NCBI GenBank assembly: GCA_947479085.1
Contig: CANJYB010000006.1
Coordinates: 124,001 to 188,000 of the forward strand
Direction: 5' to 3'
Origin: Bacteroidota bacterium
Lineage (GTDB): Bacteria > Bacteroidota > Bacteroidia > 2-12-FULL-35-15
DNA length: 64,000 nucleotides
The notes below the pieces were generated by a model. That model ran no database searches. It was given only the letters and a program-made list of their open reading frames with translations, and was not told where the DNA came from. This document shows positions 1 through 64,000 of the stretch, piece by piece. Within the stretch, counting starts at the first letter, position 1. Every line of letters begins with the position of its first letter. The position numbers and the translations under genes are program-made.

Positions 1-2
1 AT

Positions 3-251
3 GAACAAATCACTTACCCTCAGTACAGAAAATATCTGAATGATAGAGTTTTTTTTAAAATCATTTCGGAGAAGGAATGGGAAGAAATTCAAATTTTAGG
101 AAGCTCCTATTTAATACATTATTTTACAGTAAAAATATTACCCGACAGAAATTTAATCTATGATATGACTTTTGATTATAAAGGAAACTGGATGAAGATT
201 GAGGAGGAGGAATACGAATTGATAAAAACAAAAATTTCAAATAAGGATTAG
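3..251 (+). CDS. Hypothetical protein, 3' end only
   Basis: An open frame enters from the left edge and runs 82 codons to a TAG, so only the C-terminal part is present. The visible residues are charged and aromatic, alternating in a way that suggests beta strands followed by a glutamate-rich helix near the end (four consecutive Glu about 13 residues before the stop). No motif that I recognise is present. The ATG at base 1 is in another frame that closes after 12 codons and is not the start of this gene. The gene converges with the M13 peptidase gene, with a strong hairpin between them. Function unknown; that it is coding is inferred from the uninterrupted frame and ordinary amino-acid composition. 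Confidence 0.6.
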   Translation, partial: EQITYPQYRKYLNDRVFFKIISEKEWEEIQILGSSYLIHYFTVKILPDRNLIYDMTFDYKGNWMKIEEEEYELIKTKISNKD

Positions 252-260
252 TATAAACAA

Positions 261-288
261 GATGCGCCACACTTTCGTGTGGCGCATC
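261..288. terminator. 12-bp perfect hairpin between convergent genes
   Basis: A perfect inverted repeat (stem starting GATGCGCCACAC, loop TTTC) lies between the plus-strand partial gene and the minus-strand M13 peptidase gene. The U-tract is poor on both strands, so it may be a weak bidirectional terminator or an mRNA 3'-end stabiliser. Confidence 0.6.
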
Positions 289-324
289 CTGCAAATTTTA
301 ATCACAAACAATTAACTATAATTT

Positions 325-2376
325 TTACCAGATCTCGGCTCTTTCGTTTTTCGGACGATACATTTTATCTCCTTCTTTTACCCCAAACGCATCATAAAAT
401 TCTTGCATATTGCTTGGTGCACCATTCGCACGGAAATTACCGGGAGAATGAGGGTTGGTTTGTACCATGTTTTTCAAAAACTTATCACGCAGATTTGCTC
501 TCCAGCCTTGTCCCCAAGCCATGAAAAAACGTTGTTCAGCAGTAAATCCATCAATTTTTTCCGGTGCAGGTTTCCCTTCCAGAGATTTTTTAAACGCATA
601 ATATGAAATGGTCAATCCTCCAAGATCGGCTATGTTCTCTCCTAATGTAAGTTCTCCATTTACATGCATATCATCAATGGCCACATAATTGTTAAACTGT
701 TTCACAATCATGTCTGTTTTTGCTTTAAAGTTAGCACTGTCTTTCGGAGTCCACCAGTTTTTTAAATTGCCATCAGCATCATACTGACATCCCTGGTCGT
801 CAAATCCATGAGTCAATTCGTGGCCAATGATAGCACCCATACATCCATAATTTACTGCATCATCCGCATCAGGATTAAAGAATATTGGTTGCATTATTCC
901 TGCAGGGAAAACAATTTCATTCAATGCCGGGTTATAGTAAGCATTAATAGTTGGTGGTGTCATTCCCCATTCCCCGCGGTCTATTGGTTTGCCCAATTTA
1001 TTAACCATATAATTAAACTCAAATACATTGGCACGCATTAAGTTTTGAATATACGAATCACGTTTGATATCCAGAGAAGAATAATCTCTCCATTTATCAG
1101 GATATCCTAGTTTTTTCATCACTTTATCCAGTTTCAACATTGCTGCTTTTTTTGTTTCGTCACTCATCCAATCACGGCTGTTAATACGAACTCTGTATGC
1201 AGCTATCAGGTTTTCAACCATTTCTCCAACACGCTTCTTGCTGTCTTCAGTAAAGTATTTTTCAACAAATATTTTTCCCAAAGCTTCTCCTAATGAACGG
1301 TCAGTAGCTTCTAGTGATCTTTTCCAACGTGGTTTTAAAGCAGGAATTCCATTTAAAGTTGTCCCATAAAATTTGAAATGCTCGTTTACCAAATCATCAC
1401 TTAATCTGCTTGCAAAACCATCAATCAGGTTCCAACGTAAATATGTTTTCCAGTCATTTATTGAAACAGCTTTAACTGCACGATTCATTTCTTTGAAAAA
1501 TTCAAGTTGACCAACCACACAGTCATTTATCCCTTTAATTCCAACACCTTCCAAATATGCATTCCAGTTAAAGTTAGGAGTCATTTCGTTAAACTCCTTT
1601 AAAGTTCTTTTGTTATAGCTTTTTTCAGGGTCGCGTAATTCTACTTTTGTCATTGAAGCTTTTGCAAGATTTTTTTCAATTTCATAAATTGTTTTCGCTT
1701 CTTTTTCCGCAACTTCAGGCTTGTCTCCAAGTAATTTAAACATATTAGTTACATGTTCAACATAAGCTTTCTGAATTCCTAAAGAACGTTCATCTGTATT
1801 GGTATAATAATCTCTGTCCGGTAAACTGATTCCTCCCTGGGCAAATTGAGTAATATAGGTAGTACTCATTTTAGGATCCTGATCAACATATCCTGCAAAC
1901 AATGGTCCTATACCAATTGTATGCAAGTGTGCAATTTCCTTTGCCAAATCATCAGTGGTTTTAATTTTATCGATGGCATCAAATTCGTCTTTCAATGGAG
2001 TTGCCCCATCTTTGTTTAATTTAACAGAATCCATTGCCATGGCATAATAATCACCAATCTTTTGCTCATTACTTCCGGCTGCTGCACTTTTATTGGCTAC
2101 TGCATCATCAAGAATTTTCAGGAGTTTTTCCTTGTTTGTTTTTTCTAATTCACTAAAACTTCCCCAACGGCTTTCTGTTTCAGGAATTGGATTGTTTTTT
2201 AACCATTTACCATTTACGAATTGATAAAAATCATCCTGTGGTTTAACGGTGCTGTCTATGTTAGCAGTATTAATACCTGTATTGGGTTTTCCGCCTTCCT
2301 TTTTAGCACCATCACCGCATGAACTTAAAGCAACCAAGGTTGCCATTGCTGTTATTGTTAGTATATTGTTTTTCAT
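325..2376 (-). CDS. M13 family metallopeptidase (neprilysin/PepO-like) lipoprotein
   Basis: A zinc endopeptidase of the neprilysin family, expected to cleave peptides in the periplasm or at the cell surface. The 683 residues match the family's usual length. Residues 1-20 form a signal peptide ending in a lipobox (LSSC, Cys20), so it is probably lipid-anchored. The N-terminal M13 domain begins near residue 45 (DDFYQFVNGKW, conserved in the family). The zinc site is HELTH (His519, Glu520, His523) with the third ligand Glu580 in ENIADLGG, and the protein ends with the typical C-terminal Trp motif. Start: ATG directly before the signal peptide; no Shine-Dalgarno, as usual for Bacteroidota. It is monocistronic, with a hairpin downstream of it and another upstream. 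Family assignment is secure; the substrate is unknown. Confidence 0.95.
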   Translation of the reverse strand: MKNNILTITAMATLVALSSCGDGAKKEGGKPNTGINTANIDSTVKPQDDFYQFVNGKWLKNNPIPETESRWGSFSELEKTNKEKLLKILDDAVANKSAAAGSNEQKIGDYYAMAMDSVKLNKDGATPLKDEFDAIDKIKTTDDLAKEIAHLHTIGIGPLFAGYVDQDPKMSTTYITQFAQGGISLPDRDYYTNTDERSLGIQKAYVEHVTNMFKLLGDKPEVAEKEAKTIYEIEKNLAKASMTKVELRDPEKSYNKRTLKEFNEMTPNFNWNAYLEGVGIKGINDCVVGQLEFFKEMNRAVKAVSINDWKTYLRWNLIDGFASRLSDDLVNEHFKFYGTTLNGIPALKPRWKRSLEATDRSLGEALGKIFVEKYFTEDSKKRVGEMVENLIAAYRVRINSRDWMSDETKKAAMLKLDKVMKKLGYPDKWRDYSSLDIKRDSYIQNLMRANVFEFNYMVNKLGKPIDRGEWGMTPPTINAYYNPALNEIVFPAGIMQPIFFNPDADDAVNYGCMGAIIGHELTHGFDDQGCQYDADGNLKNWWTPKDSANFKAKTDMIVKQFNNYVAIDDMHVNGELTLGENIADLGGLTISYYAFKKSLEGKPAPEKIDGFTAEQRFFMAWGQGWRANLRDKFLKNMVQTNPHSPGNFRANGAPSNMQEFYDAFGVKEGDKMYRPKNERAEIW

Positions 2377-2481
2377 TGATTTTTTTTTATTTGGATGCGA
2401 ATTTAGTCTAAATATACATATCTCAAACAGAATTTGTTAAGCGGTACTTTTTAAGGATGAATGGTAGTTGAGTTGTAATGA

Positions 2482-2525
2482 AAAACACCGGGCATGAATT
2501 TATTAAAATTTATGCCCGGTGTTTT
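2482..2525 (-). terminator. Rho-independent terminator
   Basis: A 14-bp GC-rich stem (AAAACACCGGGCAT and its complement, arms 2482-2495 and 2512-2525) is followed on the minus strand by a run of U. It lies about 230 bases past the stop of the 267-residue secreted protein gene. The stretch 2526-2756 between that stop and the hairpin is AT-rich and shows no ORF or RNA structure that I recognise. The stretch 2377-2481 upstream of the M13 gene also shows nothing else. Confidence 0.75.
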
Positions 2526-2756
2526 CAAGATCATATATTTAAAGTAATATTTGGTTTCTTACATTAAGTCGGTATTATTTTATTTTAAAGAGCTGCAATT
2601 TGTTAGTTTACAAATCTATAATAAAGGATTCAAAATTATATTGAAATAGCTATTTAGAATATACTTAAGAATAAGAAACAAAGGGAATAGAAATTAATGA
2701 TTAGATAAAAGAAAACGCATTAAATAAATACGATTGTTTTTTACTTTCCCGTTCAA

Positions 2757-3560
2757 TTATTTTTTAGCCTTTGTTGCATCTTCATCATAAAGTATAGTGT
2801 ACTTCTGTGCAGGTATTTTCTTTAAATCGGCTTCTATGAATGCATCGTGCCAAATTATGGTCATGTCATCAGTTTTCATATCTCCGGATGAAGTTAAAAT
2901 ATCTTTCCAGGTACACATAAAACCTTTTGTATCTCCTTTAGCAAATACAAGAGGTGAAAAATCGCTGTGATAATTTTTATGTTCTGTTTTATCTTTCATT
3001 TTCATCATTACCCTGTTGGGTTCATATATTCCTACCTTAGAGCCATTATAACTGCAATTAAATTTTATATCCGTTCTCGCAGTTGCCTTCTTATAAAACT
3101 TATCTGCAGAACAGGTAAATCCACCGCTTGCCATGGTAGCAGAAGGTGAAACCAGCGTATTAGGACAAACATTTGCCTGAGTACTTGAGCTCACTGAATA
3201 TAATCCATCAAGCAGGTAATCAAAATTTTCAGTCACCATATAGCCTGCGCCATCAAGGTTTATAATCACCGTTTCCTTGTCATTAGGACGAATTGCGAGC
3301 CATTTTTCAGAAGGGTTGTGGTCCTTCCCTGAAATAGTTAAAACACTTTCATTAGGTTTAAAAACTACGTAGTCACTCGTGTTGTTTTTGATGACAAGTT
3401 TAAATTTAATGGTATGGTCTGTAGAAACTGCATTTTCAATGGTTATTACCAGTCCGTTTTTTTCTACCACCTGAGATTTGTAAATTACTTTTTTTAATGG
3501 TTGTCCGAATAATATCGATGCTGGTAATGCAATTGCAAGAAATAAAAGTAGTTTTTTCAT
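2757..3560 (-). CDS. Secreted hypothetical protein
   Basis: A 267-residue protein with a clear signal peptide (MKKLLLFLAIALPASILFGQ, cleavage after about residue 19). The mature part is rich in alternating beta-type residues (for example VVFKPNESVLTISG). It contains two central Cys and a third later one and looks like an all-beta, Ig-like extracellular domain. There is no T9SS tail and no lipobox, so it is probably periplasmic. I do not recognise the family. A Bacteroidota -7 element (TAATTTTG on the minus strand, 3599-3606) lies about 40 bases upstream, without a well-placed TTG. A strong terminator lies 230 bases beyond the stop. Confidence 0.85.
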   Translation of the reverse strand: MKKLLLFLAIALPASILFGQPLKKVIYKSQVVEKNGLVITIENAVSTDHTIKFKLVIKNNTSDYVVFKPNESVLTISGKDHNPSEKWLAIRPNDKETVIINLDGAGYMVTENFDYLLDGLYSVSSSTQANVCPNTLVSPSATMASGGFTCSADKFYKKATARTDIKFNCSYNGSKVGIYEPNRVMMKMKDKTEHKNYHSDFSPLVFAKGDTKGFMCTWKDILTSSGDMKTDDMTIIWHDAFIEADLKKIPAQKYTILYDEDATKAKK

Positions 3561-3672
3561 AATTTTTTTAAGGATTAGTTTTGAATAAATTTCAAAAGCA
3601 AAATTAATGCTTTATTTTAAAATGCCTGTTCTTTAATGGCAAGTTTATTATGCTCATACTCTTTCAAAGCAA

Positions 3673-3699
3673 AAACTCCCGGAATTTTGCCGGGAGTTT
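3673..3699 (-). terminator. Rho-independent terminator
   Basis: A 10-bp stem (AAACTCCCGG and its complement CCGGGAGTTT) with a 7-base loop and, on the minus strand, a U-run, 26 bases past the stop of the gene at 3725-5089. Confidence 0.85.
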
Positions 3700-3724
3700 C
3701 TTACGTTAAATAAAAGTTATTTCT

Positions 3725-5089
3725 TTATTCCTTAATAATAGTCTCTCTAAAAACCTGTTCATTATCCCTGTTCATCATTCTTATAAAATATATTCCGTTC
3801 ACTTTACCTTCCAAACTTGCATTTACGGTATTATTCCCAATTGTAACAGTTACATATTTCTCAAGCACTTTTATCCCTGCTACATCAAATACTTCCATTT
3901 TCAAAACTTCTTCCTTTTCAGATGCAATGTCTATGTTTACCAAGTTATCTGCTGGGTTTGGATAAAGTATCATATTCTTGCTGTTATCCGGGCGTACTCC
4001 CATTCCGGCTACAGGGATAATTACGTTGCCACAAGCTTCAGCCTGAGTGGCCATTCGTTCCAGAAAGACAGGCGAATAGGAAGACAATCCGCCATTGTTA
4101 GCAGTTACTCTGCATTTGTAATAGGTGTCTGTTGTTATTTGTGCTGAATAATAGTATCGTGTTCCAGCAGCTCCTGCTATACTTGTCCAGTTTATATTAT
4201 CTGTTGACGACATCCATTGATAGGTAATAGGGTAAGAAGCTCCCTGTAGTGATAGTGTAAAATATATCCCACAGACAGGATTAGCTGTACTTGTAATGCT
4301 TCCTGCAGATGGTGTACCAACACAAATAGATGGAGGAGTCCAGGTATAGGTTAAACCGGAAGCAGGCTTAATAAAGGAATAATACCCCATTGTAGATATG
4401 GTTGTTGTGCCTCTTTCAGATGTGCCCCAATTGGTAATTGTTTTTCGTGTATTGAAATCAAGGCTAGTTGCGCTTAAACCTTGAATTATCATTGTGTTTC
4501 CATTAATACCTACCTCTGGGTTTAATAAATAAGGAATAGTATCACAATTTCCGTAAATCATTTTTATCTTATTAGAGGTTTCGTAAAGCTTCAGTTGAAA
4601 ATTATAATGATAAGTTGTATTTCCAAAATTTTTATACTGTATAGTTAACACACGGTTTGGAGTAATTCCTGTTACTTTATATTCTATATCACTATTGGGG
4701 TTATTATTACCTAAGCTGCATCCCAGCATACTTAAAGCATAAGCCTCATCATTCAGCGGATTTGTTTTACCATGTGATATATTTCCAAGCGTGCAGTAAC
4801 CATTTGCACATGCTCCGATGGAAGAAAATGTATTACCGGCATAAACAAACGGGAATCCAAAATTAATAAGGGAATAGTTTAATTGTAGTACCCCCTGTAA
4901 ATTTGTATTAGGAATAAGATTAACCACAGTTCCGTTTATTGGTGAATACACTCCCATGCTTTGTGTGAAGGTATAAGTACTTGCGTTTTGCGAATGCATA
5001 CTTCCCGGCATAGTCAACATCATCAGTAATAACAAGGCGCTTCCACCATTAATTATTACACTGTTTTTTAAGAGTTTAATTTTTTTCAT
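3725..5089 (-). CDS. T9SS type A cargo protein with Ig-like domain
   Basis: A 454-residue secreted protein. It has an N-terminal signal peptide with an unusually long n-region (hydrophobic core about residues 18-30, ending MHSQ). A beta-rich N-terminal domain (about 40-250) is followed by an Ig/PKD-like segment of the type common in Bacteroidota adhesins (about 255-345, with YQWMSSTDNINW). A T9SS type A sorting domain (about 375-454) begins at MILYPNPADN and ends in a short basic tail. In known systems this tail directs export through the Por/Spr machinery and is then removed. No catalytic motif is visible, so an adhesive or structural surface role is likely (inference). A -7-like element (TAAGTTTG, minus strand 5145-5152) lies about 55 bases upstream of the start. 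Confidence 0.88.
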   Translation of the reverse strand: MKKIKLLKNSVIINGGSALLLLMMLTMPGSMHSQNASTYTFTQSMGVYSPINGTVVNLIPNTNLQGVLQLNYSLINFGFPFVYAGNTFSSIGACANGYCTLGNISHGKTNPLNDEAYALSMLGCSLGNNNPNSDIEYKVTGITPNRVLTIQYKNFGNTTYHYNFQLKLYETSNKIKMIYGNCDTIPYLLNPEVGINGNTMIIQGLSATSLDFNTRKTITNWGTSERGTTTISTMGYYSFIKPASGLTYTWTPPSICVGTPSAGSITSTANPVCGIYFTLSLQGASYPITYQWMSSTDNINWTSIAGAAGTRYYYSAQITTDTYYKCRVTANNGGLSSYSPVFLERMATQAEACGNVIIPVAGMGVRPDNSKNMILYPNPADNLVNIDIASEKEEVLKMEVFDVAGIKVLEKYVTVTIGNNTVNASLEGKVNGIYFIRMMNRDNEQVFRETIIKE

Positions 5090-5291
5090 AATCTTTTATT
5101 TTAGCTGGTTGTAGTTTAAATATTTATTTTTTTAATTCTTTATACAAACTTATTGAATAAAATGGTTTATAGTTTTGAAATGTTACAAAACCAACTTCTG
5201 ATGTTACGAAAGGAATTAATTCTGTTCATTATAAATCAAATGGTAATAAATTAATAGCAATTTAAAACTAAAACCTTATAGTTATTACTAT

Positions 5292-5299
5292 TACCTTTG
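5292..5299 (+). promoter_or_regulatory. -7 element of tRNA-Leu promoter
   Basis: TACCTTTG matches the Bacteroidota -7 consensus TAnnTTTG and lies 45 bases before the mature tRNA. No good -33 TTG stands at the expected distance, so the call rests on the -7 element and its position. Confidence 0.5.
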
Positions 5300-5343
5300 C
5301 CGCACTGAAACGTGATTGGGTATTGCTGTTGCAATATCAGGAT

Positions 5344-5424
5344 GCCGGGGTGGCGAAATGGCAGACGCGCTCGTTTCAGGTGCGAGAGCCGAAAGGCATG
5401 AGGGTTCGACTCCCTTCCCCGGTA
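5344..5424 (+). tRNA. tRNA-Leu (anticodon CAG)
   Basis: The 81-base sequence folds as a class II tRNA. The acceptor stem GCCGGGG pairs with CCCCGGT. The anticodon stem CTCGT/GCGAG encloses the loop TTCAGGT, giving anticodon CAG at the normal position. The long variable arm has the stem GCC/GGC around GAAA. The T arm contains GGTTCGACTCC. The discriminator is A and the 3' CCA is not encoded. It reads CUG leucine codons. It is a single tRNA with its own promoter and terminator. Confidence 0.97.
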
Positions 5425-5433
5425 CATTAATAA

Positions 5434-5463
5434 AAAAGGCCAACTTTCAAGGTTGGCTTTTTA
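5434..5463. terminator. Bidirectional terminator
   Basis: A stem GCCAAC/GTTGGC is flanked by A-rich and T-rich tracts on both sides, immediately after the tRNA and 24 bases past the stop of the convergent topoisomerase gene. It can serve both transcripts. Confidence 0.8.
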
Positions 5464-5486
5464 GTTTATTTTAGTTAGTTCTTCTT

Positions 5487-6614
5487 TTAAATAAAAGGCA
5501 CCTCTATTACTTTTGCGGTTTTCGAATTATCCTCCAGTATTTTCAACAGCATTTTTTCTTCCGGTGTATAACCTGTTTCATTTCCGGAGGAAATTGGTGT
5601 AGTGGTTTCATTAAGGTAAACGGAAAGTTTATGATTTTCATATAATTCTATTATCAGAGGGTGCACGTAATGTTTCCTGCAAACAGTTCGTGTATTTCCC
5701 AGTCGCTTTGCCACTTCGTCAAGTATTTCAACTGTGTTATGTTTCATCTCTTTTTCTGTTTCTACATCTCCTTTTTCCTTACACATGGCCAGTGCAAAAC
5801 TTGTTCCCGCCCAAGTCCTGAAATCTTTTGAAGAAAATTCGGCACCGCTTATTTCCTGTATGTATTCATTCACCATGCCCGAATCAATAGCATGTGTATT
5901 TCCAGCGTCATCATAAAACTGGAACAACTCTTTTCCTGGTATATCATGGCATTTCTGAACAATGTTTGCTAGTCGCCTGCTTTTTAATGAAATGGCATGA
6001 TGAACCCCTTTTTTACCTTTAAAAACAAAACGGATGGTGCTCCCCTTAATATTTACATGTCTGTTTTTTAAAGTAGTGAGTCCGAATGAACCATATAACT
6101 TTTCATATAATGAATTGCCAACACGTATAGAGGTTCTCTCCATAAGGAGTACAACAGTGGCTAATATTTTTTTAAGATGTAAGCCTTGGCTCGCGACATC
6201 TTTATCAAGTTGCTGGCGAATGGCAGGCAGACTTTTACCAAATTCATAGAGCCGAAAGTATTTTGTTTCGCTTCGCATTTTATTCCACAATGAATGGTAG
6301 CGATATTGTTTTCTTCCTTTTGCATCTATTCCTGTAGCCTGCAAATGACCGTTTGGTTGGCTGCAAATCCATGCATCCGTCCAGGCAGGAGGTATAACAA
6401 GGTATTTAATCCTTATTAATGTATCCAGATCTTTTATTTCTTTTTCGTCCTGATAATACTTAAAATTACTACCTGATTTTTTGCGGGTAATGCCGGGTTC
6501 GGGCTTGCCAATATATACCAGGTGATAAAGCTTAGCACTTTTTACAGGGTCGTCTGCCACCTTTTCAAGCGTGCTTTTTTTTATTTCTAATTTTTCAGTG
6601 GAAGGTTCATTCAT
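5487..6614 (-). CDS. Type IB DNA topoisomerase (poxvirus/Deinococcus type)
   Basis: A 375-residue enzyme that relaxes supercoils by single-strand nicking through a 3'-phosphotyrosine. The N-terminal domain (about 25-110) contains the IPPAWTDAWIC segment typical of the bacterial subgroup. The catalytic domain follows with Arg164 (TSIRVGN), Lys199-202 (FKGKKGVHH), Arg266 (KDFRTW) and nucleophile Tyr316 (KHYVHP). In vaccinia a His stands nine residues before the Tyr; here that position is Asn307 (LGNTRT). As I recall, Asn is also found at this position in the Deinococcus enzyme, so activity is not excluded. The C-terminal tail of about 45 residues is an extension of unknown use. Monocistronic. 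Confidence 0.93.
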   Translation of the reverse strand: MNEPSTEKLEIKKSTLEKVADDPVKSAKLYHLVYIGKPEPGITRKKSGSNFKYYQDEKEIKDLDTLIRIKYLVIPPAWTDAWICSQPNGHLQATGIDAKGRKQYRYHSLWNKMRSETKYFRLYEFGKSLPAIRQQLDKDVASQGLHLKKILATVVLLMERTSIRVGNSLYEKLYGSFGLTTLKNRHVNIKGSTIRFVFKGKKGVHHAISLKSRRLANIVQKCHDIPGKELFQFYDDAGNTHAIDSGMVNEYIQEISGAEFSSKDFRTWAGTSFALAMCKEKGDVETEKEMKHNTVEILDEVAKRLGNTRTVCRKHYVHPLIIELYENHKLSVYLNETTTPISSGNETGYTPEEKMLLKILEDNSKTAKVIEVPFI

Positions 6615-6888
6615 ATATACTTTTCATTTCGGTTAGATTAATTGAGCCCGGTTCGGTATTCTGCCGGTAAACGGATAACAGGCTCGTCTACCATTTCGTT
6701 GGTCATGAATAGAAGGTTAGGAAATACCCATGTTCCCGATGTCCGTTTTGCTAACCTGACAAGTCGACATAAACCTTACCAGACACAATTAAAACCTGAC
6801 ACAAATTTCTGAAAGTTTTAATTATGCATTGTTACAAAACTTATTTTAATAATTACATTATTTGCAAACAAGATATCAATAGGCATCC

Positions 6889-7731
6889 TTACCTAAATGT
6901 CCATGCCACAAAACGGCTTTTTTTATTACCCTGCTCCATTTCTATTACTTTTACTTCGGTTGGAGATGTTTTGTTAATCGCTCTCAAAATACTTCGCAGG
7001 TTTTCTTTTTTGGAAACCAACGAAGTAAACCAATGTACATTGGTTTTAAACCATCTGCTTTCAAAAGCCATCTTTACTATAAAGGCTTCTTCACCTCCTT
7101 TGCACCACAACTCATTGGAACGCCCTCCAAAATTCTGATTGTCCTTTTCCTTTAGTTTCAGGTTGCTCACCTTGCGCTGATTGGTCTGCTGGGCATCCAT
7201 ATAATTTTTAAAGAAAGGAGGATTACAAACCACTACATCAAATTTATCCGAGGGTTGAATTATGTTTTCTAAAATAGCATTTCCGAACTTTTGATGCCTC
7301 AGTTCTATGCTTTTAAGTTTGCTGTTATTATCAATTATTCTTTGTGCATTTTTAAGAGAATCCATATCCACTTCGCTGCCCGTGCATAGCCAGTTAAAAT
7401 GACAGGTTGCTAAAATGGGGTAAATGAGGTTGGCCCCTGTTCCTATATCTAACAGGCGAACATCTGGTTTTGCAATAAGGTCAGCAATATGCAACAGGTA
7501 ATCTAACCGGCCCGGAATGGGAGGACAAAGGTTATGTTCCGGAATATCCCAGGTGATGCCATAATGTGCTTTTAATAAGGCCTTGTTTAAGGCTTTAACA
7601 GCTGCCTTGTCAGCAAACGTAATGGTTTTGGTTCCGTATTGATTTATAAAAACATATTCCTTTAGCTTAGCATAATGCTGCACCAACAAATCAAAATCGT
7701 AATCCTGAGCAAATGGATTTTTTATATGCAT
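6889..7731 (-). CDS. rlmF: 23S rRNA (adenine-1618-N6)-methyltransferase
   Basis: A SAM-dependent enzyme that methylates N6 of A1618 in 23S rRNA. The sequence shows the family's N-terminal signature (FADKAAVKALNKALLKAHYG, then WDIPEHNLCPPIPGR), the SAM-binding LLDIGTGANLIYP and the N6-adenine methyltransferase motif NPPF (VVCNPPFF). I start it at the ATG at 7731, giving 280 residues. The longer frame would need a TTG at 7767, which sits where transcription is predicted to begin from the -7 element at 7770-7777. The C-terminus matches the family's full length. The 274 bases between it and the topoisomerase gene show nothing that I recognise. Confidence 0.93.
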   Translation of the reverse strand: MHIKNPFAQDYDFDLLVQHYAKLKEYVFINQYGTKTITFADKAAVKALNKALLKAHYGITWDIPEHNLCPPIPGRLDYLLHIADLIAKPDVRLLDIGTGANLIYPILATCHFNWLCTGSEVDMDSLKNAQRIIDNNSKLKSIELRHQKFGNAILENIIQPSDKFDVVVCNPPFFKNYMDAQQTNQRKVSNLKLKEKDNQNFGGRSNELWCKGGEEAFIVKMAFESRWFKTNVHWFTSLVSKKENLRSILRAINKTSPTEVKVIEMEQGNKKSRFVAWTFR

Positions 7732-7769
7732 CTTAAAGCGGGAAAAGTTGACGACAAAAGCATTCAATA

Positions 7770-7777
7770 CAAATGTA
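7770..7777 (-). promoter_or_regulatory. -7 element for rlmF
   Basis: TACATTTG on the minus strand fits TAnnTTTG and would start transcription near 7764. That gives a leader of about 33 bases to the ATG at 7731 and argues against the upstream TTG start. There is no convincing -33 TTG. The stretch 7778-7951 beyond it shows nothing else that I recognise. Confidence 0.45.
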
Positions 7778-7951
7778 ATAAATATTAGATGTTGCCGGGT
7801 ATTATTTAAATGTGCCTTTCGTACTTATTGTTTTATTCTTATTTCGGCAGGATTCCGAGTTAAACAAGACGTAGTGGGACCCTACGCCTAACTGGGGGAA
7901 TACTGGTGAATTATTTATGAGGGGGACGAAAATGTGACAAAGTGGCGTAAA

Positions 7952-8140
7952 ACTGCCATCAAGTTGGGCTAGACTGCCGTCAAGTGATGCTAGACTGCCA
8001 TCAAGTTGGGCTAGACTGCCATCAAGTTATGCTAGACTGCCGTCAAGTTGTGCTAGACTGCCATCAAGTTGGGCTAGACTGCCGTCAAGTTGCGCTGGAC
8101 TGCCGTCAAGTTGGGCTAGACTGCCGTCAAGTTGTTCTCG
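7952..8140. repeat. 21-bp tandem array, nine units (array 1)
   Basis: Nine consecutive units of exactly 21 bases share the core ACTGCCRTCAAGT followed by a variable pair and GCTAG. Units differ mainly at the R (G or A) and at the two or three bases before GCTAG; the last unit ends TTCTCG. There are no spacers, so it is not CRISPR. Read on the minus strand, the unit encodes the heptad LAQLDGS, and the main variable sites fall on third codon positions, but one unit contains an in-frame TAA. It lies in the ~0.6-kb gap between rlmF and a small plus-strand gene. The remainder of that gap (8141-8347) shows no gene. Confidence 0.97.
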
Positions 8141-8347
8141 GGAGGGTACAAGCGGTGGTAAATGATGGAGCGATGGAGGTGACGGGGGGAGGCAAACGAT
8201 AGTATATATATAAGGTGGCGGGACGCCACCCAATAACCGGAACGAGTGAAACACGCTCGCTTCTGCGGGGGTGTTTGGGAATTGGATTATTTATTATATT
8301 AGTATTTGAATTTGAAACACGAAACAGAAACAACTAACTACTATTAT

Positions 8348-8614
8348 ATGGATAAGGAAGAAAAACCGGATTGGTATAACGAGGAAATGGAGAAGTTTTG
8401 GAGCGGAGTAATTCCCGGGGAAGAGCTTAGAATATGTGAATTGATGAAGGGAAAAAGAATATGCTTTAATCCTTACAGGTATTATTTTCATAGAAAAATT
8501 TGCAGAGTATATTTTATGAACGGGCATGATGCTAACTCGGCAAGTGATGCATTAAAAATACCTAACGGAACTGTGACGGACTTATTTAATGAATGGCTTG
8601 GGGAGTATATTTAA
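8348..8614 (+). CDS. Small hypothetical protein, possible HTH tail
   Basis: An 88-residue protein rich in Glu, Lys, Tyr and Trp (starts MDKEEKPDWYNEEMEKFW). The C-terminal segment SASDALKIPNGTVTDLFNEW has the spacing of a helix-turn-helix (helix, turn at PNG, second helix), but this is only a visual impression. I choose the ATG at 8348 because the upstream in-frame start would be a TTG at 8306 adding unlike sequence. A hairpin follows the stop. No family recognised. It sits between array 1 and the 318-residue protein gene. Confidence 0.6.
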   Translation: MDKEEKPDWYNEEMEKFWSGVIPGEELRICELMKGKRICFNPYRYYFHRKICRVYFMNGHDANSASDALKIPNGTVTDLFNEWLGEYI

Positions 8615-8633
8615 AGGTTAATTTAAGAAAAGT

Positions 8634-8654
8634 CCGTAATGTGTCTTATTACGG
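8634..8654 (+). terminator. Terminator-like hairpin
   Basis: A 7-bp stem CCGTAAT/ATTACGG with a 7-base loop, 20 bases after the small gene's stop. There is no long U-tract, so termination is uncertain. Confidence 0.4.
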
Positions 8655-8674
8655 AAAGTTACAATTAAAATTTT

Positions 8675-8704
8675 TTGGAATTGTTGGAGGATGAAATAGA
8701 TTTG
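8675..8704 (+). promoter_or_regulatory. Bacteroidota promoter for the 318-residue protein gene
   Basis: TTG at 8675-8677, a 19-base spacer, then TAGATTTG at 8697-8704 match the TTG-N17-23-TAnnTTTG pattern. The predicted leader is about 35 bases. Confidence 0.6.
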
Positions 8705-8744
8705 CAGCATAATTAATTTATTAATAACTAAAACTTAAAAAAAC

Positions 8745-9701
8745 ATGAATGACGATGGATTGAACTTAAACTGTACTATACATTATAATAAATGGGATAA
8801 GTACGTGATTTTATTTGCTAATAATAATGCTGCTGTGTTACTGAGGCTGCCGTTTAAGAATGAGGTGGTGGCTTTTGTGAACTACATTGTGACGGATGTG
8901 CAGGATACTGCTGACAAGGCGAACGTGAACCTGACGGGTATAACTGAAGCGAAACAACTTGCCAAAAAAGCTGCGGCCGATGCTTTCGGAGAAATAACCT
9001 CGAATGCTTATGCTTTTGCTATCAGTATTAATAATACTGAATTGAAAAGAGTGATGAAGGGTTCAACGGCTTCGAAATTATTTAATACAAAGGATGAGAA
9101 TTTTGTATCAGTATGTAATAATCTGAATGAACTGCTTACTCAAACTATAGCTGATTACCCTGTGGCTGCGATTACTTTTTTTACGGCTGCACAAATTACT
9201 GCTGCGATGGTATTGGTTGGGAGTTTTGATATACGGCTTGGGAAATGGAGAGTGGCAAATGTGAATAAGAATAATGCGAAAATAAAATTTGAAACTGACT
9301 GGATGCCTAAAATGGAAGCATCGCTTGTGTTTTTGGAAAGTATGCTGCCAGGAAGTATTACAACTGGTTTTCCTGAATTTGCAAAGGATTTTATAAGTTT
9401 GAAAAAGCTGGATAGAACGGGAGTGAAAGACCAGGGGCTGTTGCCAAGTATTTCGGATTTGAGAACGGGTGCATTGTTTGTAAATACTGCCAGAATGGAA
9501 ACGCTTAATTATACAGGAACACAAAACCAAAAGGTGATGAAGACAAATGACCTTGGGTTGTTTAAATTAATGAAACTAAAATTGGGTGTGTGGACGGTTA
9601 AGTTTTCGGCTCCGGGGTATGAGGACCAAATAGCGGTGTATAGAATTACGAAAAGGAAGGTGTTGAAGCCGGAGATAAAGATGGCGAAGATAATTCCTTA
9701 G
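8745..9701 (+). CDS. Hypothetical protein with carboxypeptidase-regulatory-like C-terminal domain
   Basis: A 318-residue protein with no signal peptide or membrane segment. The first ~230 residues look largely helical and Ala/Asn-rich (for example KQLAKKAAADAFGEI). The last ~80 residues (from about GALFVNTARM) resemble a prealbumin-like beta-sandwich of the carboxypeptidase-regulatory type, with GLFKLMKLKLGVWTVKFSAPGYEDQ-like strands (an interrupted pattern; no catalytic residues). Such domains usually aid folding or binding. The start ATG follows an A-rich tract 41 bases after the promoter -7 element. It is a stand-alone gene; a terminator follows 90 bases downstream. I recall proteins of this type as Bacteroidota-specific and uncharacterised. 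Confidence 0.85.
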   Translation: MNDDGLNLNCTIHYNKWDKYVILFANNNAAVLLRLPFKNEVVAFVNYIVTDVQDTADKANVNLTGITEAKQLAKKAAADAFGEITSNAYAFAISINNTELKRVMKGSTASKLFNTKDENFVSVCNNLNELLTQTIADYPVAAITFFTAAQITAAMVLVGSFDIRLGKWRVANVNKNNAKIKFETDWMPKMEASLVFLESMLPGSITTGFPEFAKDFISLKKLDRTGVKDQGLLPSISDLRTGALFVNTARMETLNYTGTQNQKVMKTNDLGLFKLMKLKLGVWTVKFSAPGYEDQIAVYRITKRKVLKPEIKMAKIIP

Positions 9702-9704
9702 GGA

Positions 9705-9792
9705 GATGTTGGATGTTGGATGTGAGATTTGAGATATGACCGATGTTGGATGACCGATGAGAGGTAAAAAGTGAATAGTTAATAGTTAATAG
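9705..9792. repeat. Short simple repeats
   Basis: GATGTTGGA recurs three to four times between 9705 and 9752, with GACCGATG copies between, and AATAGTT repeats tandemly near 9773-9792. No gene is visible in this AT-rich spacer. Such degenerate repeats arise by slippage. Confidence 0.7.
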
Positions 9793-9819
9793 TCCCGAAG
9801 CGATTCGGGACTTTTTTTT
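9791..9819 (+). terminator. Rho-independent terminator
   Basis: A perfect 9-bp stem AGTCCCGAA/TTCGGGACT with loop GCGA followed by eight T. It ends transcription from the 318-residue protein gene. Confidence 0.85.
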
Positions 9820-9820
9820 G

Positions 9821-9839
9821 CACTTCGACAAGCTCAGTG
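9821..9839. repeat. REP-like short palindrome
   Basis: CACTTCGACAAGCTCAGTG is an imperfect palindrome (CACT...AGTG). I recall this sequence as a widespread intergenic repeat in many bacterial genomes. Only one copy is visible here, directly after the terminator. The next gene, on the other strand, ends at 9996; 9840-9995 holds nothing else recognised. Confidence 0.5.
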
Positions 9840-9995
9840 AAAGACAAAGCGATACACTCTCCATCTAAACCCGATTGCAGTGGAAATCCTTTTTTATTTT
9901 TTTCTTCAAAAATAAAAAAGATTGGAACGGAAAGCGGGAAGACATGGTACTACGAAGAAGCGAATTGTCTTTTCAAAAAATAAATAACAAAACCA

Positions 9996-12900
9996 TCAAC
10001 ACATTACCACTTTCTCCTCTTCAATATACACCAGCAATTTCTCAGCAACCACATATCCCATTTGTGCCAGCAAATCAGCATAACCAAGAATCTGCACCTT
10101 ATGAGTTGGTTTTTCTTCCCCTGTTTTGTAGTCAATAATAATAGCGGTCTTGTCCTTAAGTATAACCCGGTCCGGTCGGAAAAGTTCGCCAGTAAGGGTA
10201 ATTATTTCCGCTTCGTTTTTAATTAATAAGCCTTCTGCAAAATGAGGTTTCAGTTGAGGAAGGTTAATTATTTTGGTAAGTGTAATAAGTAGATTCTCTT
10301 TCTCTTCGTTGGTTATCCAGCCTTCTGCAGCCATTGATTTTAAAGCAGGTTCCACATCGGCAGCAGTTTTTATTTTTGCCAATGCACTATGCACCACCAC
10401 CCCGTAATCCTTTTTTACCTCTGTGGCCTGGGTGTTCCAGATGCTGGGCGCAGCAGCACGCATTTTAATATTATCCCTCCATTGGTTGGAGTTGAAGGTT
10501 TCGAGTATATAATTAGTTGTTAGTTGTTTGTTGTGTGTTGTTTGTTGTCTGGCGGTGGCGGTGCCGAAAGTATAAACAGTTTTCATGTCCTCCCATTCCC
10601 CTTTTTGCTGGTAGTAAAAAGCCAGCATATCGCTTACAGTACCAAGGTTGGCGGGTGTTTTGCCGGGCTTGCCTGTCAGTACATACATACGTATCTCAGC
10701 CCTTGTCAGCCCTACATACAGCACATTGAGGTTATCGAGCAGGGACTTGTTTACTTCCTCTTCGTATAATTCTTTATAGCCGGTTTCTTCCAATGCTTTA
10801 CTTGCAGGAACCAATGCAGAAGGCAGGTTGGGGATTTTTTCGTTTTCTATATCAATCCACAAACTGTCTTTTCCGTTGGTTACTTTGCTGTTCGAAAAAG
10901 GCAAAATTACTACCGGGAATTCCAGCCCTTTGGAACGGTGTATGGTCATTATGCTAACTGCATCCATGCCCTGCGGCACGATGAGCGAAGCTTTCAGCCG
11001 TTTGTCCTCCCAGTATTCTATAAAGTCGTCCAGGTTATTATTCTTTTTTATTGAAAATAGCAGCACTTCATCCAGGAAAAACTGGATGTAGGCATTGGGC
11101 ACAGCATTGAGTTTGAAAATGCGAATCAACTCTTCGCAAAGCTCGTACAGGGCCATTTTGCTAAGGTGCATCACGCTGAACTCTATCTTGGCTTCGCGCA
11201 AAATAGCCAGCATGCTGGTTTTGTTTTTCAGCAATAACACTTCGTCAATAGAGTGGGAGGGAAGCAGGCGGGCAGCAACCAGGTATTCGAGTATTTCGGT
11301 TTGGGTAATGGTATTATTTGTATTGGCCAGGTATTTCAGCAGGGAATGAATGAAATTAATTTCCTTGGAATTGCTTAATAACAGGGAGTCCGAAGAGATG
11401 ACTTCAATTCCGTTTTCGGTCAGGTAATTGGCCATTTCGCTTCCGTCCGTATTTTTTCTAACCAGTATGGCAATGTCTTTTAACGGAAAACCATCCGCTC
11501 TGAGTTGGTTGATAATATCCAGTGTGCGCACTTTGTTTTCCGTTCTAAATTCTTCACGTTCTCCGGAAATGAACTCTACCTGCACCATTCCGCCTGTGTT
11601 GTTTTCATTAAATCCCTGTTCGAGGTCTTTGTAAATGCCCTGGTATTTTTCGTTTAGTTTATTTCCAAGTGCTCGAAAAAGGGAGTTGTTGAATTCGATT
11701 ACTTCGCGCTTGCTCCGGTAATTATTTTTTAAAACTTCAGGGTTGTGGTTCCTAACCAATGCACCTTGTCGCTCCAGCACCAATACATTATCATTGTGTT
11801 TAAATATTTCGGGAAGCATGGCAAACTGTTCCACTTCTCCGCCTCTCCACCTGTAAATGGCTTGTTTGCCATCGCCCACCAGCATGGTGAAATGCCCTGT
11901 TGCCAGAGAATTATCGATGAGGGGTAATAAATTTTGAAACTGCTGTACAGAAGTATCCTGGAATTCGTCAATTAGATAATTGTTGTACTTCTCGCCCAAT
12001 CGCTCATAAATGAAAGGAATCGGCTCGTTCATTACTATCTTAGCTATCATTTTATTGAACTCCGATATGTGCAGAATATTGTTTTCTGCCTTGTATTCAT
12101 TCAGTAGTTTTTCTATTTCGTTCAGCACTGCAAGCGAATAGATGTTTCGGTTAATCAAACCAAAAACAATAAATTCACTTTTGTTTGTTTCTATATAAGT
12201 GGTGGCAGTTTGGTAAATACTCACCAACCTGTTTTTGATGGAATCAATCGCTCCTTTATCTGAAGCTGTTGCTTTCCCCGCATACCAGTTATCGGTATCC
12301 ATGTTTTTTTGAACAGTGGCAGATGGTTGTAATTTATCCAGCCGCTTATCGGATAAGTAGGAAAAATACTTTGCTATCCCATTGGCGCCTCCGGCAAACT
12401 TATCGTGCTCCACACCTGCATTCTTAATCAGTTCAAGCGCTTCAGTGCCGCATTTGGTAATAAATGCTTCAAACTTTTTTATTTCCCCATTAAGGGTATC
12501 TTTTATTTTAAAAAAATCATCAACCGTTAAGTCCCTTAGTTTATCAATGTATATAGCGCCTTCTTCGGTCAGTAAATTTTTTGCAAAGAGTTTTAAATCA
12601 TTTTCAATATGCCAGCTTTTTTCATCATCGGTTTTGCTTTCGGTGTATTCCACCAATGCCTTGGTAAGTTTTTCATCATTGCCAATGCGGGCCAATAACA
12701 AATCAATGGCCTGGGTAAGCAATTTATCATCGTCCATTTCTATTTCAAAACTCATCGGAATTTTTAAATCGAAAGCAAACGTGCGCACCACTTTCTGTAC
12801 AAAACTATCAATGGTGCCAATTGCAAAGTCGGAATAGTTATGAAGGATAGCGGTTAAAATATGTTGCGCCCTTTTGCGGATAATGGCATCATCCAGTTGT

Positions 12901-13187
12901 TCAATGGCATTTAGTTTTTTATGTTCTTTCAGGGCTGCCAGCATGGTTTTGGTTCCACCGGAAATGGTGGCATAATCTTCTTCCGCCAGTTCTTTCAATG
13001 CCTTAATGATTCGCTCCTTCATTTCGGCAGCGGCTTTGTTGGTAAAGGTTACAGCCAGAATATGCCGGTAAGCTTTCGGAGGATTAGCACCATCGTTCAA
13101 TGCGAGGGCAAGGTATTCCTTTACAAGGGTAAATGTTTTTCCCGAACCTGCTGATGATTTATAAATGGTGAAATTCTTATCCTGCAT
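9996..13187 (-). CDS. RecB/AddA-like UvrD helicase with C-terminal nuclease
   Basis: A 1063-residue ATP-dependent DNA helicase-nuclease of superfamily 1, expected to process double-strand DNA ends for recombination. Motifs in order are Walker A SSAGSGKT (11-18), LIDEFQDTS (Walker B), DGKQAIYRWRGGE, NYRSKREVIEFNN, MTIHRSKGLEFPVVILPF and LYVGLTRAE. The C-terminal ~90 residues carry a PD-(D/E)XK RecB-type nuclease site (RPDRVI ... IIDYKTG ... QILGYA). The AddB-like partner that usually accompanies it is not in this window. It is monocistronic, with 117 bases to the divergent subtilase gene. The family is certain; whether it belongs to an AddAB or RecBCD-type complex is inferred. Confidence 0.92.
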   Translation of the reverse strand: MQDKNFTIYKSSAGSGKTFTLVKEYLALALNDGANPPKAYRHILAVTFTNKAAAEMKERIIKALKELAEEDYATISGGTKTMLAALKEHKKLNAIEQLDDAIIRKRAQHILTAILHNYSDFAIGTIDSFVQKVVRTFAFDLKIPMSFEIEMDDDKLLTQAIDLLLARIGNDEKLTKALVEYTESKTDDEKSWHIENDLKLFAKNLLTEEGAIYIDKLRDLTVDDFFKIKDTLNGEIKKFEAFITKCGTEALELIKNAGVEHDKFAGGANGIAKYFSYLSDKRLDKLQPSATVQKNMDTDNWYAGKATASDKGAIDSIKNRLVSIYQTATTYIETNKSEFIVFGLINRNIYSLAVLNEIEKLLNEYKAENNILHISEFNKMIAKIVMNEPIPFIYERLGEKYNNYLIDEFQDTSVQQFQNLLPLIDNSLATGHFTMLVGDGKQAIYRWRGGEVEQFAMLPEIFKHNDNVLVLERQGALVRNHNPEVLKNNYRSKREVIEFNNSLFRALGNKLNEKYQGIYKDLEQGFNENNTGGMVQVEFISGEREEFRTENKVRTLDIINQLRADGFPLKDIAILVRKNTDGSEMANYLTENGIEVISSDSLLLSNSKEINFIHSLLKYLANTNNTITQTEILEYLVAARLLPSHSIDEVLLLKNKTSMLAILREAKIEFSVMHLSKMALYELCEELIRIFKLNAVPNAYIQFFLDEVLLFSIKKNNNLDDFIEYWEDKRLKASLIVPQGMDAVSIMTIHRSKGLEFPVVILPFSNSKVTNGKDSLWIDIENEKIPNLPSALVPASKALEETGYKELYEEEVNKSLLDNLNVLYVGLTRAEIRMYVLTGKPGKTPANLGTVSDMLAFYYQQKGEWEDMKTVYTFGTATARQQTTHNKQLTTNYILETFNSNQWRDNIKMRAAAPSIWNTQATEVKKDYGVVVHSALAKIKTAADVEPALKSMAAEGWITNEEKENLLITLTKIINLPQLKPHFAEGLLIKNEAEIITLTGELFRPDRVILKDKTAIIIDYKTGEEKPTHKVQILGYADLLAQMGYVVAEKLLVYIEEEKVVMC

Positions 13188-13304
13188 GGTTTTGCTTTAA
13201 ATGCTATTTGGGTGTTGTTATTTTATGTTGGTCTAATAGCTGTTAATTGACTTGCAAAATACATAATAAATAACTAATATTGTTGAATTATTAATAAACA
13301 ATAT

Positions 13305-14999
13305 ATGAAAAAACTTTACACACTACTAGCTTCTTTACTAATCGGAACATCCGGTTTTATTTCCGCTCAGCAAACAGATAATATTCCTGGTAACATCATT
13401 GTTATGCTTCATTCCAATAATGAGGCAGATGAATTTGTTTCTTCCCTTCAGCGAGTGAACGGGATAAAAACCAGTTTTAAAATGGAACGAATGCTTTCCA
13501 AATCCATGCACATTATGTTGTTTGGTTTTGATGCTGCAACAATGAACCAGGATAAAATGCTGAATGCAGTAAAGGCAAATCCATTAACCGTATTGGCTCA
13601 ATTTAATTATGTGTCAAAAGAACGGGTGAATCCTCCTAACGACCCTCGTTATACAAATGGAGACATGTGGGATATGAATAATACCGGGCAAAACGGGGGA
13701 GCCGCTGATGCAGATATAGATGCACCTGAAGCATGGGATATAACAACCGGTGGTTTAACTGCACAGGGAGATACCATTGTGGTAGCTGTTGTAGATGGTG
13801 GGTTTGACCTGACGCAACAGGATTTAAATTTTTGGAAAAATCGTGGTGAGATACCAGGAAACTCAATAGATGATGATGGTAATGGTTATGTGGATGATGT
13901 AAAAGGTTGGAATGTTGCTACCAATTCAGATGCCATTACTTCAGCTTCACACGGCACGCATGTAAGTGGTACAGTGGGAGCAAGAGGAAATAATGGAATA
14001 GGAGTAACAGGGGTTAATTGGAATGTGAGAATAATGCCTATTATGTATGGTAATGCGCAAGATGCTGATGTGGTGGTTGCATACTCGTATGCCATGGACA
14101 ACAGAAGATTATATAATCAAACCAATGGTGCTAAAGGAGCTTTTGTGGTATCCACTAATTCTTCATTTGGTATCGATTTAGCGCAGGCATCGGCACATCC
14201 GCTTTGGTGTGCCATGTACGATTCGTTGGGTAGTGTAGGTGTTTTAAGTGCATGTGCTACTGCAAATGCGAATTATAATATCGATACACAAGGAGATATT
14301 CCAACAGCCTGCGCCAGCGACTGGATGATTGCCGTTACCAATACTACCAGAACAGATGCAAAAAACTCAAGTTGCGGATATGGCGCTACAATGATTGATT
14401 TAGGTTCTCCGGGTACTAACATTACTTCGACTTATCCAAGCAATGCTTATCAGTCTATTTCAGGAACATCAATGGCAACGCCTCATGTGGCGGGCTGTGT
14501 GGCCCTGATGTATTCTGTACAATGTGCACAGTTTATTGCAGATGCCAAGCAATATCCTGCTTCTGTTGCACTTATTGTTAAAGATTCATTATTAGGTGCG
14601 GTGGATATTATCTCTTCTATGAGCAGTGGAATTACACTTACAGGAGGACGATTGAACTTATTCAAATCAGTTAAATCAATTCAGAATTATTGTTTAAATC
14701 CTACCACTTCAGCTGGAATTGATGCAAATACAAATGCAAACAAAGACTTTGGAATTAAAAATGTTTTCCCTAATCCTGCTGCCGATATGGTTAACCTAGT
14801 GTACAGTAGCTGCGAAACGGTTGAAATTGTTTTTACGGATGTATTAGGCCAGGAAATAAAACGAATAAAAGGAGATACTTCCACCAAGGGAATTCAGCAT
14901 AGCCATATTGATGTGAGTTCAATCTCTAAAGGAATTTATTTCGTAAGTATCAGAACAGCAGAAAGAAAATCATCTATGGTAAAAGTGGTTATTCAATAA
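13305..14999 (+). CDS. Secreted S8 subtilisin-like protease, T9SS cargo
   Basis: A 564-residue serine protease. Signal peptide 1-21 (ends FISAQ). A propeptide of about 22-110 is followed by the peptidase S8 domain with the catalytic triad Asp164 (VVAVVDGGFD), His216 (ASHGTHVSGTVG) and Ser389 (SGTSMATPHVAGC). An Asp-rich insert (SIDDDGNGYVDDV, about 188-198) looks like a calcium-binding loop. The C-terminus (about 485-564, from VFPNPAADMVNLV) is a T9SS type A sorting domain, so the enzyme is likely secreted or surface-bound. A near-consensus -7 element (TAATATTG) precedes the start. A terminator follows at 15030. Confidence 0.94.
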   Translation: MKKLYTLLASLLIGTSGFISAQQTDNIPGNIIVMLHSNNEADEFVSSLQRVNGIKTSFKMERMLSKSMHIMLFGFDAATMNQDKMLNAVKANPLTVLAQFNYVSKERVNPPNDPRYTNGDMWDMNNTGQNGGAADADIDAPEAWDITTGGLTAQGDTIVVAVVDGGFDLTQQDLNFWKNRGEIPGNSIDDDGNGYVDDVKGWNVATNSDAITSASHGTHVSGTVGARGNNGIGVTGVNWNVRIMPIMYGNAQDADVVVAYSYAMDNRRLYNQTNGAKGAFVVSTNSSFGIDLAQASAHPLWCAMYDSLGSVGVLSACATANANYNIDTQGDIPTACASDWMIAVTNTTRTDAKNSSCGYGATMIDLGSPGTNITSTYPSNAYQSISGTSMATPHVAGCVALMYSVQCAQFIADAKQYPASVALIVKDSLLGAVDIISSMSSGITLTGGRLNLFKSVKSIQNYCLNPTTSAGIDANTNANKDFGIKNVFPNPAADMVNLVYSSCETVEIVFTDVLGQEIKRIKGDTSTKGIQHSHIDVSSISKGIYFVSIRTAERKSSMVKVVIQ

Positions 15000-15029
15000 A
15001 GGATATTTTGATAAGTATAATTAATAACT

Positions 15030-15048
15030 AGGTTTTACAAACCTTTTT
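15030..15048 (+). terminator. Rho-independent terminator
   Basis: A 6-bp stem AGGTTT/AAACCT, loop TAC, then five T, 31 bases after the subtilase stop. Confidence 0.6.
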
Positions 15049-15095
15049 CAATTGTTAAATTATGCTAAAATGAAGTTTCATTTCCATTCTATATA

Positions 15096-15103
15096 TACAT
15101 TTG
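15096..15103 (+). promoter_or_regulatory. Possible -7 element, very close to the start codon
   Basis: TACATTTG fits TAnnTTTG, but the ATG follows after only four bases. Transcription from it would begin at or just after the start codon. It may be a chance match, or the mRNA may be leaderless. Confidence 0.3.
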
Positions 15104-15107
15104 ACAC

Positions 15108-15371
15108 ATGCCAATACACGAATATAAAAAACTGACAATTAAAGAAAAGGACTGGACTTTTGAAAGTCTGAAGGCCGAATATACCAAGCTTAATGCAGAG
15201 GTAAAACATCTGAAAAAAGATAACGCTGATTATTATTCCGAGAACAAGAAAAAGGACGATGAAATAAAAGGCCTGAAGGCGGATAAAAAGGATATGAAAA
15301 ATGTTCAGATAAGCCTTGAAGAAGAAATTAAGATGTTGAAAAAAGAAATTGCTCAACTGCAAAAGAAATAA
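15108..15371 (+). CDS. Small coiled-coil protein
   Basis: An 87-residue, highly charged protein (Lys/Glu/Asp-rich). Apart from the first ~20 residues it is one continuous predicted coiled coil, with Leu/Ile/Val at heptad positions (LKAEYTKLNAEVKHLKKDN, later LEEEIKMLKKEIAQLQKK). No signal peptide or membrane segment. It might act as a cytoplasmic scaffold or oligomerisation partner, but nothing in the sequence points to a specific function. It converges with rel, sharing the terminator that begins right after its stop. Confidence 0.75.
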   Translation: MPIHEYKKLTIKEKDWTFESLKAEYTKLNAEVKHLKKDNADYYSENKKKDDEIKGLKADKKDMKNVQISLEEEIKMLKKEIAQLQKK

Positions 15372-15374
15372 CAA

Positions 15375-15408
15375 AAAAAACTCCTGCATTTTGCAGGAGT
15401 TTTTTTTT
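15375..15408. terminator. Bidirectional terminator
   Basis: A stem ACTCCTGCA/TGCAGGAGT (15380-15388 and 15392-15400) flanked by an A-run and an eight-T run. It serves the coiled-coil gene on the plus strand and rel on the minus strand; its T-run overlaps the rel stop codon. Confidence 0.92.
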
Positions 15409-17626
15409 AATCTTTTCCGTCTATTCTGGTTACATTCAGCACCCCGTTCACTTTCTTAAGTTTTTTCATCAGTTCAGTTAAATGGTCGGTATCCTGAACA
15501 AATACCATAATGGTTCCATCAAAAGTACCGTCATTAGTATCAAAGCTGATGGACCTCATATTTACGTTCAGTTCATTCGAAATAATTTTTGTAATATTAT
15601 TTACAATTCCCACTTCGTCAATACCCGTAATTTTAATTCCTGCTAAGAATGAAATAAGTTCCTGGCTGGTCCATTTCGCTTTTACAACACGGTATGCGTA
15701 GTTGGAAAGTAATTGAATAGCATTAGGGCAATTAACGCGATGAATTTTAATACCTTCGTTTATAGTAATAAAACCAAAAACATCATCTCCGGGAATAGGA
15801 TTACAGCAGGGTGATAGCTTGTAATCAATTTTCTGAAGGTTTTCTCCTATAACTAATAAATCTGTTTTTCCACGCGCAGCAGTAACCATTTGCTCCAGGG
15901 AAGGAGCAGATTCATGTTTCTTAATGGTGCCGGACTTATGAGTTATTTTTCCATTCTCCTGGTAAAAATCTTTTAAATGTTTAACGTCAATATTACCCAT
16001 CGCAATACGGTAAAACAACTCAAGACTGCTTGGAAGTTTAAAGTAGTTGGCAAGTTGGTTAATATTGTTTGGATTGAAATCTATTTTCAGGTTGTTAAAT
16101 TTCCTTTCCAGCATGGCTTTCCCATCTTTCGAAATTTTCCTTTTCTCTTCACGAAGAGCAGCTTTTATTTTGCTTTTTGCGCGGGCTGTCACGACAAAGC
16201 CTAACCAATCTTCTTTTGGTTTTTGCTTGCTCGAAGTAAGTACTTCCACCTGGTCACCACTTTTAAGCTTATAACTTAAGGGAACTAATTTATGATTCAC
16301 CTTGGCTCCTATACATTTTTCACCCACTTTGGTATGAATATCAAAAGCAAAGTCCAATGCGGTGGAATTTTTGGGCAACGTTTTTATTTCACCTTTTGGA
16401 GTAAAGGCAAAAATTTCTTCTGCAAATAAGTTGAGTTTAAAATCATCCAGGAACTCCATTGCATTTTCCTCGGGGTTTTCAAGCACTTCGCGAATCTTGC
16501 GAATCCACTCATCCAACTGGCTCTCATTAGCACTGTCTTTATATTTCCAATGGGCAGCATATCCTTTTTCAGCAAGTTCATCCATTCTCAGGGAGCGAAT
16601 CTGTACTTCCACCCATTTACCTTCAGGTCCCATAACTGTTGCATGCAAACTCTCATACCCATTCGCCTTTGGGGTTGATATCCAGTCACGAAGCCGGTCA
16701 GGGCTTGGAAGGTAGAAATCAGTAACGATGGAATAAACTCTCCAGCAATCCGCTTTTTCAGTTTCTAAAGGAGTATCAATAATAATACGAATGGCAAACA
16801 AATCAAAAATCTCTTCAAACGTAACCCCCTTGGTTTTTATTTTAGTATTTATGGAGTAAATCGATTTTGGTCTTCCAATAATAGTGGACTTCATTCCCTG
16901 TTCCTCAAGAATCTCTTTTATCGGAACAATAAATTTCGCAATGAATTTTTTGCGTTCAGGTTCGCTTTCTTTTAATTTCTGTTGAATACTATGGTAAACA
17001 TCAGGTTCTGTATACTTCAATCCAAGATCTTCCAGTTCAGTTTTGATAGCATTTAGGCCCAGACGATGTGCTAATGGAGCATAAAGGTAAAGTGTTTCAG
17101 AGGCAATTTTTAATTGTTTATCCCGCTGCATACTATCAAGCGTGCGCATATTATGCAGTCTGTCAGCAAGTTTTATTAATATTACCCGTACATCATCCGA
17201 AAGAGTCAACAGCATTTTACGAAAGTTCTCTGCTTGTTGCGAAGACCCTTGGTCAAATACACCGGAAATTTTTGTTAGTCCATCAATAATTTTTGCTTCC
17301 TTTTCTCCAAACAAACCACGAATATCATCCAGAGTGAGATCCGTGTCTTCCACCACATCGTGCAAAAGGGCACAGACAACAGAAGTGGTACCAAGTCCGA
17401 TTTCCTCAGCACAAATGTGGGCAACAGCAATAGGATGGTAGATGTAAGGTTCTCCCGATTTTCTTCGCATGTCCTTATGCGCTTCCAAAGCAATATCAAA
17501 TGCCTTACGAATAAGCAACTTATCACCTTTCTCCAAAGTACGTCTGCAGGCACGCAATAAAGAACGGTATCGTTTAAGAATTTCCTTCTTCTCCTGTTCT
17601 AAATCAATAATATTTTGTTTTTCCAT
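15407..17626 (-). CDS. rel: Bifunctional (p)ppGpp synthetase/hydrolase
   Basis: A RelA/SpoT-family enzyme that makes and degrades the stringent-response alarmone. Started at ATG 17626 it has 739 residues, a normal length. Domains in order are: HD hydrolase (about 40-190, with HDVVED and KLADRLHNMRTL intact, so hydrolysis is expected), the synthetase domain (about 230-370, GRPKSIYSINTKI ... ANGYESLHATV), TGS (about 395-460, EIFAFTPKGEIKTLP), a linker with conserved CCNPIPGD, and a C-terminal ACT domain (about 660-739). The upstream in-frame ATG at 17650 would lie at or before the predicted transcription start from 17648-17655, so 17626 is preferred. A terminator abuts the stop. Confidence 0.96.
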   Translation of the reverse strand: MEKQNIIDLEQEKKEILKRYRSLLRACRRTLEKGDKLLIRKAFDIALEAHKDMRRKSGEPYIYHPIAVAHICAEEIGLGTTSVVCALLHDVVEDTDLTLDDIRGLFGEKEAKIIDGLTKISGVFDQGSSQQAENFRKMLLTLSDDVRVILIKLADRLHNMRTLDSMQRDKQLKIASETLYLYAPLAHRLGLNAIKTELEDLGLKYTEPDVYHSIQQKLKESEPERKKFIAKFIVPIKEILEEQGMKSTIIGRPKSIYSINTKIKTKGVTFEEIFDLFAIRIIIDTPLETEKADCWRVYSIVTDFYLPSPDRLRDWISTPKANGYESLHATVMGPEGKWVEVQIRSLRMDELAEKGYAAHWKYKDSANESQLDEWIRKIREVLENPEENAMEFLDDFKLNLFAEEIFAFTPKGEIKTLPKNSTALDFAFDIHTKVGEKCIGAKVNHKLVPLSYKLKSGDQVEVLTSSKQKPKEDWLGFVVTARAKSKIKAALREEKRKISKDGKAMLERKFNNLKIDFNPNNINQLANYFKLPSSLELFYRIAMGNIDVKHLKDFYQENGKITHKSGTIKKHESAPSLEQMVTAARGKTDLLVIGENLQKIDYKLSPCCNPIPGDDVFGFITINEGIKIHRVNCPNAIQLLSNYAYRVVKAKWTSQELISFLAGIKITGIDEVGIVNNITKIISNELNVNMRSISFDTNDGTFDGTIMVFVQDTDHLTELMKKLKKVNGVLNVTRIDGKD

Positions 17627-17647
17627 AAACAAATAAATAATTTGCAA

Positions 17648-17655
17648 CAAAGTTA
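17648..17655 (-). promoter_or_regulatory. -7 element for rel
   Basis: TAACTTTG on the minus strand fits TAnnTTTG, placing transcription start near 17642, 16 bases before the rel ATG at 17626. No clear -33 TTG. It lies only 13 bases from the opposing element at 17669. Confidence 0.5.
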
Positions 17656-17668
17656 GTTTTAAAATTTC

Positions 17669-17676
17669 TACTTTTG
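17669..17676 (+). promoter_or_regulatory. -7 element for the first plus-strand polysaccharide gene
   Basis: TACTTTTG fits TAnnTTTG, with a TTG at 17642-17644 (24-base spacer, slightly long). It is divergent from the rel promoter, so the two promoters overlap. Confidence 0.5.
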
Positions 17677-17714
17677 AAAAAAAGTAAGAAGGGAAGTATT
17701 ATTCCTGAAGCATT

Positions 17715-19094
17715 ATGAATGAAATAAAGAATTACGGTTATATCGATAACTTATCGCTATCGGAGTATATTGCCTTTCCTATTTATATTATTATCATTTT
17801 TTTGATTTCTTATTATGTGCAATACAAACACATCAGAAAAAATCCCTTGTATAAATATTATACTATTGCTGTGTTTTTAAAAGTAATAGGTGCGGTTAGT
17901 TTTTGTTTGGTTTATATTTTTGTTTATAAAGGAGGTGATACGATTTCTTATTTCGAATCAGCTAGGGCATTAACAAATTTGTTAGAGCAGCGTCCGAACA
18001 ATTTTTTGAAAGTATTTTTGGAAAAAGGAACTATTGAGAATTATTATTTGTTTGATGGGAGATCTACAGGTTATCCATGGATGCATATGTTTATAGAACC
18101 TAAATCTTTCTTTTTAGTTAAAATACTTGTACCATTTATGCTTCTTTCTTTTCAATCATTCGTTCTTTGTACAATTATTTTATCATGGGCATCTTTTGCA
18201 GGTATATGGCGACTGTTTTTAATGTTTACAAATGTTTATAAAACAATATCAAGGAATTTAGCAATTGCTATTTTATTTATTCCTTCTGTAGTTTTTTGGG
18301 GCTCAGGAATGTTAAAAGACACTGTTACTTTGTCCGCCTCCTGTTGGTTTATTTATGCGTTATATTTTACTTTTATACTTAAAATAAAAAGGTTTAGATA
18401 TTCTATTATTCTCCTAATCAGTGCTTACGTTATTTTTGCAATTAAACCATATATTTTATTTGCATTGTTGCCTGGGGTTATTATTTGGGTGGTTTATGAC
18501 AAAGTAGTTACTTTGAAGAAAAAAGTGATAAAGTATTTATTTATTCCTTTAGTTTATCTTGTTAGTTTTGGTACAGGATATTTGGTATTATCACAAATTG
18601 GAGATTTTGATATTAAACATTTAATAAATGAGGCTTCTATAAAACAAACCGATTTGAAACGGGTGGAATATAAAGGCAATTCATTTGATATTGGCTCTTA
18701 TTCAAATGTTAATGGTGCAATTAGTCTAGCGCCAGAAGCAATCATAGCAGGTTTATACCGTCCATATATTTGGGAAGCAAAGAATATTGTAATGTTTTTG
18801 TCAGGGATTGAGAATCTTGTTTACCTTGGGTTAACTATTTTTATCTTAAGTAGGATAAGATTTTTGAGGCTCTTGAAAATTTTATTTGATAACCCTTTAA
18901 TTCTCTTTTGTTTATCGTATTCAATTCTATTTGCGTTAATTATTGGTTTGTCAACTTCAAATTTTGGTGCCTTGGTAAGATTCAAAATCGCTTTTTTACC
19001 GGAGTTCTTAGGTACATTAGTTATTCTTAATTATTATATGAAAAACAAGGGAGTGACTAAAATGGAAGAACAAGATATGGAAAATGGAAAATAG
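17715..19094 (+). CDS. Polytopic membrane protein of the polysaccharide locus
   Basis: 459 residues with about ten hydrophobic membrane segments (for example 19-36, 48-70, 130-165, 188-210). A conserved-looking FWGSGMLKDT loop lies near residue 195, and a soluble loop spans about 300-360. This general shape is seen in uncharacterised inner-membrane proteins of Bacteroidota glycan loci and in lipid-linked sugar polymerases or transferases. Which reaction it performs cannot be read from the sequence. It starts the plus-strand pair with the acyltransferase gene 33 bases downstream. The region is very AT-rich compared with the flanking housekeeping genes. Confidence 0.75.
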   Translation: MNEIKNYGYIDNLSLSEYIAFPIYIIIIFLISYYVQYKHIRKNPLYKYYTIAVFLKVIGAVSFCLVYIFVYKGGDTISYFESARALTNLLEQRPNNFLKVFLEKGTIENYYLFDGRSTGYPWMHMFIEPKSFFLVKILVPFMLLSFQSFVLCTIILSWASFAGIWRLFLMFTNVYKTISRNLAIAILFIPSVVFWGSGMLKDTVTLSASCWFIYALYFTFILKIKRFRYSIILLISAYVIFAIKPYILFALLPGVIIWVVYDKVVTLKKKVIKYLFIPLVYLVSFGTGYLVLSQIGDFDIKHLINEASIKQTDLKRVEYKGNSFDIGSYSNVNGAISLAPEAIIAGLYRPYIWEAKNIVMFLSGIENLVYLGLTIFILSRIRFLRLLKILFDNPLILFCLSYSILFALIIGLSTSNFGALVRFKIAFLPEFLGTLVILNYYMKNKGVTKMEEQDMENGK

Positions 19095-19127
19095 TTTCAA
19101 ATTTCCAATCCCATTTAAAATTAAAAA

Positions 19128-20243
19128 ATGACAAAGCATACCTATTTCAAAAATTTGGATGGACTTAGATTCCTTTCTTTTCTTTCAGTTTTTTTTTATC
19201 ATAGATTTTATACCACGTCAAATGAAATTAAAACCTCAAAGATTTATCATTTTGTAAAAATTGATTTGTTTGGTAATGGAAATCTAGGAGTTAATTTTTT
19301 TTTTGTTTTGAGTGGTTTTTTAATTACTTTTCTACTGATAGAAGAGAAAAATAATTACGGACAAATTGATATAAAGAAATTCTGGGTTCGTAGAGTTTTG
19401 AGAATATGGCCTTTGTTTTATTTTATGGTATTTTTTGGCTTTATTATTTTCCCATGGATCAAGAATTTTTTTGGTCTCGTCTCTACGGAGACAGCATCAC
19501 CTCTTTATTACGTTACTTTTTTAAATAATTTCGATTTTATTAATAAAGGACTTCCTGATGCGTCAAGTTTGGGTGTATTATGGAGTATTGCAATTGAAGA
19601 ACAATTTTATCTTTTTTGGCCTCTTATTATTTTCATTTTTCCGGTTAAAAAGTTGTGGATACCTTTTTTGATAATTACTATTTCGAGTCTTGTTTTTCGT
19701 GCCATGAATGACTCTTCTTTAACCCATGAGGTTCATACAATGTCTTGTATTGGTGATATGACAACAGGAGCGTTAGGAGCTTGGTTAATTGGTTATTCAA
19801 TAAAATTTAAAAATTACATTGAAAGACTAAAAAGGTTTCAGATACTTCTTATTTATGTTTTATTCGGATTTATATATTTATTCAGAGATAATTTTCTCTT
19901 TTTAAATTATGGGGTGAGAATTTTTGAAAGAATGTTTATTGCAATTGTAATAATTCATATCATTTTAGAACAATCATTTTCTATCAACTCCTTATTTAAA
20001 ATTTCTAATTTCAAAAGAATATCTGATTTTGGAAAAATAACTTATGGTTTGTATTGTCTTCATTTTATTGGTATTCTAATTACTATTACGATTACCAATT
20101 ATTTTAATATGAATAAAAACTTATTTGAAATTATTTTCCTTACGACACCTTTAGCACTTTTGTTTTCTATATTAATTAGTAAAGTAAGCTATATATATTA
20201 TGAAACCCCTTTTCTGAAATTGAAAGAAAAATACACACCATGA
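19128..20243 (+). CDS. Acyltransferase family 3 (OafA/YrhL-like)
   Basis: A 371-residue integral membrane acyltransferase expected to transfer an acyl (often acetyl) group to a sugar of the surface glycan. Family signs are the N-terminal LDGLRFLSFLSVFFYHRF with the conserved His about 25 residues in, NGNLGVNFFFVLSGFLITFLL, and RRVLRIWPLFYF. Ten or so transmembrane helices cover the length. The later segment SLGVLWSIAIEEQFYLFWPL is the typical conserved motif. It converges with the SGNH gene, 62 bases away. Confidence 0.9.
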   Translation: MTKHTYFKNLDGLRFLSFLSVFFYHRFYTTSNEIKTSKIYHFVKIDLFGNGNLGVNFFFVLSGFLITFLLIEEKNNYGQIDIKKFWVRRVLRIWPLFYFMVFFGFIIFPWIKNFFGLVSTETASPLYYVTFLNNFDFINKGLPDASSLGVLWSIAIEEQFYLFWPLIIFIFPVKKLWIPFLIITISSLVFRAMNDSSLTHEVHTMSCIGDMTTGALGAWLIGYSIKFKNYIERLKRFQILLIYVLFGFIYLFRDNFLFLNYGVRIFERMFIAIVIIHIILEQSFSINSLFKISNFKRISDFGKITYGLYCLHFIGILITITITNYFNMNKNLFEIIFLTTPLALLFSILISKVSYIYYETPFLKLKEKYTP

Positions 20244-20305
20244 TTAATTTTAATACCAGAGTTCTTTCGAAATAGAATATACTGTATTTGCAAATAGGTT
20301 TCGTA

Positions 20306-21250
20306 TCAGGGATTAAGTAAATGAAGAAGTATCAATTTATTGCGAATATCGCTACTTTCAATAGAAGCCCCTTTTTGGTTCAGATGCATTGCATCTTTCC
20401 AGAACATAGGTTTTTCGATGAGTTCAGGAATTGGATGATCTAAATAATTAAAATATTTAATATTATATTTTTCAAGTATTTTTTGAAAATTATTTGCAAT
20501 TTCAATTTCCTCTTTAGAGGTAATAAACTGAGGAGAAGTAAAACAAATCAAGTTAGTATTCCTTTTTTTACAAATTTTAATGAATTGAAATAAATGTTCA
20601 AGGAGTTTATCATCAAATGGATATAGTAATTGTTTTTGATATGTTTTTATAGAATAAAATACATTTATACTGTCCCTGGAAGTAGAGGAAATAAACCTCC
20701 ATCCTTTATGTTTAACAGTTTCATCAGAACTATCAGGTTTAACAAGGCTTTTTACAATGTTTAAGAATTGACCATTAAAACGATAGCTACTAAAAATGAA
20801 TTTAAAACGTTCATAAAATGAAATTTCATTAATGTATTTTGTTACGATAGAATCCGTGCCATAGTAATACTTAAGTTTTTGAATAGATTTATCCTCCTTT
20901 CCTATTAGAAATTCAGATGGTTCAACATGGAGAAGAATGGTATTTGGGATTTTTTTATTTGATTCTAAAATGCTCAAAAGACCAGTTTGAAATGTTTGCT
21001 TCATCCCGGCATGAGCTAGGTTGTAACAATCATTCCCTAAACTGTCTGGAATTATTTGATTGTAGGCCCTCGAATTACCCATTATTATGATATTGGTGAT
21101 ATTTGTTTTTTTTAAAAAGTAATTAATTTTTCCTCCGCTTTGGCCAGCTAACATTTTACTGTAAGTATAGTTTAAAGAATGAAACATAATCATATCTGAA
21201 ATCCAAAGGGAGAAAAAGAGAATAAAAAGAAGTTTAAGTTTGTGATTCAT
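20306..21250 (-). CDS. SGNH-like protein, partner of the MBOAT acyltransferase
   Basis: 314 residues with an N-terminal signal anchor (about 7-25) and a periplasmic domain. The block IIIMGNSRAYNQI (Ser about residue 60) corresponds to the SGNH/GDSL nucleophile region, and FWKDAMHLNQKGA near residue 290 supplies the Asp-x-x-His pair. This arrangement matches AlgJ/AlgX- and DltD-type partners that finish the transfer of acyl groups delivered by an MBOAT protein. The gene begins two bases after the MBOAT stop, so they are surely co-expressed. It is the last gene of the long minus-strand operon. Confidence 0.75.
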   Translation of the reverse strand: MNHKLKLLFILFFSLWISDMIMFHSLNYTYSKMLAGQSGGKINYFLKKTNITNIIIMGNSRAYNQIIPDSLGNDCYNLAHAGMKQTFQTGLLSILESNKKIPNTILLHVEPSEFLIGKEDKSIQKLKYYYGTDSIVTKYINEISFYERFKFIFSSYRFNGQFLNIVKSLVKPDSSDETVKHKGWRFISSTSRDSINVFYSIKTYQKQLLYPFDDKLLEHLFQFIKICKKRNTNLICFTSPQFITSKEEIEIANNFQKILEKYNIKYFNYLDHPIPELIEKPMFWKDAMHLNQKGASIESSDIRNKLILLHLLNP

Positions 21251-21252
21251 AC

Positions 21253-22659
21253 TTAGAATTGAAAATAAATAAATTGATCACCTTCGCTAACCCCAAACAA
21301 AATAATAATAAATATAAAAAAAATAACAAACGCAATATTTTTTAGGGACATAACCTGCTGTTTAGAAGTTTTAAAATTATATTTTCTAAAAAATAGAAAT
21401 TCGAAAAGGACTAATATTACAGTACTGAAAATCATTGATGCGAAAATTCCGGTATCTTGAATTCTTAGGTTTAAAAAATAATTGGAATTAAATATATTTT
21501 TTATAATAAAAAGGCTTTGGTCAAAATTTCGGGAACGAAAAAATATCCATGTAAATGAAATAAGGTTAAACGTAATGAAAGTTCTTATTAAGTTAAAAAA
21601 TCGGTTGTTTGAATTGAAGTTTAGTTTTAGAGCTTTTTCCAGGCTAAGATAAAGTCCATTAAGAAAACCCCATATTACAAAATTCCATGAAGCCCCATGC
21701 CATAAACCTCCAAGTAACATAGTAATTAAAAGGTTTCTGTAAGTAAAAAGAATGCCTTTCCTGTTACCACCTAAGGAAATGTATAAATAATCTCTTAACC
21801 AACCAGACAATGATATGTGCCATCTTCTCCAAAATTCTGTTACACTTTTTGAAAAGTAGGGTAGGTTGAAATTTTCCATCAAATCATAGCCAAGTACCTT
21901 AGCTGCTCCAATTGCAATATCTGAATACCCGGAAAAATCGCAATATATTTGAAATGCGAAGGCATAGGTTGCAACAATAAATGTACAACCTGTATTCATT
22001 TGATAATTATTATATATAGAGTCAACATAGAGACCTAAGAGGTCTGCAACTACTGCTTTTTTAAAAAGCCCCCATATCATTTGCTGAATTCCGGAAAAAA
22101 TCCGATCGATTTCTGGTTTTTTAGTAATATAAAACTGATGAAGCATGTGTTGAGGACGCTCAATGGGGCCTGCTACCAATTGGGGAAAAAACATTACATA
22201 TAGTGAATAGATACCAAAATGTTTTTCTGCTTTTTGATTTCCCCGATATACTTCTATAGTATAACTCATTGCCTGAAAAGTATGAAAGGAGAGGCCAATG
22301 GGCAATATAAATGTCAGGAGACTAAGTTTGGTCTCTGAAAAAAAAGAAAGTCCCCAATTAATGTTTTCAACAAAAAAGTTATAATACTTGAAAAGACAAA
22401 GTATGAGAAGATTAGAAACAATGCTTAAAAGAAGAATTTTTTTTTTATTTACTCCTAAAGCCCTTTCAATAAAAATTCCAGCAAAGTAATCTATAATAAT
22501 AGTGATAAAAAGAATAATGAGGTAGACAGGAATAAATGCACAATAAAAAAGGCAACTTGAGATCAGTAAGTGTAGCCATCTTATACGATGAGGAAGTAAA
22601 TAAAAAAGGAAGCAAACAAAGATAAAAAAGAGAATAAATTGAATAGAATTGAAAAGCAT
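21253..22659 (-). CDS. MBOAT family O-acyltransferase (AlgI-like)
   Basis: A 468-residue polytopic membrane acyltransferase that moves an acyl group across the inner membrane for glycan O-acylation. Family motifs are WRRWHISLSGWLRDYLYISLG and LLGGLWHGASWNFVIWG; the His in GGLWHG is the expected catalytic residue. About ten to twelve membrane segments. Its ATG directly follows the galE stop codon (TAG-ATG), and the SGNH gene starts two bases after its own stop. With acyltransferase-3 nearby, the glycan may carry two kinds of acyl decoration. Confidence 0.92.
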   Translation of the reverse strand: MLFNSIQFILFFIFVCFLFYLLPHRIRWLHLLISSCLFYCAFIPVYLIILFITIIIDYFAGIFIERALGVNKKKILLLSIVSNLLILCLFKYYNFFVENINWGLSFFSETKLSLLTFILPIGLSFHTFQAMSYTIEVYRGNQKAEKHFGIYSLYVMFFPQLVAGPIERPQHMLHQFYITKKPEIDRIFSGIQQMIWGLFKKAVVADLLGLYVDSIYNNYQMNTGCTFIVATYAFAFQIYCDFSGYSDIAIGAAKVLGYDLMENFNLPYFSKSVTEFWRRWHISLSGWLRDYLYISLGGNRKGILFTYRNLLITMLLGGLWHGASWNFVIWGFLNGLYLSLEKALKLNFNSNNRFFNLIRTFITFNLISFTWIFFRSRNFDQSLFIIKNIFNSNYFLNLRIQDTGIFASMIFSTVILVLFEFLFFRKYNFKTSKQQVMSLKNIAFVIFFIFIIILFGVSEGDQFIYFQF

Positions 22660-23700
22660 CTATTGTTTACTGTTTTTTAAGTTTAGCTCCCATCTCCATG
22701 CTGAGGACATCATTTCATCTAATCCAAATTTAGCATCCCAACCAAGCTCTTTTTTTGAAAGGGTTGTTTCTGAATAAATTGCTGCCACATCACCTTCCCT
22801 TTTTTTGCCAATTATGTAATTAAGTTTTATTCCTGTAATTTTTTCAAAGGAATAAATTGCTTCAAGAACACTTACTCCATTTCCTGTGCCAAGGTTAAAA
22901 AGGATAAAATTTGATTTGTTTTTATTTTGCATCAAATAATTAAGGGCCTTAATATGGGCAATCGCAATATCAGTGACATGTATATAATCTCTTATACATG
23001 AACCATCTCGGGTATCATATTCTTTCCCGTAAACTGTAAGTTGTTTTATTTTCCCAATTGCGGTTTGAGTAATTACAGGTACCAGGCTTGTAGGTTTATT
23101 TATAGGATCTTCACCGATTAAACCTGAAATATGAGCACCTACCGGGTTAAAATATCGAAGTGCAATTATTTTTAATTGAGGATTCGCTTTGGAATAGTCT
23201 TTTAATATTTCCTCTCCAACTTGTTTTGTATATGCATAGGGAGATTCCGCCTTGCTTAGTGGTGTGTTTTCTTTTACTGGTAGTTCAGAAATGTTTCCAT
23301 AAACAGAGCAGGAAGAAGAGAATATAAAATTAGGCACGTTAAATTTTAAGCAACATTCCAATATATTTAACAAAGAATTAATATTGTTATTATAATATTT
23401 ATTAGGATTTGTTACAGATTCAGGAACGGATTTGAAAGCAGCAAAGTGGATAATGCCAATAATATTACTTTCCTTTTTGAATATTTTTTCAAGTTCATTC
23501 TTATCACATAAATCGCAATTGTAATTTACAACTTCCCTTTTAGTGATTTTTTTTATTCGTTCATAAGCTTGGGGAGAGGAATTTGAATAATTATCTATTG
23601 ATACTACTTCAAAATCAGTGTTTTCAAGAATTTCTATTATTGTATGTGAGCCAATATATCCGGCTCCTCCCGTTACTAAAATTTTTTTATTTATTTCCAT
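22660..23700 (-). CDS. galE: UDP-glucose 4-epimerase
   Basis: A 346-residue NAD-dependent short-chain dehydrogenase that interconverts UDP-glucose and UDP-galactose. The N-terminal Rossmann motif GGAGYIGSH, the catalytic YxxxK (YAYTKQVGEE), RYFNPVGAH and RDYIHVTDIA are all present, and the length is typical. I start it at ATG 23700, which overlaps the end of the preceding glycosyltransferase gene by 14 bases. The longer frame to 23754 would add 18 residues unlike the family. It supplies galactose donors for the locus. Confidence 0.94.
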   Translation of the reverse strand: MEINKKILVTGGAGYIGSHTIIEILENTDFEVVSIDNYSNSSPQAYERIKKITKREVVNYNCDLCDKNELEKIFKKESNIIGIIHFAAFKSVPESVTNPNKYYNNNINSLLNILECCLKFNVPNFIFSSSCSVYGNISELPVKENTPLSKAESPYAYTKQVGEEILKDYSKANPQLKIIALRYFNPVGAHISGLIGEDPINKPTSLVPVITQTAIGKIKQLTVYGKEYDTRDGSCIRDYIHVTDIAIAHIKALNYLMQNKNKSNFILFNLGTGNGVSVLEAIYSFEKITGIKLNYIIGKKREGDVAAIYSETTLSKKELGWDAKFGLDEMMSSAWRWELNLKNSKQ

Positions 23701-24892
23701 ATATATAATTATAAACCTTTGCTGCAATTTCAAAATTACGATATTTCTCTGCAATTAATCTAATTTTTTTATAAAGTTCTTTTGGGGTTGTATTTTTTAA
23801 TATAAAATCAATATTTTTTATTGATTCAAAATAAGAATTTTCGTTTAATTCATATAATATACTGCCAATATTATTGTCTTCTATTATACCAGAGTCATCT
23901 GAAATATCCTTTGTTATAACTACAGGTAAACCAAGGGCCCAGTATTCCCCATCTTTGATTGGCGAGCAATATTTTTTTGAAGGGACCGACTTTACGGGAG
24001 TAATTGCAAAATCGGCCAGTCCAATATAATTAGGAATTTGTGAATGTTCTACATATTTGACTATTACAGTTTCTGGCTTTAAACCAGATTTAAGTTTTAA
24101 ATAATTAATTTCGTTTGGTAATTGTGATGACAAAATTAGAACCTTGAAGTTGTCTTTCCAATAGGTTTCAGCAGCCTTAAAAAAATCAAAAACTTCGTAA
24201 TCAAGGTAAATCCCGCCAAATTTCCCTGCATAAACACAAACTATTTTATTTTCTAAGTGTAAGTTTTTTATTAATTGTTTGTTCTTTTTATTTTTGAATG
24301 AAAATAACTCTAAATTCACGCAAGCTGGTTTAACAAGAATATTTTCTGAAGAATGATTGAATTTATCATTAGCATATTGCTTCATCCCTTCACTTGCTGC
24401 AATGAGATATTTAGCTTTAGAAGTTTGAAGTTTTTCAAACTTAAAAAGTAGTTTAAAAGCGAAACTGTTTTTTTTCCAGGCTCCATTTTGAATCATGGCT
24501 TCAGCATGAGGTTCATAACTATCAATAATTAATTCTTTCCCGGTAAATATAGAAAGAATATAACCAATCATCCCGGCAGGAGTGCACCAACAATGTATAG
24601 TTGAAATATTTTCTTTTCGTATTAATCTGAGTAATTTTAAAAAAATCTTACCCCACATTATGAAACCTTTAAAACCAAATGATTTGTATTGGATACTAAT
24701 GTTTTTTATCGCTTTGTTTTTAGTTGAGTAACTTGAAGTGATTTTATCTTTATCAAGAGTTAGAAGAAAAAGTGAGCTATCAGGTGGTAAAGTTTTAAGA
24801 ATCAGTTCAAGATATGGAAGTGTATAGGTTTGAATCAAAGCGTCAGAAAAGCTCCAATAAGTAACAATTAATATATTTTTGGGTTTATTCAA
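23687..24892 (-). CDS. GT-B glycosyltransferase (family 4-like)
   Basis: 401 residues with the GT-B shape: an N-terminal Rossmann strand (NILIVTYWSF), an acceptor-side domain to about residue 200, then a donor-binding domain (KIVCVYAGKFGG, later YWALGLPVVITKD) with the family's E-x7-E-like region. It should add one sugar to the growing glycan on the cytoplasmic face. The start is a TTG directly after the TAA of the upstream glycosyltransferase. No in-frame ATG exists before the first beta strand, so TTG (or reinitiation) must be used. The sugar is unknown. Confidence 0.82.
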   Translation of the reverse strand: MNKPKNILIVTYWSFSDALIQTYTLPYLELILKTLPPDSSLFLLTLDKDKITSSYSTKNKAIKNISIQYKSFGFKGFIMWGKIFLKLLRLIRKENISTIHCWCTPAGMIGYILSIFTGKELIIDSYEPHAEAMIQNGAWKKNSFAFKLLFKFEKLQTSKAKYLIAASEGMKQYANDKFNHSSENILVKPACVNLELFSFKNKKNKQLIKNLHLENKIVCVYAGKFGGIYLDYEVFDFFKAAETYWKDNFKVLILSSQLPNEINYLKLKSGLKPETVIVKYVEHSQIPNYIGLADFAITPVKSVPSKKYCSPIKDGEYWALGLPVVITKDISDDSGIIEDNNIGSILYELNENSYFESIKNIDFILKNTTPKELYKKIRLIAEKYRNFEIAAKVYNYIYGNK

Positions 24893-25771
24893 TTAAATCA
24901 AATGTTTTATTATTGCGTAAAATCTCCTAGTAAAGACTGCAGAATTATTTTCCCTTAGTCCTTTTATAAGAAACTTAATAGCATCAATTCTATTGTTTTT
25001 TGTTAATGCTAAATGTAGTGCTATGTATGTATAACAACTCGATTTAAACTTAGAAATTTCATGTTTATAATACGAGATAATTTGTGAATTACTAAGAACG
25101 TATTTTAGCAAGGTTTCGATTCTAAGAATTAAATCAGCTTTGTTTGTATTTAATACTGATCGGGAATCGTGGTTTATAATAGCAGAGGTTATAGTATTAC
25201 TATAAATAATTGAATACTTCGATGCAATCCTTAACCAAAGTTCCCAGTCTTCTAATGCAGATAAGGCCCTGTCTTCATTAAATAAATTAGCTAAAGCAAT
25301 ATCTTTCCTTAAAAAAACTCCATTACAACTCATAAAGTTTCCGGAAATCAGATTTTTATTAATTTTTTTTGTCAATAATTTTTTTTGCTCAATTACTTGG
25401 CCGTCCTCCTTTATTATTTCATAACGGGTATGAAACACTTCAGGATTTAAGTTGTTTTTTATTGTGTTATGTGCAATTTGAAGATGGTTAGGATAAAAGA
25501 CATCATCTGAATCAAGAAATGTGATGTAAGTACCGTTAGCTTTTTTAGTTCCAGCGTTACGAGCTGCTCCTCTTTCATTGTTTTTCTGTTTTATTAAGAT
25601 TATTTTTTCTGATTTTACAGATTTAATAATTTCCTCCGTATTATCCGTACTCCCATCATCCACAATAATAATTTCATAGTCAACAAATGTTTGTGAAAGA
25701 ATGGATTGAATAGTTTTTCCAATTAGAGCACCTCGATTGTAGGTTGGAATAATGATAGAAAAAAAAGGCAT
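24893..25771 (-). CDS. Glycosyltransferase family 2
   Basis: 292 residues with the GT-A family 2 fold. The start is FSIIIPTYNRGALIGKTIQS, followed by the nucleotide-binding IIVDDGSTDNTEEI and the metal-binding FLDSDDV (DxD-like). The acceptor-binding half includes ALEDWELWLRIA, which fits the usual ED-x-x-L-W-x-R pattern. Cytoplasmic. It lies in frame with the next gene, separated only by TAA. Donor and acceptor cannot be assigned. Confidence 0.9.
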   Translation of the reverse strand: MPFFSIIIPTYNRGALIGKTIQSILSQTFVDYEIIIVDDGSTDNTEEIIKSVKSEKIILIKQKNNERGAARNAGTKKANGTYITFLDSDDVFYPNHLQIAHNTIKNNLNPEVFHTRYEIIKEDGQVIEQKKLLTKKINKNLISGNFMSCNGVFLRKDIALANLFNEDRALSALEDWELWLRIASKYSIIYSNTITSAIINHDSRSVLNTNKADLILRIETLLKYVLSNSQIISYYKHEISKFKSSCYTYIALHLALTKNNRIDAIKFLIKGLRENNSAVFTRRFYAIIKHLI

Positions 25772-25777
25772 AGCAAA

Positions 25778-26767
25778 TTATTTTCTTGTAAAATTACGAA
25801 GTAAGGTAATAAGTGCAGGATTCAAATAATTCGATTTGGAAGAAATTTGCTTAACTTTTTCACTTTTATAAAAATCTATGTTTAAATCTTTGATAAGTGA
25901 GGCAAGTTGTGAAGCTTTTTTTAATTCGAGCGCTTCGTAATAATAGTGCATTTGAATATTTAAGAAGTAAAGAAATGATAGTTTTATATTTTCCGGTAAT
26001 TTAGTAACAGCATATTTATCAATTGCTGAATTATAAAGGTTGATGTTTTCTAAAGCCTTAATTAAATGTTCAGATTTGGGAACGGAACGCAAAACCTTAC
26101 TGAAAACAATACTCCAATCTTTTGCAAAGTTTATCCCCTTTTTTGTCTTGCTTTCAGAGTGAATACGGTATTTTGAGAACACTTCATTGGTTTGAAGAAT
26201 TTCAAAGTTCAATGCAATTCGGACAAGTAAGTCATAATCCATTCCATAATGTAATCCTTCATCTAAAAATCCTGTTTTATCCAAGATTTTTTTTTTGAAA
26301 AAGGAGGAGGGTTGCGGAAAAGGAATATATGCAAGATACTTTTCTCTTAAATGATTTGTGGAGGGTTCAATTCTTCTTTCTTTTTTATTCATACCAAATA
26401 GTATCGAATTTCCATGTAAGAGCGAAATGGCTGGATTCTTTTGAAATATTTCATTTACCTTATTAAGAGTGTTCGGCAAATATAAATCATCGCTATTAAG
26501 CCAAGTCACAATTTCTCCATTTGCAATTTTCAATCCTTTATTAATTGCCTGACTTTGACCGGTATCCTTTTCACTGACCCAAAATGTTAAATTGCTTTCA
26601 TACCTTTTGATAATTTCTAAAGTACTATCCGTACTTCCACCATCTATGATTATATGTTCAAGATTTGGATAATTTTGATTCATCACTGATAAGATACATT
26701 CTTCAATGTATTTACCTTGATTGAAGGATGGTGTTATTATTGATATCTTTAAGTGGTTATTAGTCAT
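25778..26767 (-). CDS. Glycosyltransferase family 2
   Basis: 329 residues. ISIITPSFNQGKYIEECI, IIIDGGSTDSTLEII and VTWLNSDDLY identify family 2; HYGMDYDLLVRIAL contains the Asp-rich acceptor loop. The C-terminal ~100 residues are helical and without recognised motifs. It lies six bases from the next gene and four bases after the previous one, inside the 17-gene operon. Confidence 0.9.
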   Translation of the reverse strand: MTNNHLKISIITPSFNQGKYIEECILSVMNQNYPNLEHIIIDGGSTDSTLEIIKRYESNLTFWVSEKDTGQSQAINKGLKIANGEIVTWLNSDDLYLPNTLNKVNEIFQKNPAISLLHGNSILFGMNKKERRIEPSTNHLREKYLAYIPFPQPSSFFKKKILDKTGFLDEGLHYGMDYDLLVRIALNFEILQTNEVFSKYRIHSESKTKKGINFAKDWSIVFSKVLRSVPKSEHLIKALENINLYNSAIDKYAVTKLPENIKLSFLYFLNIQMHYYYEALELKKASQLASLIKDLNIDFYKSEKVKQISSKSNYLNPALITLLRNFTRK

Positions 26768-26771
26768 AAAA

Positions 26772-27737
26772 CTATTTAATCGTCAAATTATGTTTGTCCG
26801 ATTCTAAGTATTTGATGTAGCCAAGATACCACATTTTATTTACCTGGAAAATTTTTAGTGAATCAGAAATATTAAAATGGGTAGATTTCAGAGATTTTAG
26901 AAAGAGTCCTAAAAAAGTTTTATAATTAGGTTTTTTCAATGACTTAAAATCTGAGTTAAATATTTCTTTATAGGAGGTAAAGAATGAAAGAGATAAATTA
27001 AAGTTAAGTTTTCTTAAATATTCAAGGGTAGTTCTTTTCCTTGGAATAATATGAGTCAATTGTAAGAGGGGGGAGGAGCCTACAAATTCATTGTTCTTAA
27101 TAATTGTCCAAATGATTTGAGAATCTTCACCACTGGCAAGCGAATCTCCTTTTCTTCCCGTAGAGGTTATTTGTCCGGTATTAAAACTTACATTATAATC
27201 TCGAAAAGAATCTTTAAATATTGTCAAACCTGAACCAACTGGGTAATAATCCAGCCATTCCGCACTATTTCCAAATTGTGTTTTTGAAAAATCTCTCTGT
27301 TGATAAAAGGACATCATATATTTTTTTACCCAGCTTTCTGCTCCTTCAAATAAATCAACATTTATTCTACCAGCTCCCCAAGCTTTTACCTTTGGAAATT
27401 CAGAAATTAATTTCCTGACTCCTTCTAAATAATTTCTGTTTAGTTCGTTATCATCATCAACAAATACAATTACTTCACCATTTGAATTAGTAACGCCTGA
27501 TATTCTTGCATAAACTAATCCCTGTTTATCTTCTTTAATTATTCGTATCTTAGAACTACTTTCAATTTTTTTTTTGATGATTGAATTATTTAAAAAATCA
27601 TTAGTCGAATTATTATCGATAATAAGGAATTCATACTCCGAGTTTGTTTCCTGATTCAAGACTGAGGAAATTACTCTTAGAAGCATTTTAGAATCAGGAT
27701 TGAAAGTACAGGTAATAATTGAGAAAAAAGGTTTCAT
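26772..27737 (-). CDS. Glycosyltransferase family 2
   Basis: 321 residues. FFSIITCTFNPDSKMLL, FLIIDNNSTNDF and VIVFVDDDNELN are the GT-A donor-binding elements. SGEDSQIIWTIIKN corresponds to the ED motif of the catalytic base. Its ATG overlaps the stop of the upstream gene by one base (TAATG), indicating translational coupling. Confidence 0.9.
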   Translation of the reverse strand: MKPFFSIITCTFNPDSKMLLRVISSVLNQETNSEYEFLIIDNNSTNDFLNNSIIKKKIESSSKIRIIKEDKQGLVYARISGVTNSNGEVIVFVDDDNELNRNYLEGVRKLISEFPKVKAWGAGRINVDLFEGAESWVKKYMMSFYQQRDFSKTQFGNSAEWLDYYPVGSGLTIFKDSFRDYNVSFNTGQITSTGRKGDSLASGEDSQIIWTIIKNNEFVGSSPLLQLTHIIPRKRTTLEYLRKLNFNLSLSFFTSYKEIFNSDFKSLKKPNYKTFLGLFLKSLKSTHFNISDSLKIFQVNKMWYLGYIKYLESDKHNLTIK

Positions 27738-28456
27738 TATTTAATGTATTTCAGCTTTCGTTTTAATTTCGTTAAAAAACCATTATTCAAATGATGTGCA
27801 TGAAGAATTTTAACATTTCCAAACTCTTTTTCTGAAATTAATTTATCCCAGCACCACGGACGAACATTGTAAATTTTATTAGATAGAAGGAAACTTTTTA
27901 TTTTTGGGTCATTTAATATTTTCTCCCTGATATGTCGATTAAAATAAACCTGATCGCAATTGGTACCGGGCTTCATATTCTTTTCGTCCTGAAGGGAAAT
28001 TAACTCAAACCAATTTTGGATGAGATTTTTAACTTCAAAGTGGTCATTATATAGTAAAAAACCTGTATTAATATCTTCCGATTCTTGTTTGAGAAATCTT
28101 ACTGGTACTTGAGTCCAGTCACATAAATTATCAAATGTTCCAATGAAATCATACTTATGAAACAATTCAAATAATTCATCAATATTGTCCTTGATTTCAG
28201 TATCTGCATCTAAAAAGAGAGTGTTTTTAAAGCGTGAATTCAAAAGGAATTTCACTTTAGCTTTTAGAGGATGTATCTTGTCCGAAACGGTTTCTACGTA
28301 ATCAAAATATTTTTTATTGAATTCATTAGATGGAATGTTTGTAATAATTTGAATGGGAATATCCGGACAATATTTTTTTACAGTGGATGCACTATAAACG
28401 CATTCGTTCATAATACTAATATCATTCAGAACTATATATAAAATACCTTTTTCCAA
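27737..28456 (-). CDS. GT-A nucleotide-sugar transferase (GT8/GT77-like)
   Basis: 239 residues. It opens with a beta strand (GILYIVLNDISI) and carries the donor and metal site NTLFLDADTEI (DxD), then INTGFLLYN and a C-terminal HAHHLNNG. This layout resembles glycosyltransferase families 8/77 rather than family 2. The start is a TTG five bases after the preceding stop; the first in-frame ATG (residue 15) would remove the first strand. Substrate unknown. Confidence 0.75.
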   Translation of the reverse strand: MEKGILYIVLNDISIMNECVYSASTVKKYCPDIPIQIITNIPSNEFNKKYFDYVETVSDKIHPLKAKVKFLLNSRFKNTLFLDADTEIKDNIDELFELFHKYDFIGTFDNLCDWTQVPVRFLKQESEDINTGFLLYNDHFEVKNLIQNWFELISLQDEKNMKPGTNCDQVYFNRHIREKILNDPKIKSFLLSNKIYNVRPWCWDKLISEKEFGNVKILHAHHLNNGFLTKLKRKLKYIK

Positions 28457-28461
28457 AACAA

Positions 28462-29304
28462 TTAGATTTTATAAATTATTCCTATCAAATGTTTATGTTC
28501 GTTTTTCCCTACCCAGCCATTTAATTCAAGAAGAAGACAATTTGATTTCGAAATATTATATTTCTTTTTCATTCTTTTTATTATTTCTACAAATGAATCT
28601 GTCATTTCACCTCCCAAATCATCCCACATTATTAAAAATTGATTAGGATTAATAATGGAATATTTTTCCAACATTTCATATTCATGCAGAATTGCTTCAG
28701 GAGAATGACAAGCATCCGAAAGTATCATATTAAAATTGCTGTTTTTAATACACTCCCAACCATTCATATCATATATATCAGCGGAAACATAATTAATGAT
28801 ATTTGTTTTAAAGGTATAATTCTCAGTAAATGAAGAAGCGGAAGGTTTGATAAATTTAGCATCAGTATCCCATTTTTTTATTTTTATTTTTTCAGTATTA
28901 AGCTGCATTTTAACCAATGGATTAAGCTCTTCCAGGTCATATCCAACAATTGTTGCTTTATCAAAAAAACTAGCTAGTTGAAAGAAATTCTTTCCAACAC
29001 TAACCCCTATTTCCAAGAACTTAACATTATTAATAAGTGTTGAAAAATAACATAGTGCGTCTGTATAAGTCAAATCAGTAACTATTTCTTCATTTATAAG
29101 ACAATTACTTCCGTTAAAATACTCTTTTGGTAATCCATACCCAAAATGAGATTGAGTGTAAACTTTTTCATCAATCCATTTATCCATTTTTTTTAATGTA
29201 CTTCGGTTAGTTGAAATAATGGATTTGATTTTAATAGCGTCAAATGGGAAATGTTTGCCGTAAAGTAAACTATCTAATCTTCTTTTTATTCGTTTATAAA
29301 TCAT
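28462..29304 (-). CDS. SAM-dependent methyltransferase-like protein
   Basis: 280 residues. The block VKFLEIGVSVGKNFFQLASF resembles SAM-binding motif I, with VGYDLEELNP as motif II, NFNMILSDACHS as motif III and FLIMWDDLGGEM as the motif IV-like strand. The ~90-residue N-terminal extension is helical. It probably methylates a sugar or glycan terminus, by context. It lies between two glycosyltransferase genes with 5-base gaps on both sides. Confidence 0.75.
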   Translation of the reverse strand: MIYKRIKRRLDSLLYGKHFPFDAIKIKSIISTNRSTLKKMDKWIDEKVYTQSHFGYGLPKEYFNGSNCLINEEIVTDLTYTDALCYFSTLINNVKFLEIGVSVGKNFFQLASFFDKATIVGYDLEELNPLVKMQLNTEKIKIKKWDTDAKFIKPSASSFTENYTFKTNIINYVSADIYDMNGWECIKNSNFNMILSDACHSPEAILHEYEMLEKYSIINPNQFLIMWDDLGGEMTDSFVEIIKRMKKKYNISKSNCLLLELNGWVGKNEHKHLIGIIYKI

Positions 29305-29309
29305 TCTCG

Positions 29310-30467
29310 TTAAAGGTTAAATAAAATTTTTAATTTTCCAACAAATTCAACAACCTTAGTATTGTAATTAAATGGTTTCAATTCAATTCGATTATCTAAT
29401 ACAGATTTCATTGACTCGCAAAGTTCCTGCTCATTTTTTTGGGAAAAGAAAAGAACATTCTCACTTAATTGTTCTTTATGTACTGCAATATCTGATGCAA
29501 TAACAAATTTATTAAGATATTTAGCCTCTTCAATTGAAGTGTTCCAACCTTCAAACAAACTTGGTTGTATCAGGCAAATGGAATTATTTATTAAATCCAA
29601 TTGTTCATTTTTTGGTAAAAAAGAAGTAAATATTAAATCACTCATTATATCATTGTCTTCGCAGTATTTTATTAATTCTTCATAAATTAGTTTGTTTCTG
29701 TTGGTTGACGTATGACCGGTAAATATAACTTTAAAATTCGAATGTGTCTTTTTTAATAGTTTAATTGCCTTTATAACCGTTATGTGGTTTTTATGCGGCC
29801 AGAATTGGTTAGGTACAATAAAATAAGGAGCGTTAATGGAAAATTTATCTAAGATTTTCTTTGAAAGTTCTTTAGAAGGTTTATAATTCATAAAAACAAC
29901 AAAAGGTAATACAAATACTTTGCATTTATATTCCGGAAAAAATTTCTTTAAATCGTTAAAACAATCCAAAGAACTTAGAACAAGTGTATTATTTGGGTTA
30001 TTTAACGTTAGCGAAAAATTTTTGTCAAACAGTTCAATGTAAGACTTCGCAAAATATTCAGGATAATGTTTTTCCTGAAAGTCAGGTTTCCAGAATATTT
30101 TTTCTTTTACATAATCAATTTCACTTCTTGTATTTGCTGGATAAATAATGTCTAAATTTCTTGGGAACTTTGAATCAAAAAACGGAAGTATATTTTTTCG
30201 GAATAGCCTTCTGGAAATTTTATTTACTAATCTCTTAAACGAGCTTTTATAAACATCGGGTGCGTTATAAGTTTCAAGGTAAGGATATTTAATTTCTTTA
30301 ATATCACTTTCCTTAAATAAACCAGTATATATAAGTGTTACATTAGGTTTACTTTTTTCTTCCAGAAGATTAAAACCATTAATAATATTCGACAAATAAA
30401 CAAAAGCCGCATATAATTCCTTTTGGGGCATTTCAGTATAAATTCCTATTTGTTTTCTTTCAGCCAT
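29310..30467 (-). CDS. Glycosyltransferase family 4 (GT-B)
   Basis: 385 residues. The donor-binding half is typical of family 4: APYFIVPNQFWPHKNHITVIKAI, then VIFTGHTS, and SICLIQPSLFEGWNTSIEEA containing the conserved E-x7-E. The N-terminal half is acceptor-specific and unassigned. Its start overlaps the end of the epimerase gene by 22 bases, so the two are translationally linked. Confidence 0.9.
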   Translation of the reverse strand: MAERKQIGIYTEMPQKELYAAFVYLSNIINGFNLLEEKSKPNVTLIYTGLFKESDIKEIKYPYLETYNAPDVYKSSFKRLVNKISRRLFRKNILPFFDSKFPRNLDIIYPANTRSEIDYVKEKIFWKPDFQEKHYPEYFAKSYIELFDKNFSLTLNNPNNTLVLSSLDCFNDLKKFFPEYKCKVFVLPFVVFMNYKPSKELSKKILDKFSINAPYFIVPNQFWPHKNHITVIKAIKLLKKTHSNFKVIFTGHTSTNRNKLIYEELIKYCEDNDIMSDLIFTSFLPKNEQLDLINNSICLIQPSLFEGWNTSIEEAKYLNKFVIASDIAVHKEQLSENVLFFSQKNEQELCESMKSVLDNRIELKPFNYNTKVVEFVGKLKILFNL

Positions 30468-31345
30468 TTTGCGTATGCGGTTAATCCTGCCTCCAGTTTC
30501 GTCTCTGTTTTAAAGCCCCATTTTTCTAGCATTGAAATATCAGATTTCCATTTTTGAGGGTCTCCGGTTTTTATCTTGTTGTTAAAAGAAATAGTTATGC
30601 CCTCATTTAATATTTTGGTAAATAAATTAGCTATTTCTTTAATCGTAACATCTCTCCCGCTTGCAACATTATAACTTTCTCCTTTCATTTCGGCCTTTTC
30701 TATTATTAGAAAAATAGCTTTCATTAAGTCATCGATGTAAATATAGTCACGCGTTTCTTCTCCTGTTCCATATAATTCTATTAATTTGGTTTTCGAAGCT
30801 TTTTGATAGATATCCCAAAATAATAATTTATTTTGCCCTGGGCCGTAAACGGAAAAGGGCCGGAGACTGCACGTCTTGATATTGTACATTTCATGAAATT
30901 CTTTGCAAACCAGTTCACTGTAATATTTGTGCCAGCCATAAGGTGATAGCGGATTTATTGAGGAGTTTTCCTTTATAGGTAAACTGCTGGGATTACCATA
31001 TACTGCTGCACTTGAAATATTAACAAATATACACAAAGGGTTGTGCAGTCTGATCATGTTTAAAACTCTTGAAACCTGCAAAAAATTTGCTTCAAGGTCT
31101 GATAATGGGTCCTGTAAGGAAAAAGTCACACTTGCACTGCCTGACGCAAATAAACAAACGTCAGGCTGAACATCTGTGAAAACCGTTTCATAATTAATTG
31201 TTTGCGGTAAAATTTTATAATAGTTGTATTCGCAATGAGGCACTTCTTTCAAATCAATACCTGAAACTGTCCAGTTTTTTTTCAGGAAATAATCAACGGC
31301 ATGACTACCTATAAATCCTTCTGAACCAATTATTAAAATTTTCAT
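30446..31345 (-). CDS. NAD-dependent sugar epimerase/dehydratase
   Basis: A 299-residue extended short-chain dehydrogenase. The Rossmann motif IIGSEGFIGSH lies at the very N-terminus, the catalytic YxxxK is in YGWHKYYSE, and RPFSVYGPGQ is the following conserved loop. It should convert a nucleotide sugar (4-epimerase or 4,6-dehydratase type; which one cannot be told). I start it at ATG 31345, five bases after the upstream stop; the longer frame to 31390 overlaps the previous gene and adds a non-family N-terminus. Confidence 0.9.
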   Translation of the reverse strand: MKILIIGSEGFIGSHAVDYFLKKNWTVSGIDLKEVPHCEYNYYKILPQTINYETVFTDVQPDVCLFASGSASVTFSLQDPLSDLEANFLQVSRVLNMIRLHNPLCIFVNISSAAVYGNPSSLPIKENSSINPLSPYGWHKYYSELVCKEFHEMYNIKTCSLRPFSVYGPGQNKLLFWDIYQKASKTKLIELYGTGEETRDYIYIDDLMKAIFLIIEKAEMKGESYNVASGRDVTIKEIANLFTKILNEGITISFNNKIKTGDPQKWKSDISMLEKWGFKTETKLEAGLTAYAKWLKENK

Positions 31346-31350
31346 TGTGT

Positions 31351-32145
31351 TTAAGGTTTGAAAATTATTCCTTGTCCGGTAGGAAGACATAAAATTTCAA
31401 CTTTTTTTTCTTTTGCAAATTTATCAAATGCATCTTTCTGGTTGATGTGAACCGGGAAACCATAATCGTCTAAAATGATCACTCCACCCGAAACCACTTT
31501 GTCCCAGAAATATTCGGTAGCTGCAATTTCCGGTTCTACACAATTCATGTCAATTGATAAATAGCAAATCTTTTCTGCTTTACATAAAGGCAAAGTGTCA
31601 GGTACTGCACCCTTTATTACTTCTACATTAAAGGCCGAAAAAGTTTCTTTCACCTGCTGATAAACATCTTTATAACTTCCGAAATAATTATTTATTCCCG
31701 CGCTCTTTTCCTTATCGGATACTAAATCTTCAACAAGGCCGCTAAAGGTATCCAATAAATAAAATTTCTTGTTAGTGGCTGGGAAATTAATGTAATCTAT
31801 TATAGCACGGGAATATGCTCCTGTGTTTACTCCACATTCTACAAAATCTCCTTCCAGTTTTTTTACATAGTCCGCCAGCCAGCAAACAATATATACACGC
31901 CACTGTAAAGTGAAATTATTCCACGGATTTGTTTGCTTAGCCAGATGGTAGGCTTTCGCAAAACGAGGTTCATTAATAAAATCTGAGTTGTTACTGGTAA
32001 TCAGTCCATCCGTTTTATAGGTAGCCCTGCCATTTAATTCATGTGTAAACAATTCGCTGTTATAAAAAATAGTCCTGTAATTTTTTATAAACCATTTGAT
32101 ACGGATTCTGAATAATTTCAGAGATTGTGGAACAATTCCTTTCAA
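31351..32145 (-). CDS. TylF/MycF-family sugar O-methyltransferase
   Basis: 264 residues. EGDFVECGVNTGAYS (SAM motif I), FYLLDTFSGLVEDL, CYLSIDMNC and SGGVIILDDYGFP are characteristic of the macrocin O-methyltransferase (TylF/MycF) family, which methylates sugar hydroxyls using Mg2+; the acidic DDY probably binds the metal. It likely methylates a sugar in this glycan. The start is a TTG at 32145 shortly after the upstream stop. No ATG occurs until deep inside the catalytic domain. Confidence 0.85.
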   Translation of the reverse strand: MKGIVPQSLKLFRIRIKWFIKNYRTIFYNSELFTHELNGRATYKTDGLITSNNSDFINEPRFAKAYHLAKQTNPWNNFTLQWRVYIVCWLADYVKKLEGDFVECGVNTGAYSRAIIDYINFPATNKKFYLLDTFSGLVEDLVSDKEKSAGINNYFGSYKDVYQQVKETFSAFNVEVIKGAVPDTLPLCKAEKICYLSIDMNCVEPEIAATEYFWDKVVSGGVIILDDYGFPVHINQKDAFDKFAKEKKVEILCLPTGQGIIFKP

Positions 32146-32150
32146 AATAA

Positions 32151-32714
32151 TTAATTTGTGTTTTTAATAAACCTGGCCGGATTACCTGCTACCACAGTAT
32201 AGGGTGCCACATCCTTTGTTACTACACTTCCTGCTCCTACAATAGCACCTTCGCCAATTGTTATCCCTTTCAGGATAATTGATTTTGCCCCTATCCACGA
32301 TCCTTTATTAATCCGAATAGATTTTTGTGGTGTCAGTTCCCAGTTATGTTGCTGACCGTTTTTCCAGTCTTGTGTATCATTTTTTCTGATGGCATAGGTA
32401 CTGTTATGGTTATCATTGTCCTGTATCATGCAGTCGTAGGATATTAATACATCATCTTCTACAGTTATATTTAAAGCGCATCCAAGCAAGGTATTGCTCC
32501 CTATAAAAACATTATTACCTATCACTATTTTTGCCTGGGCAGTATAAGTGCTTAAAATTCCTTCTATCAATGAATCCTTTCCAATTTCTATTTTTGAATT
32601 TTTATCTAATTTATTTATGCTCGCTCTTACAATGTCAGTATTTTCTCCTACTGTAACATTGGAAAAATCAACAGGTGTTTTTTTATTAATAAAATTATAA
32701 ATTTTTTTTATCAT
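32151..32714 (-). CDS. Left-handed beta-helix acetyltransferase (WbbJ-like)
   Basis: 187 residues built of hexapeptide repeats (for example [51 protein letters not shown]) ending with the family's AGNPARFIK. It is a trimeric CoA-dependent O-acetyltransferase by family; the His in the DNDNHN loop is the likely catalytic region. It should acetylate a sugar of the locus. Confidence 0.9.
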
Positions 32715-32748
32715 TTATTTATGATGAGATAGAATAAAACGATTCCTT

Positions 32749-33456
32749 TTATTTTTTGCAAATAAACCATCTTCCGTATGAAATACCATCGTGCCAAATC
32801 GAATTTAACATGTATACTTCCTTGAAATTCTTTTTGAATTTAGCAGTCCACCATGCATCCGAATTATTATAAAAAGTCTGAATAGTGGTTGAAGTGCTCA
32901 TCCAACCTTCATTTTCTCCGCTTTTTGAAGTAGGAATCATGTGCATGGAACTTTTTTGAGTAACTCTCGAAGCTTCTGCAATAAATTTTTCAATTCCCTT
33001 TTCTGTAAAATGCTCCAACGACCCGATGGAATAGGAGTAGTCAAAATAATTATCTGAATAAGCCATTTTTGTAGCATCTGTCACCAAAAGGTTGTTTCCG
33101 GCTATTCCTCGGTCCTCTGCTTTCTTAATCAAAAGGTCAGATATATCGCAACCGTAAACATCAAGGTCTTTGTATTTTTTTAAAATGTCGATGGTTACCC
33201 CCGTGCCGCATGCTATATCAAGCACCTTTCCTTTACAGTTTACCAGTAAAGTCTGTATCTCAAGCCAGGTAGTATCAATACCCCAGGTGTCAAGTATTTT
33301 GGCATACTCCGGGTCAAAATACATATCAAGACTTTGTTCATCGTTTTCGTTTTTAGGATACCTGATGATTTGGTTATTATAGGGTTTTAAAATACCTGTT
33401 TTATAACAGATTTTGATAAAAACAGGCGGTATAAGTAATTTTAAAATACGTTTCAT
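32749..33456 (-). CDS. Class I SAM-dependent methyltransferase
   Basis: 235 residues. GKVLDIACGTGVTIDIL is SAM motif I, DVYGCDISDLLI motif II, and FDYSYSIGSLEHF the motif around the catalytic cleft (methyltransferase 11-type). It is placed directly downstream of the exporter genes. In ABC-exported O-antigens such enzymes can cap the chain end and set its length, a role that would fit here but is inference. Confidence 0.88.
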   Translation of the reverse strand: MKRILKLLIPPVFIKICYKTGILKPYNNQIIRYPKNENDEQSLDMYFDPEYAKILDTWGIDTTWLEIQTLLVNCKGKVLDIACGTGVTIDILKKYKDLDVYGCDISDLLIKKAEDRGIAGNNLLVTDATKMAYSDNYFDYSYSIGSLEHFTEKGIEKFIAEASRVTQKSSMHMIPTSKSGENEGWMSTSTTIQTFYNNSDAWWTAKFKKNFKEVYMLNSIWHDGISYGRWFICKK

Positions 33457-33470
33457 TATTTATATAAATT

Positions 33471-34676
33471 TTAATTCCATTTGCAATTAACTATAACACT
33501 GCCGTAATCTCTGCCTTCAAATAAGGCAAACTCTGACCCGGTATCTATTACAGTTATCCTGCATTGTTCTTCATGTATGTCGTAAACAGTTCCATCCGCT
33601 TTGCAAATAGCAAAGTGAAAGGAATATATGTTAGGTGCTATTAAATTTTCCGGAATTCGCAATATGCCTTTACTTAGCATACCATCTTTTTCCAGTTCAT
33701 CAAGGCTTTTTAAAATGGTAAAAACCCTGTTCCCGAATTTGTCTAACAAAGCAATTGACAAAAGTACATCATTTACTTCTTTTTGCCTGCATACATTCAC
33801 ATGCAAATTAATATTTTCATGAAACCCGAAATGAGTTGTTATTTGCCGCTCTTTATTAGCCGTATATATTTCCGAAAAATAAAACTCCTTCTTTGTATTT
33901 GTATCCGGTATAAATTTATTGTTTTCCTCTGAATTATGCTTGCTCGACAGGTAATGATTTATTATCCGGTCACTTGTATCATTCATTTCTACTTTTCCAC
34001 CATTTAACAAAATACTTGTAGGGCAAAGATGGGAAATAGAACCCATATTATGGCTTACAAATAGTATAGTTCTTCCACTTTTACTCACTTCCCCCATTTT
34101 TCCCATACATTTCTTCTGAAATTCAGCATCTCCCACAGCCAGTACTTCGTCAATAACCAGTATTTCAGGCTCCAGAAAAGCAGCCACAGCAAAAGCCAGT
34201 CGTAATTGCATACCGCTGCTGTAATGTTTTAAAGGAGTGTCCAGAAAATTCTCCACTCCCGAAAAATCAACAATTTCATCAAATTTCGAATCTATTTCTT
34301 TTCGTTTCATTCCCAGTATGGACCCATTCAGGTAGATGTTTTCCCTGCCCGAAAGTTCGGAATGAAACCCTGTACCTACTTCCAGCAAACTGGCAATTCT
34401 GCCACGCGAAATTATTTTGCCTGATGAGGGAGGTGTAATTTTAGAAAGAATCTTTAACAGGGTAGATTTACCTGCCCCGTTTTTTCCTATTATTCCAATA
34501 CTGTCTCCCGGAAACACATCAAAAGAAACATCGTTCAGCGCATAAAACTCCTCGGTACTTGCCGTATCGCTTTTAAATAAAGAGGTCAACGAATCGCGCA
34601 AACTTAAATACGATTGCTTTTCGTGACGAATACGAAATCTTTTGGATACATTTTTTATTTCAAGTATAGGTTTCAT
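33471..34676 (-). CDS. wzt: Polysaccharide ABC transporter ATP-binding protein with C-terminal glycan-recognition domain
   Basis: 401 residues. The ATPase domain (about 1-240) has Walker A GIIGKNGAGKST, the signature YSSGMQLRLAFA and Walker B ILVIDEVLAVGD. The additional ~150 C-terminal residues form a beta-rich Wzt-type domain, which in characterised systems binds the modified non-reducing end of the polysaccharide and licenses export. With Wzm it forms the exporter. Its ATG follows the Wzm stop directly. The presence of this domain, together with methyl- and acyltransferases, suggests that export is coupled to a terminal modification. Confidence 0.93.
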   Translation of the reverse strand: MKPILEIKNVSKRFRIRHEKQSYLSLRDSLTSLFKSDTASTEEFYALNDVSFDVFPGDSIGIIGKNGAGKSTLLKILSKITPPSSGKIISRGRIASLLEVGTGFHSELSGRENIYLNGSILGMKRKEIDSKFDEIVDFSGVENFLDTPLKHYSSGMQLRLAFAVAAFLEPEILVIDEVLAVGDAEFQKKCMGKMGEVSKSGRTILFVSHNMGSISHLCPTSILLNGGKVEMNDTSDRIINHYLSSKHNSEENNKFIPDTNTKKEFYFSEIYTANKERQITTHFGFHENINLHVNVCRQKEVNDVLLSIALLDKFGNRVFTILKSLDELEKDGMLSKGILRIPENLIAPNIYSFHFAICKADGTVYDIHEEQCRITVIDTGSEFALFEGRDYGSVIVNCKWN

Positions 34677-35498
34677 TTAAGCCAAATCAGCAAAGTAAGA
34701 TTCTGTTTTTCGGAAATAAAATAAACCAACAATAAAAAAGAATAAAGAAGAAAACAAGCTAATGGAAATCAGGTTACTGTCCAGCGGTTTTTGAATGATA
34801 GCGTGACGAAACAATTCAATGGGTGCATACATTGGATTTAACGCAAAAATGAATCGAAGTGTAGCATTCCCGAGTATAGAAACAGGATAAATAACCGGGG
34901 TTATAAACAGCAAGGCCTGTATCATAAAGGGGATGATATACCTGAAATCTCTATACTTTATATTAAGTGCTGCCAACAATGAACCTAAACCGAAAGTAGC
35001 CACACAGGTAATAAGAATACTGAGTGGCAGAAATAAAAGAAATTGCCCGATAACAACGGACGTATGATAATAAAACAACATCCCGATAAAAATAAAAAAG
35101 GCCATTATAAAATCAAAAAACGAAACCAATACCGAAGAAATAGGGATAATAAGACGGGGGAAATATATCTTTTTAATAATGTTGGCATTGCTTACCATAC
35201 TGTTTCCGGCATTGGATAGCCCGGATGAAAATATATTCCAGATAATCAGTCCGCTCATGGCAAACAAAGGATAGGGAATGGTCAGTTCTCCTGCTGAGGT
35301 TATTATTTTTCCTAAACTAACAGAAAGTAACAAGGTCATGGCAAGTGGCTGAATAACGGCCCATGCAAACCCCAAAACGGTTTGTTTGTATTTTACTTTT
35401 ATATCCCGCCAGGTAAAAAAATAAAACAACTCCCTGTATTGCCAAAGTTCGCCAATACCCAGTGTCAGTTTATTTTTTGGTTTAATTTCGTATTCCAT
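34677..35498 (-). CDS. wzm: Polysaccharide ABC transporter permease
   Basis: A 273-residue ABC-2 type permease with six membrane segments. TWRDIKVKYKQTVLGFAWAVIQPL is the conserved entry of the Wzm/TagG family. It forms the inner-membrane channel for the lipid-linked glycan. Second gene of the operon, one base after the sulfotransferase stop. Confidence 0.93.
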   Translation of the reverse strand: MEYEIKPKNKLTLGIGELWQYRELFYFFTWRDIKVKYKQTVLGFAWAVIQPLAMTLLLSVSLGKIITSAGELTIPYPLFAMSGLIIWNIFSSGLSNAGNSMVSNANIIKKIYFPRLIIPISSVLVSFFDFIMAFFIFIGMLFYYHTSVVIGQFLLFLPLSILITCVATFGLGSLLAALNIKYRDFRYIIPFMIQALLFITPVIYPVSILGNATLRFIFALNPMYAPIELFRHAIIQKPLDSNLISISLFSSLFFFIVGLFYFRKTESYFADLA

Positions 35499-35499
35499 T

Positions 35500-36390
35500 T
35501 TAGTTATTCCACGAAGTTAAATCTTTACCTATCATTTCTTCCAGTTCTTTATTGTAAGGCCTGTAATAATCCACCAAAAACTGCTTTACTTCAGCATTAA
35601 TAGGTTCGTGCTTTTTTTCCGTTTTATTAACATCCCGTAATAACTCTCCGTATTTATATACTTTATGTCCTGGTACAAATCGTTTGATAAGTTTTTTTAT
35701 TGGGTTATGGTTTCGCAACAGGTGTTTAACTGCCCTCGCATAAAAATTCGAACGGGTTTTTTGGGTTACATTATGTTTCATTTCCACGTTAGGCAGAAAC
35801 GAATCATCTATTTTCAGTTTCCTGAATATGGTTTTACAAACCTCCGCTCCGTTATTTTTCAAATCTTCGTAAAGCACTATGTTCACATTCTCTTTCGGAA
35901 ACAATGAATAGATATTTTTAAGGTGGTGTGAATAAAGGCTGTATTCAATAAAAAAGTCAAAATCCCAGGTGTTTTCGTTATTATTCTGGTGTTTTTTTAT
36001 CATTTCCGGCAGGTCCTCAAAATCAAATTTCACGGTCCCGAAGTTTTTCTCCATCAGGTAGGACGAATAGGTTCGTTCTACTGGGTTGCGAAGTATAAAA
36101 ACCAGCTGGCAGTCCGGACTGTTTTTTTTCAATCTCGCCAGGCCATTCATGTCGGTAAACAATCCTGCATTTTTGGCAATTATTTTGGTTTTATCCGTAT
36201 ACTCCTTATGTGCGTAGTATTTTTTAAGAGCTGCAGCCAACCCCTCAGCATACTCTGCCTTGTCAGTAAAATAGCTAAATTCCTTTTGCGGATGGCTTAT
36301 ACATGCAGGGTGTTCGCCCAAATACCTTAATAAAGATGTTGTCCCGGCCTTTTGCGCACCCACTATCATCACATCTATTGGTCTGCTCAT
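35500..36390 (-). CDS. Sulfotransferase domain protein
   Basis: 296 residues. The PAPS 5'-phosphosulfate loop is GAQKAGTTSLL (11-21) and the 3'-phosphate site QLVFILRNPVERTYSSYLM (about 94-112), as in heparan-sulfate-type sulfotransferases. It is expected to transfer sulfate from PAPS to a sugar. As first gene of the glycan-export operon it suggests a sulfated surface polysaccharide. A good promoter lies 20-60 bases upstream. Some proteins of this family act on other substrates, so the target is inferred from context. Confidence 0.88.
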   Translation of the reverse strand: MSRPIDVMIVGAQKAGTTSLLRYLGEHPACISHPQKEFSYFTDKAEYAEGLAAALKKYYAHKEYTDKTKIIAKNAGLFTDMNGLARLKKNSPDCQLVFILRNPVERTYSSYLMEKNFGTVKFDFEDLPEMIKKHQNNNENTWDFDFFIEYSLYSHHLKNIYSLFPKENVNIVLYEDLKNNGAEVCKTIFRKLKIDDSFLPNVEMKHNVTQKTRSNFYARAVKHLLRNHNPIKKLIKRFVPGHKVYKYGELLRDVNKTEKKHEPINAEVKQFLVDYYRPYNKELEEMIGKDLTSWNN

Positions 36391-36416
36391 AAAATTCCCT
36401 TCAGTTTGTAAGGCGT

Positions 36417-36449
36417 CAAAAATAAGAAAATTTAGTAATTAACTACCAA
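36417..36449 (-). promoter_or_regulatory. Promoter of the 17-gene polysaccharide operon
   Basis: On the minus strand TTG (36447-36449), a 22-base spacer and TATTTTTG (36417-36424) match the Bacteroidota consensus. Predicted start near 36411, about 20 bases before the sulfotransferase ATG. It overlaps the divergent rdgB promoter region. Confidence 0.6.
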
Positions 36450-36455
36450 TATTTG

Positions 36456-36463
36456 TACATTTG
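36456..36463 (+). promoter_or_regulatory. -7 element for rdgB
   Basis: TACATTTG fits TAnnTTTG; transcription would start near 36469, leaving a 15-base leader to the ATG at 36485. No -33 TTG is visible. Confidence 0.45.
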
Positions 36464-36484
36464 TACTTCCTAATTAATCAACCC

Positions 36485-37069
36485 ATGGTATTTGTATTTG
36501 CAACGCGTAATAAGAATAAAGTAGAGGAGCTTCAACTGCTTATTCCTTCTCATTTCAGGGTGCTGAGCCTGCACGATGTTCATTGTATGGAAGATATACC
36601 CGAAACCGACCCTACCATAGAAGGCAATGCAGCCATCAAATCTTTTTATGTGTACGAAAAATACCATCACAACTGTTTTGCTGATGATACAGGTCTGGAA
36701 ATAGAAGCCCTCGATGGCCGGCCGGGTGTTCTTTCGGCACGCTATGCAGGTGAGGAAGCAATAGCCGAAAAAAACATTGCCAAAGTATTGAAGGAAATGG
36801 AAGGCATCGAAAACCGTAATGCCCGGTTTAAAACCATTATATCACTGGTAATAGATGGCAACGAAGTACAGTTTGAAGGACTGGTAAATGGCACCATACT
36901 AACCGAAAAACGAGGAAGCAGTGGCTTTGGCTACGATTCCATTTTTATGCCCCATGGCCACTCCCTTACCTTTGCCGAAATGAACCTGATGGATAAAAAC
37001 AAAATTTCTCACCGGGCCTTGGCAGTGAACAAACTGGTGGAACACCTTAATAAAATTGCCGCTAAGTAA
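36485..37069 (+). CDS. rdgB: Non-canonical purine NTP pyrophosphatase (RdgB/HAM1)
   Basis: A 194-residue enzyme that hydrolyses dITP, ITP and XTP to monophosphates, keeping them out of DNA and RNA. FATRNKNKVEEL (substrate loop), FADDTGLEIEALDGRPGVLSAR (a conserved Asp pair for Mg2+; the longest known family motif, given here only in part as ADDTGLE) and SSGFGYDSIF are diagnostic. The ATG at 36485 is preferred over a TTG at 36461 that lies inside the -7 element. It converges with a T9SS cargo gene after a 4-base gap. Confidence 0.95.
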   Translation: MVFVFATRNKNKVEELQLLIPSHFRVLSLHDVHCMEDIPETDPTIEGNAAIKSFYVYEKYHHNCFADDTGLEIEALDGRPGVLSARYAGEEAIAEKNIAKVLKEMEGIENRNARFKTIISLVIDGNEVQFEGLVNGTILTEKRGSSGFGYDSIFMPHGHSLTFAEMNLMDKNKISHRALAVNKLVEHLNKIAAK

Positions 37070-37073
37070 TTTT

Positions 37074-38021
37074 TTATTGTTTAACCACCTTTTTAGTAGT
37101 TATTCCATTTCCTTGTGGTGAGCCTGGCGAACCATCCGTTTCCACTTTAACAAAGTAAATCCCATTTGGTTGGCTGGTTAGGTTTACAGTTGGGTTAGTG
37201 GTTGTTATTATTTCCTGGCCTAATAAGTTGGTTACTTTTATTTCCTTTATTTTCCTTCCTTCTGCACTTAAAGTAAATAATCCACTTGTAGGGTTTGGTG
37301 AAATCAAAACATTATTATTACTTATCTCATCCACTCCCAAGCCACTTCCTGTACAATCCACTATACTTACATCATCCACATAATAAAATGCAAATCCTGG
37401 ATTGTTATTAATAGCTAGCGTATCGGTAGTAACATTTAAATTAAAATTGCCAAGAATAATATATTTCTCACCACCAGTAGCAATGTATTCCCCTGAAATT
37501 AATGTCCAGCTAGTTGTATCAATAATAATATTTGTATCAAGTAGTTGAGGAATAAAAGACAAAACGCTATTAGAAGCGACATAAGTATTAGAAGTTGAAA
37601 GATACATGCCAAAATTATTAGTGCCAACAGAACTTTCTTCAGCCAAATTTATATAAAAACTAACACAATATTTTCGTTGAGAAACTAATATACTATCTAA
37701 TTGCACTTGTAAGTATTCTCTAAAAGTACTGTTACTTAAATATGTAGTTACACCTGCATATCCATTTCCAAAATGGGGGATTTCGTATCCTCGGGTGTTT
37801 AATGGTACGCCCAGCCCACTGGAAATGGCGCAAGTGTTAAATAAGTCAGGACTTCCAGTAGAAGGACTATCCCAAGGAGATGCAATACCAATATTTATAG
37901 CTCCATAAGAAAAATTACAACTATCTATTGCTTCAAAGCTCCAGTTAGGCACTATATTTTGAGAATAAAAGTAATTATTAAACCCAATAATTATAAAAAA
38001 CAAAATTATCTTTCCTTTCAT
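37074..38021 (-). CDS. T9SS type A cargo protein, copy 2 of a duplicated pair
   Basis: 315 residues (from ATG 38021). A signal peptide (about 1-20, ends YFYSQ) is followed by a beta-sandwich domain (NIVPNWSFEAI ... PWDSP ... FNTCAI ... REYLQVQLDSI), then IVDCTGSG and a T9SS tail from LISPNPTSG. The N-terminal domain resembles carbohydrate-binding or jelly-roll lectin-like modules. It is clearly paralogous to the gene at 38794-39750. The ATG overlaps the stop of the fragment gene upstream by one base (TAATG). Confidence 0.85.
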   Translation of the reverse strand: MKGKIILFFIIIGFNNYFYSQNIVPNWSFEAIDSCNFSYGAINIGIASPWDSPSTGSPDLFNTCAISSGLGVPLNTRGYEIPHFGNGYAGVTTYLSNSTFREYLQVQLDSILVSQRKYCVSFYINLAEESSVGTNNFGMYLSTSNTYVASNSVLSFIPQLLDTNIIIDTTSWTLISGEYIATGGEKYIILGNFNLNVTTDTLAINNNPGFAFYYVDDVSIVDCTGSGLGVDEISNNNVLISPNPTSGLFTLSAEGRKIKEIKVTNLLGQEIITTTNPTVNLTSQPNGIYFVKVETDGSPGSPQGNGITTKKVVKQ

Positions 38022-38767
38022 TATTTGCAAATAATTACTTTACCTGAATACACTCGGTTCTCATTAATGAATACTTGATAAAAATATATACCATTTTGCA
38101 ATTGTTTTTCGTGAATGTTTATAAATGTTGCATCGTTCAATAATTTATAAGAACTTATTTGTTTTCCAAGTAAATCATATATTAAGATATAACCAGTTTC
38201 CTTTTCTGATAGTTTATAACTGAATTGCATTTCTCCTCCGTTCGGATTAGGGTATAATTTATAGTTTGTAATTTCATCATTTGACACCATGTGATTATTT
38301 ATGGGCATTGATTTAGTCATTTCTAAATCTATTACATCTATAAAAAGCATAATACGTGACATAAAAACCGCATCTCCTCCATGTATTGGATTTTGATAGG
38401 CAACATTCTCTAATTGTGAGACTTCTGAACTGTCATATCTATATCTATCTTCCATACTCAGTGACGTGTCAGAATTATAGCGAATTTCGTTAAGATAAAT
38501 AGAGTTAACAATCTTTTGGTTTTCCTCCATCGAACATCTTGTTGGTAAATTTTGATTCATTAATATTGCCTGTGTTGTATCAGCTATTGTTGAATCTTTG
38601 ATGTATGCAATTATCTTTTGAAAACTGCCTATATTGTTGTATCTTGTACTGTCGTAAAATTTTTGATATAAGGTATCATCAGTAGTACCAAGTGACAATA
38701 AAGAGGTATCTGCTTTTAATGCTTTATAAGCATAAATAGAATCTCTCATTTTAAATTCAAAATTCAA
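38021..38767 (-). pseudogene. Duplicated C-terminal fragment of the 2234-residue T9SS protein
   Basis: About 248 residues that match the last ~250 residues of the giant protein at 39765-46469 (shared blocks FEFKMRDSIYAY, EENQK, VNSIYL, AYQNP, GGDAVFM, RIMLFID, YKLYPNPN). It has no signal peptide. Homology continues for about nine codons upstream of the TTG at 38767 and then runs into the end of the preceding gene with no start codon, so the frame has lost its 5' part. The first ATG is at 38749. The sorting domain is intact but could not be reached by Sec without a signal peptide. It may be translated by coupling but is probably a remnant. Confidence 0.8.
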
Positions 38768-38793
38768 TGTGTCGTAGTTATTTTGATTCCTTA

Positions 38794-39750
38794 TTATTGT
38801 TTTACAAACTTTGTTCTTGCGGTTTTTTTCTCACTTTGTACTTCCACAAAGTAAATACCAAGGGGTAGATTGCTAATATCTATTTCTGTCTTTGCTTTTG
38901 TTATAGAAGATGAAAAAACTATTTCTCCTAAAACATTATAGATATACAAGGGCTTCTTTCCCTCTCCATTAGTAAGGGTTAGAGTGAGAATTGTTGTTGC
39001 AGGGTTTGGAAATATTTCTATTCCTTCATTCTCTGTTAATTCTCCAACTCCAAAACCACTTCCTGTACAATCCACTATAGTTACATCATCTATGTAATAA
39101 TACGACCAATTCTCAATTCCATTCATTGCCAAAGTATCTGTTGTAGCTTCTGTATTGAAATTACCGATAATAATATATTGTTCTCCTCCTTGTGCAATAT
39201 AAGTTCCTGAAACTAATGTCCAACTTGCAGTATCACTTATTATATTGGTATCAATTATTTGAGGAGTTAAATTTAAACGATAAGCATTAGGAATTTGCGT
39301 ATGTGTTGCTGAAAAATACAAACCCATATTGTTTACCGCATAATCATTTCCGTTAGACTTACTTGTATAAAAACTTACACAATACATTTTATTAGCTATT
39401 AATACACTATCTAATTGTACTTGTAAATATTCCCTTAGATTTTGTCCTTGACCAAAAATAACTTCTCCAACATATCCATTTCCCGTATGCGGGTATTGAT
39501 ATCCATAATAATTAGTAGGAACATTGAACTGCTGGGATGGAGGAATAGCGCAAGTGTTAAATATATCGGGAGAACCAACTGTTGGACTATCCCAAGGAGG
39601 AACGGAACCTAAAGCAACACCCAAAGAATCACAAGCTGTAACATTTTCAAAACTTGGGTTAGGCACAAGATTCGGTTGTGAAAAAATTTCTTCCCTTACT
39701 CCTGAAAAAAGTAAAACAAAACAAATAATATATTTGAAAACTGTTTTCAA
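38794..39750 (-). CDS. T9SS type A cargo protein, copy 1 of a duplicated pair
   Basis: 318 residues. A signal peptide (about 1-25, ends IFSQ) is followed by the same jelly-roll-like domain as the protein at 37074-38021 (shared LVPNPSFE, PWDSP, FNTCAI, REYLQVQLDSVL, YCVSFY, SWTLVSG, YYIDDVTIVDCTGSG). The T9SS sorting domain starts at IEIFPNPATT and ends FVKQ. The start is a TTG at 39750, 14 bases after the stop of the giant gene; the signal peptide requires it. No catalytic residues recognised. Confidence 0.85.
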   Translation of the reverse strand: MKTVFKYIICFVLLFSGVREEIFSQPNLVPNPSFENVTACDSLGVALGSVPPWDSPTVGSPDIFNTCAIPPSQQFNVPTNYYGYQYPHTGNGYVGEVIFGQGQNLREYLQVQLDSVLIANKMYCVSFYTSKSNGNDYAVNNMGLYFSATHTQIPNAYRLNLTPQIIDTNIISDTASWTLVSGTYIAQGGEQYIIIGNFNTEATTDTLAMNGIENWSYYYIDDVTIVDCTGSGFGVGELTENEGIEIFPNPATTILTLTLTNGEGKKPLYIYNVLGEIVFSSSITKAKTEIDISNLPLGIYFVEVQSEKKTARTKFVKQ

Positions 39751-39764
39751 TATAGCAAAGATAG

Positions 39765-42700
39765 TTATTTTACTATTATCAACTTATCTGCTTTCACTTT
39801 TTCATCTCCCACCTTAATTACAAAATAATAAGCACCTCCACTCAATTCTACGGCATTTATTACTGTTGTTTTATTTTCAGAAGACAATGATTGTTGTTTT
39901 ACCAACCGCCCTGTCATATCATAAATACTAAATAAACTTGTTTTATTTCCTTCAATAGAATATTCTAATATCATATTTCCATCATTCGGATTAGGGTATA
40001 GCTTGTAATCTTTTATTTTCTCCAGTGGAGTATTATTTTTTATTGATAAGTATCTATTTGTCATTTCAATATTCCTTATATCAATGAAAAGCATGATACG
40101 AGCCATAAACACAGCGTCTCCTCCGCTCATTGGGTTTTGATACGCTATGTCTTCTAATACTGAAATTTCTGTACTATCGTATTGATATCTTTCTAAATGA
40201 GCAGTATCACTAATGTACGCTACCTCGCTCAAATAAATTGAGTTTACTGTTTTCTGGTTCTCTTCTATCAAACATGTTGGAACAACATTTTGATTAATTA
40301 TGTTTGCTTGCGAGTTATACCCTAAATCTTTTATTTGTTGAAATTTGCCAATATTACTATTCATCGCATAGTCATAAAAGTTATTATACAAAGTATCATC
40401 GGATGTGCCCGTTGATAACAATGTGGTATCAGATTTTAATATTCCATAAGCATAAATAGAATCACGCATTTTAAATTCAAAATTCAATGTATCATAATTG
40501 TTTTGGTTCCTTACTATTTTTCCTATTCTTCTTTCACGTATGTCAATTATATCTGCAATATCTAATGAACGAAGGTCGTCACAAGGGCTTCCTCCGGTAG
40601 CTGTATCAAAAGTAATTCCATAAACATATAAATTCGAAGTAGGATAAGGATCTGTATTTAATCCTGAAATAAAATGCCAGTTAATTGTATCAGTACTACC
40701 TATAATATATTTTGTATTACTATACCATTCATTACCTGTCGAATTACCACCTGCACCGGGAAACTGGTCCCCAATTACTGCATTATCAAAATTAAATCCA
40801 TAAGCGCAAGTATCTAAGAAATTACAGGCAAACATACTGTTATTACAACTGCTTGTTGAATAAATACCGCTACCCATATTTATTAATATGTTTTTATAAA
40901 CATAACTTTCAGGGCTATCGTCCACAGATATTCCAATCAAAGTGCTTGATAAAGTTGTATCAACGGGAACCCCAGTTTGCCTTATCGTATTATACTTCAC
41001 TACAGCACTGTCGCATTCTGCTATACTTATTCCGCAATAAAAACCGGTTGCATACGAAGTATCTGTAAAATTTACTTCGTTGCTATCCACTGTTGCCCAA
41101 TAATCCATACCTCTTACTTCAATGCCTGTCCCTTCTTTAGGAATATCAATCACATTATTAAAAATAATCAATGTAGTGTCTGTGCTGCTCGCGCCTGTGC
41201 TCGGGTTACCTGCATAAATTCCCCAATTGGCAAGGTTTGCAAGAGTTATATGGTTTTCGTTAATAGCCACCGTATCGCTTCCCATATCATAACAAACCAC
41301 ACCCCTTACCATATCATTCATATTGTTTTCATTAATGGTTATTTTTTTCTTCAAAGCCCCATCTATATACACTCCGTCACTATTTATGTTCAGAAACTCA
41401 TTCCTTATAATTTCATCATTCAGGTTCCTCGAATATACGCCCGTGGTGCAGGTATCAAATTCGTTGGGTAAATTTGTACCCATACCTCCCACTATCAGGC
41501 TCGATACTTTAGTTTTAGGCCCGGAATGTATAGCATAGATAGCCGTTCCGCTCAAATCTCGAACTCTTGAAACATGCGTAATGTTTTCAAACACATTGTT
41601 CCATACTGCCATATTACTGCCTATCGACCGTATTCCATAATCTAGATAGTCAAAAATATTATCTTTATAAGAAAAGGAAGAATCCCCAAAAGGAATAGGT
41701 CTCGCATACGTAATTTCTTGTATCTCTATACCCGTAAAAGACCTTACCCGGCTCAATAACCTATCCTTCTGAAAACTCGAAACATTCCCATTACTGCTAT
41801 AATCAGCAATAATATAACCTGCCATCGAATATATGGGCATTACCGTATACAACGAATCAAAGTTTCTACACGTAAAAACACTGTGATGCAAATTATAATC
41901 GTTCGTTTGCTGCATAGTTCCGCTGTACTTGGTCAAAAGCATTCCAGTACTATTTTTGTTAAATATAGTGCTGTCAATTTCATAATGCCCACCACCTGCT
42001 GAAGAAATAGCATTAACAGCATCTTCAATTACCGAAGTTTTTATAATTACCTTTTCCGTTTTCCCGTTGATTTTTATTCCATCCCATAACGTATCGCATC
42101 CCCGTAAGTATGAACCCAAAATTGTTAACGTATCATGCGGCAACAATACTATCTCACTTAGCTCGCCTAGTTTTATGTCACAATTTTTAAGAATTAAATT
42201 CTGATCTACATAAAAACTGCCGTTAATCCCAAATTGCTGCGCCTGTATTTTTACTGTACTTCCAGTTATACTGGCAAAGCCGGTTCCAAGCAGCGGCACT
42301 ACTTTAGAAACAGAATCGATACTTACCGGATAAGTAACCACATAACTATTAACTGCATCTCCTAGGCTTATATTATCGTCTCTGTCAAACAAGCAGAATC
42401 TATAATCAGGATACACTGTCTCTGGAGTACAGGGCATACTATTAACAGTTAAAGTTGTACTATCCACACATCCATTAATAGTAGTAGCTGTTACAGTATA
42501 AGTATTCGGAACCAATATAGTACCAAAATTAGCGGTATCACCATCCACGGTTTGAGAAACAGGAGCCGGACTCCAACTATACGTATAGGCACCGGTAGCC
42601 CAAAGTACAAGAGCTCCCGGCAGGCAGTCTGGGTAATTAATCGCAACCACATTAAGATCTGTAGGATAAACCAACACCGTCCCTACCGCAGTACCTTTAC

Positions 42701-45700
42701 AACCATTACTTGCAATCCCTGTAACCGTATACGTTTGCGTAGTACTCGGAGCAGCCGATGCCGAATCAATTCCTATTGCTGTAGCCCCTGCACTCCATAC
42801 ATAAGTGGCAGCACCGCCTGCCACCATATAGGCTAGGGTTCCTTTACATACGGTGTCTGATGTTACTGTTACAGTCGGGTTAGGTATAATAAGCGAATCA
42901 TTAATAGAAAAATTTATTTCATCAGGCACCGCATTACATACCGGTTTGCCGGTACAGCTATATTGGTACGATACCGATAAATGGATATAATAAAGTCCAT
43001 TCAATGTATCCACATCATTCACACAAATATGTTTAGGAATATCACCCGCCAGTTGGAAACAAAAACAACGTTTAAAATGAACATAGCCGATATTAAATCC
43101 TTGCATATCTTCATCAAACGCAATACTGTCAGTAACACTATCGGTAGTACAATCAACCACCTGTAGCTGAAGATTGGAAAAATAACCGTTGGTAACCGTA
43201 TCCGTCAGCAAAAGGAAAACGTTTGGCAATGCTGTCTCCGTGGCGCAATAGGTGTACTTAGGGGTAGTAAAATGCCCAAGGTTATTAATAGTCAAAGCCC
43301 CTCCGTTAGTAAGTGTAAATATTGGATGCTCTTGTTTAATATACTGGTTGGTATCTGTATATAAAGTAGTATCATAATAGATACTTTCCATGTTCTGGTA
43401 ATTTCGTACATAATTTGCCTTTACTGTAAAGTATTCCAGCGTATCTGCATCACAATCGGGCTGCATGTACAGCTTCATTTTTATTAAAGGCGGAAAGCTC
43501 GTAATAGGTTGCGAATTTTTACAATCCAGCAACGGAAAACAATTATGAACTGAATCAAGTCCCGAAAAAGTATAAGTGGTATATCCTGTAAATCCGTTAA
43601 AAGCAATACTGCATGGCGAAATGGTATCCACAGAACTCCAATGCCCTGTATTCGATAAAAATAAATTACCTGCCGTATTCCCTCCATCATAATCATCCAC
43701 CGTCATTGTAAATTCAGTACGCAAAAGGGTATAATGAGGAGGAATATCAAATGATACCGTATCTCCGAGTTTGGAATAAGGTCTGAATTCATTCGGGAAA
43801 TCAGGCTGTCCGTCCGAATACCTTGCCCCTGCATTAATAAATTCAAATGAAAAATTAGCAATGGCACAGCCCAATGTATCGCTCGCAAAATGTTCATAAG
43901 CTATTTGGGTAACAGGTTGCAAAATGGTAAAATTCGCACCCCAGTCGTCACACGAATGTTCAAGCGAACTATCCACTTTCATACCCATATATTCAGCCCT
44001 GAAGTCGAGCAAGTCATTTATTCTTCTTGTAAAAAATACATCACTCCCTCCAGTTGATAGAGGATTGGAAGGATAAACACTTTCTACCCTTAAATGAATA
44101 TCGGCCACAAAATGGTAAGTTATAGAAGTATCAGTAAGGTAAGAATTAGGAATTTTAAAGTTCATTTCTCCCTGGTTAAAAGTATCTGCAACTACCCAAA
44201 AAAGAGGAGAACCATAGCCTATAGTAACCGTATCGTAATTCACCGTATCATTATTGTGGAATATTTTTATAATACTTGGCACCGTATGATCCAGTTCAAA
44301 AAGTTGCGCGTTCGCGCATCCTCCCCCGCACACTGCTGTATGTATCGTATCGTACCGCATCTGCAAATAAATGTTTGAATAAAGGCCTTCCACTCCTTTA
44401 AACTGTCCTTCTATTTTAGCTTCCACAGCATCTCCCGGGTAAGCCGATTTTAAATCCGGAAATCCCGAACCATTTAATATCGAATCTGCCAAAGGTATAG
44501 CAGAGCAGTTCCAGCTGAAAGGTAAAGCAGCAGTAGCACTGGTATTTGGGCAAACAAACCCTTTGCTTGTTCTCAGAAATGTAAAGGGATGATGTGAAAA
44601 CGGGGGGCTTTGGTCATTGTTAAAAGTAGCAAATGCAGTGGGGTTACAAAATCCGGGACAATGATGCACCACATGTGTCTCAGCCCTGGCCAGCAGGTCA
44701 GCGCATGGCTGTATGGAGTCTGGTCTGTCGCAACATACAAATTCCATTTCAAATTTTAATTCATCCGTGTATCTGAAAGGGTAGGGAGGAAGCACCGTGG
44801 GTGCACAGTCGCAAGAAAGTTTTAAGGGTATTTCCAGGCAGGTCAGTTTTGCTAATGTATTCATTGCAGCCTGATGTTCCATCGGAAAATGATGTATATC
44901 AATATTAATATATCCGGGCGTATAAGTAGTAGTATCCACCGAACCTGTGGTGTCAGTTATGCAACTCCCTTTAGTTTCTCTTACTTCTGTCAATCGGGTA
45001 ATAGGGGTATATACAGAGTCAATTAACAGATTCAAATGACCAATTAAAAAATCAGGAGACGAACTGATGCCCGAAAGAAGAAAACTGGAAGTATCAAGAT
45101 GATACCCTGCAGGCAAGGGTAAATGTATCCGGTAATAGCCATTCGGGCAATCAAAAAGGAAATTACCATTCGTCCATACCTGGTCAAAATTCGGGCAGAT
45201 TTTTACATTAAATCCTTCATTGGCTAATACATCCGAACCATTAGCCGTAAGTGCATCTATTGTTGAAGTCTTTTCATACACTCTATATATATAACCTTTA
45301 CTTACCTCTCCGTTCAGATAATCGTCCTTTGCAAAGAGATGAGTGTGGTGGTCAGTTGTATCTAAGTCATGACATTGATTATTATATTTTTCAGTAGTAT
45401 ATATTCCGAGTTCTTTTGCAATGTCAGTAGTTAACAAGTCAGGCGAATCAAAGGGACAGGAAGCATTATAATTAAAATTAACTTTCAGTTCAAACCCATT
45501 TCCTTCATTCACATCATCCACATTACCATCTCCATCAATATCAGCCAGTGTATTTGCTCCAAATGGTGAACTACCTGCCCAGCCTGTTGGTAAACTGCTG
45601 AAATCAATTTCATAATAAGCCATATCAGCCGATACTCCTGTTAATCCCGGTATCAGGCATAAACCATTTGTACATCTCTTTATAATAGAAGAAGGCAAAG

Positions 45701-46469
45701 GTGTAGCAAATGAATTGATATAAATAGTATTGGTGTCAATATCGCCCAGCCGGGTGGTTACGGTAAGGTATATTTTTAAATCCGTAAGTTTCGCAAATCC
45801 TACGGGCGCACCCGAAACAAGACCATTTCCATCATTATGATACCTGAAAGTTAAAACAGAAGGTCCTCCACTGTCGCATCCGTTATAGCTATAATTAATT
45901 AAGGCATAAGGCGGGACACCAGCCGTATCTCTGGTAGTATAATGGCTTAGCTCGGGTTGCCCTCCCGATACAATGCTAACATTACTAACAATTCTTGGAA
46001 TAGTATCACATTCATTACCAATACAACCGTATGTAAAAACAAAAGCATCAGGAATTCCCGCCCCTCCTGTTGCGCACTTTGCCACGGTACAAATATGAAG
46101 ATAGGTAGTATCATTAGCAGCTAAAGAAGTATGAATACTATTTGAACCACCCAATGCTGTCCACGCTCCTGTAACTCCTGCATTTGTGCAACCTCCGGTA
46201 GGAGTTGAGATGGTCGAAAACGAGTAATAAGTAAGTGGAAGGTTTAAAAAACTTTGGCCTGTCAGATCAATTGAAAAGCTCGGAACTAAACTATCACCGG
46301 AAACAATTTCAAAAATTAATTCACCCCTGTCACCCGAATTCAGAATCAATGAGCCCGAGTAATTGGTTACATTATTGATGGTTACTGGTGTAAGAGTAGA
46401 ACAAATACATTGCCCCTTTGCCATATAACCAAAGGTTATTAAGGCAATAATAGTGAGTAGTTTTTTCAT
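39765..46469 (-). CDS. Giant secreted beta-helix protein with T9SS type A tail
   Basis: 2234 residues. Signal peptide 1-20 (ends GYMAKGQ). The first ~1180 residues are beta-rich and Thr/Cys-rich with repeated DUF11-like or Ig-like stretches and an EF-hand-like loop (DIDGDGNVDDVNEG, about residue 310). A PKD/Ig-like pair with CKG and GCKG motifs follows at about 1200-1370. A right-handed parallel beta-helix covers about 1440-1960 (repeating short strands such as GVYIDGALKKKITINENN). The last ~250 residues hold the block that was duplicated downstream, with the sorting domain from LYPNPNDGNM. It is probably a surface adhesin or polysaccharide-binding protein; beta-helices can also be lyases but no catalytic signature is visible. 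First gene of a four-gene run. Confidence 0.88.
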   Translation of the reverse strand: MKKLLTIIALITFGYMAKGQCICSTLTPVTINNVTNYSGSLILNSGDRGELIFEIVSGDSLVPSFSIDLTGQSFLNLPLTYYSFSTISTPTGGCTNAGVTGAWTALGGSNSIHTSLAANDTTYLHICTVAKCATGGAGIPDAFVFTYGCIGNECDTIPRIVSNVSIVSGGQPELSHYTTRDTAGVPPYALINYSYNGCDSGGPSVLTFRYHNDGNGLVSGAPVGFAKLTDLKIYLTVTTRLGDIDTNTIYINSFATPLPSSIIKRCTNGLCLIPGLTGVSADMAYYEIDFSSLPTGWAGSSPFGANTLADIDGDGNVDDVNEGNGFELKVNFNYNASCPFDSPDLLTTDIAKELGIYTTEKYNNQCHDLDTTDHHTHLFAKDDYLNGEVSKGYIYRVYEKTSTIDALTANGSDVLANEGFNVKICPNFDQVWTNGNFLFDCPNGYYRIHLPLPAGYHLDTSSFLLSGISSSPDFLIGHLNLLIDSVYTPITRLTEVRETKGSCITDTTGSVDTTTYTPGYINIDIHHFPMEHQAAMNTLAKLTCLEIPLKLSCDCAPTVLPPYPFRYTDELKFEMEFVCCDRPDSIQPCADLLARAETHVVHHCPGFCNPTAFATFNNDQSPPFSHHPFTFLRTSKGFVCPNTSATAALPFSWNCSAIPLADSILNGSGFPDLKSAYPGDAVEAKIEGQFKGVEGLYSNIYLQMRYDTIHTAVCGGGCANAQLFELDHTVPSIIKIFHNNDTVNYDTVTIGYGSPLFWVVADTFNQGEMNFKIPNSYLTDTSITYHFVADIHLRVESVYPSNPLSTGGSDVFFTRRINDLLDFRAEYMGMKVDSSLEHSCDDWGANFTILQPVTQIAYEHFASDTLGCAIANFSFEFINAGARYSDGQPDFPNEFRPYSKLGDTVSFDIPPHYTLLRTEFTMTVDDYDGGNTAGNLFLSNTGHWSSVDTISPCSIAFNGFTGYTTYTFSGLDSVHNCFPLLDCKNSQPITSFPPLIKMKLYMQPDCDADTLEYFTVKANYVRNYQNMESIYYDTTLYTDTNQYIKQEHPIFTLTNGGALTINNLGHFTTPKYTYCATETALPNVFLLLTDTVTNGYFSNLQLQVVDCTTDSVTDSIAFDEDMQGFNIGYVHFKRCFCFQLAGDIPKHICVNDVDTLNGLYYIHLSVSYQYSCTGKPVCNAVPDEINFSINDSLIIPNPTVTVTSDTVCKGTLAYMVAGGAATYVWSAGATAIGIDSASAAPSTTQTYTVTGIASNGCKGTAVGTVLVYPTDLNVVAINYPDCLPGALVLWATGAYTYSWSPAPVSQTVDGDTANFGTILVPNTYTVTATTINGCVDSTTLTVNSMPCTPETVYPDYRFCLFDRDDNISLGDAVNSYVVTYPVSIDSVSKVVPLLGTGFASITGSTVKIQAQQFGINGSFYVDQNLILKNCDIKLGELSEIVLLPHDTLTILGSYLRGCDTLWDGIKINGKTEKVIIKTSVIEDAVNAISSAGGGHYEIDSTIFNKNSTGMLLTKYSGTMQQTNDYNLHHSVFTCRNFDSLYTVMPIYSMAGYIIADYSSNGNVSSFQKDRLLSRVRSFTGIEIQEITYARPIPFGDSSFSYKDNIFDYLDYGIRSIGSNMAVWNNVFENITHVSRVRDLSGTAIYAIHSGPKTKVSSLIVGGMGTNLPNEFDTCTTGVYSRNLNDEIIRNEFLNINSDGVYIDGALKKKITINENNMNDMVRGVVCYDMGSDTVAINENHITLANLANWGIYAGNPSTGASSTDTTLIIFNNVIDIPKEGTGIEVRGMDYWATVDSNEVNFTDTSYATGFYCGISIAECDSAVVKYNTIRQTGVPVDTTLSSTLIGISVDDSPESYVYKNILINMGSGIYSTSSCNNSMFACNFLDTCAYGFNFDNAVIGDQFPGAGGNSTGNEWYSNTKYIIGSTDTINWHFISGLNTDPYPTSNLYVYGITFDTATGGSPCDDLRSLDIADIIDIRERRIGKIVRNQNNYDTLNFEFKMRDSIYAYGILKSDTTLLSTGTSDDTLYNNFYDYAMNSNIGKFQQIKDLGYNSQANIINQNVVPTCLIEENQKTVNSIYLSEVAYISDTAHLERYQYDSTEISVLEDIAYQNPMSGGDAVFMARIMLFIDIRNIEMTNRYLSIKNNTPLEKIKDYKLYPNPNDGNMILEYSIEGNKTSLFSIYDMTGRLVKQQSLSSENKTTVINAVELSGGAYYFVIKVGDEKVKADKLIIVK

Positions 46470-46649
46470 GTTTAGGAGTTTTGAGTAAATACATTTTTGG
46501 ATTTCTATTGGCTAAAATAAGTTATTTGTTTCAATAAACAATTTTTTTTATCAATTAATTATTTTCAAGAAATCATCTCATTTCCCAGCACTTTAATCAA
46601 CTAACTCTTCCCTGAAATTCTTTTTTCGTCTGTTTCAATCGTTTTAGTG

Positions 46650-46962
46650 TACCGAACGATTGTAACATGCACCAAATAAATGCTGTTGGTGTATATTACC
46701 ATCGAAATGGTGACAATAAGAATGCTGATGGTGTAAGTTACAATGGAAATGGCGACAGTAAGAATGCTTTTGTTTACTGTTACAATCGAAACAGTAACAA
46801 TAAATATGCTGATGGTGTATGTTGCAATGAAAATGGTGACAATAACAATGCTTTTGGTGCATGTTATAATGGTAATGGTGTCAATATAAATGCTGATGGT
46901 GAACATTACGATTGAAAGTGTTACCATTTCGATTGTTTGTGTTACTGTTTCGATTGTAACCT
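46650..46962. repeat. 21/42-bp tandem array with inverted end (array 2)
   Basis: Five clear 42-base units (46696-46905) each consist of two different 21-base halves, approximately TTACAATGGAAATGGTGAC.. and TAAGAATGCTGATGGTGT... Degenerate copies extend to both sides. At the right end the orientation flips: 46940-46960 is the exact reverse complement of 46779-46799 (21 of 21 bases). Each A-half has a short dyad (GTTAC...GTAAC in the best copy). It lies upstream of the giant minus-strand gene, leaving 46470-46649 without other features. Confidence 0.93.
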
Positions 46963-47506
46963 GCTTTTTTCCGGTTTTTATAATAAACTACCCGATAAAG
47001 TATGAAGCAACGAACATGAAATTTTAATGAAAAAGCAGAAAAACGTAAAAAAGTGATGTTTTGGTATAAAATGGATGAAACAGACCATTAACAGGCAGTT
47101 TAAAAGAAATGGTCGCTTCCCATAAAAAAAATCCGGACTTCGTTTTTTTTTGACCTCGTTTTTTGACAAAAAATTAACAAAATGCGGTGAATAAAATTCC
47201 GCTATTCACTGCAATATATTTCTAGATTTATGTCAACCACTTTATTGAGGTTCAGCGTTTATGAATTTTTTAATTGTTGATAAATCGTCTGATAAATAAT
47301 GCCCAAAAAAGTCATGTTTTTTTTGCAGAAAATTGACGTAAATTCGTAGTCGAATGACGGAAACACCAAAAGATATGGGGGGAATAAAAAAGAGTGAAGA
47401 TTTTCAGGAAATAAAAAAATAATGGAACCCTGAAATTTTTAATAAAAAGAGGAAAGGATTTTTAAAAACGAAATGAATACTAACAATAAATAAACAACCA
47501 AAAAAA
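46963..47506. other. AT-rich intergenic stretch, no gene recognised
   Basis: About 540 bases with poly-A and poly-T runs. A 22-codon ORF at 47354-47422 (MTETPKDMGGIKKS...) is too short and unsupported to call. No tRNA, hairpin or recognisable promoter was seen. The run of A before the ATG at 47507 is typical for leader sequences here. Confidence 0.6.
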
Positions 47507-47659
47507 ATGAAAAAGAAAAAACAAACACCCAAAAAAGACAGGAAAGCAATAGCTAAACCTGCTGCACAACATTCGGCTTACGAACTTAGCAAAAAAGCAA
47601 GCGACCGGGCCAGGGAAATTTATGCCAATTACTTTAAAAGTATAGGCTATGAATTGTAA
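47507..47659 (+). CDS. Small basic protein, 50 residues
   Basis: A 50-codon gene starting MKKKKQTPKKDRKAIAKPAA, with a very basic N-terminus and a C-terminal amphipathic helix (YELSKKASDRAREIYANYFK). Composition is ordinary for a cytoplasmic nucleic-acid-binding or ribosome-associated peptide, but no family is recognised. The ATG follows an A-rich leader. It stands between array 2 and the FnIII-tailed gene, 232 bases upstream of it; that gap shows nothing further. Confidence 0.55.
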   Translation: MKKKKQTPKKDRKAIAKPAAQHSAYELSKKASDRAREIYANYFKSIGYEL

Positions 47660-47891
47660 TAAACATTGCGGGGTTTAATAGCAAGCCTCGTAATAAGTGA
47701 TTAACCTTTAAAAAAACAACAACCGATGATGAGAAAATAAAAAAACAGGTGTACCCATGTGCTACAGCACCCATGTACTAATAACTAATGAACAGATGAG
47801 TTAAACAAACGAGTGATAAATAAAATAATAAACCAGGTTTCCACTATGTTACCCACAGCGGAGAGACAGAAGAAACCACAATACAAAAAAA

Positions 47892-48503
47892 ATGAAATTA
47901 GTAAAAATTCCAAAAATGAATTCAATCCCCATGTTGCTGGTCGAAGGACAGTCGCTGGTGGATAAAATGATTGCTTCTTCCTGGTTTCCGGGCACCACCA
48001 GCCAGACCACAGCAGCACAAACTGCAATAACAGCGCTGGACGCAGCAGCTGCTACTGCACAAAGCGGAACGCCTGCCGATACACAGGCAATGTATGTATG
48101 TGCAGAAACTACACGAGTAAAAATCAGGGTGTTGCTTTTAACAGTGGACACTGTCGCTATCAACAATCCGTCTAACAGTCTTGCAATCATTTCAGCAGCA
48201 GGTTTACAGGCTAAAAGAACAGGTTCAAGAAACATTCAAACCATAGCTGTAAAAGCAGGAACGGATCCAGGAAGTGTGGTGGTAAGGGTAAAAGCTCACA
48301 AACGCTTTTCGTACAAAATTCAGATGCAGAAAGGTAACAGTGTGGAACCTACAGGCTGGGTGGATGTTACTGTTACCACTGTGGTTAGCATTCCGGTAGC
48401 CGGTTTGGCGCCATTAACCCAGTATTGGTTCAGGGTAGCGCTTATTAAAGGCTTATCACAGGGAGCTTATTCAAATCCTGTAAGTATAAGCATGCCGGCA
48501 TAA
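47892..48503 (+). CDS. Hypothetical protein with C-terminal fibronectin type III-like domain
   Basis: 203 residues, no signal peptide. The N-terminal ~110 residues are helical and Ala/Thr-rich (AAQTAITALDAAAATAQSG). The C-terminal ~90 residues form an FnIII-like sandwich with conserved GLAPLTQYWFRVALI and a final AYSNPVSISM. I recall proteins of this architecture (Ala-rich helical region plus FnIII) as common, uncharacterised Bacteroidota proteins, often in multiple copies. ATG preceded by an A-rich tract. A strong terminator follows. Confidence 0.82.
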   Translation: MKLVKIPKMNSIPMLLVEGQSLVDKMIASSWFPGTTSQTTAAQTAITALDAAAATAQSGTPADTQAMYVCAETTRVKIRVLLLTVDTVAINNPSNSLAIISAAGLQAKRTGSRNIQTIAVKAGTDPGSVVVRVKAHKRFSYKIQMQKGNSVEPTGWVDVTVTTVVSIPVAGLAPLTQYWFRVALIKGLSQGAYSNPVSISMPA

Positions 48504-48521
48504 GTGTATGGAAAAGCTGAA

Positions 48522-48561
48522 AAAAAAGTCCTCTGAATAGATTTTCGGAGGACTTTTTTTA
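48522..48561 (+). terminator. Rho-independent terminator
   Basis: A stem AGTCCTC/GAGGACT extended by A and T runs on both sides, 19 bases after the FnIII-protein stop. Confidence 0.88.
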
Positions 48562-48574
48562 TTGGCGCAATTAT

Positions 48575-48606
48575 TGAAAAGCTCTCCCGCAAATTAGTAC
48601 TTTTGC
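48575..48606 (+). promoter_or_regulatory. Bacteroidota promoter for the MORN protein-mnmA pair
   Basis: TTG at 48575-48577, a 21-base spacer and TACTTTTG at 48599-48606. The predicted leader is about 85 bases, long for this genome segment. Confidence 0.65.
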
Positions 48607-48698
48607 AAATTAATTAAACATTGTTCGCTAAAGCATAATTCCAAAATCCTGTATCTTTTACATGTTTTTGAGTTATTACTTATAAAAACAATAATTTT

Positions 48699-49484
48699 AT
48701 GAGATTAAAAACCATTCTGATTCTTACCTCTTTTTTGTTCACAGGCTTGGCCTATGCACAGGATGCACCCAATAAAACAGATGCTTCCGGCAAAAAGCAG
48801 GGACATTGGACAAAGTATGACGACCAGCATAAAAAAATTTACGATGGTAATTTTGTAGACGACAATCCGGTCGGAACTTTTACCTATTATTACAACACAG
48901 GCATTCCATGGGCAGTCACCGTGTTTTCCCAAAAAGGGAAAGTAGCCCGGACAAAAACTTACGATGCGGGTGGAAAAATAACCGGAGAAGGAAAATACAT
49001 TGGACAGAAAAAGGACAGCACCTGGAAATTCTATAATGACGAAGGCAAAATTTTATCGGAAGAAATTTATGTAAATGGAGTAAAAAACGGCAATTGCAAG
49101 GTATATTATCATACAGGCGATGTGGCCGAAGAAAAAATGTGGAAAAACGGGGTGCCAAACGGCCCTTGGAAAAAGTACTTCCAGGGAGGCCAGTTAAAAT
49201 ACCTTGGTCAGACCATCAACGATAAAGTAGAAGGGAAGGTCACATTTTATTATCCTTCAGGGCAGATAGAGGCACAAGGCATATACAAAGCGGATTTGAA
49301 AGACGGAGAATGGAAATATTATGAAGAAGATGGCAAAGTAAAACGCATTGATAAATTCATTCGCGGAATCAATCAAAATCCCGACAAAGATGTAATACCA
49401 AAAGCAAAATTAGAAAAACAAAAGAGAGAACACCAGGAGTTTGAAATTAAGGACCCTTACCGGGAAGGGTACACACCGCGTTAA
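48699..49484 (+). CDS. Exported MORN-repeat protein
   Basis: 261 residues with a signal peptide (1-20, ends GLAYAQ) followed by about eight MORN-2 type repeats (patterns such as GHWTKYDDQHKKIYDG, GTFTYYYNTG, GPWKKYFQGGQLKY, GEWKYYEEDGKVKR). Repeats of this type form extended beta hairpins. Databases often label such proteins 'YwqK antitoxin', but no toxin gene is adjacent. Periplasmic location is inferred. Its TAA is followed at once by the ATG of mnmA, so the two are translated together. Confidence 0.88.
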   Translation: MRLKTILILTSFLFTGLAYAQDAPNKTDASGKKQGHWTKYDDQHKKIYDGNFVDDNPVGTFTYYYNTGIPWAVTVFSQKGKVARTKTYDAGGKITGEGKYIGQKKDSTWKFYNDEGKILSEEIYVNGVKNGNCKVYYHTGDVAEEKMWKNGVPNGPWKKYFQGGQLKYLGQTINDKVEGKVTFYYPSGQIEAQGIYKADLKDGEWKYYEEDGKVKRIDKFIRGINQNPDKDVIPKAKLEKQKREHQEFEIKDPYREGYTPR

Positions 49485-50582
49485 ATGAGCAAAAAAGGGA
49501 AAGTATTATTGGCAATGAGCGGAGGAATCGATAGTTCCATTTCCGCTTTATTGTTGCATGAGCAAGGGTACGAAGTAGTGGGAATAACCATGAAAACATG
49601 GGATTACGCCTCATCAGGTGGTTCAGGTAAAGAAACAGGTTGTTGCAGTCTCGATTCCATTAACGATGCCCGTTTGCTGGCGGTCAATCTTGGTTTCCCA
49701 CATTTTATATTAGATATCAGGAACGAGTTTGGCAATTACATCATCGATAATTTTATTGACGAATACATGGCCGGCCGCACGCCAAACCCATGTGTTTTAT
49801 GCAACACCCATATCAAATGGGAAGCATTGCTCAAACGTGCCGACATGCTCGATTGCGAATTCATCGCCACCGGACATTATGCCCGCATACGCGAGGAGAA
49901 CAGCCGTTATGTTGTTTCAAGAGGGCTGGATACCAATAAAGACCAAAGCTACGTTCTTTGGGGATTAACACAGCAAAGTTTAAAACGTACCCTTTTCCCT
50001 TTGCAGAATTACCGCAAATCGGAAATAAAACAAATGGCCATTGATAATGGTTATGCCGACCTTGCTGCCAAAAGCGAGAGTTATGAAATTTGTTTTGTGC
50101 CCGATAATGATTACCGTGGTTTCCTTAAACGTAAAGTGGACGGGCTCGAAGAACGGGTAGCCGGTGGCAATTTTGTGGACAGAACAGGGCGTGTACTTGG
50201 CAAGCACAAAGGTTATCCTTTTTATACCATTGGTCAGCGCAAAGGCTTGGAAATAGCCGTAGGCGAACCATTGCATGTGCTCGAAATCATTCCTGAATCC
50301 AATACAGTGGTGTTGGGATCAAAAGAAGACCTCGAACAACAGGAAATGATTGTGGGCAAACACAACCTTATAAAGTATGCATCATTACCCGATAATTTTG
50401 AAGCATTAACCAAAATACGATACAAGGATGCAGGGTCGATGGCCACCGTTTCTCATAACAATGATAAATTAAAAGTACTTTTTCATAATACCGTTTCAGC
50501 TGTTGCACCGGGTCAATCTGCCGTGTTTTACGAAGGGAATGATTTAATTGGTGGAGGAATTATTGAACGTCAGATCCGTTAA
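49485..50582 (+). CDS. mnmA: tRNA-specific 2-thiouridylase
   Basis: A 365-residue enzyme that places sulfur at position 2 of U34 in tRNA-Lys, -Glu and -Gln. The PP-loop MSGGIDSS (11-18) binds ATP. Cys103 (TPNPCVLCN) and Cys203 (YEICFVPD) are the catalytic pair; TGHYARI and GQRKGLEIAVGEPLHV are further family motifs. The length is standard. It starts immediately after the stop of the MORN-protein gene. Confidence 0.97.
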   Translation: MSKKGKVLLAMSGGIDSSISALLLHEQGYEVVGITMKTWDYASSGGSGKETGCCSLDSINDARLLAVNLGFPHFILDIRNEFGNYIIDNFIDEYMAGRTPNPCVLCNTHIKWEALLKRADMLDCEFIATGHYARIREENSRYVVSRGLDTNKDQSYVLWGLTQQSLKRTLFPLQNYRKSEIKQMAIDNGYADLAAKSESYEICFVPDNDYRGFLKRKVDGLEERVAGGNFVDRTGRVLGKHKGYPFYTIGQRKGLEIAVGEPLHVLEIIPESNTVVLGSKEDLEQQEMIVGKHNLIKYASLPDNFEALTKIRYKDAGSMATVSHNNDKLKVLFHNTVSAVAPGQSAVFYEGNDLIGGGIIERQIR

Positions 50583-50669
50583 AATAATACCATCATTTGT
50601 TTCTTCTGTCTTTCTTAAATGTTTTGTTTCATATTTTTATTTAATTTAGCACTTGAATAAAACATCCCG

Positions 50670-51440
50670 ATGAGGAAATTAACTTCGTTACTTTTTTTAG
50701 TTATTCTGTTTTCTGTTGGTTTTTTCTCCTGCAAAAAAGATCCTGACAAAGCACCCGACATGGGATACAACTATTTTCCCGATCAGGTAGGCAGGTTTGT
50801 AGTATATGATGTCGATTCCATTTATTACGATGAAAACAATATCGATGCAGCTACCCATATCGCACCTTCAATCGAATTCAAATTTCAGGTAAAAGAAAAA
50901 ATCGAATCCATTTATACAGACAATCAAAACCGTCCAACCATTCGTTTAGAGAGGTATGTAAAATATTTTGATGGAAATGTCCCATACAGCCAGATGCCAT
51001 GGATATTCCGTAACGTTTGGGCTGAAAATAAAACGGCCACCACAGCCGAAAAGGTGGAAGAAAACATTCGTTACATCAGGCTTTCTTTTCCTGTTAAGGC
51101 AAGCCAGACGTGGAATGGAAATGCTCAAAACACACAGGATGCTATTAACTATTCTTATTCCTCCATCGACCAGCCATTAAACCTTGGTTTACTTGCTTTC
51201 GATTCGGTTATGCAGGTAACTCAACAGGATGAAACTACTTTAATTTCAAAGAAATATTCGATAGAAAAATATTGTCGTAAAGTAGGCCTTATCTATAAAG
51301 AATACCTGAACATCGAATCTCAGCCTCCTTCCGGTTGGTCAGGTGCACAGCAAACTGCCTATTACCAGATACCCATTACCCAACGACCAACCAAAGGAAC
51401 TAAATATACCATGACTGCCGCTTACTACGGCACCGAATAA
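50670..51440 (+). CDS. Lipoprotein of unknown function
   Basis: 256 residues. A signal peptide with lipobox FFSC (Cys21) followed by KK. The mature part is beta-rich with Tyr/Trp-rich segments (VGRFVVYDVDSIYYDE, VKASQTWNGNAQN) and no recognised catalytic motif. The stop lies three bases from the start of the subtilase gene, so a functional link or shared transcript is likely. Outer-membrane anchoring is expected. Confidence 0.87.
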   Translation: MRKLTSLLFLVILFSVGFFSCKKDPDKAPDMGYNYFPDQVGRFVVYDVDSIYYDENNIDAATHIAPSIEFKFQVKEKIESIYTDNQNRPTIRLERYVKYFDGNVPYSQMPWIFRNVWAENKTATTAEKVEENIRYIRLSFPVKASQTWNGNAQNTQDAINYSYSSIDQPLNLGLLAFDSVMQVTQQDETTLISKKYSIEKYCRKVGLIYKEYLNIESQPPSGWSGAQQTAYYQIPITQRPTKGTKYTMTAAYYGTE

Positions 51441-51443
51441 AAT

Positions 51444-53117
51444 ATGAAAAACACTACCTTAATTGTTGCATGCTCTTTAATTTTTAAACTGGCTACTTCA
51501 CAAACTTCTTCCACCTATCTTGTTTATTTTAAAGATAAAAATAGCAGTCCCTATTCTATAAATAAACCTGCTGAATTTCTTTCAGAAAAATCTTTGGAAC
51601 GAAGAACAAATCAGCACATTGAAATAAATCAAAGTGATTTACCTGTTAATGTAAGTTACGTAAATGGCATAAAAGCAATAGGAGTTGAGGTTTTAAATAA
51701 ATCAAAGTGGTTCAATGCCATTACAGTTTCTGCTAATGATGAATCGAAAATAAATATAATTAAGGCATTACCTTATGTAAAACAGTTGCAATTACTGGCA
51801 GGCCCAACCAACCAGCGTGTTCCTTCCAAGTTTCAAACCGGAAGCCAGGCCTTATCTTCTCCTGCTGAAATGCAGAATGAAAAATCAATAAATAGCAATT
51901 TTTACGATTATGGTCCTTCCTATTATCAATCACATCAGATAGGTGTCGACTGCCTTCATAATCTCGGTTATCATGGCGAAGGTGTTACGGTAGCTTTTCT
52001 GGATGCAGGTTATTATAAAGTAGACTCCTTACCAGCTTTCGATAGTTTAAGAGTAAATAACCAGATAATAGGTACTTATGATTTTGTTGCGAACAACACT
52101 TCGGTTTACGAAGATTTTACTCATGGCATGGCCACACTTTCATGTGTTGGAGGTAATCTTCCTTCTCGTTTGGTGGGTACTGCGCCCAAAGCAAATTTCT
52201 GGTTATTGCGTACAGAGGATGCCGGCACCGAAACATTGCAGGAAGAGGTGAATTGGCTGGTAGGTGCCGAATTTGCCGATAGCGTTGGTGCTTCTGTTAT
52301 CAATTCATCATTGGGGTATAGTTTATTCGATGGAAATATTGGAAATCATACCTATGCGGATTTGGATGGCAATACCACAATAGTTACCAAGGCAGCCGAC
52401 TGGGCAGCCAGTAAAGGGATATTTGTAAACTCCAGTGCAGGAAACTCTGCCGGACCCCCATGGTATAAAATTACTGCTCCCGCTGATGCAGATAGTATCT
52501 TAACTGTTGGTGCGGTCGATTCTGGTGGTGTTACCGCATCTTTTAGTTCTCGTGGGCCTTCTTATGATGGCAGAGTAAAACCGAATACTGCTGCCAGGGG
52601 ATGGGCTTCTACAGTGGCTTCTCCTTTTGGGGATATTGAGTACCAAAGTGGAACTTCTTTTGCTTCACCTATTACTGCCGGTGCAGTAGCATGTTTATGG
52701 CAGGCGCACCCTACTGCTACCAATATGCAGTTACTTAGTGCCGTTCAGCAAAGTGCCAACCAGTACTTTTTCCCTGATTCATTGCAGGGTTACGGCATAC
52801 CCAACTTTTGTATTGCTCATATTATTCTTACAGATATACTTGGAATCGATAAGTTATCAGGTGAAAACGAACAACTCATTATTTACCCTAATCCAACTAA
52901 TTCCGATTTTAATGTTTCTTTTTATTCAGAAAAAAAGCAGACAATCAAAATCTCTTTGTTCGATATTTCAGGAAGAGAAATAATGAGCGAAACAAAGCAG
53001 GTGAAAGAAAAAGGGAATGAATTCAAATTGCAAGACGGAGATATATCCAATGGAATTTATATTCTTCACATCACCACGGCTGAGAAAACATATTTCAAAA
53101 AACTGGTTAAGCAATAA
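51444..53117 (+). CDS. Secreted S8 subtilisin-like protease, T9SS cargo
   Basis: 557 residues. Signal peptide about 1-20, then a prodomain (about 22-150) with the LSEKSLERRTNQHIEINQSD block seen in Bacteroidota subtilases. Catalytic residues are Asp187 (VAFLDAGYY), His227 (DFTHGMATLSCVGG) and Ser405 (SGTSFASPITAGAVACLW). The T9SS sorting domain begins near residue 480 (IIYPNPTNSD) and ends KLVKQ. It differs clearly from the subtilase at 13305, so they are separate lineages, not a recent copy. Confidence 0.94.
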   Translation: MKNTTLIVACSLIFKLATSQTSSTYLVYFKDKNSSPYSINKPAEFLSEKSLERRTNQHIEINQSDLPVNVSYVNGIKAIGVEVLNKSKWFNAITVSANDESKINIIKALPYVKQLQLLAGPTNQRVPSKFQTGSQALSSPAEMQNEKSINSNFYDYGPSYYQSHQIGVDCLHNLGYHGEGVTVAFLDAGYYKVDSLPAFDSLRVNNQIIGTYDFVANNTSVYEDFTHGMATLSCVGGNLPSRLVGTAPKANFWLLRTEDAGTETLQEEVNWLVGAEFADSVGASVINSSLGYSLFDGNIGNHTYADLDGNTTIVTKAADWAASKGIFVNSSAGNSAGPPWYKITAPADADSILTVGAVDSGGVTASFSSRGPSYDGRVKPNTAARGWASTVASPFGDIEYQSGTSFASPITAGAVACLWQAHPTATNMQLLSAVQQSANQYFFPDSLQGYGIPNFCIAHIILTDILGIDKLSGENEQLIIYPNPTNSDFNVSFYSEKKQTIKISLFDISGREIMSETKQVKEKGNEFKLQDGDISNGIYILHITTAEKTYFKKLVKQ

Positions 53118-53147
53118 TCAGAGAACCACCTTATTTAATTTATTTTT

Positions 53148-54407
53148 ATGCAGGCAGAAATTATTACCATTGGTGATGAGATTTTAATAGGACAAATTGT
53201 TGACACCAATTCAGCATTCATCGCCACTCTTTTAAATATGAATGGAATCAGTGTGAAACAGATTTCTTCTGTTTCCGATGACCGGGAGCATATATTGAAA
53301 GCATTGGATGAAGCCAAAGAACGAGCGGATATTATTTTAATTACAGGAGGCCTGGGTCCCACCAAGGATGATATCACCAAGAAAACATTATGCGATTATT
53401 TTAACACCACCATGCGTTTTGATGAAGAAGCTTACCAGGATGTGGTCAATTTATTCGCACAGTATGGTAAAGAGGTAACCCCCATTAATCGTTTACAGGC
53501 AGAGGTACCCGCGATATGTCAGGTAATTAGGAATTATAATGGAACTGCCCCTTGTATGTGGTTCGATGTGGATGGAAAAGTATTTGTTTCAATGCCCGGA
53601 GTTCCATACGAAATGAAAGCATTGATGAAAAACCAGGTGGTTCCTAAACTAAAGGAACGCTTTTCTTTTCCTGCTATTTTTCATAAAACGGTACTTACCC
53701 AGGGAATTGGTGAGTCAGCACTATCTATAATAATTAGCGATTGGGAAGATAGCCTTGCTGCCGTTAATATCAAATTAGCTTACCTACCTGCACCTGGTAT
53801 GGTTCGTTTACGGTTAAGCACTAAAGGTAGCGAAGAAAGTAAGTTACGTTCTTTAGTAGAAATTAAAATAGAGGAACTCCAAAGCATTATTTCAGAATAC
53901 ATATATGGTTACGAAACTTTCGGTGAGGAAAACGATACCCTCGAACAAGTCATTGGTAAATTATTAAAGAAAAACAACAAGACTGTTTCTACTGCCGAAA
54001 GCTGTACCGGTGGATTTATTTCGCATTTAATAACCAAGGTTCCCGGCAGTTCTGATTATTATGTTGGTTCCGTTATTTCCTATTCCTACGAAATAAAGGA
54101 AACAGAACTTGGAGTGTCTAAAGAGGTGCTTGAAAAACAGGGGGCAGTAAGTCAGCCTGTAGTTGAACAAATGGCCAAAGCCATTCGTGAAAAATACCAT
54201 ACCGATTATTCCATCTCTGCTTCAGGTATTGCAGGCCCGGGTGGAGGAACTCCTGAAAAGCCTGTGGGCACAGTTTGGATTGCCATCGCCACCCCTGAAA
54301 AAGTATTTTCAGAAAAGTTCCAGTTTGGGAATCACCGCGAGCGAAATATTCAGAAAACAGCTAATGCTGCATTGAATATGCTGAGAAAAGAATTGGAAGG
54401 GAAATAA
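53148..54407 (+). CDS. cinA: CinA-family protein (NMN deamidase type)
   Basis: 419 residues. The N-terminal molybdopterin-binding-like domain (about 1-170: TIGDEILIGQIVDTNSAF, TGGLGPTKDD) is followed by a linker and a C-terminal PncC-type domain (about 255-415: TAESCTGGFISHLIT, SGIAGPGGGTPEKPVGTVW), which hydrolyses nicotinamide mononucleotide in characterised members; the N-terminal domain has ADP-ribose pyrophosphatase activity in some. It begins 30 bases after the subtilase stop and probably shares its transcript. Confidence 0.95.
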   Translation: MQAEIITIGDEILIGQIVDTNSAFIATLLNMNGISVKQISSVSDDREHILKALDEAKERADIILITGGLGPTKDDITKKTLCDYFNTTMRFDEEAYQDVVNLFAQYGKEVTPINRLQAEVPAICQVIRNYNGTAPCMWFDVDGKVFVSMPGVPYEMKALMKNQVVPKLKERFSFPAIFHKTVLTQGIGESALSIIISDWEDSLAAVNIKLAYLPAPGMVRLRLSTKGSEESKLRSLVEIKIEELQSIISEYIYGYETFGEENDTLEQVIGKLLKKNNKTVSTAESCTGGFISHLITKVPGSSDYYVGSVISYSYEIKETELGVSKEVLEKQGAVSQPVVEQMAKAIREKYHTDYSISASGIAGPGGGTPEKPVGTVWIAIATPEKVFSEKFQFGNHRERNIQKTANAALNMLRKELEGK

Positions 54408-54408
54408 A

Positions 54409-54426
54409 AACGAAAAAGTTTTCGTT
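54409..54426. terminator. Weak hairpin between convergent genes
   Basis: AACGAAA/TTTCGTT stem with a 4-base loop lies between the cinA stop and the stop of the minus-strand gene at 54425, overlapping the latter. It is AT-rich; termination is only possible. Confidence 0.35.
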
Positions 54427-55147
54427 ATTCATTAAAATATTTGCTTTTCCAGCTCATGCTGCTAAAACTGGTTTGTGAAATAGCACCCAGGAAAATCGAG
54501 AAAAAGAAAAATCCAATAGTACAATGCATCGCAAACCAGATGCGAATATTAATTTCATTATCCCGCTGCACCTGCAACCATTCGAAAGGAAACGAAAAAG
54601 AAAAGAGGAAAGCCAAAGCAACAATAAAGTAAAAATAGCTGTAAATGTTCCGGACAGGAAAATAAACAAACTTCCGATGCCAGGCGAGGTCTTTTCCCCA
54701 TTGATGAAGTAAATAAAAAGTATTGTTGCCAAGCTGTGCAAACAATAAAGGATCTTGGTTGATATCTTCCAGGTCAAAAGCTTTGTTGGGAGCTATTATT
54801 TTAAATCGTTGTATTTTGGTATTGTATCGTTTTTCAAACTCGTTGATGCGGATAACTGCATCATAAGGAAATTCCATTTTAAAGTATTTCGAATCTAAAA
54901 AGCGCAACCTGTAAGTGATACAGATTTTTTCAATCTCTTTAATGGAATAAATATTTTCTGCATCTTCGTCTTTTAACCGAATGGTGCTGATATCATTGTT
55001 GCTGCCTTCTTCTTTCAACCTCTTCAATACGGTTTCATCAGCATCTGCAGATTTTTGCAAAAGGTCATTAACTTCACTTAATAAAGATGGGAATTTTAAC
55101 CTTTCTTTTTTTAATTGTTCCGTAAGATTGACATTATCAAAAATCAT
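54425..55147 (-). CDS. Hypothetical membrane protein
   Basis: 240 residues. The first ~165 are soluble and charged (an N-terminal helical region, then a beta-containing domain with YKLRF-type strands and the LHQWGKDLAWHRKF segment). Two hydrophobic helices follow near the C-terminus (about 172-190 and 207-228, FFFFSIFLGAI). Topology suggests an N-in soluble domain on a C-terminal hairpin membrane anchor. No family recognised and no partner evident. Confidence 0.75.
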   Translation of the reverse strand: MIFDNVNLTEQLKKERLKFPSLLSEVNDLLQKSADADETVLKRLKEEGSNNDISTIRLKDEDAENIYSIKEIEKICITYRLRFLDSKYFKMEFPYDAVIRINEFEKRYNTKIQRFKIIAPNKAFDLEDINQDPLLFAQLGNNTFYLLHQWGKDLAWHRKFVYFPVRNIYSYFYFIVALAFLFSFSFPFEWLQVQRDNEINIRIWFAMHCTIGFFFFSIFLGAISQTSFSSMSWKSKYFNE

Positions 55148-55346
55148 AGTGTAAAAGTATAAAATAATTGTGGGATTTTAAAACTTCAATTTCTTCAGGT
55201 ATTAAAACAACCAATAGCAGTAAATGTTTTTAAAATACTGAACAGGAGAATTACTCCCCATCTGGTAAAAAGTTGGAGGTTTTATTTTTATTGTAATCCA
55301 AATAAACAATACTTTTACATTTTCTAAAAACAAAAAATCAAGCGTT

Positions 55347-56354
55347 ATGACACTTATTAAGGTACTTTCATTTATTATCCTCCTATACGGGGCTGCGGGT
55401 TTATTATTGTCTTTTATTAACATTCCGGGAAGAGATAGAGATGGGCAAGGCAGAGATACTAGTGGGAGCACTACAAGGAAAATACTTCTTCCTTTTCACA
55501 AAGCTGCACTCGGTATTGGAGCATTCGGTTTTTTCATTACCATGATTATAGTCCGCATTGGTGCCCAGGATGCAGGCGTGATGGTAACACCTTCCGGAGT
55601 TGATGATACTGAATTGCATACCGGCTGGCACATTGTAATGCCATGGAACACGGTTTATATTATGGATAAAACAGTTTGGGTGTATACCTGTGCCAATTCT
55701 ACCAAGGAAGGAGCAAAACCCGATGCGGATGCCATCTGGGCGCCTACCAAAGATGGAATTAAAATGGGTTTTGACGTTTCGGTAAGCTGGAGAATTGTCC
55801 CTACAGAAGCCAGTTGGATTTATGCCAACATTTCTGAAAATGATGGAGGAACCTCCGGAAGGTATTATTGGTTGGAAGAAAATGTTATTCGTCCCAAATT
55901 AAAATCTGCAATGGCACTTACCGTTAGTAATTTCAGCCCTATCGAAGCATATTCTACCAAACGCCAGGAAATACAGGATAGAATTATAGCCCGGATGAGG
56001 GAAGAGGTGAAAGGGTATAAACTGATTATTGAACAGGTGGATATGCGTGAAGTGTTTTATAACCCAGAATACGAACAGGCCATCAATGCAAAGAAACTGG
56101 CTGAACAGGAGGTATTGAGATTGGTGGAAGTTACCAAACAAAAGGAAGAGCAATTAAAACAATCGTCCATCGACAAAGATATTGCTATACAACAGGCAGA
56201 AGGAGAAGCTAAATCATTGCAGATAAAAGGAACTTCCATTGCCCAGAACCCTAAAATCATTGATCTGGAGTGGATAAATAAATGGGACGGAAAACTACCC
56301 ACTTATATTATGGGTGATGGAAAAGGAGTAATTATGAATCTGAACAACAAATAA
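55347..56354 (+). CDS. SPFH/band 7 (prohibitin-like) membrane protein
   Basis: 335 residues. Two N-terminal membrane segments (about 4-24 and 49-70) are followed by the SPFH domain (about 75-260: TELHTGWHIVMPWNTVYIMDK, KMGFDVSVSWRIVP) and a helical region rich in Glu and Lys (KKLAEQEVLRLVEVTKQKEEQ). Members oligomerise into rings or scaffolds on membranes and affect protease or membrane-domain function. A near-consensus -7 (TACTTTTA) precedes it. Monocistronic. Confidence 0.93.
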   Translation: MTLIKVLSFIILLYGAAGLLLSFINIPGRDRDGQGRDTSGSTTRKILLPFHKAALGIGAFGFFITMIIVRIGAQDAGVMVTPSGVDDTELHTGWHIVMPWNTVYIMDKTVWVYTCANSTKEGAKPDADAIWAPTKDGIKMGFDVSVSWRIVPTEASWIYANISENDGGTSGRYYWLEENVIRPKLKSAMALTVSNFSPIEAYSTKRQEIQDRIIARMREEVKGYKLIIEQVDMREVFYNPEYEQAINAKKLAEQEVLRLVEVTKQKEEQLKQSSIDKDIAIQQAEGEAKSLQIKGTSIAQNPKIIDLEWINKWDGKLPTYIMGDGKGVIMNLNNK

Positions 56355-56388
56355 TTTATCCCTTTTGAGGATAAATTGTAAAAAATAC

Positions 56389-56417
56389 TTGCAGAATTGA
56401 AAATATTTCTATCTTTG
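56389..56417 (+). promoter_or_regulatory. Bacteroidota promoter of rpmH
   Basis: TTG at 56389-56391, an 18-base spacer and TATCTTTG at 56410-56417 form a full consensus match. Predicted start near 56424, leader about 56 bases. Confidence 0.75.
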
Positions 56418-56479
56418 CACTCCGAAATTTAAAACGAATACTAATTCGTCCCATTAAAAAGGGACATAAATAATAAAAA

Positions 56480-56641
56480 ATGAAGGCATTACGCACATAC
56501 CAACCATCGGTTAAGAAAAGAAAAAACAAACACGGTTTCCGTGAAAGAATGGCATCTGCCAATGGTCGCAGAGTTTTAGCTTCTCGCAGAGCTAAAGGAA
56601 GAAAAAAATTAACCGTTTCTGACGAAAAAACTCATAAATAG
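56480..56641 (+). CDS. rpmH: 50S ribosomal protein bL34
   Basis: 53 residues, too short for most gene scans. [20 protein letters not shown] is followed by the L34 signature [22 protein letters not shown] and a short acidic tail; the tail is a little longer than in E. coli (46 residues). It is a component of the large ribosomal subunit near the polypeptide exit. It has its own promoter and terminator. In many bacteria rpmH adjoins rnpA and dnaA; here it does not. Confidence 0.97.
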
Positions 56642-56664
56642 AATTGATATTGATATCTTTTATA

Positions 56665-56699
56665 AAAAATGCTTCTCTCAAAGAGAAGCTTTTTTTTTG
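56665..56699 (+). terminator. Rho-independent terminator of rpmH
   Basis: A perfect 8-bp stem GCTTCTCT/AGAGAAGC with loop CAA followed by nine T. Confidence 0.93.
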
Positions 56700-56801
56700 C
56701 CTTTATGTTGAAAAACGCTAATAAATTTAAACCAAAGAAAGAACTTTAAACAATATTTTCGCCTATCATTTTCAAATCGAATCATTTTCAAATTATAACC
56801 C

Positions 56802-59618
56802 ATGCCAAGAGATAATTCCATAAAATCAGTTTTAATAATAGGTAGCGGCCCCATCATCATTGGTCAGGCATGTGAGTTTGATTACAGCGGCTCTCAGGCA
56901 GCCCGTTCCTTGCGTGAAGAAGGAATAAAGGTAACCCTTATCAATTCGAATCCTGCTACCATTATGACCGACAAGGTAACAGCAGAAAACATTTATCTGT
57001 TACCCCTGGAAGCAAAATCCATCATTAAAATACTCGAAGAAAATAAAGACATTGATGCCGTATTGCCTACCATGGGTGGACAAACAGCCCTCAATCTTGC
57101 CATGAAATGTGATGAGATGGGTATCTGGAAAAAATATGGTATCCGGATGATTGGAGTGGATATTCAGGCGATTGAAGTAACAGAAGACAGAGATAAGTTC
57201 CGCCAGCGGATGGAATCTATTGGCGTAGGAATGGCTCCATCTCATATTGCCCGTTCGTTTTTAGAAGGAAAGGAAATAGCTCAGAAGTTTGGTTTCCCAT
57301 TGGTGATCCGTCCTTCGTTTACCCTTGGCGGCAGCGGAGGAAGTGTGGTATATCACAAGGAAGATTTTGATAAATTGCTCGACAGAGGACTGCATACTTC
57401 ACCAATTCACGAAGTATTGATTGATAAAGCAGTATTGGGCTGGAAGGAATTTGAATTGGAATTATTGCGCGATGGCAATGACAATGTAGCCATCATTTGC
57501 TCCATCGAAAATTTTGACCCGATGGGTGTGCATACCGGGGATAGCATTACCGTGGCACCTGCCATGACCTTATCCGACAGTACTTATCAAAAGATGCGTA
57601 CACTGGCCATTAAAATGATGCGCAGCATCGGAAATTTTGCAGGAGGTTGTAACGTGCAGTTTGCTGTTAATCCTGATGATTCGGAAGACATCATTGCCAT
57701 TGAAATAAATCCACGCGTTTCCCGCTCATCCGCACTGGCAAGTAAAGCTACCGGTTATCCTATTGCCAAGATAGCATCTAAGTTAGCCATCGGCTTTAAC
57801 CTGGACGAATTGGAAAATCAAATTACCAAATCCACATCCGCTTATTTTGAGCCTACTTTGGATTATGTAATTGTAAAAATCCCTCGCTGGAACTTTGATA
57901 AATTTAAAGGAGCAAACCGTGAATTAGGTTTCCAGATGAAATCAGTAGGTGAGGTAATGGGCATTGGCCGTTGTTTTCAGGAGGCATTACAGAAAGCATG
58001 TCAGTCATTGGAAATAAAACGCAATGGATTAGGGGCTGACGGAAGGGAAGTAAAGAACCAGGACGAATTATTAAAAAGCCTCGAACGCCCAAGCTGGAAC
58101 CGTTTGTTCCATATTTACGATTCTCTTAAACTGGGAATTTCGGTAAAAACAATTCAGAAGTTAACCCGTATAGACCCATGGTTCCTGAACCAAATTGAGG
58201 ACATGATATTACTGGAAAACGAAATTTCCAAATATAAATTAGCAGAACTTCCCCGCGAATTATTTTACGAAGCCAAACAAAAAGGCTATGCCGACAGGCA
58301 GATAGCTCATTTGCTGAAATGCCTGGAAAGTGAAGTGTTTAAACGCAGAAGAGAACTCGAAATTAACAGGGTTTATAAATTAGTAGACACCTGTGCAGCC
58401 GAGTTTGAAGCCAAAACACCTTATTATTACAGTACTTTCGAAGATGAAAACGAATCCATAGCTACTGATAAGAAAAAGATAGTGGTGCTCGGAAGCGGCC
58501 CCAACCGGATAGGGCAGGGGATAGAGTTTGATTACAGTTGTGTTCACGGTGTGCTTGCAGCTAAAGAACTGGGCTACGAAACCATTATGATTAACTGCAA
58601 TCCCGAAACAGTTTCCACTGATTTTAATGTGGCAGATAAATTATATTTCGAACCCGTTTTCTGGGAACATATTTACGACATCATACTGAACGAAAAACCC
58701 GAAGGAGTGATTGTTCAGCTGGGCGGACAAACAGCCTTAAAGCTTGCCGAGAAACTCGAACGTTACGGCATAAAAATCATCGGTACCGATTTCAAATCAT
58801 TAGACCTTGCCGAAGACCGTGGACGCTTCTCCAACCTCCTAAAAGAAAACAATATTCCTTACCCTAAGTTCGCTGTCATCGAAGATGCCGAGCAGGCCGT
58901 GGAACTTTCCAGAACATTAGGCTTCCCTTTATTGGTTCGTCCTTCCTATGTATTGGGCGGACAAAGCATGAAGATTGTTATCAACGAGCAGGAACTCGAA
59001 CAGCATGTGGTCAACCTGTTAAAAGACCATCCCGGCAACCAGGTATTGATCGACCATTTCCTCGAAAATGCCATCGAAGCAGAATCCGATTCAATTTGCG
59101 ATGGAAAGGATGTATATATTATTGGTATAATGGAACACATCGAACCGGCCGGTATTCATAGTGGCGACTCCTATGCCGTGCTTCCTCCTTTCGATTTGAG
59201 CGAAAACGTAATGAAACAAATCGAGCAACATACCCGCACCATTGCAGTTGCTTTAAAAACAGTAGGTTTGTTAAACATCCAGTTTGCCATCAAAGATGAG
59301 GTGGTGTATATCATCGAAGCCAACCCACGTGCATCCCGCACCGTACCATTTATTGCCAAAGCCTACGATGAACCTTATGTAAACTATGCAACCAAAGTAA
59401 TGCTGGGTGCCAAGGTCAAGGACTTCAAATTCACGCCCCGCAAAAAGGGTTACGCCATAAAAATTCCTGTATTCTCTTACGAAAAGTTCCCTGAAGTTAC
59501 CAAGGAACTTGGACCTGAAATGAAATCAACCGGAGAGGCCATATATTTTATTGATGACTTAACGGATGAATATTTCCATACGATTTATTCCGAAAGGAAT
59601 TTGTATTTGAGTAAGTAA
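56802..59618 (+). CDS. carB: Carbamoyl-phosphate synthase large subunit, lacking the allosteric domain
   Basis: 938 residues. Two homologous ATP-grasp halves: the N-terminal half (about 1-400; IIGSGPIIIGQACEFDYSG, GGQTALNLA, RPSFTLGGSGG), the oligomerisation segment (about 400-550), and the second half (about 555-935; VLGSGPNRIGQGIEFDYSC, RPSYVLGG). It makes carbamoyl phosphate for pyrimidines and arginine together with CarA, which is not in this window. Family proteins such as E. coli CarB (1073 residues) carry a C-terminal MGS-like regulatory domain from about residue 936; this protein ends there. I recall similarly short forms in other Bacteroidota. Start: ATG at 56802. Confidence 0.95.
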   Translation: MPRDNSIKSVLIIGSGPIIIGQACEFDYSGSQAARSLREEGIKVTLINSNPATIMTDKVTAENIYLLPLEAKSIIKILEENKDIDAVLPTMGGQTALNLAMKCDEMGIWKKYGIRMIGVDIQAIEVTEDRDKFRQRMESIGVGMAPSHIARSFLEGKEIAQKFGFPLVIRPSFTLGGSGGSVVYHKEDFDKLLDRGLHTSPIHEVLIDKAVLGWKEFELELLRDGNDNVAIICSIENFDPMGVHTGDSITVAPAMTLSDSTYQKMRTLAIKMMRSIGNFAGGCNVQFAVNPDDSEDIIAIEINPRVSRSSALASKATGYPIAKIASKLAIGFNLDELENQITKSTSAYFEPTLDYVIVKIPRWNFDKFKGANRELGFQMKSVGEVMGIGRCFQEALQKACQSLEIKRNGLGADGREVKNQDELLKSLERPSWNRLFHIYDSLKLGISVKTIQKLTRIDPWFLNQIEDMILLENEISKYKLAELPRELFYEAKQKGYADRQIAHLLKCLESEVFKRRRELEINRVYKLVDTCAAEFEAKTPYYYSTFEDENESIATDKKKIVVLGSGPNRIGQGIEFDYSCVHGVLAAKELGYETIMINCNPETVSTDFNVADKLYFEPVFWEHIYDIILNEKPEGVIVQLGGQTALKLAEKLERYGIKIIGTDFKSLDLAEDRGRFSNLLKENNIPYPKFAVIEDAEQAVELSRTLGFPLLVRPSYVLGGQSMKIVINEQELEQHVVNLLKDHPGNQVLIDHFLENAIEAESDSICDGKDVYIIGIMEHIEPAGIHSGDSYAVLPPFDLSENVMKQIEQHTRTIAVALKTVGLLNIQFAIKDEVVYIIEANPRASRTVPFIAKAYDEPYVNYATKVMLGAKVKDFKFTPRKKGYAIKIPVFSYEKFPEVTKELGPEMKSTGEAIYFIDDLTDEYFHTIYSERNLYLSK

Positions 59619-59643
59619 AATAATTTCCCAAAGAATTATCAAG

Positions 59644-59937
59644 TCATTTTCAGGACACTGCAAATGACTTTCATTACTATGCAAACGACTTTCAGCCCGC
59701 TGCAAATCATTTTCATTACTATGAAAGTAACTTTCATTGCAATGAAAATGACTTTAATTCCACTGTAAATGATTTTCAGTCTACTGCAAATGACTTTCAT
59801 TACTATGCGAATGATTTTCATTACTATGCGAATGATTTTCATTACTATGCGAATGACTTTCATTACCATGCGAACGATTTTCATTACTATGAAAATGACT
59901 TTCACTCCTATGCGAATGACTTGCATGACGATGTAAA
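59644..59937. repeat. 21-bp tandem array, fourteen units (array 3)
   Basis: Fourteen consecutive 21-base units with consensus TGAYTTTCATTACTATGC followed by RAA. The unit junction contains the dyad TCATT...AATGA, so adjacent units can pair as short hairpins. The middle units (59791-59874) are almost identical, while the outer units diverge, which suggests growth from the centre. It lies between carB and the ABC ATPase gene and fills most of the 420-base gap; 59938-60038 holds no other feature. Confidence 0.97.
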
Positions 59938-60038
59938 TTAACCGGCAAACCAAATAAACTACCTTTCTTTGATAAACATTTGTAACAAATCACTAATATT
60001 GTCCGTCTTATAAGCAACAAAAATTTAAAAGCCATAAA

Positions 60039-60905
60039 ATGAAATTAACAATCACCAATCTTTCAAAAACCTATTCAAACGGATTAAAAGCATTGAACAA
60101 TATCAATATGGAAATAAGCAATGGTATGTTCGGTTTATTGGGTCCTAACGGTGCCGGCAAATCATCCTTAATGCGAACCATCGCCACCCTCCAGGAAGCC
60201 GACAGCGGTTCCATCATGCTGGACGACCTCGATGTATTGAAAAATAAAGAAGAAGTAAGAAAGGTGCTTGGCTATCTCCCTCAGGATTTTGGTTTCTACC
60301 CCAAAGTATCCGCCATCGATATGTTAAATCATTTTGCCATATTAAAAGGCATTGCTAATCCAAAAGAGCGTAAGGAAATTTGCGAAGCATTGCTCAATCA
60401 GACCAATTTATTCGAAGCCCGCAAACGTTATATTGGCGATTATTCGGGCGGTATGCGTCAGCGGTTTGGCATTGCACAGGCATTGCTAGGCAATCCCAAA
60501 CTGGTAATAGTGGATGAACCCACAGCCGGACTGGACCCCATGGAACGAAATCGCTTTCATAATTTATTGTCCGAAATCGGTGAAAATGTAATTGTTATTC
60601 TTTCCACCCATATTGTGGACGATGTGCGAAACCTATGTTCCAACATGGTCATCATGAACCAGGGAACCATTTTATTATCCGGCAAACCTGCAAAAACGAT
60701 TGAAGACATGAAAGGTAAAATATGGATGAAGCTCATAGATAAAGAACTCCTCGCAGAACATAAAAACAAGTTTAAAGTAATTTCCACAAAAGTGGTGGAA
60801 GGCAAAATTCAGGTGCATGTTTTTAGTGTTTCACAACCCGATGCTTCTTTCCAACCCATGACAGCAGATTTGGAAGATGTTTATTTTGCAACAATAACTA
60901 ATTAG
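60039..60905 (+). CDS. ABC transporter ATP-binding protein
   Basis: 288 residues. Walker A LLGPNGAGKSS, signature YSGGMRQRFG, Walker B LVIVDEPTAGLDP and the switch His in ILSTHIVDDV are present. The C-terminal ~70 residues are a divergent accessory region. It energises the permease encoded six bases downstream. Such pairs in Bacteroidota are assigned as ABC-2 type exporters of unknown cargo. Confidence 0.94.
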   Translation: MKLTITNLSKTYSNGLKALNNINMEISNGMFGLLGPNGAGKSSLMRTIATLQEADSGSIMLDDLDVLKNKEEVRKVLGYLPQDFGFYPKVSAIDMLNHFAILKGIANPKERKEICEALLNQTNLFEARKRYIGDYSGGMRQRFGIAQALLGNPKLVIVDEPTAGLDPMERNRFHNLLSEIGENVIVILSTHIVDDVRNLCSNMVIMNQGTILLSGKPAKTIEDMKGKIWMKLIDKELLAEHKNKFKVISTKVVEGKIQVHVFSVSQPDASFQPMTADLEDVYFATITN

Positions 60906-60911
60906 TTTACT

Positions 60912-63900
60912 ATGTTCAACCAGATATTTCTCTTCGAATTAAAACTATGGTTTAAACGACCTGCCGTTTATATTTTCTTTCTCATATTCTTTATTATTTC
61001 TGTTTTATACATGCTCGTGCAGGGCGGTGTAATCGGTAACAGCAACACCGACAGCAATGCAATTGTCAATTCTGCTCGTGCCGTTGCAGCCTGGGTATCC
61101 CGCATCAATACCGGTTTTGTAGGAATGATTATTCTTATCACCATCATGGCTCCATCGGTGTACAAAGATTTTCAATACAACATGCACCCCTTATTATTTA
61201 CCAAACCCATCACCAAGTTTGGCTATATGATGGGAAGATACACTGCCACTTTTTGTGTTGCCCTGTTTGTGCTTACCGGCAGCCTGCTTGGTCACATGAT
61301 GATGTGCGGTTTGCTTGGAAGCGATACGTCAAGATTCGGTCCTTTTAATTTACTCAACTATCTGGAGCCATTCGTTTACTTTGTAATTCCGAACACCTTA
61401 TTGGTAGGCGCTATTTTCTTTTCGTTGGTTACCTTCTCCCGCAATATGATTGCAGGTTATGTGGCCTGCATCGCATTACTCATAATTAAAACCATAGCAA
61501 GTGCATTACTTGCCGATATTGATAACCAGCAACTCGCTGCATTGCTCGAACCATTCGGAGAGCAGGCGTTTCGTAACCTTACCAAATACTGGTCACCGGA
61601 CGAACAAAACACACTTCGCCTTCCTTTCGAAGGAGTATTGTTATACAACCGTTTAATATGGTTAGGCATCAGTTTTGTCATAACTGCTTTAACTTTCTGG
61701 AAATTTGAATTCACACAGTTCAATGAACCTGTTTCTTTTTTAAAACGTAAAAACAAAAAGGAAATGTTATCATTGGCTTCCGCACCTGTTCAGTCCTTGT
61801 CGGACATTGCCAAACCAACCCAGGTATTCAACCTTAAATTCAGTGTTTTTCAAATCTGGTTTTTGGCAAAGTTCGAATTCAGAAAAATAACCAAAAGCAT
61901 TTTCTTTTTAATCATTTCACTTTTAGCTGCAGCTTCCATGTTGCTGGTAGTTCCTGTTGAAGAACAAAGGTATGGTACTTCCACTTACACTTTAACTTAC
62001 CAGATACTGGAAGTAGGCGGGGCCCTGTTCAGTTTGTTTTTAAACATCATTATTATTTTTTATGGCGGAGTATTGATTTGGAGAGAAAGAGATGCAAAGG
62101 TGGAAGAACTGGTAGGAACGGCCCCTACCAAGCCATTTGTGGCATTCGCATCCAAACTGGTGGGATTAATATTAGTACAGGTAGTTCTTCTCCTGATAAT
62201 AGCCATTACCGGTATGTGCATCCAAATGTATAACGGGTATTATAAATTTGAATTGCTTCAGTACATGGAAGATTTATTTGGGTTCCGCCTTATTGGTCTC
62301 GCCCTTCTTTGTGTATTGACGTTATCCATTCAAACTATTATTAATAATAGGTACGTAGCATATTTTGTTGCAGTATTGTTTATGTCATTACCCATCGTTT
62401 TTGAATTGATGGAATGGAACAATAAAATGATTTTATTCAACAGCAGTGGCCCCGAAATGCCTTATTCAGACATGAATGGTTTCGGTCATATTGTGTTTCC
62501 TTTCTTTTTATTTAAGTCGTACTGGTGCAGTTTTGCAGGCATATTAATTATCATCTCCAATTTGCTTTGGGTAAGAGGAAAAGAAAAAGGATTCCGTAAC
62601 CGGTTACGAATTGCAAAAGCTTCATTTAACAATAAAGCTAAACTGGCAATGGTATTGGCACTTATTGTATTTATAGTAAGTGGAGGTTTTATTTATTACA
62701 ATAACAATGTGTTGAATAAAAACATTTCTAATAAAAAACAAGAAGAACAACAGGCCGATTTTGAAAAGAACTACAAACGATATACTTTCACACAGCAACC
62801 TCGTATCGTATCCGCTTTCTGGAATGTGGATATATTCCCCAAAGAACGCGGTGCAAAAATGAAAGGATATTACATTCTGAAAAACAAAAGCAATAAAAAT
62901 GTAGACAGTATCATTGTCAACTTATATAATGAAATTAAAATTGATGAATTGCAGTTTGAACATGCTGCAACCAAGGTGGTGGACGACAAGGAAAACAACT
63001 TCTATATTTATAAACTTTCCACAGCATTAAAACCTGGAGATTCTATCAAACTGAATATCTCTCTGAATTATTTTTCAAAAGGATTTAAGAATAGTGATGC
63101 AGGAACAGCGTTTGTCGAAAATGGAACTTTCTTTAATAGTGGTTATCTGCCAAGTATAGGTTACAGCGAGCGTTCGGAACTGGATGATAACAAGACAAGA
63201 AAGAAATACGGGTTGAAAGCAAAGGAAAGAATGGCAAAAGTAAACGACAGCCTTGCCCGTATGAATACCTATATCAGTAATGATGCTGACTGGATTAATT
63301 TTGAATGTATCCTCAGTACTTTGCCTGACCAGATAGCTGTAACTCCGGGTTATCTTTTAAAAGAATGGGAACAGGACGGCAGAAAATATTTCCATTATAA
63401 AATGGATTGTAAAATTCTGAATTTCTATTCTTTTCTTTCTGCAAGGTATGAGGTAAAAAGAGATAAATGGATTTCTCCTTCCGGTCAACCTATAACTATT
63501 GAAATTTACTATAATAAAGGGCATGAATATAATATCGATAGAATGATTAATGGGATTAAGAAATCATTGGATTATTATACCAAAAACTTTAGTCCTTTCC
63601 AGCACAAACAGGTCAGGATATTGGAATTCCCAAGGTATCAAGATTTCGCTCAATCGTTTCCTAATACCATTCCTTTTTCCGAAGGCATTGGTTTTATAGC
63701 AAAAGTAAACGATGCCGACCCGGAATCAATTGATTATCCATTCTATGTAACGGCTCATGAAGTGGCACATCAATGGTGGGCTCACCAGGTAATAGGTGCA
63801 AATGTGCAGGGATGTACGTTGATGTCAGAAACCATGGCGCAATACTCAGCTTTAATGGTAATGGAAAAAGAATTTGGTAAACAGGCCATGAAGAAATTTC

Positions 63901-64000
63901 TGAAATACGAAATGAACAACTACCTGAAGAGCCGGGCAATGGAAAGTAAAAAGGAACTTCCATTAATTTTATGCGAAAACCAGCAGTACATTCATTATAA
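60912..64000 (+). CDS. ABC-2 permease fused to M1-family aminopeptidase, 3' end outside window
   Basis: An uninterrupted frame of 1029 codons from ATG 60912 to the window end, without a stop. The N-terminal ~600 residues contain two sets of about six membrane segments (starting MFNQIFLFELKLWFKRPAVY; second set from about residue 320), as in ABC-2 permeases. From about 620 a periplasmic M1 peptidase region follows with the zinc motif HEVAHQWWAHQ (His949, Glu950, His953) and the third ligand Glu in MSETMAQYSA. The same fusion is annotated in other Bacteroidota. It may couple export of a peptide to its trimming. It starts six bases after the ATPase stop. Confidence 0.92.
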   Translation, partial: MFNQIFLFELKLWFKRPAVYIFFLIFFIISVLYMLVQGGVIGNSNTDSNAIVNSARAVAAWVSRINTGFVGMIILITIMAPSVYKDFQYNMHPLLFTKPITKFGYMMGRYTATFCVALFVLTGSLLGHMMMCGLLGSDTSRFGPFNLLNYLEPFVYFVIPNTLLVGAIFFSLVTFSRNMIAGYVACIALLIIKTIASALLADIDNQQLAALLEPFGEQAFRNLTKYWSPDEQNTLRLPFEGVLLYNRLIWLGISFVITALTFWKFEFTQFNEPVSFLKRKNKKEMLSLASAPVQSLSDIAKPTQVFNLKFSVFQIWFLAKFEFRKITKSIFFLIISLLAAASMLLVVPVEEQRYGTSTYTLTYQILEVGGALFSLFLNIIIIFYGGVLIWRERDAKVEELVGTAPTKPFVAFASKLVGLILVQVVLLLIIAITGMCIQMYNGYYKFELLQYMEDLFGFRLIGLALLCVLTLSIQTIINNRYVAYFVAVLFMSLPIVFELMEWNNKMILFNSSGPEMPYSDMNGFGHIVFPFFLFKSYWCSFAGILIIISNLLWVRGKEKGFRNRLRIAKASFNNKAKLAMVLALIVFIVSGGFIYYNNNVLNKNISNKKQEEQQADFEKNYKRYTFTQQPRIVSAFWNVDIFPKERGAKMKGYYILKNKSNKNVDSIIVNLYNEIKIDELQFEHAATKVVDDKENNFYIYKLSTALKPGDSIKLNISLNYFSKGFKNSDAGTAFVENGTFFNSGYLPSIGYSERSELDDNKTRKKYGLKAKERMAKVNDSLARMNTYISNDADWINFECILSTLPDQIAVTPGYLLKEWEQDGRKYFHYKMDCKILNFYSFLSARYEVKRDKWISPSGQPITIEIYYNKGHEYNIDRMINGIKKSLDYYTKNFSPFQHKQVRILEFPRYQDFAQSFPNTIPFSEGIGFIAKVNDADPESIDYPFYVTAHEVAHQWWAHQVIGANVQGCTLMSETMAQYSALMVMEKEFGKQAMKKFLKYEMNNYLKSRAMESKKELPLILCENQQYIHY

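Follow-up and report, generated by a model that had tools for sequence, protein, structure and literature searches.

T9SS sorting domains are markers by which exported proteins of the Bacteroidota are recognised and classified. For Porphyromonas gingivalis, the accessible part of PMC5266723 describes this domain (CTD) as a conserved end domain of about 80 residues and reports domain rearrangement and allelic exchange among T9SS surface proteins, with adhesin, catalytic and fimbrial variants. Removal of the CTD by PorU has been published for the same species (PMC4804311, accessible in part). An arrangement of another kind is the rhs orphan of Salmonella Typhimurium LT2, which the available portion of PMC3967940 presents as a downstream gene fragment without initiation and export signals, coupled to a partner gene of its own.

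Here we describe a cluster of T9SS genes in the window, the 64,000-nucleotide stretch of Bacteroidota DNA that was analysed. As in P. gingivalis, recombination appears to diversify T9SS-exported surface proteins; unlike there, as far as the accessible part of PMC5266723 extends, the unit exchanged would be the CTD itself, even between genes with unrelated bodies. The domain as such, a T9SS type A sorting domain (TIGR04183 / PF18962), is ordinary, and what is new is a history separate from that of the bodies. No description of CTD exchange between T9SS genes was found in the titles and abstract openings listed by searches of open-licence literature.

The cluster also resembles the Rhs/CDI orphan modules outlined in the available portion of PMC3967940: behind a main gene lies a fragment that, from inspection of the sequence, has neither a start nor an export signal, then comes the fragment's own partner gene, and a short homology connects the main tail with the orphan. 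However, the tail is here a conserved domain with no match to a toxin domain in Pfam (sorting domain only, at E 0.01) or NCBIfam (only models ending in the sorting domain). Moreover, the partner bears a T9SS sorting domain, unlike an Rhs/CDI immunity protein, which argues against such a role. A recombined variant was not seen in this assembly. By analogy, the cluster would act like an Rhs/CDI orphan cassette without being one.

Architecture of the cluster

According to the initial annotation, the end of a giant T9SS gene and its neighbour are present in two consecutive blocks of about 1.72 kb. This layout is borne out: the blocks lie head-to-tail on the minus strand, and direct repeats and the order of the open reading frames agree (Table 1). 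Each block comprises a tail domain of about 150 amino acids, a CTD and a second T9SS gene, here called cargo. Ungapped direct repeats lying 1714-1744 nt apart connect the blocks; examples are 38611-38801 with 40331-40521 (75% over 191 nt), a 151-nt repeat at 72% and a 65-nt repeat at 83%. The four proteins (giant, cargo 1, orphan tail and cargo 2) all score above the curated cut-offs of PF18962 and TIGR04183, and the PorU model NF033707 exceeds its cut-off in all four genomes searched, with 1341 bits in the genome of the window (G000).

Table 1. Features of the T9SS cluster and its surroundings (positions within the window).
Feature	Position	Strand	Basis or remark
Giant T9SS protein gene, 2234 aa	39765-46469	minus	ORF; head of same type as G004:C63, G015:C2, G005
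Tail domain of giant, ~150 aa plus linker	40008..40529	minus	same clade as orphan tail domain (tree)
Tail domain, first 24 codons	40440..40511	minus	against orphan 38720-38791: 92% aa, 85% nt identity
T9SS sorting domain (CTD) of giant, apparently foreign to this locus type	39768..40007	minus	Por_Secre_tail match; tree
Cargo 1, T9SS protein, 318 aa	38794-39750	minus	TTG start assumed; "jelly-roll" is the label of the initial annotation
Orphan tail, open frame, 269 codons	38021-38830	minus	tail domain followed by a CTD native to this locus type
Stop codon of orphan tail	38021..38023	minus	one-base overlap with cargo 2 ATG (TAATG), read from sequence
Cargo 2, T9SS protein	37074-38021	minus	starts with ATG at 38021; inspection indicates a signal peptide
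CTD tract of cargo 2	37074..37330	minus	common to CTD of lone cargo gene at G000:C1:21451; left edge approximate
5' flank of cluster with 42-nt repeat array	46612..47051	minus	93.9% identity to 5' flank of the G000:C1:21451 gene

Tail and cargo form a constant pair: a cargo follows the tail in 34 of 34 assessable tails from 10 genomes, at loci taken from among the best matches of a family search. By inspection, signal peptides are present in the giant, cargo 1 (from the assumed TTG start) and cargo 2, and absent from the orphan frame, which also lacks an ATG before codon 28 and has no clear start. No decay of the orphan tail was seen. At three loci, the frames of orphan-type copies are open and omega is low at a between-copy dS of about 1 or higher, and trees show the tail domain to be conserved across its family. 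At two further loci, G000:C31 and C5, tails are truncated; by eye, we guess that insertions cut them.

Structure predictions reached a mean pLDDT of 49 for cargo 2 (alignment of 4 sequences) and 46 for the orphan tail (3 sequences), so that the models, in which the tail domain appears helical and the cargo mostly beta at low confidence, were too uncertain for a fold search. A search of solved structures by sequence gave matches in the CTD part only for both proteins. Fusion of cargo 1 with the orphan by frameshifting at a seven-A run near the end of cargo 1 was considered and rejected; the frame is open and in register, and nothing further supported it.

Similarity to relatives elsewhere

Tail-tail and cargo-cargo similarity of the proteins, claimed for both parts of the blocks, is far above chance, at 50% for the tails (259 columns) and 47% for the cargos (283 columns). 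Tail and cargo each belong to families that are present many times over in the genome. Identity to cargo 2 is 60% for a lone cargo gene on contig C1 as against 47% for cargo 1, which itself shows 51% identity to G000_C2_6764 and likewise 51% to the C1 gene. As whole proteins, both cargos are thus closer to genes elsewhere than to each other, a result that the initial annotation had named as refuting its reading; domain by domain, the conflict is confined to the CTDs. For the orphan tail, identity is 67% to tails of G004 and G005 versus 50% to the tail of the giant. At the DNA level, in comparison with 12 other tail-plus-cargo blocks, the giant block has its best match in the orphan block (413 bits), and the orphan block matches those of the sister genomes G004 (486 bits) and G005 (414 bits) best, the giant block ranking third (413 bits). 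The last 580 residues of the giant's head are nearest to G004_C63 (52.7%), G015_C2 (43%) and G005_C377 (55% over 115 residues), followed by G014_C318 (32%).

The single-copy state that the initial annotation proposed to look for in sister genomes does exist at G004:C63 and at G015:C2, where head and tail are accompanied by a single cargo. At G005:C377 the order cargo-tail-cargo is comparable to the window cluster, and the duplication may therefore predate the species or have recurred. Positional orthology by way of the RdgB flank was rejected, because this flank is kept in G004, G005 and G015 while the 19-kb pieces examined contain no such cluster; in G005 the flank holds a lone cargo gene that is broken. 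Dating the duplication from synonymous sites was dropped as well, since dS between the copies (1.9 to 2.5 in two cuts) is near saturation and dating is consequently weak.

Domain-wise phylogenies

In the whole-tail tree (37 rows from 11 genomes), one clade for both whole tails is rejected (p 0.003). The tails were also split into their domains, six far or long-branch rows being removed by name and two more per tree by a 60% filling rule, which left 29 rows each. Cargo rows were restricted to closed frames of 290-360 codons passing a score rule (43 rows; longer or broken ones excluded), from which five far rows were dropped by name to give 38.

The tail domains of both copies group with G004_C63, G005_C377 and G015_C2, and the test does not reject them as sisters (p 0.37). 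When the first 24 residues are omitted, the giant's tail domain joins G015_C2 (92/87), the orphan's joins G004_C63 (91/78), and sisterhood is still compatible with the data (p 0.22). The cargo bodies of both copies lie in one 7-row clade (90/82), and here, too, a sister relation is not rejected (p 0.20). For neither the tail domains nor the cargo bodies does the sister relation receive positive support. In contrast, the CTDs as one clade are rejected for the tails (p 1.8e-5) as well as for the cargos (p 2.1e-5), and the giant's CTD appears from the trees to belong to a different lineage than its locus type.

The two copies are not mutual closest relatives over their whole length, as a simple tandem duplication would have it. 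The proposal of one tandem duplication followed by divergence consequently holds in part: compatibility of tail domains and cargo bodies with sisterhood makes an old tandem duplication likely for those parts, whereas the CTD conflict speaks against simple divergence in place.

The CTD tract of cargo 2

Cargo 2 and the lone C1 cargo gene agree in 97% of the last 150 aligned nt and in 92% of the last 240, with a longest identical run of 81 nt and one 24-nt insert in cargo 2; their bodies are only 51% alike. At shared residues, 62 of 67 codons are identical in the CTD versus 55 of 99 in the body; among 150 random CTD pairs codon identity averages 47% (sd 11, maximum 71%). The right edge of the tract is the stop codon. 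Its left edge is not sharp, the 30-nt windows before it showing 87, 57, 52, 83 and 73%. The C1 locus also holds the 5' flank of the cluster (440 nt). Bounded tracts of high identity, synonymous sites included, within otherwise diverged genes, as expected from ectopic gene conversion, were found for this pair, for other pairs and in a second genome. For the CTD of the giant no close donor was found in the genome (best match 69% over 162 nt), and the case for its replacement comes from the trees.

CTD and body conflicts elsewhere

The survey of G000 comprised 208 CTD genes, drawn from 150 of 341 candidates that were scored and from further places, and the genome may hold more. Among 198 body-homologous pairs, the contrast in synonymous codons between CTD and body was significant (p<0.001) in 8, which stem from few families and are not independent, and in 1 of 198 in the body-half control. 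The mean amino acid difference was 14.9 points between CTD and body and 7.3 points between body halves. In G004, where 146 of 150 listed places were entered, 100 covered and 108 CTD genes examined, the contrast was found in 2 of 69 pairs (control 0 of 69), with amino acid differences of 14.2 versus 7.0 points. CTD pairs of at least 60% amino acid identity whose bodies are unrelated by BLASTP number at least 35 in G000 and at least 13 in G004 among the CTD genes examined. One random CTD pair of G004 reaches 81% codon identity, so that high identity by itself is no proof of exchange.

The edges were analysed in 10 CTD-sharing pairs picked for high CTD identity. Right after the stop codon, identity drops to 40% or less in seven of them, and likeness continues in three (15/15, 34/60 and 29/60). 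On the other side, identity in pairs with unrelated bodies rises from 40-57% to at least 80% within about 60 nt of the CTD start, with the exception of C7. In the tandem copies of G000:C7 the tail domains are 83% and the CTDs 48% alike, and the orphan's CTD is 75% like the CTD of the cargo gene that follows it, whose body is unrelated.

Discussion

The observations to be accounted for are the two blocks, the conflict between domain-wise trees, the CTD tract of cargo 2, similar conflicts elsewhere in the genome and in a second one, and the fixed order of tail and partner. They are probably explained by a tandem duplication followed by ectopic recombination that exchanged sorting domains. An old tandem duplication, rather than an insertion, would have made the second block by copying the end of the giant gene (tail domain and sorting domain) together with its partner cargo, so that the second tail was orphaned, with a partner gene on either side. 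Dispersed T9SS genes would afterwards have exchanged sorting domains by ectopic, presumably homologous, recombination resembling gene conversion. In the giant this replacement would be ancient; in cargo 2 it would be younger and would have brought in the tract in common with the lone C1 cargo gene. Such exchange may be tolerated, one CTD substituting for another, because the CTD would be an export tag that is taken off by PorU.

Divergence after a plain tandem duplication, as originally proposed, would account for the spacing, order and similarity of the blocks and for the orphan block being the best DNA match of the giant block. It is highly improbable, given that whole tails are not sisters (p 0.003), that the CTD trees reject it (p 1.8e-5 and 2.1e-5) and that the CTD of cargo 2 is 92-97% identical to that of another locus. 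Still less credence is due to an assembly artefact in which draft contigs were mis-joined at near-identical CTDs. The 81-nt identical run between the cargo 2 and C1 CTDs and several contigs starting within CTD genes would fit it; however, a mis-join exchanges flanks and does not create a pair of loci whose CTD ends agree at 92-97% and whose bodies agree at 51%, and similar conflicts are also present within long contigs and in G004.

Other readings, not all mutually exclusive, concern the origin of the orphan. A foreign tail-plus-partner module could have recombined in next to the head of the giant, at the conserved start of the tail, and so have displaced the former tail and its partner, which would now lie downstream as orphans, comparable to Rhs/CDI loci. 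The tail nearest to same-type giants of G004 and G005 (67%) indeed sits in the orphan and not in the giant, the nearest relatives of the last 580 residues of the head carry orphan-type tails, the giant has a foreign CTD, and the 24-residue tail start (92%) would serve as a homology handle. Yet the remainder of the giant's tail domain and the cargo 1 body fall in the locus's own clade, so that the incoming module would have to derive from the same kind of locus, and we consider displacement possible but not probable. It is distinctly unlikely that the orphan is a full second giant gene whose head was recently deleted and whose tail is only seemingly conserved. Compatible with CTD exchange, such a deletion needs no head remnant and agrees with the low omega, the dS of about 1 or more and the open frames at three loci, but it would have to have happened recently at all three, the orphan frame each time abutting or overlapping the stop of the upstream partner.

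One may speculate, though the idea is rather unlikely, that the T9SS genes of the genus are exchangeable cassettes, with 5' repeat arrays and 3' sorting domains as homology arms for swapping interiors. The window cluster and the lone C1 cargo, with 92-94% alike ends and different middles, would then be two states of one site, and the conserved orphan tails an archive reused through recombination with the giant's head.

If CTDs pass between unrelated genes, trees and orthology calls based on sequences with the CTD would be misleading, and new proteins would have a simple route to the surface. The tail-plus-partner pair with its conserved orphan tails offers a concrete and testable example of reshuffled surface proteins in bacteria other than the oral pathogen for which domain exchange has been described.

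Arrangement of the cluster

In the source genome (G000; 4.28 Mb, 50 contigs) the window, G000:C6:124001-188000, harbors a cluster of four frames: a giant T9SS gene, whose C-terminal tail consists of a tail domain and the sorting domain (CTD), the T9SS gene cargo 1, an orphan second copy of the tail, and cargo 2. Each of the four products terminates with a type A T9SS sorting domain, the sole Pfam family in each at E 0.01; other NCBIfam matches fall far short of the required scores, and almost all of these likewise end in the sorting domain. Direct repeats at a spacing of 1714-1744 nt and the same gene order confirm the two consecutive tail-plus-cargo blocks reported in the initial annotation. 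For the cargo body, the initial annotation gives the putative label "jelly-roll". The frames adjoin closely: the last part of cargo 1 is shared with the orphan frame, whose stop codon overlaps the ATG of cargo 2 (TAATG). Near the end of cargo 1 lies a run of seven A, where a -1 shift would join cargo 1 and the orphan tail in frame.

Close by, a protein of about 203 residues displays an fn3 match under cut-off and has relatives in each of the 7 genomes that were searched. In sister genome G015 one copy adjoins a giant and another lies near RdgB, the flank gene used for positional comparison. Genes next to the cluster, including a sulfotransferase-like one, have same-order relatives beside RdgB in sister genome G005 and partly in G004. 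A broken lone cargo gene is situated near RdgB in G005, at the place of the window cluster.

Features of the cluster and related loci (L numbers, fetched pieces)
Feature	Location	Strand	Remark
Giant gene		minus	2234 aa; first of four in cluster
Cargo 1		minus	318 aa; second, behind giant
Orphan tail		minus	open frame of 269 codons without clear start; third
Cargo 2		minus	fourth
Seven-A run	window 38794-38830
Neighboring genes, sulfotransferase-like included	window 29310-36390
Giant's 5' flank	window 46612-47051
~203-aa protein	window 47892-48503
Tandem arrays	window 46678-46957, 7952-8134, 59659-59938		21- or 42-nt units
Lone cargo gene on C1	G000:C1:21451
Second array pair	G000:C2:109821-110362; C5:95894-96435
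Broken lone cargo gene	G005:C192 (L147:5808-6942)
Inverted repeats, tail stop to partner start	L047 near 11080-11120, 9530-9571; L101 near 9240-9290, 10993-11040		by eye
5'-cut tails	L043:9412-13755; L046:11337-12646

Conservation of the tail-cargo pair

The pieces fetched from G000 contain ten copies of the tail domain and a larger number of cargo domains, 13 of them without any tail nearby. Fetched loci from the better matches of the family search comprise 37 tails in 11 genomes, one of which (G042) belongs to another family. Three tails, including the sole one of G026, are cut by contig ends, leaving 34 in 10 genomes. Since a cargo gene directly follows all 34, the pair represents an old unit. 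Tandems of two tails, each with a cargo gene behind it, are found in the window, on contig C7 of G000 and on contig C13 of G015; on contig C377 of G005 the order is cargo, tail, cargo.

At G000:C7 and G015:C13, inspection by eye showed inverted repeats in the gap from the tail's stop to its partner's start in each of the two tandem copies; none was seen in the window. Tails with a cut 5' side lie beside repeated sequence or sequence that, by eye, we take to be transposase-like. Contig C31 carries four cargo frames in a row, one of them broken.

Relationships of the individual domains

The initial annotation explained the blocks by tandem duplication followed by divergence, which probably holds for only part of each block. 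A sister relation of the window copies is compatible with the tail domains (p 0.37) and with the cargo bodies (cargo minus CTD; p 0.20), which fall inside one clade of seven (90/82), but not with the CTDs, which are far apart in both tails (p 1.8e-5) and cargo genes (p 2.1e-5). For whole tails it is rejected (dlnL 54, p 0.003). Split tail domains place both copies near the tails of G004_C63, G005_C377 and G015_C2 (genome and contig) where the tree has poor resolution, and the heads of these giants, their N-terminal remainders, resemble the window head. The first 24 residues of the tail domain agree between the window copies by 92% in amino acids and 85% in nucleotides; the remainder is 60% alike, with the giant's at least as close to G005 or G015. 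As the heads closest to the window head carry a CTD of the orphan's type, the CTD of the giant is the foreign part.

Shared ends with a lone cargo locus

Over the last 150 aligned nt, the 3' ends of cargo 2 and of the lone cargo gene on C1 show 97% identity, which falls to 94% when 220 nt are counted and to 92% for 240 nt; cargo 2 has a single 24-nt insert, and the longest stretch without a difference covers 81 nt. On the right this tract ends at the stop codon, beyond which 24 of 60 positions are alike; on the left its limit is less well defined and lies near the linker that precedes the CTD. Shared residues use the same codon at 62 of 67 positions in the CTD versus 55 of 99 in the body. The tract would be the more recent of the exchanges. 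A 440-nt stretch upstream of the C1 gene, oriented the same way and containing a 42-nt repeat array, shows 93.9% identity to the giant's 5' flank; G000 has two copies of this flank, and a search of six other genomes found none. With a common 3' CTD tract and a common 5' flank, the two loci match at either end but not in between: the interior measures 9.3 kb in the window, and at C1 it is one cargo body, related to those of cargo 1 and cargo 2 but diverged from them.

Tandem arrays occur at three places in the window, and the one upstream of the giant is 94% in common with the C1 locus. Another such pair (86%) precedes a giant gene on C2 and a lone cargo gene on C5. The C18 and C46 loci of G000 (L058, L057) share 144-179-nt stretches of 94-99% identity, several copies each.

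Conflicts between sorting domain and body

Among 208 CTD genes of G000, bodies are homologous in 199 pairs (84 genes). The CTD contrasts with the body in synonymous codons at p<0.001 in 8 of 198 pairs, versus 1 of 198 for two body halves as control, and in G004 (108 CTD genes) in 2 versus 0 of 69, the pairs being non-independent and the significant contrasts stemming from a few families. Mean amino acid differences are 14.9 points for CTD versus body and 7.3 for body halves in G000, and 14.2 and 7.0 in G004. CTDs at least 60% alike are combined with bodies lacking a BLASTP match in 35 pairs of G000. G004 contains 13 cross-family pairs with alike CTDs; as a caveat for high codon identities, one random CTD pair there reaches 81%. 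The reverse pattern, proximal bodies at least 60% and CTDs at most 47% alike, is found in 18 pairs of G000 and 5 of G004.

The orphan tail

Judged from its sequence, the window orphan is free of decay. Giant and orphan tail domains differ by a dS of 1.9 with an omega of 0.16 (2.5 and 0.10 in a narrower cut); the values are 0.90 and 0.12 for the tail domains at G000:C7, and 1.02 and 0.08 over 229 codons of the tails at G015:C13. Private changes in the tail domain number 8 in the orphan versus 12 in G004_C63 and 16 in G005_C377, its two nearest relatives, and in the CTD 5 versus 15 and 12. An intact orphan would be either translated, for which the orphan at C7 offers an ATG three bases past its partner's stop, or recently orphaned, or maintained by recombination with expressed tails.

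Origin of the cluster

The tail-cargo pair was probably tandemly duplicated long ago, with the CTDs exchanged later via ectopic recombination. Such exchange may be tolerated since the CTD is an export signal, which in P. gingivalis is removed by PorU (PMC4804311); a PorU gene is present in G000. A rival reading, displacement of a tail following the pattern of Rhs orphans (PMC3967940), accounts for the close kinship of the orphan with sister-genome tails but leaves it unexplained that cargo 1 and the tail domain of the giant are of the local type too.

Known neighbors in kind are the Rhs/CDI orphans and, according to PMC5266723, the exchange of domains in surface proteins of P. gingivalis. In titles and abstract openings of the surveyed literature, no description of T9SS sorting-domain exchange between genes was found, and this exchange is more interesting than the duplication itself.
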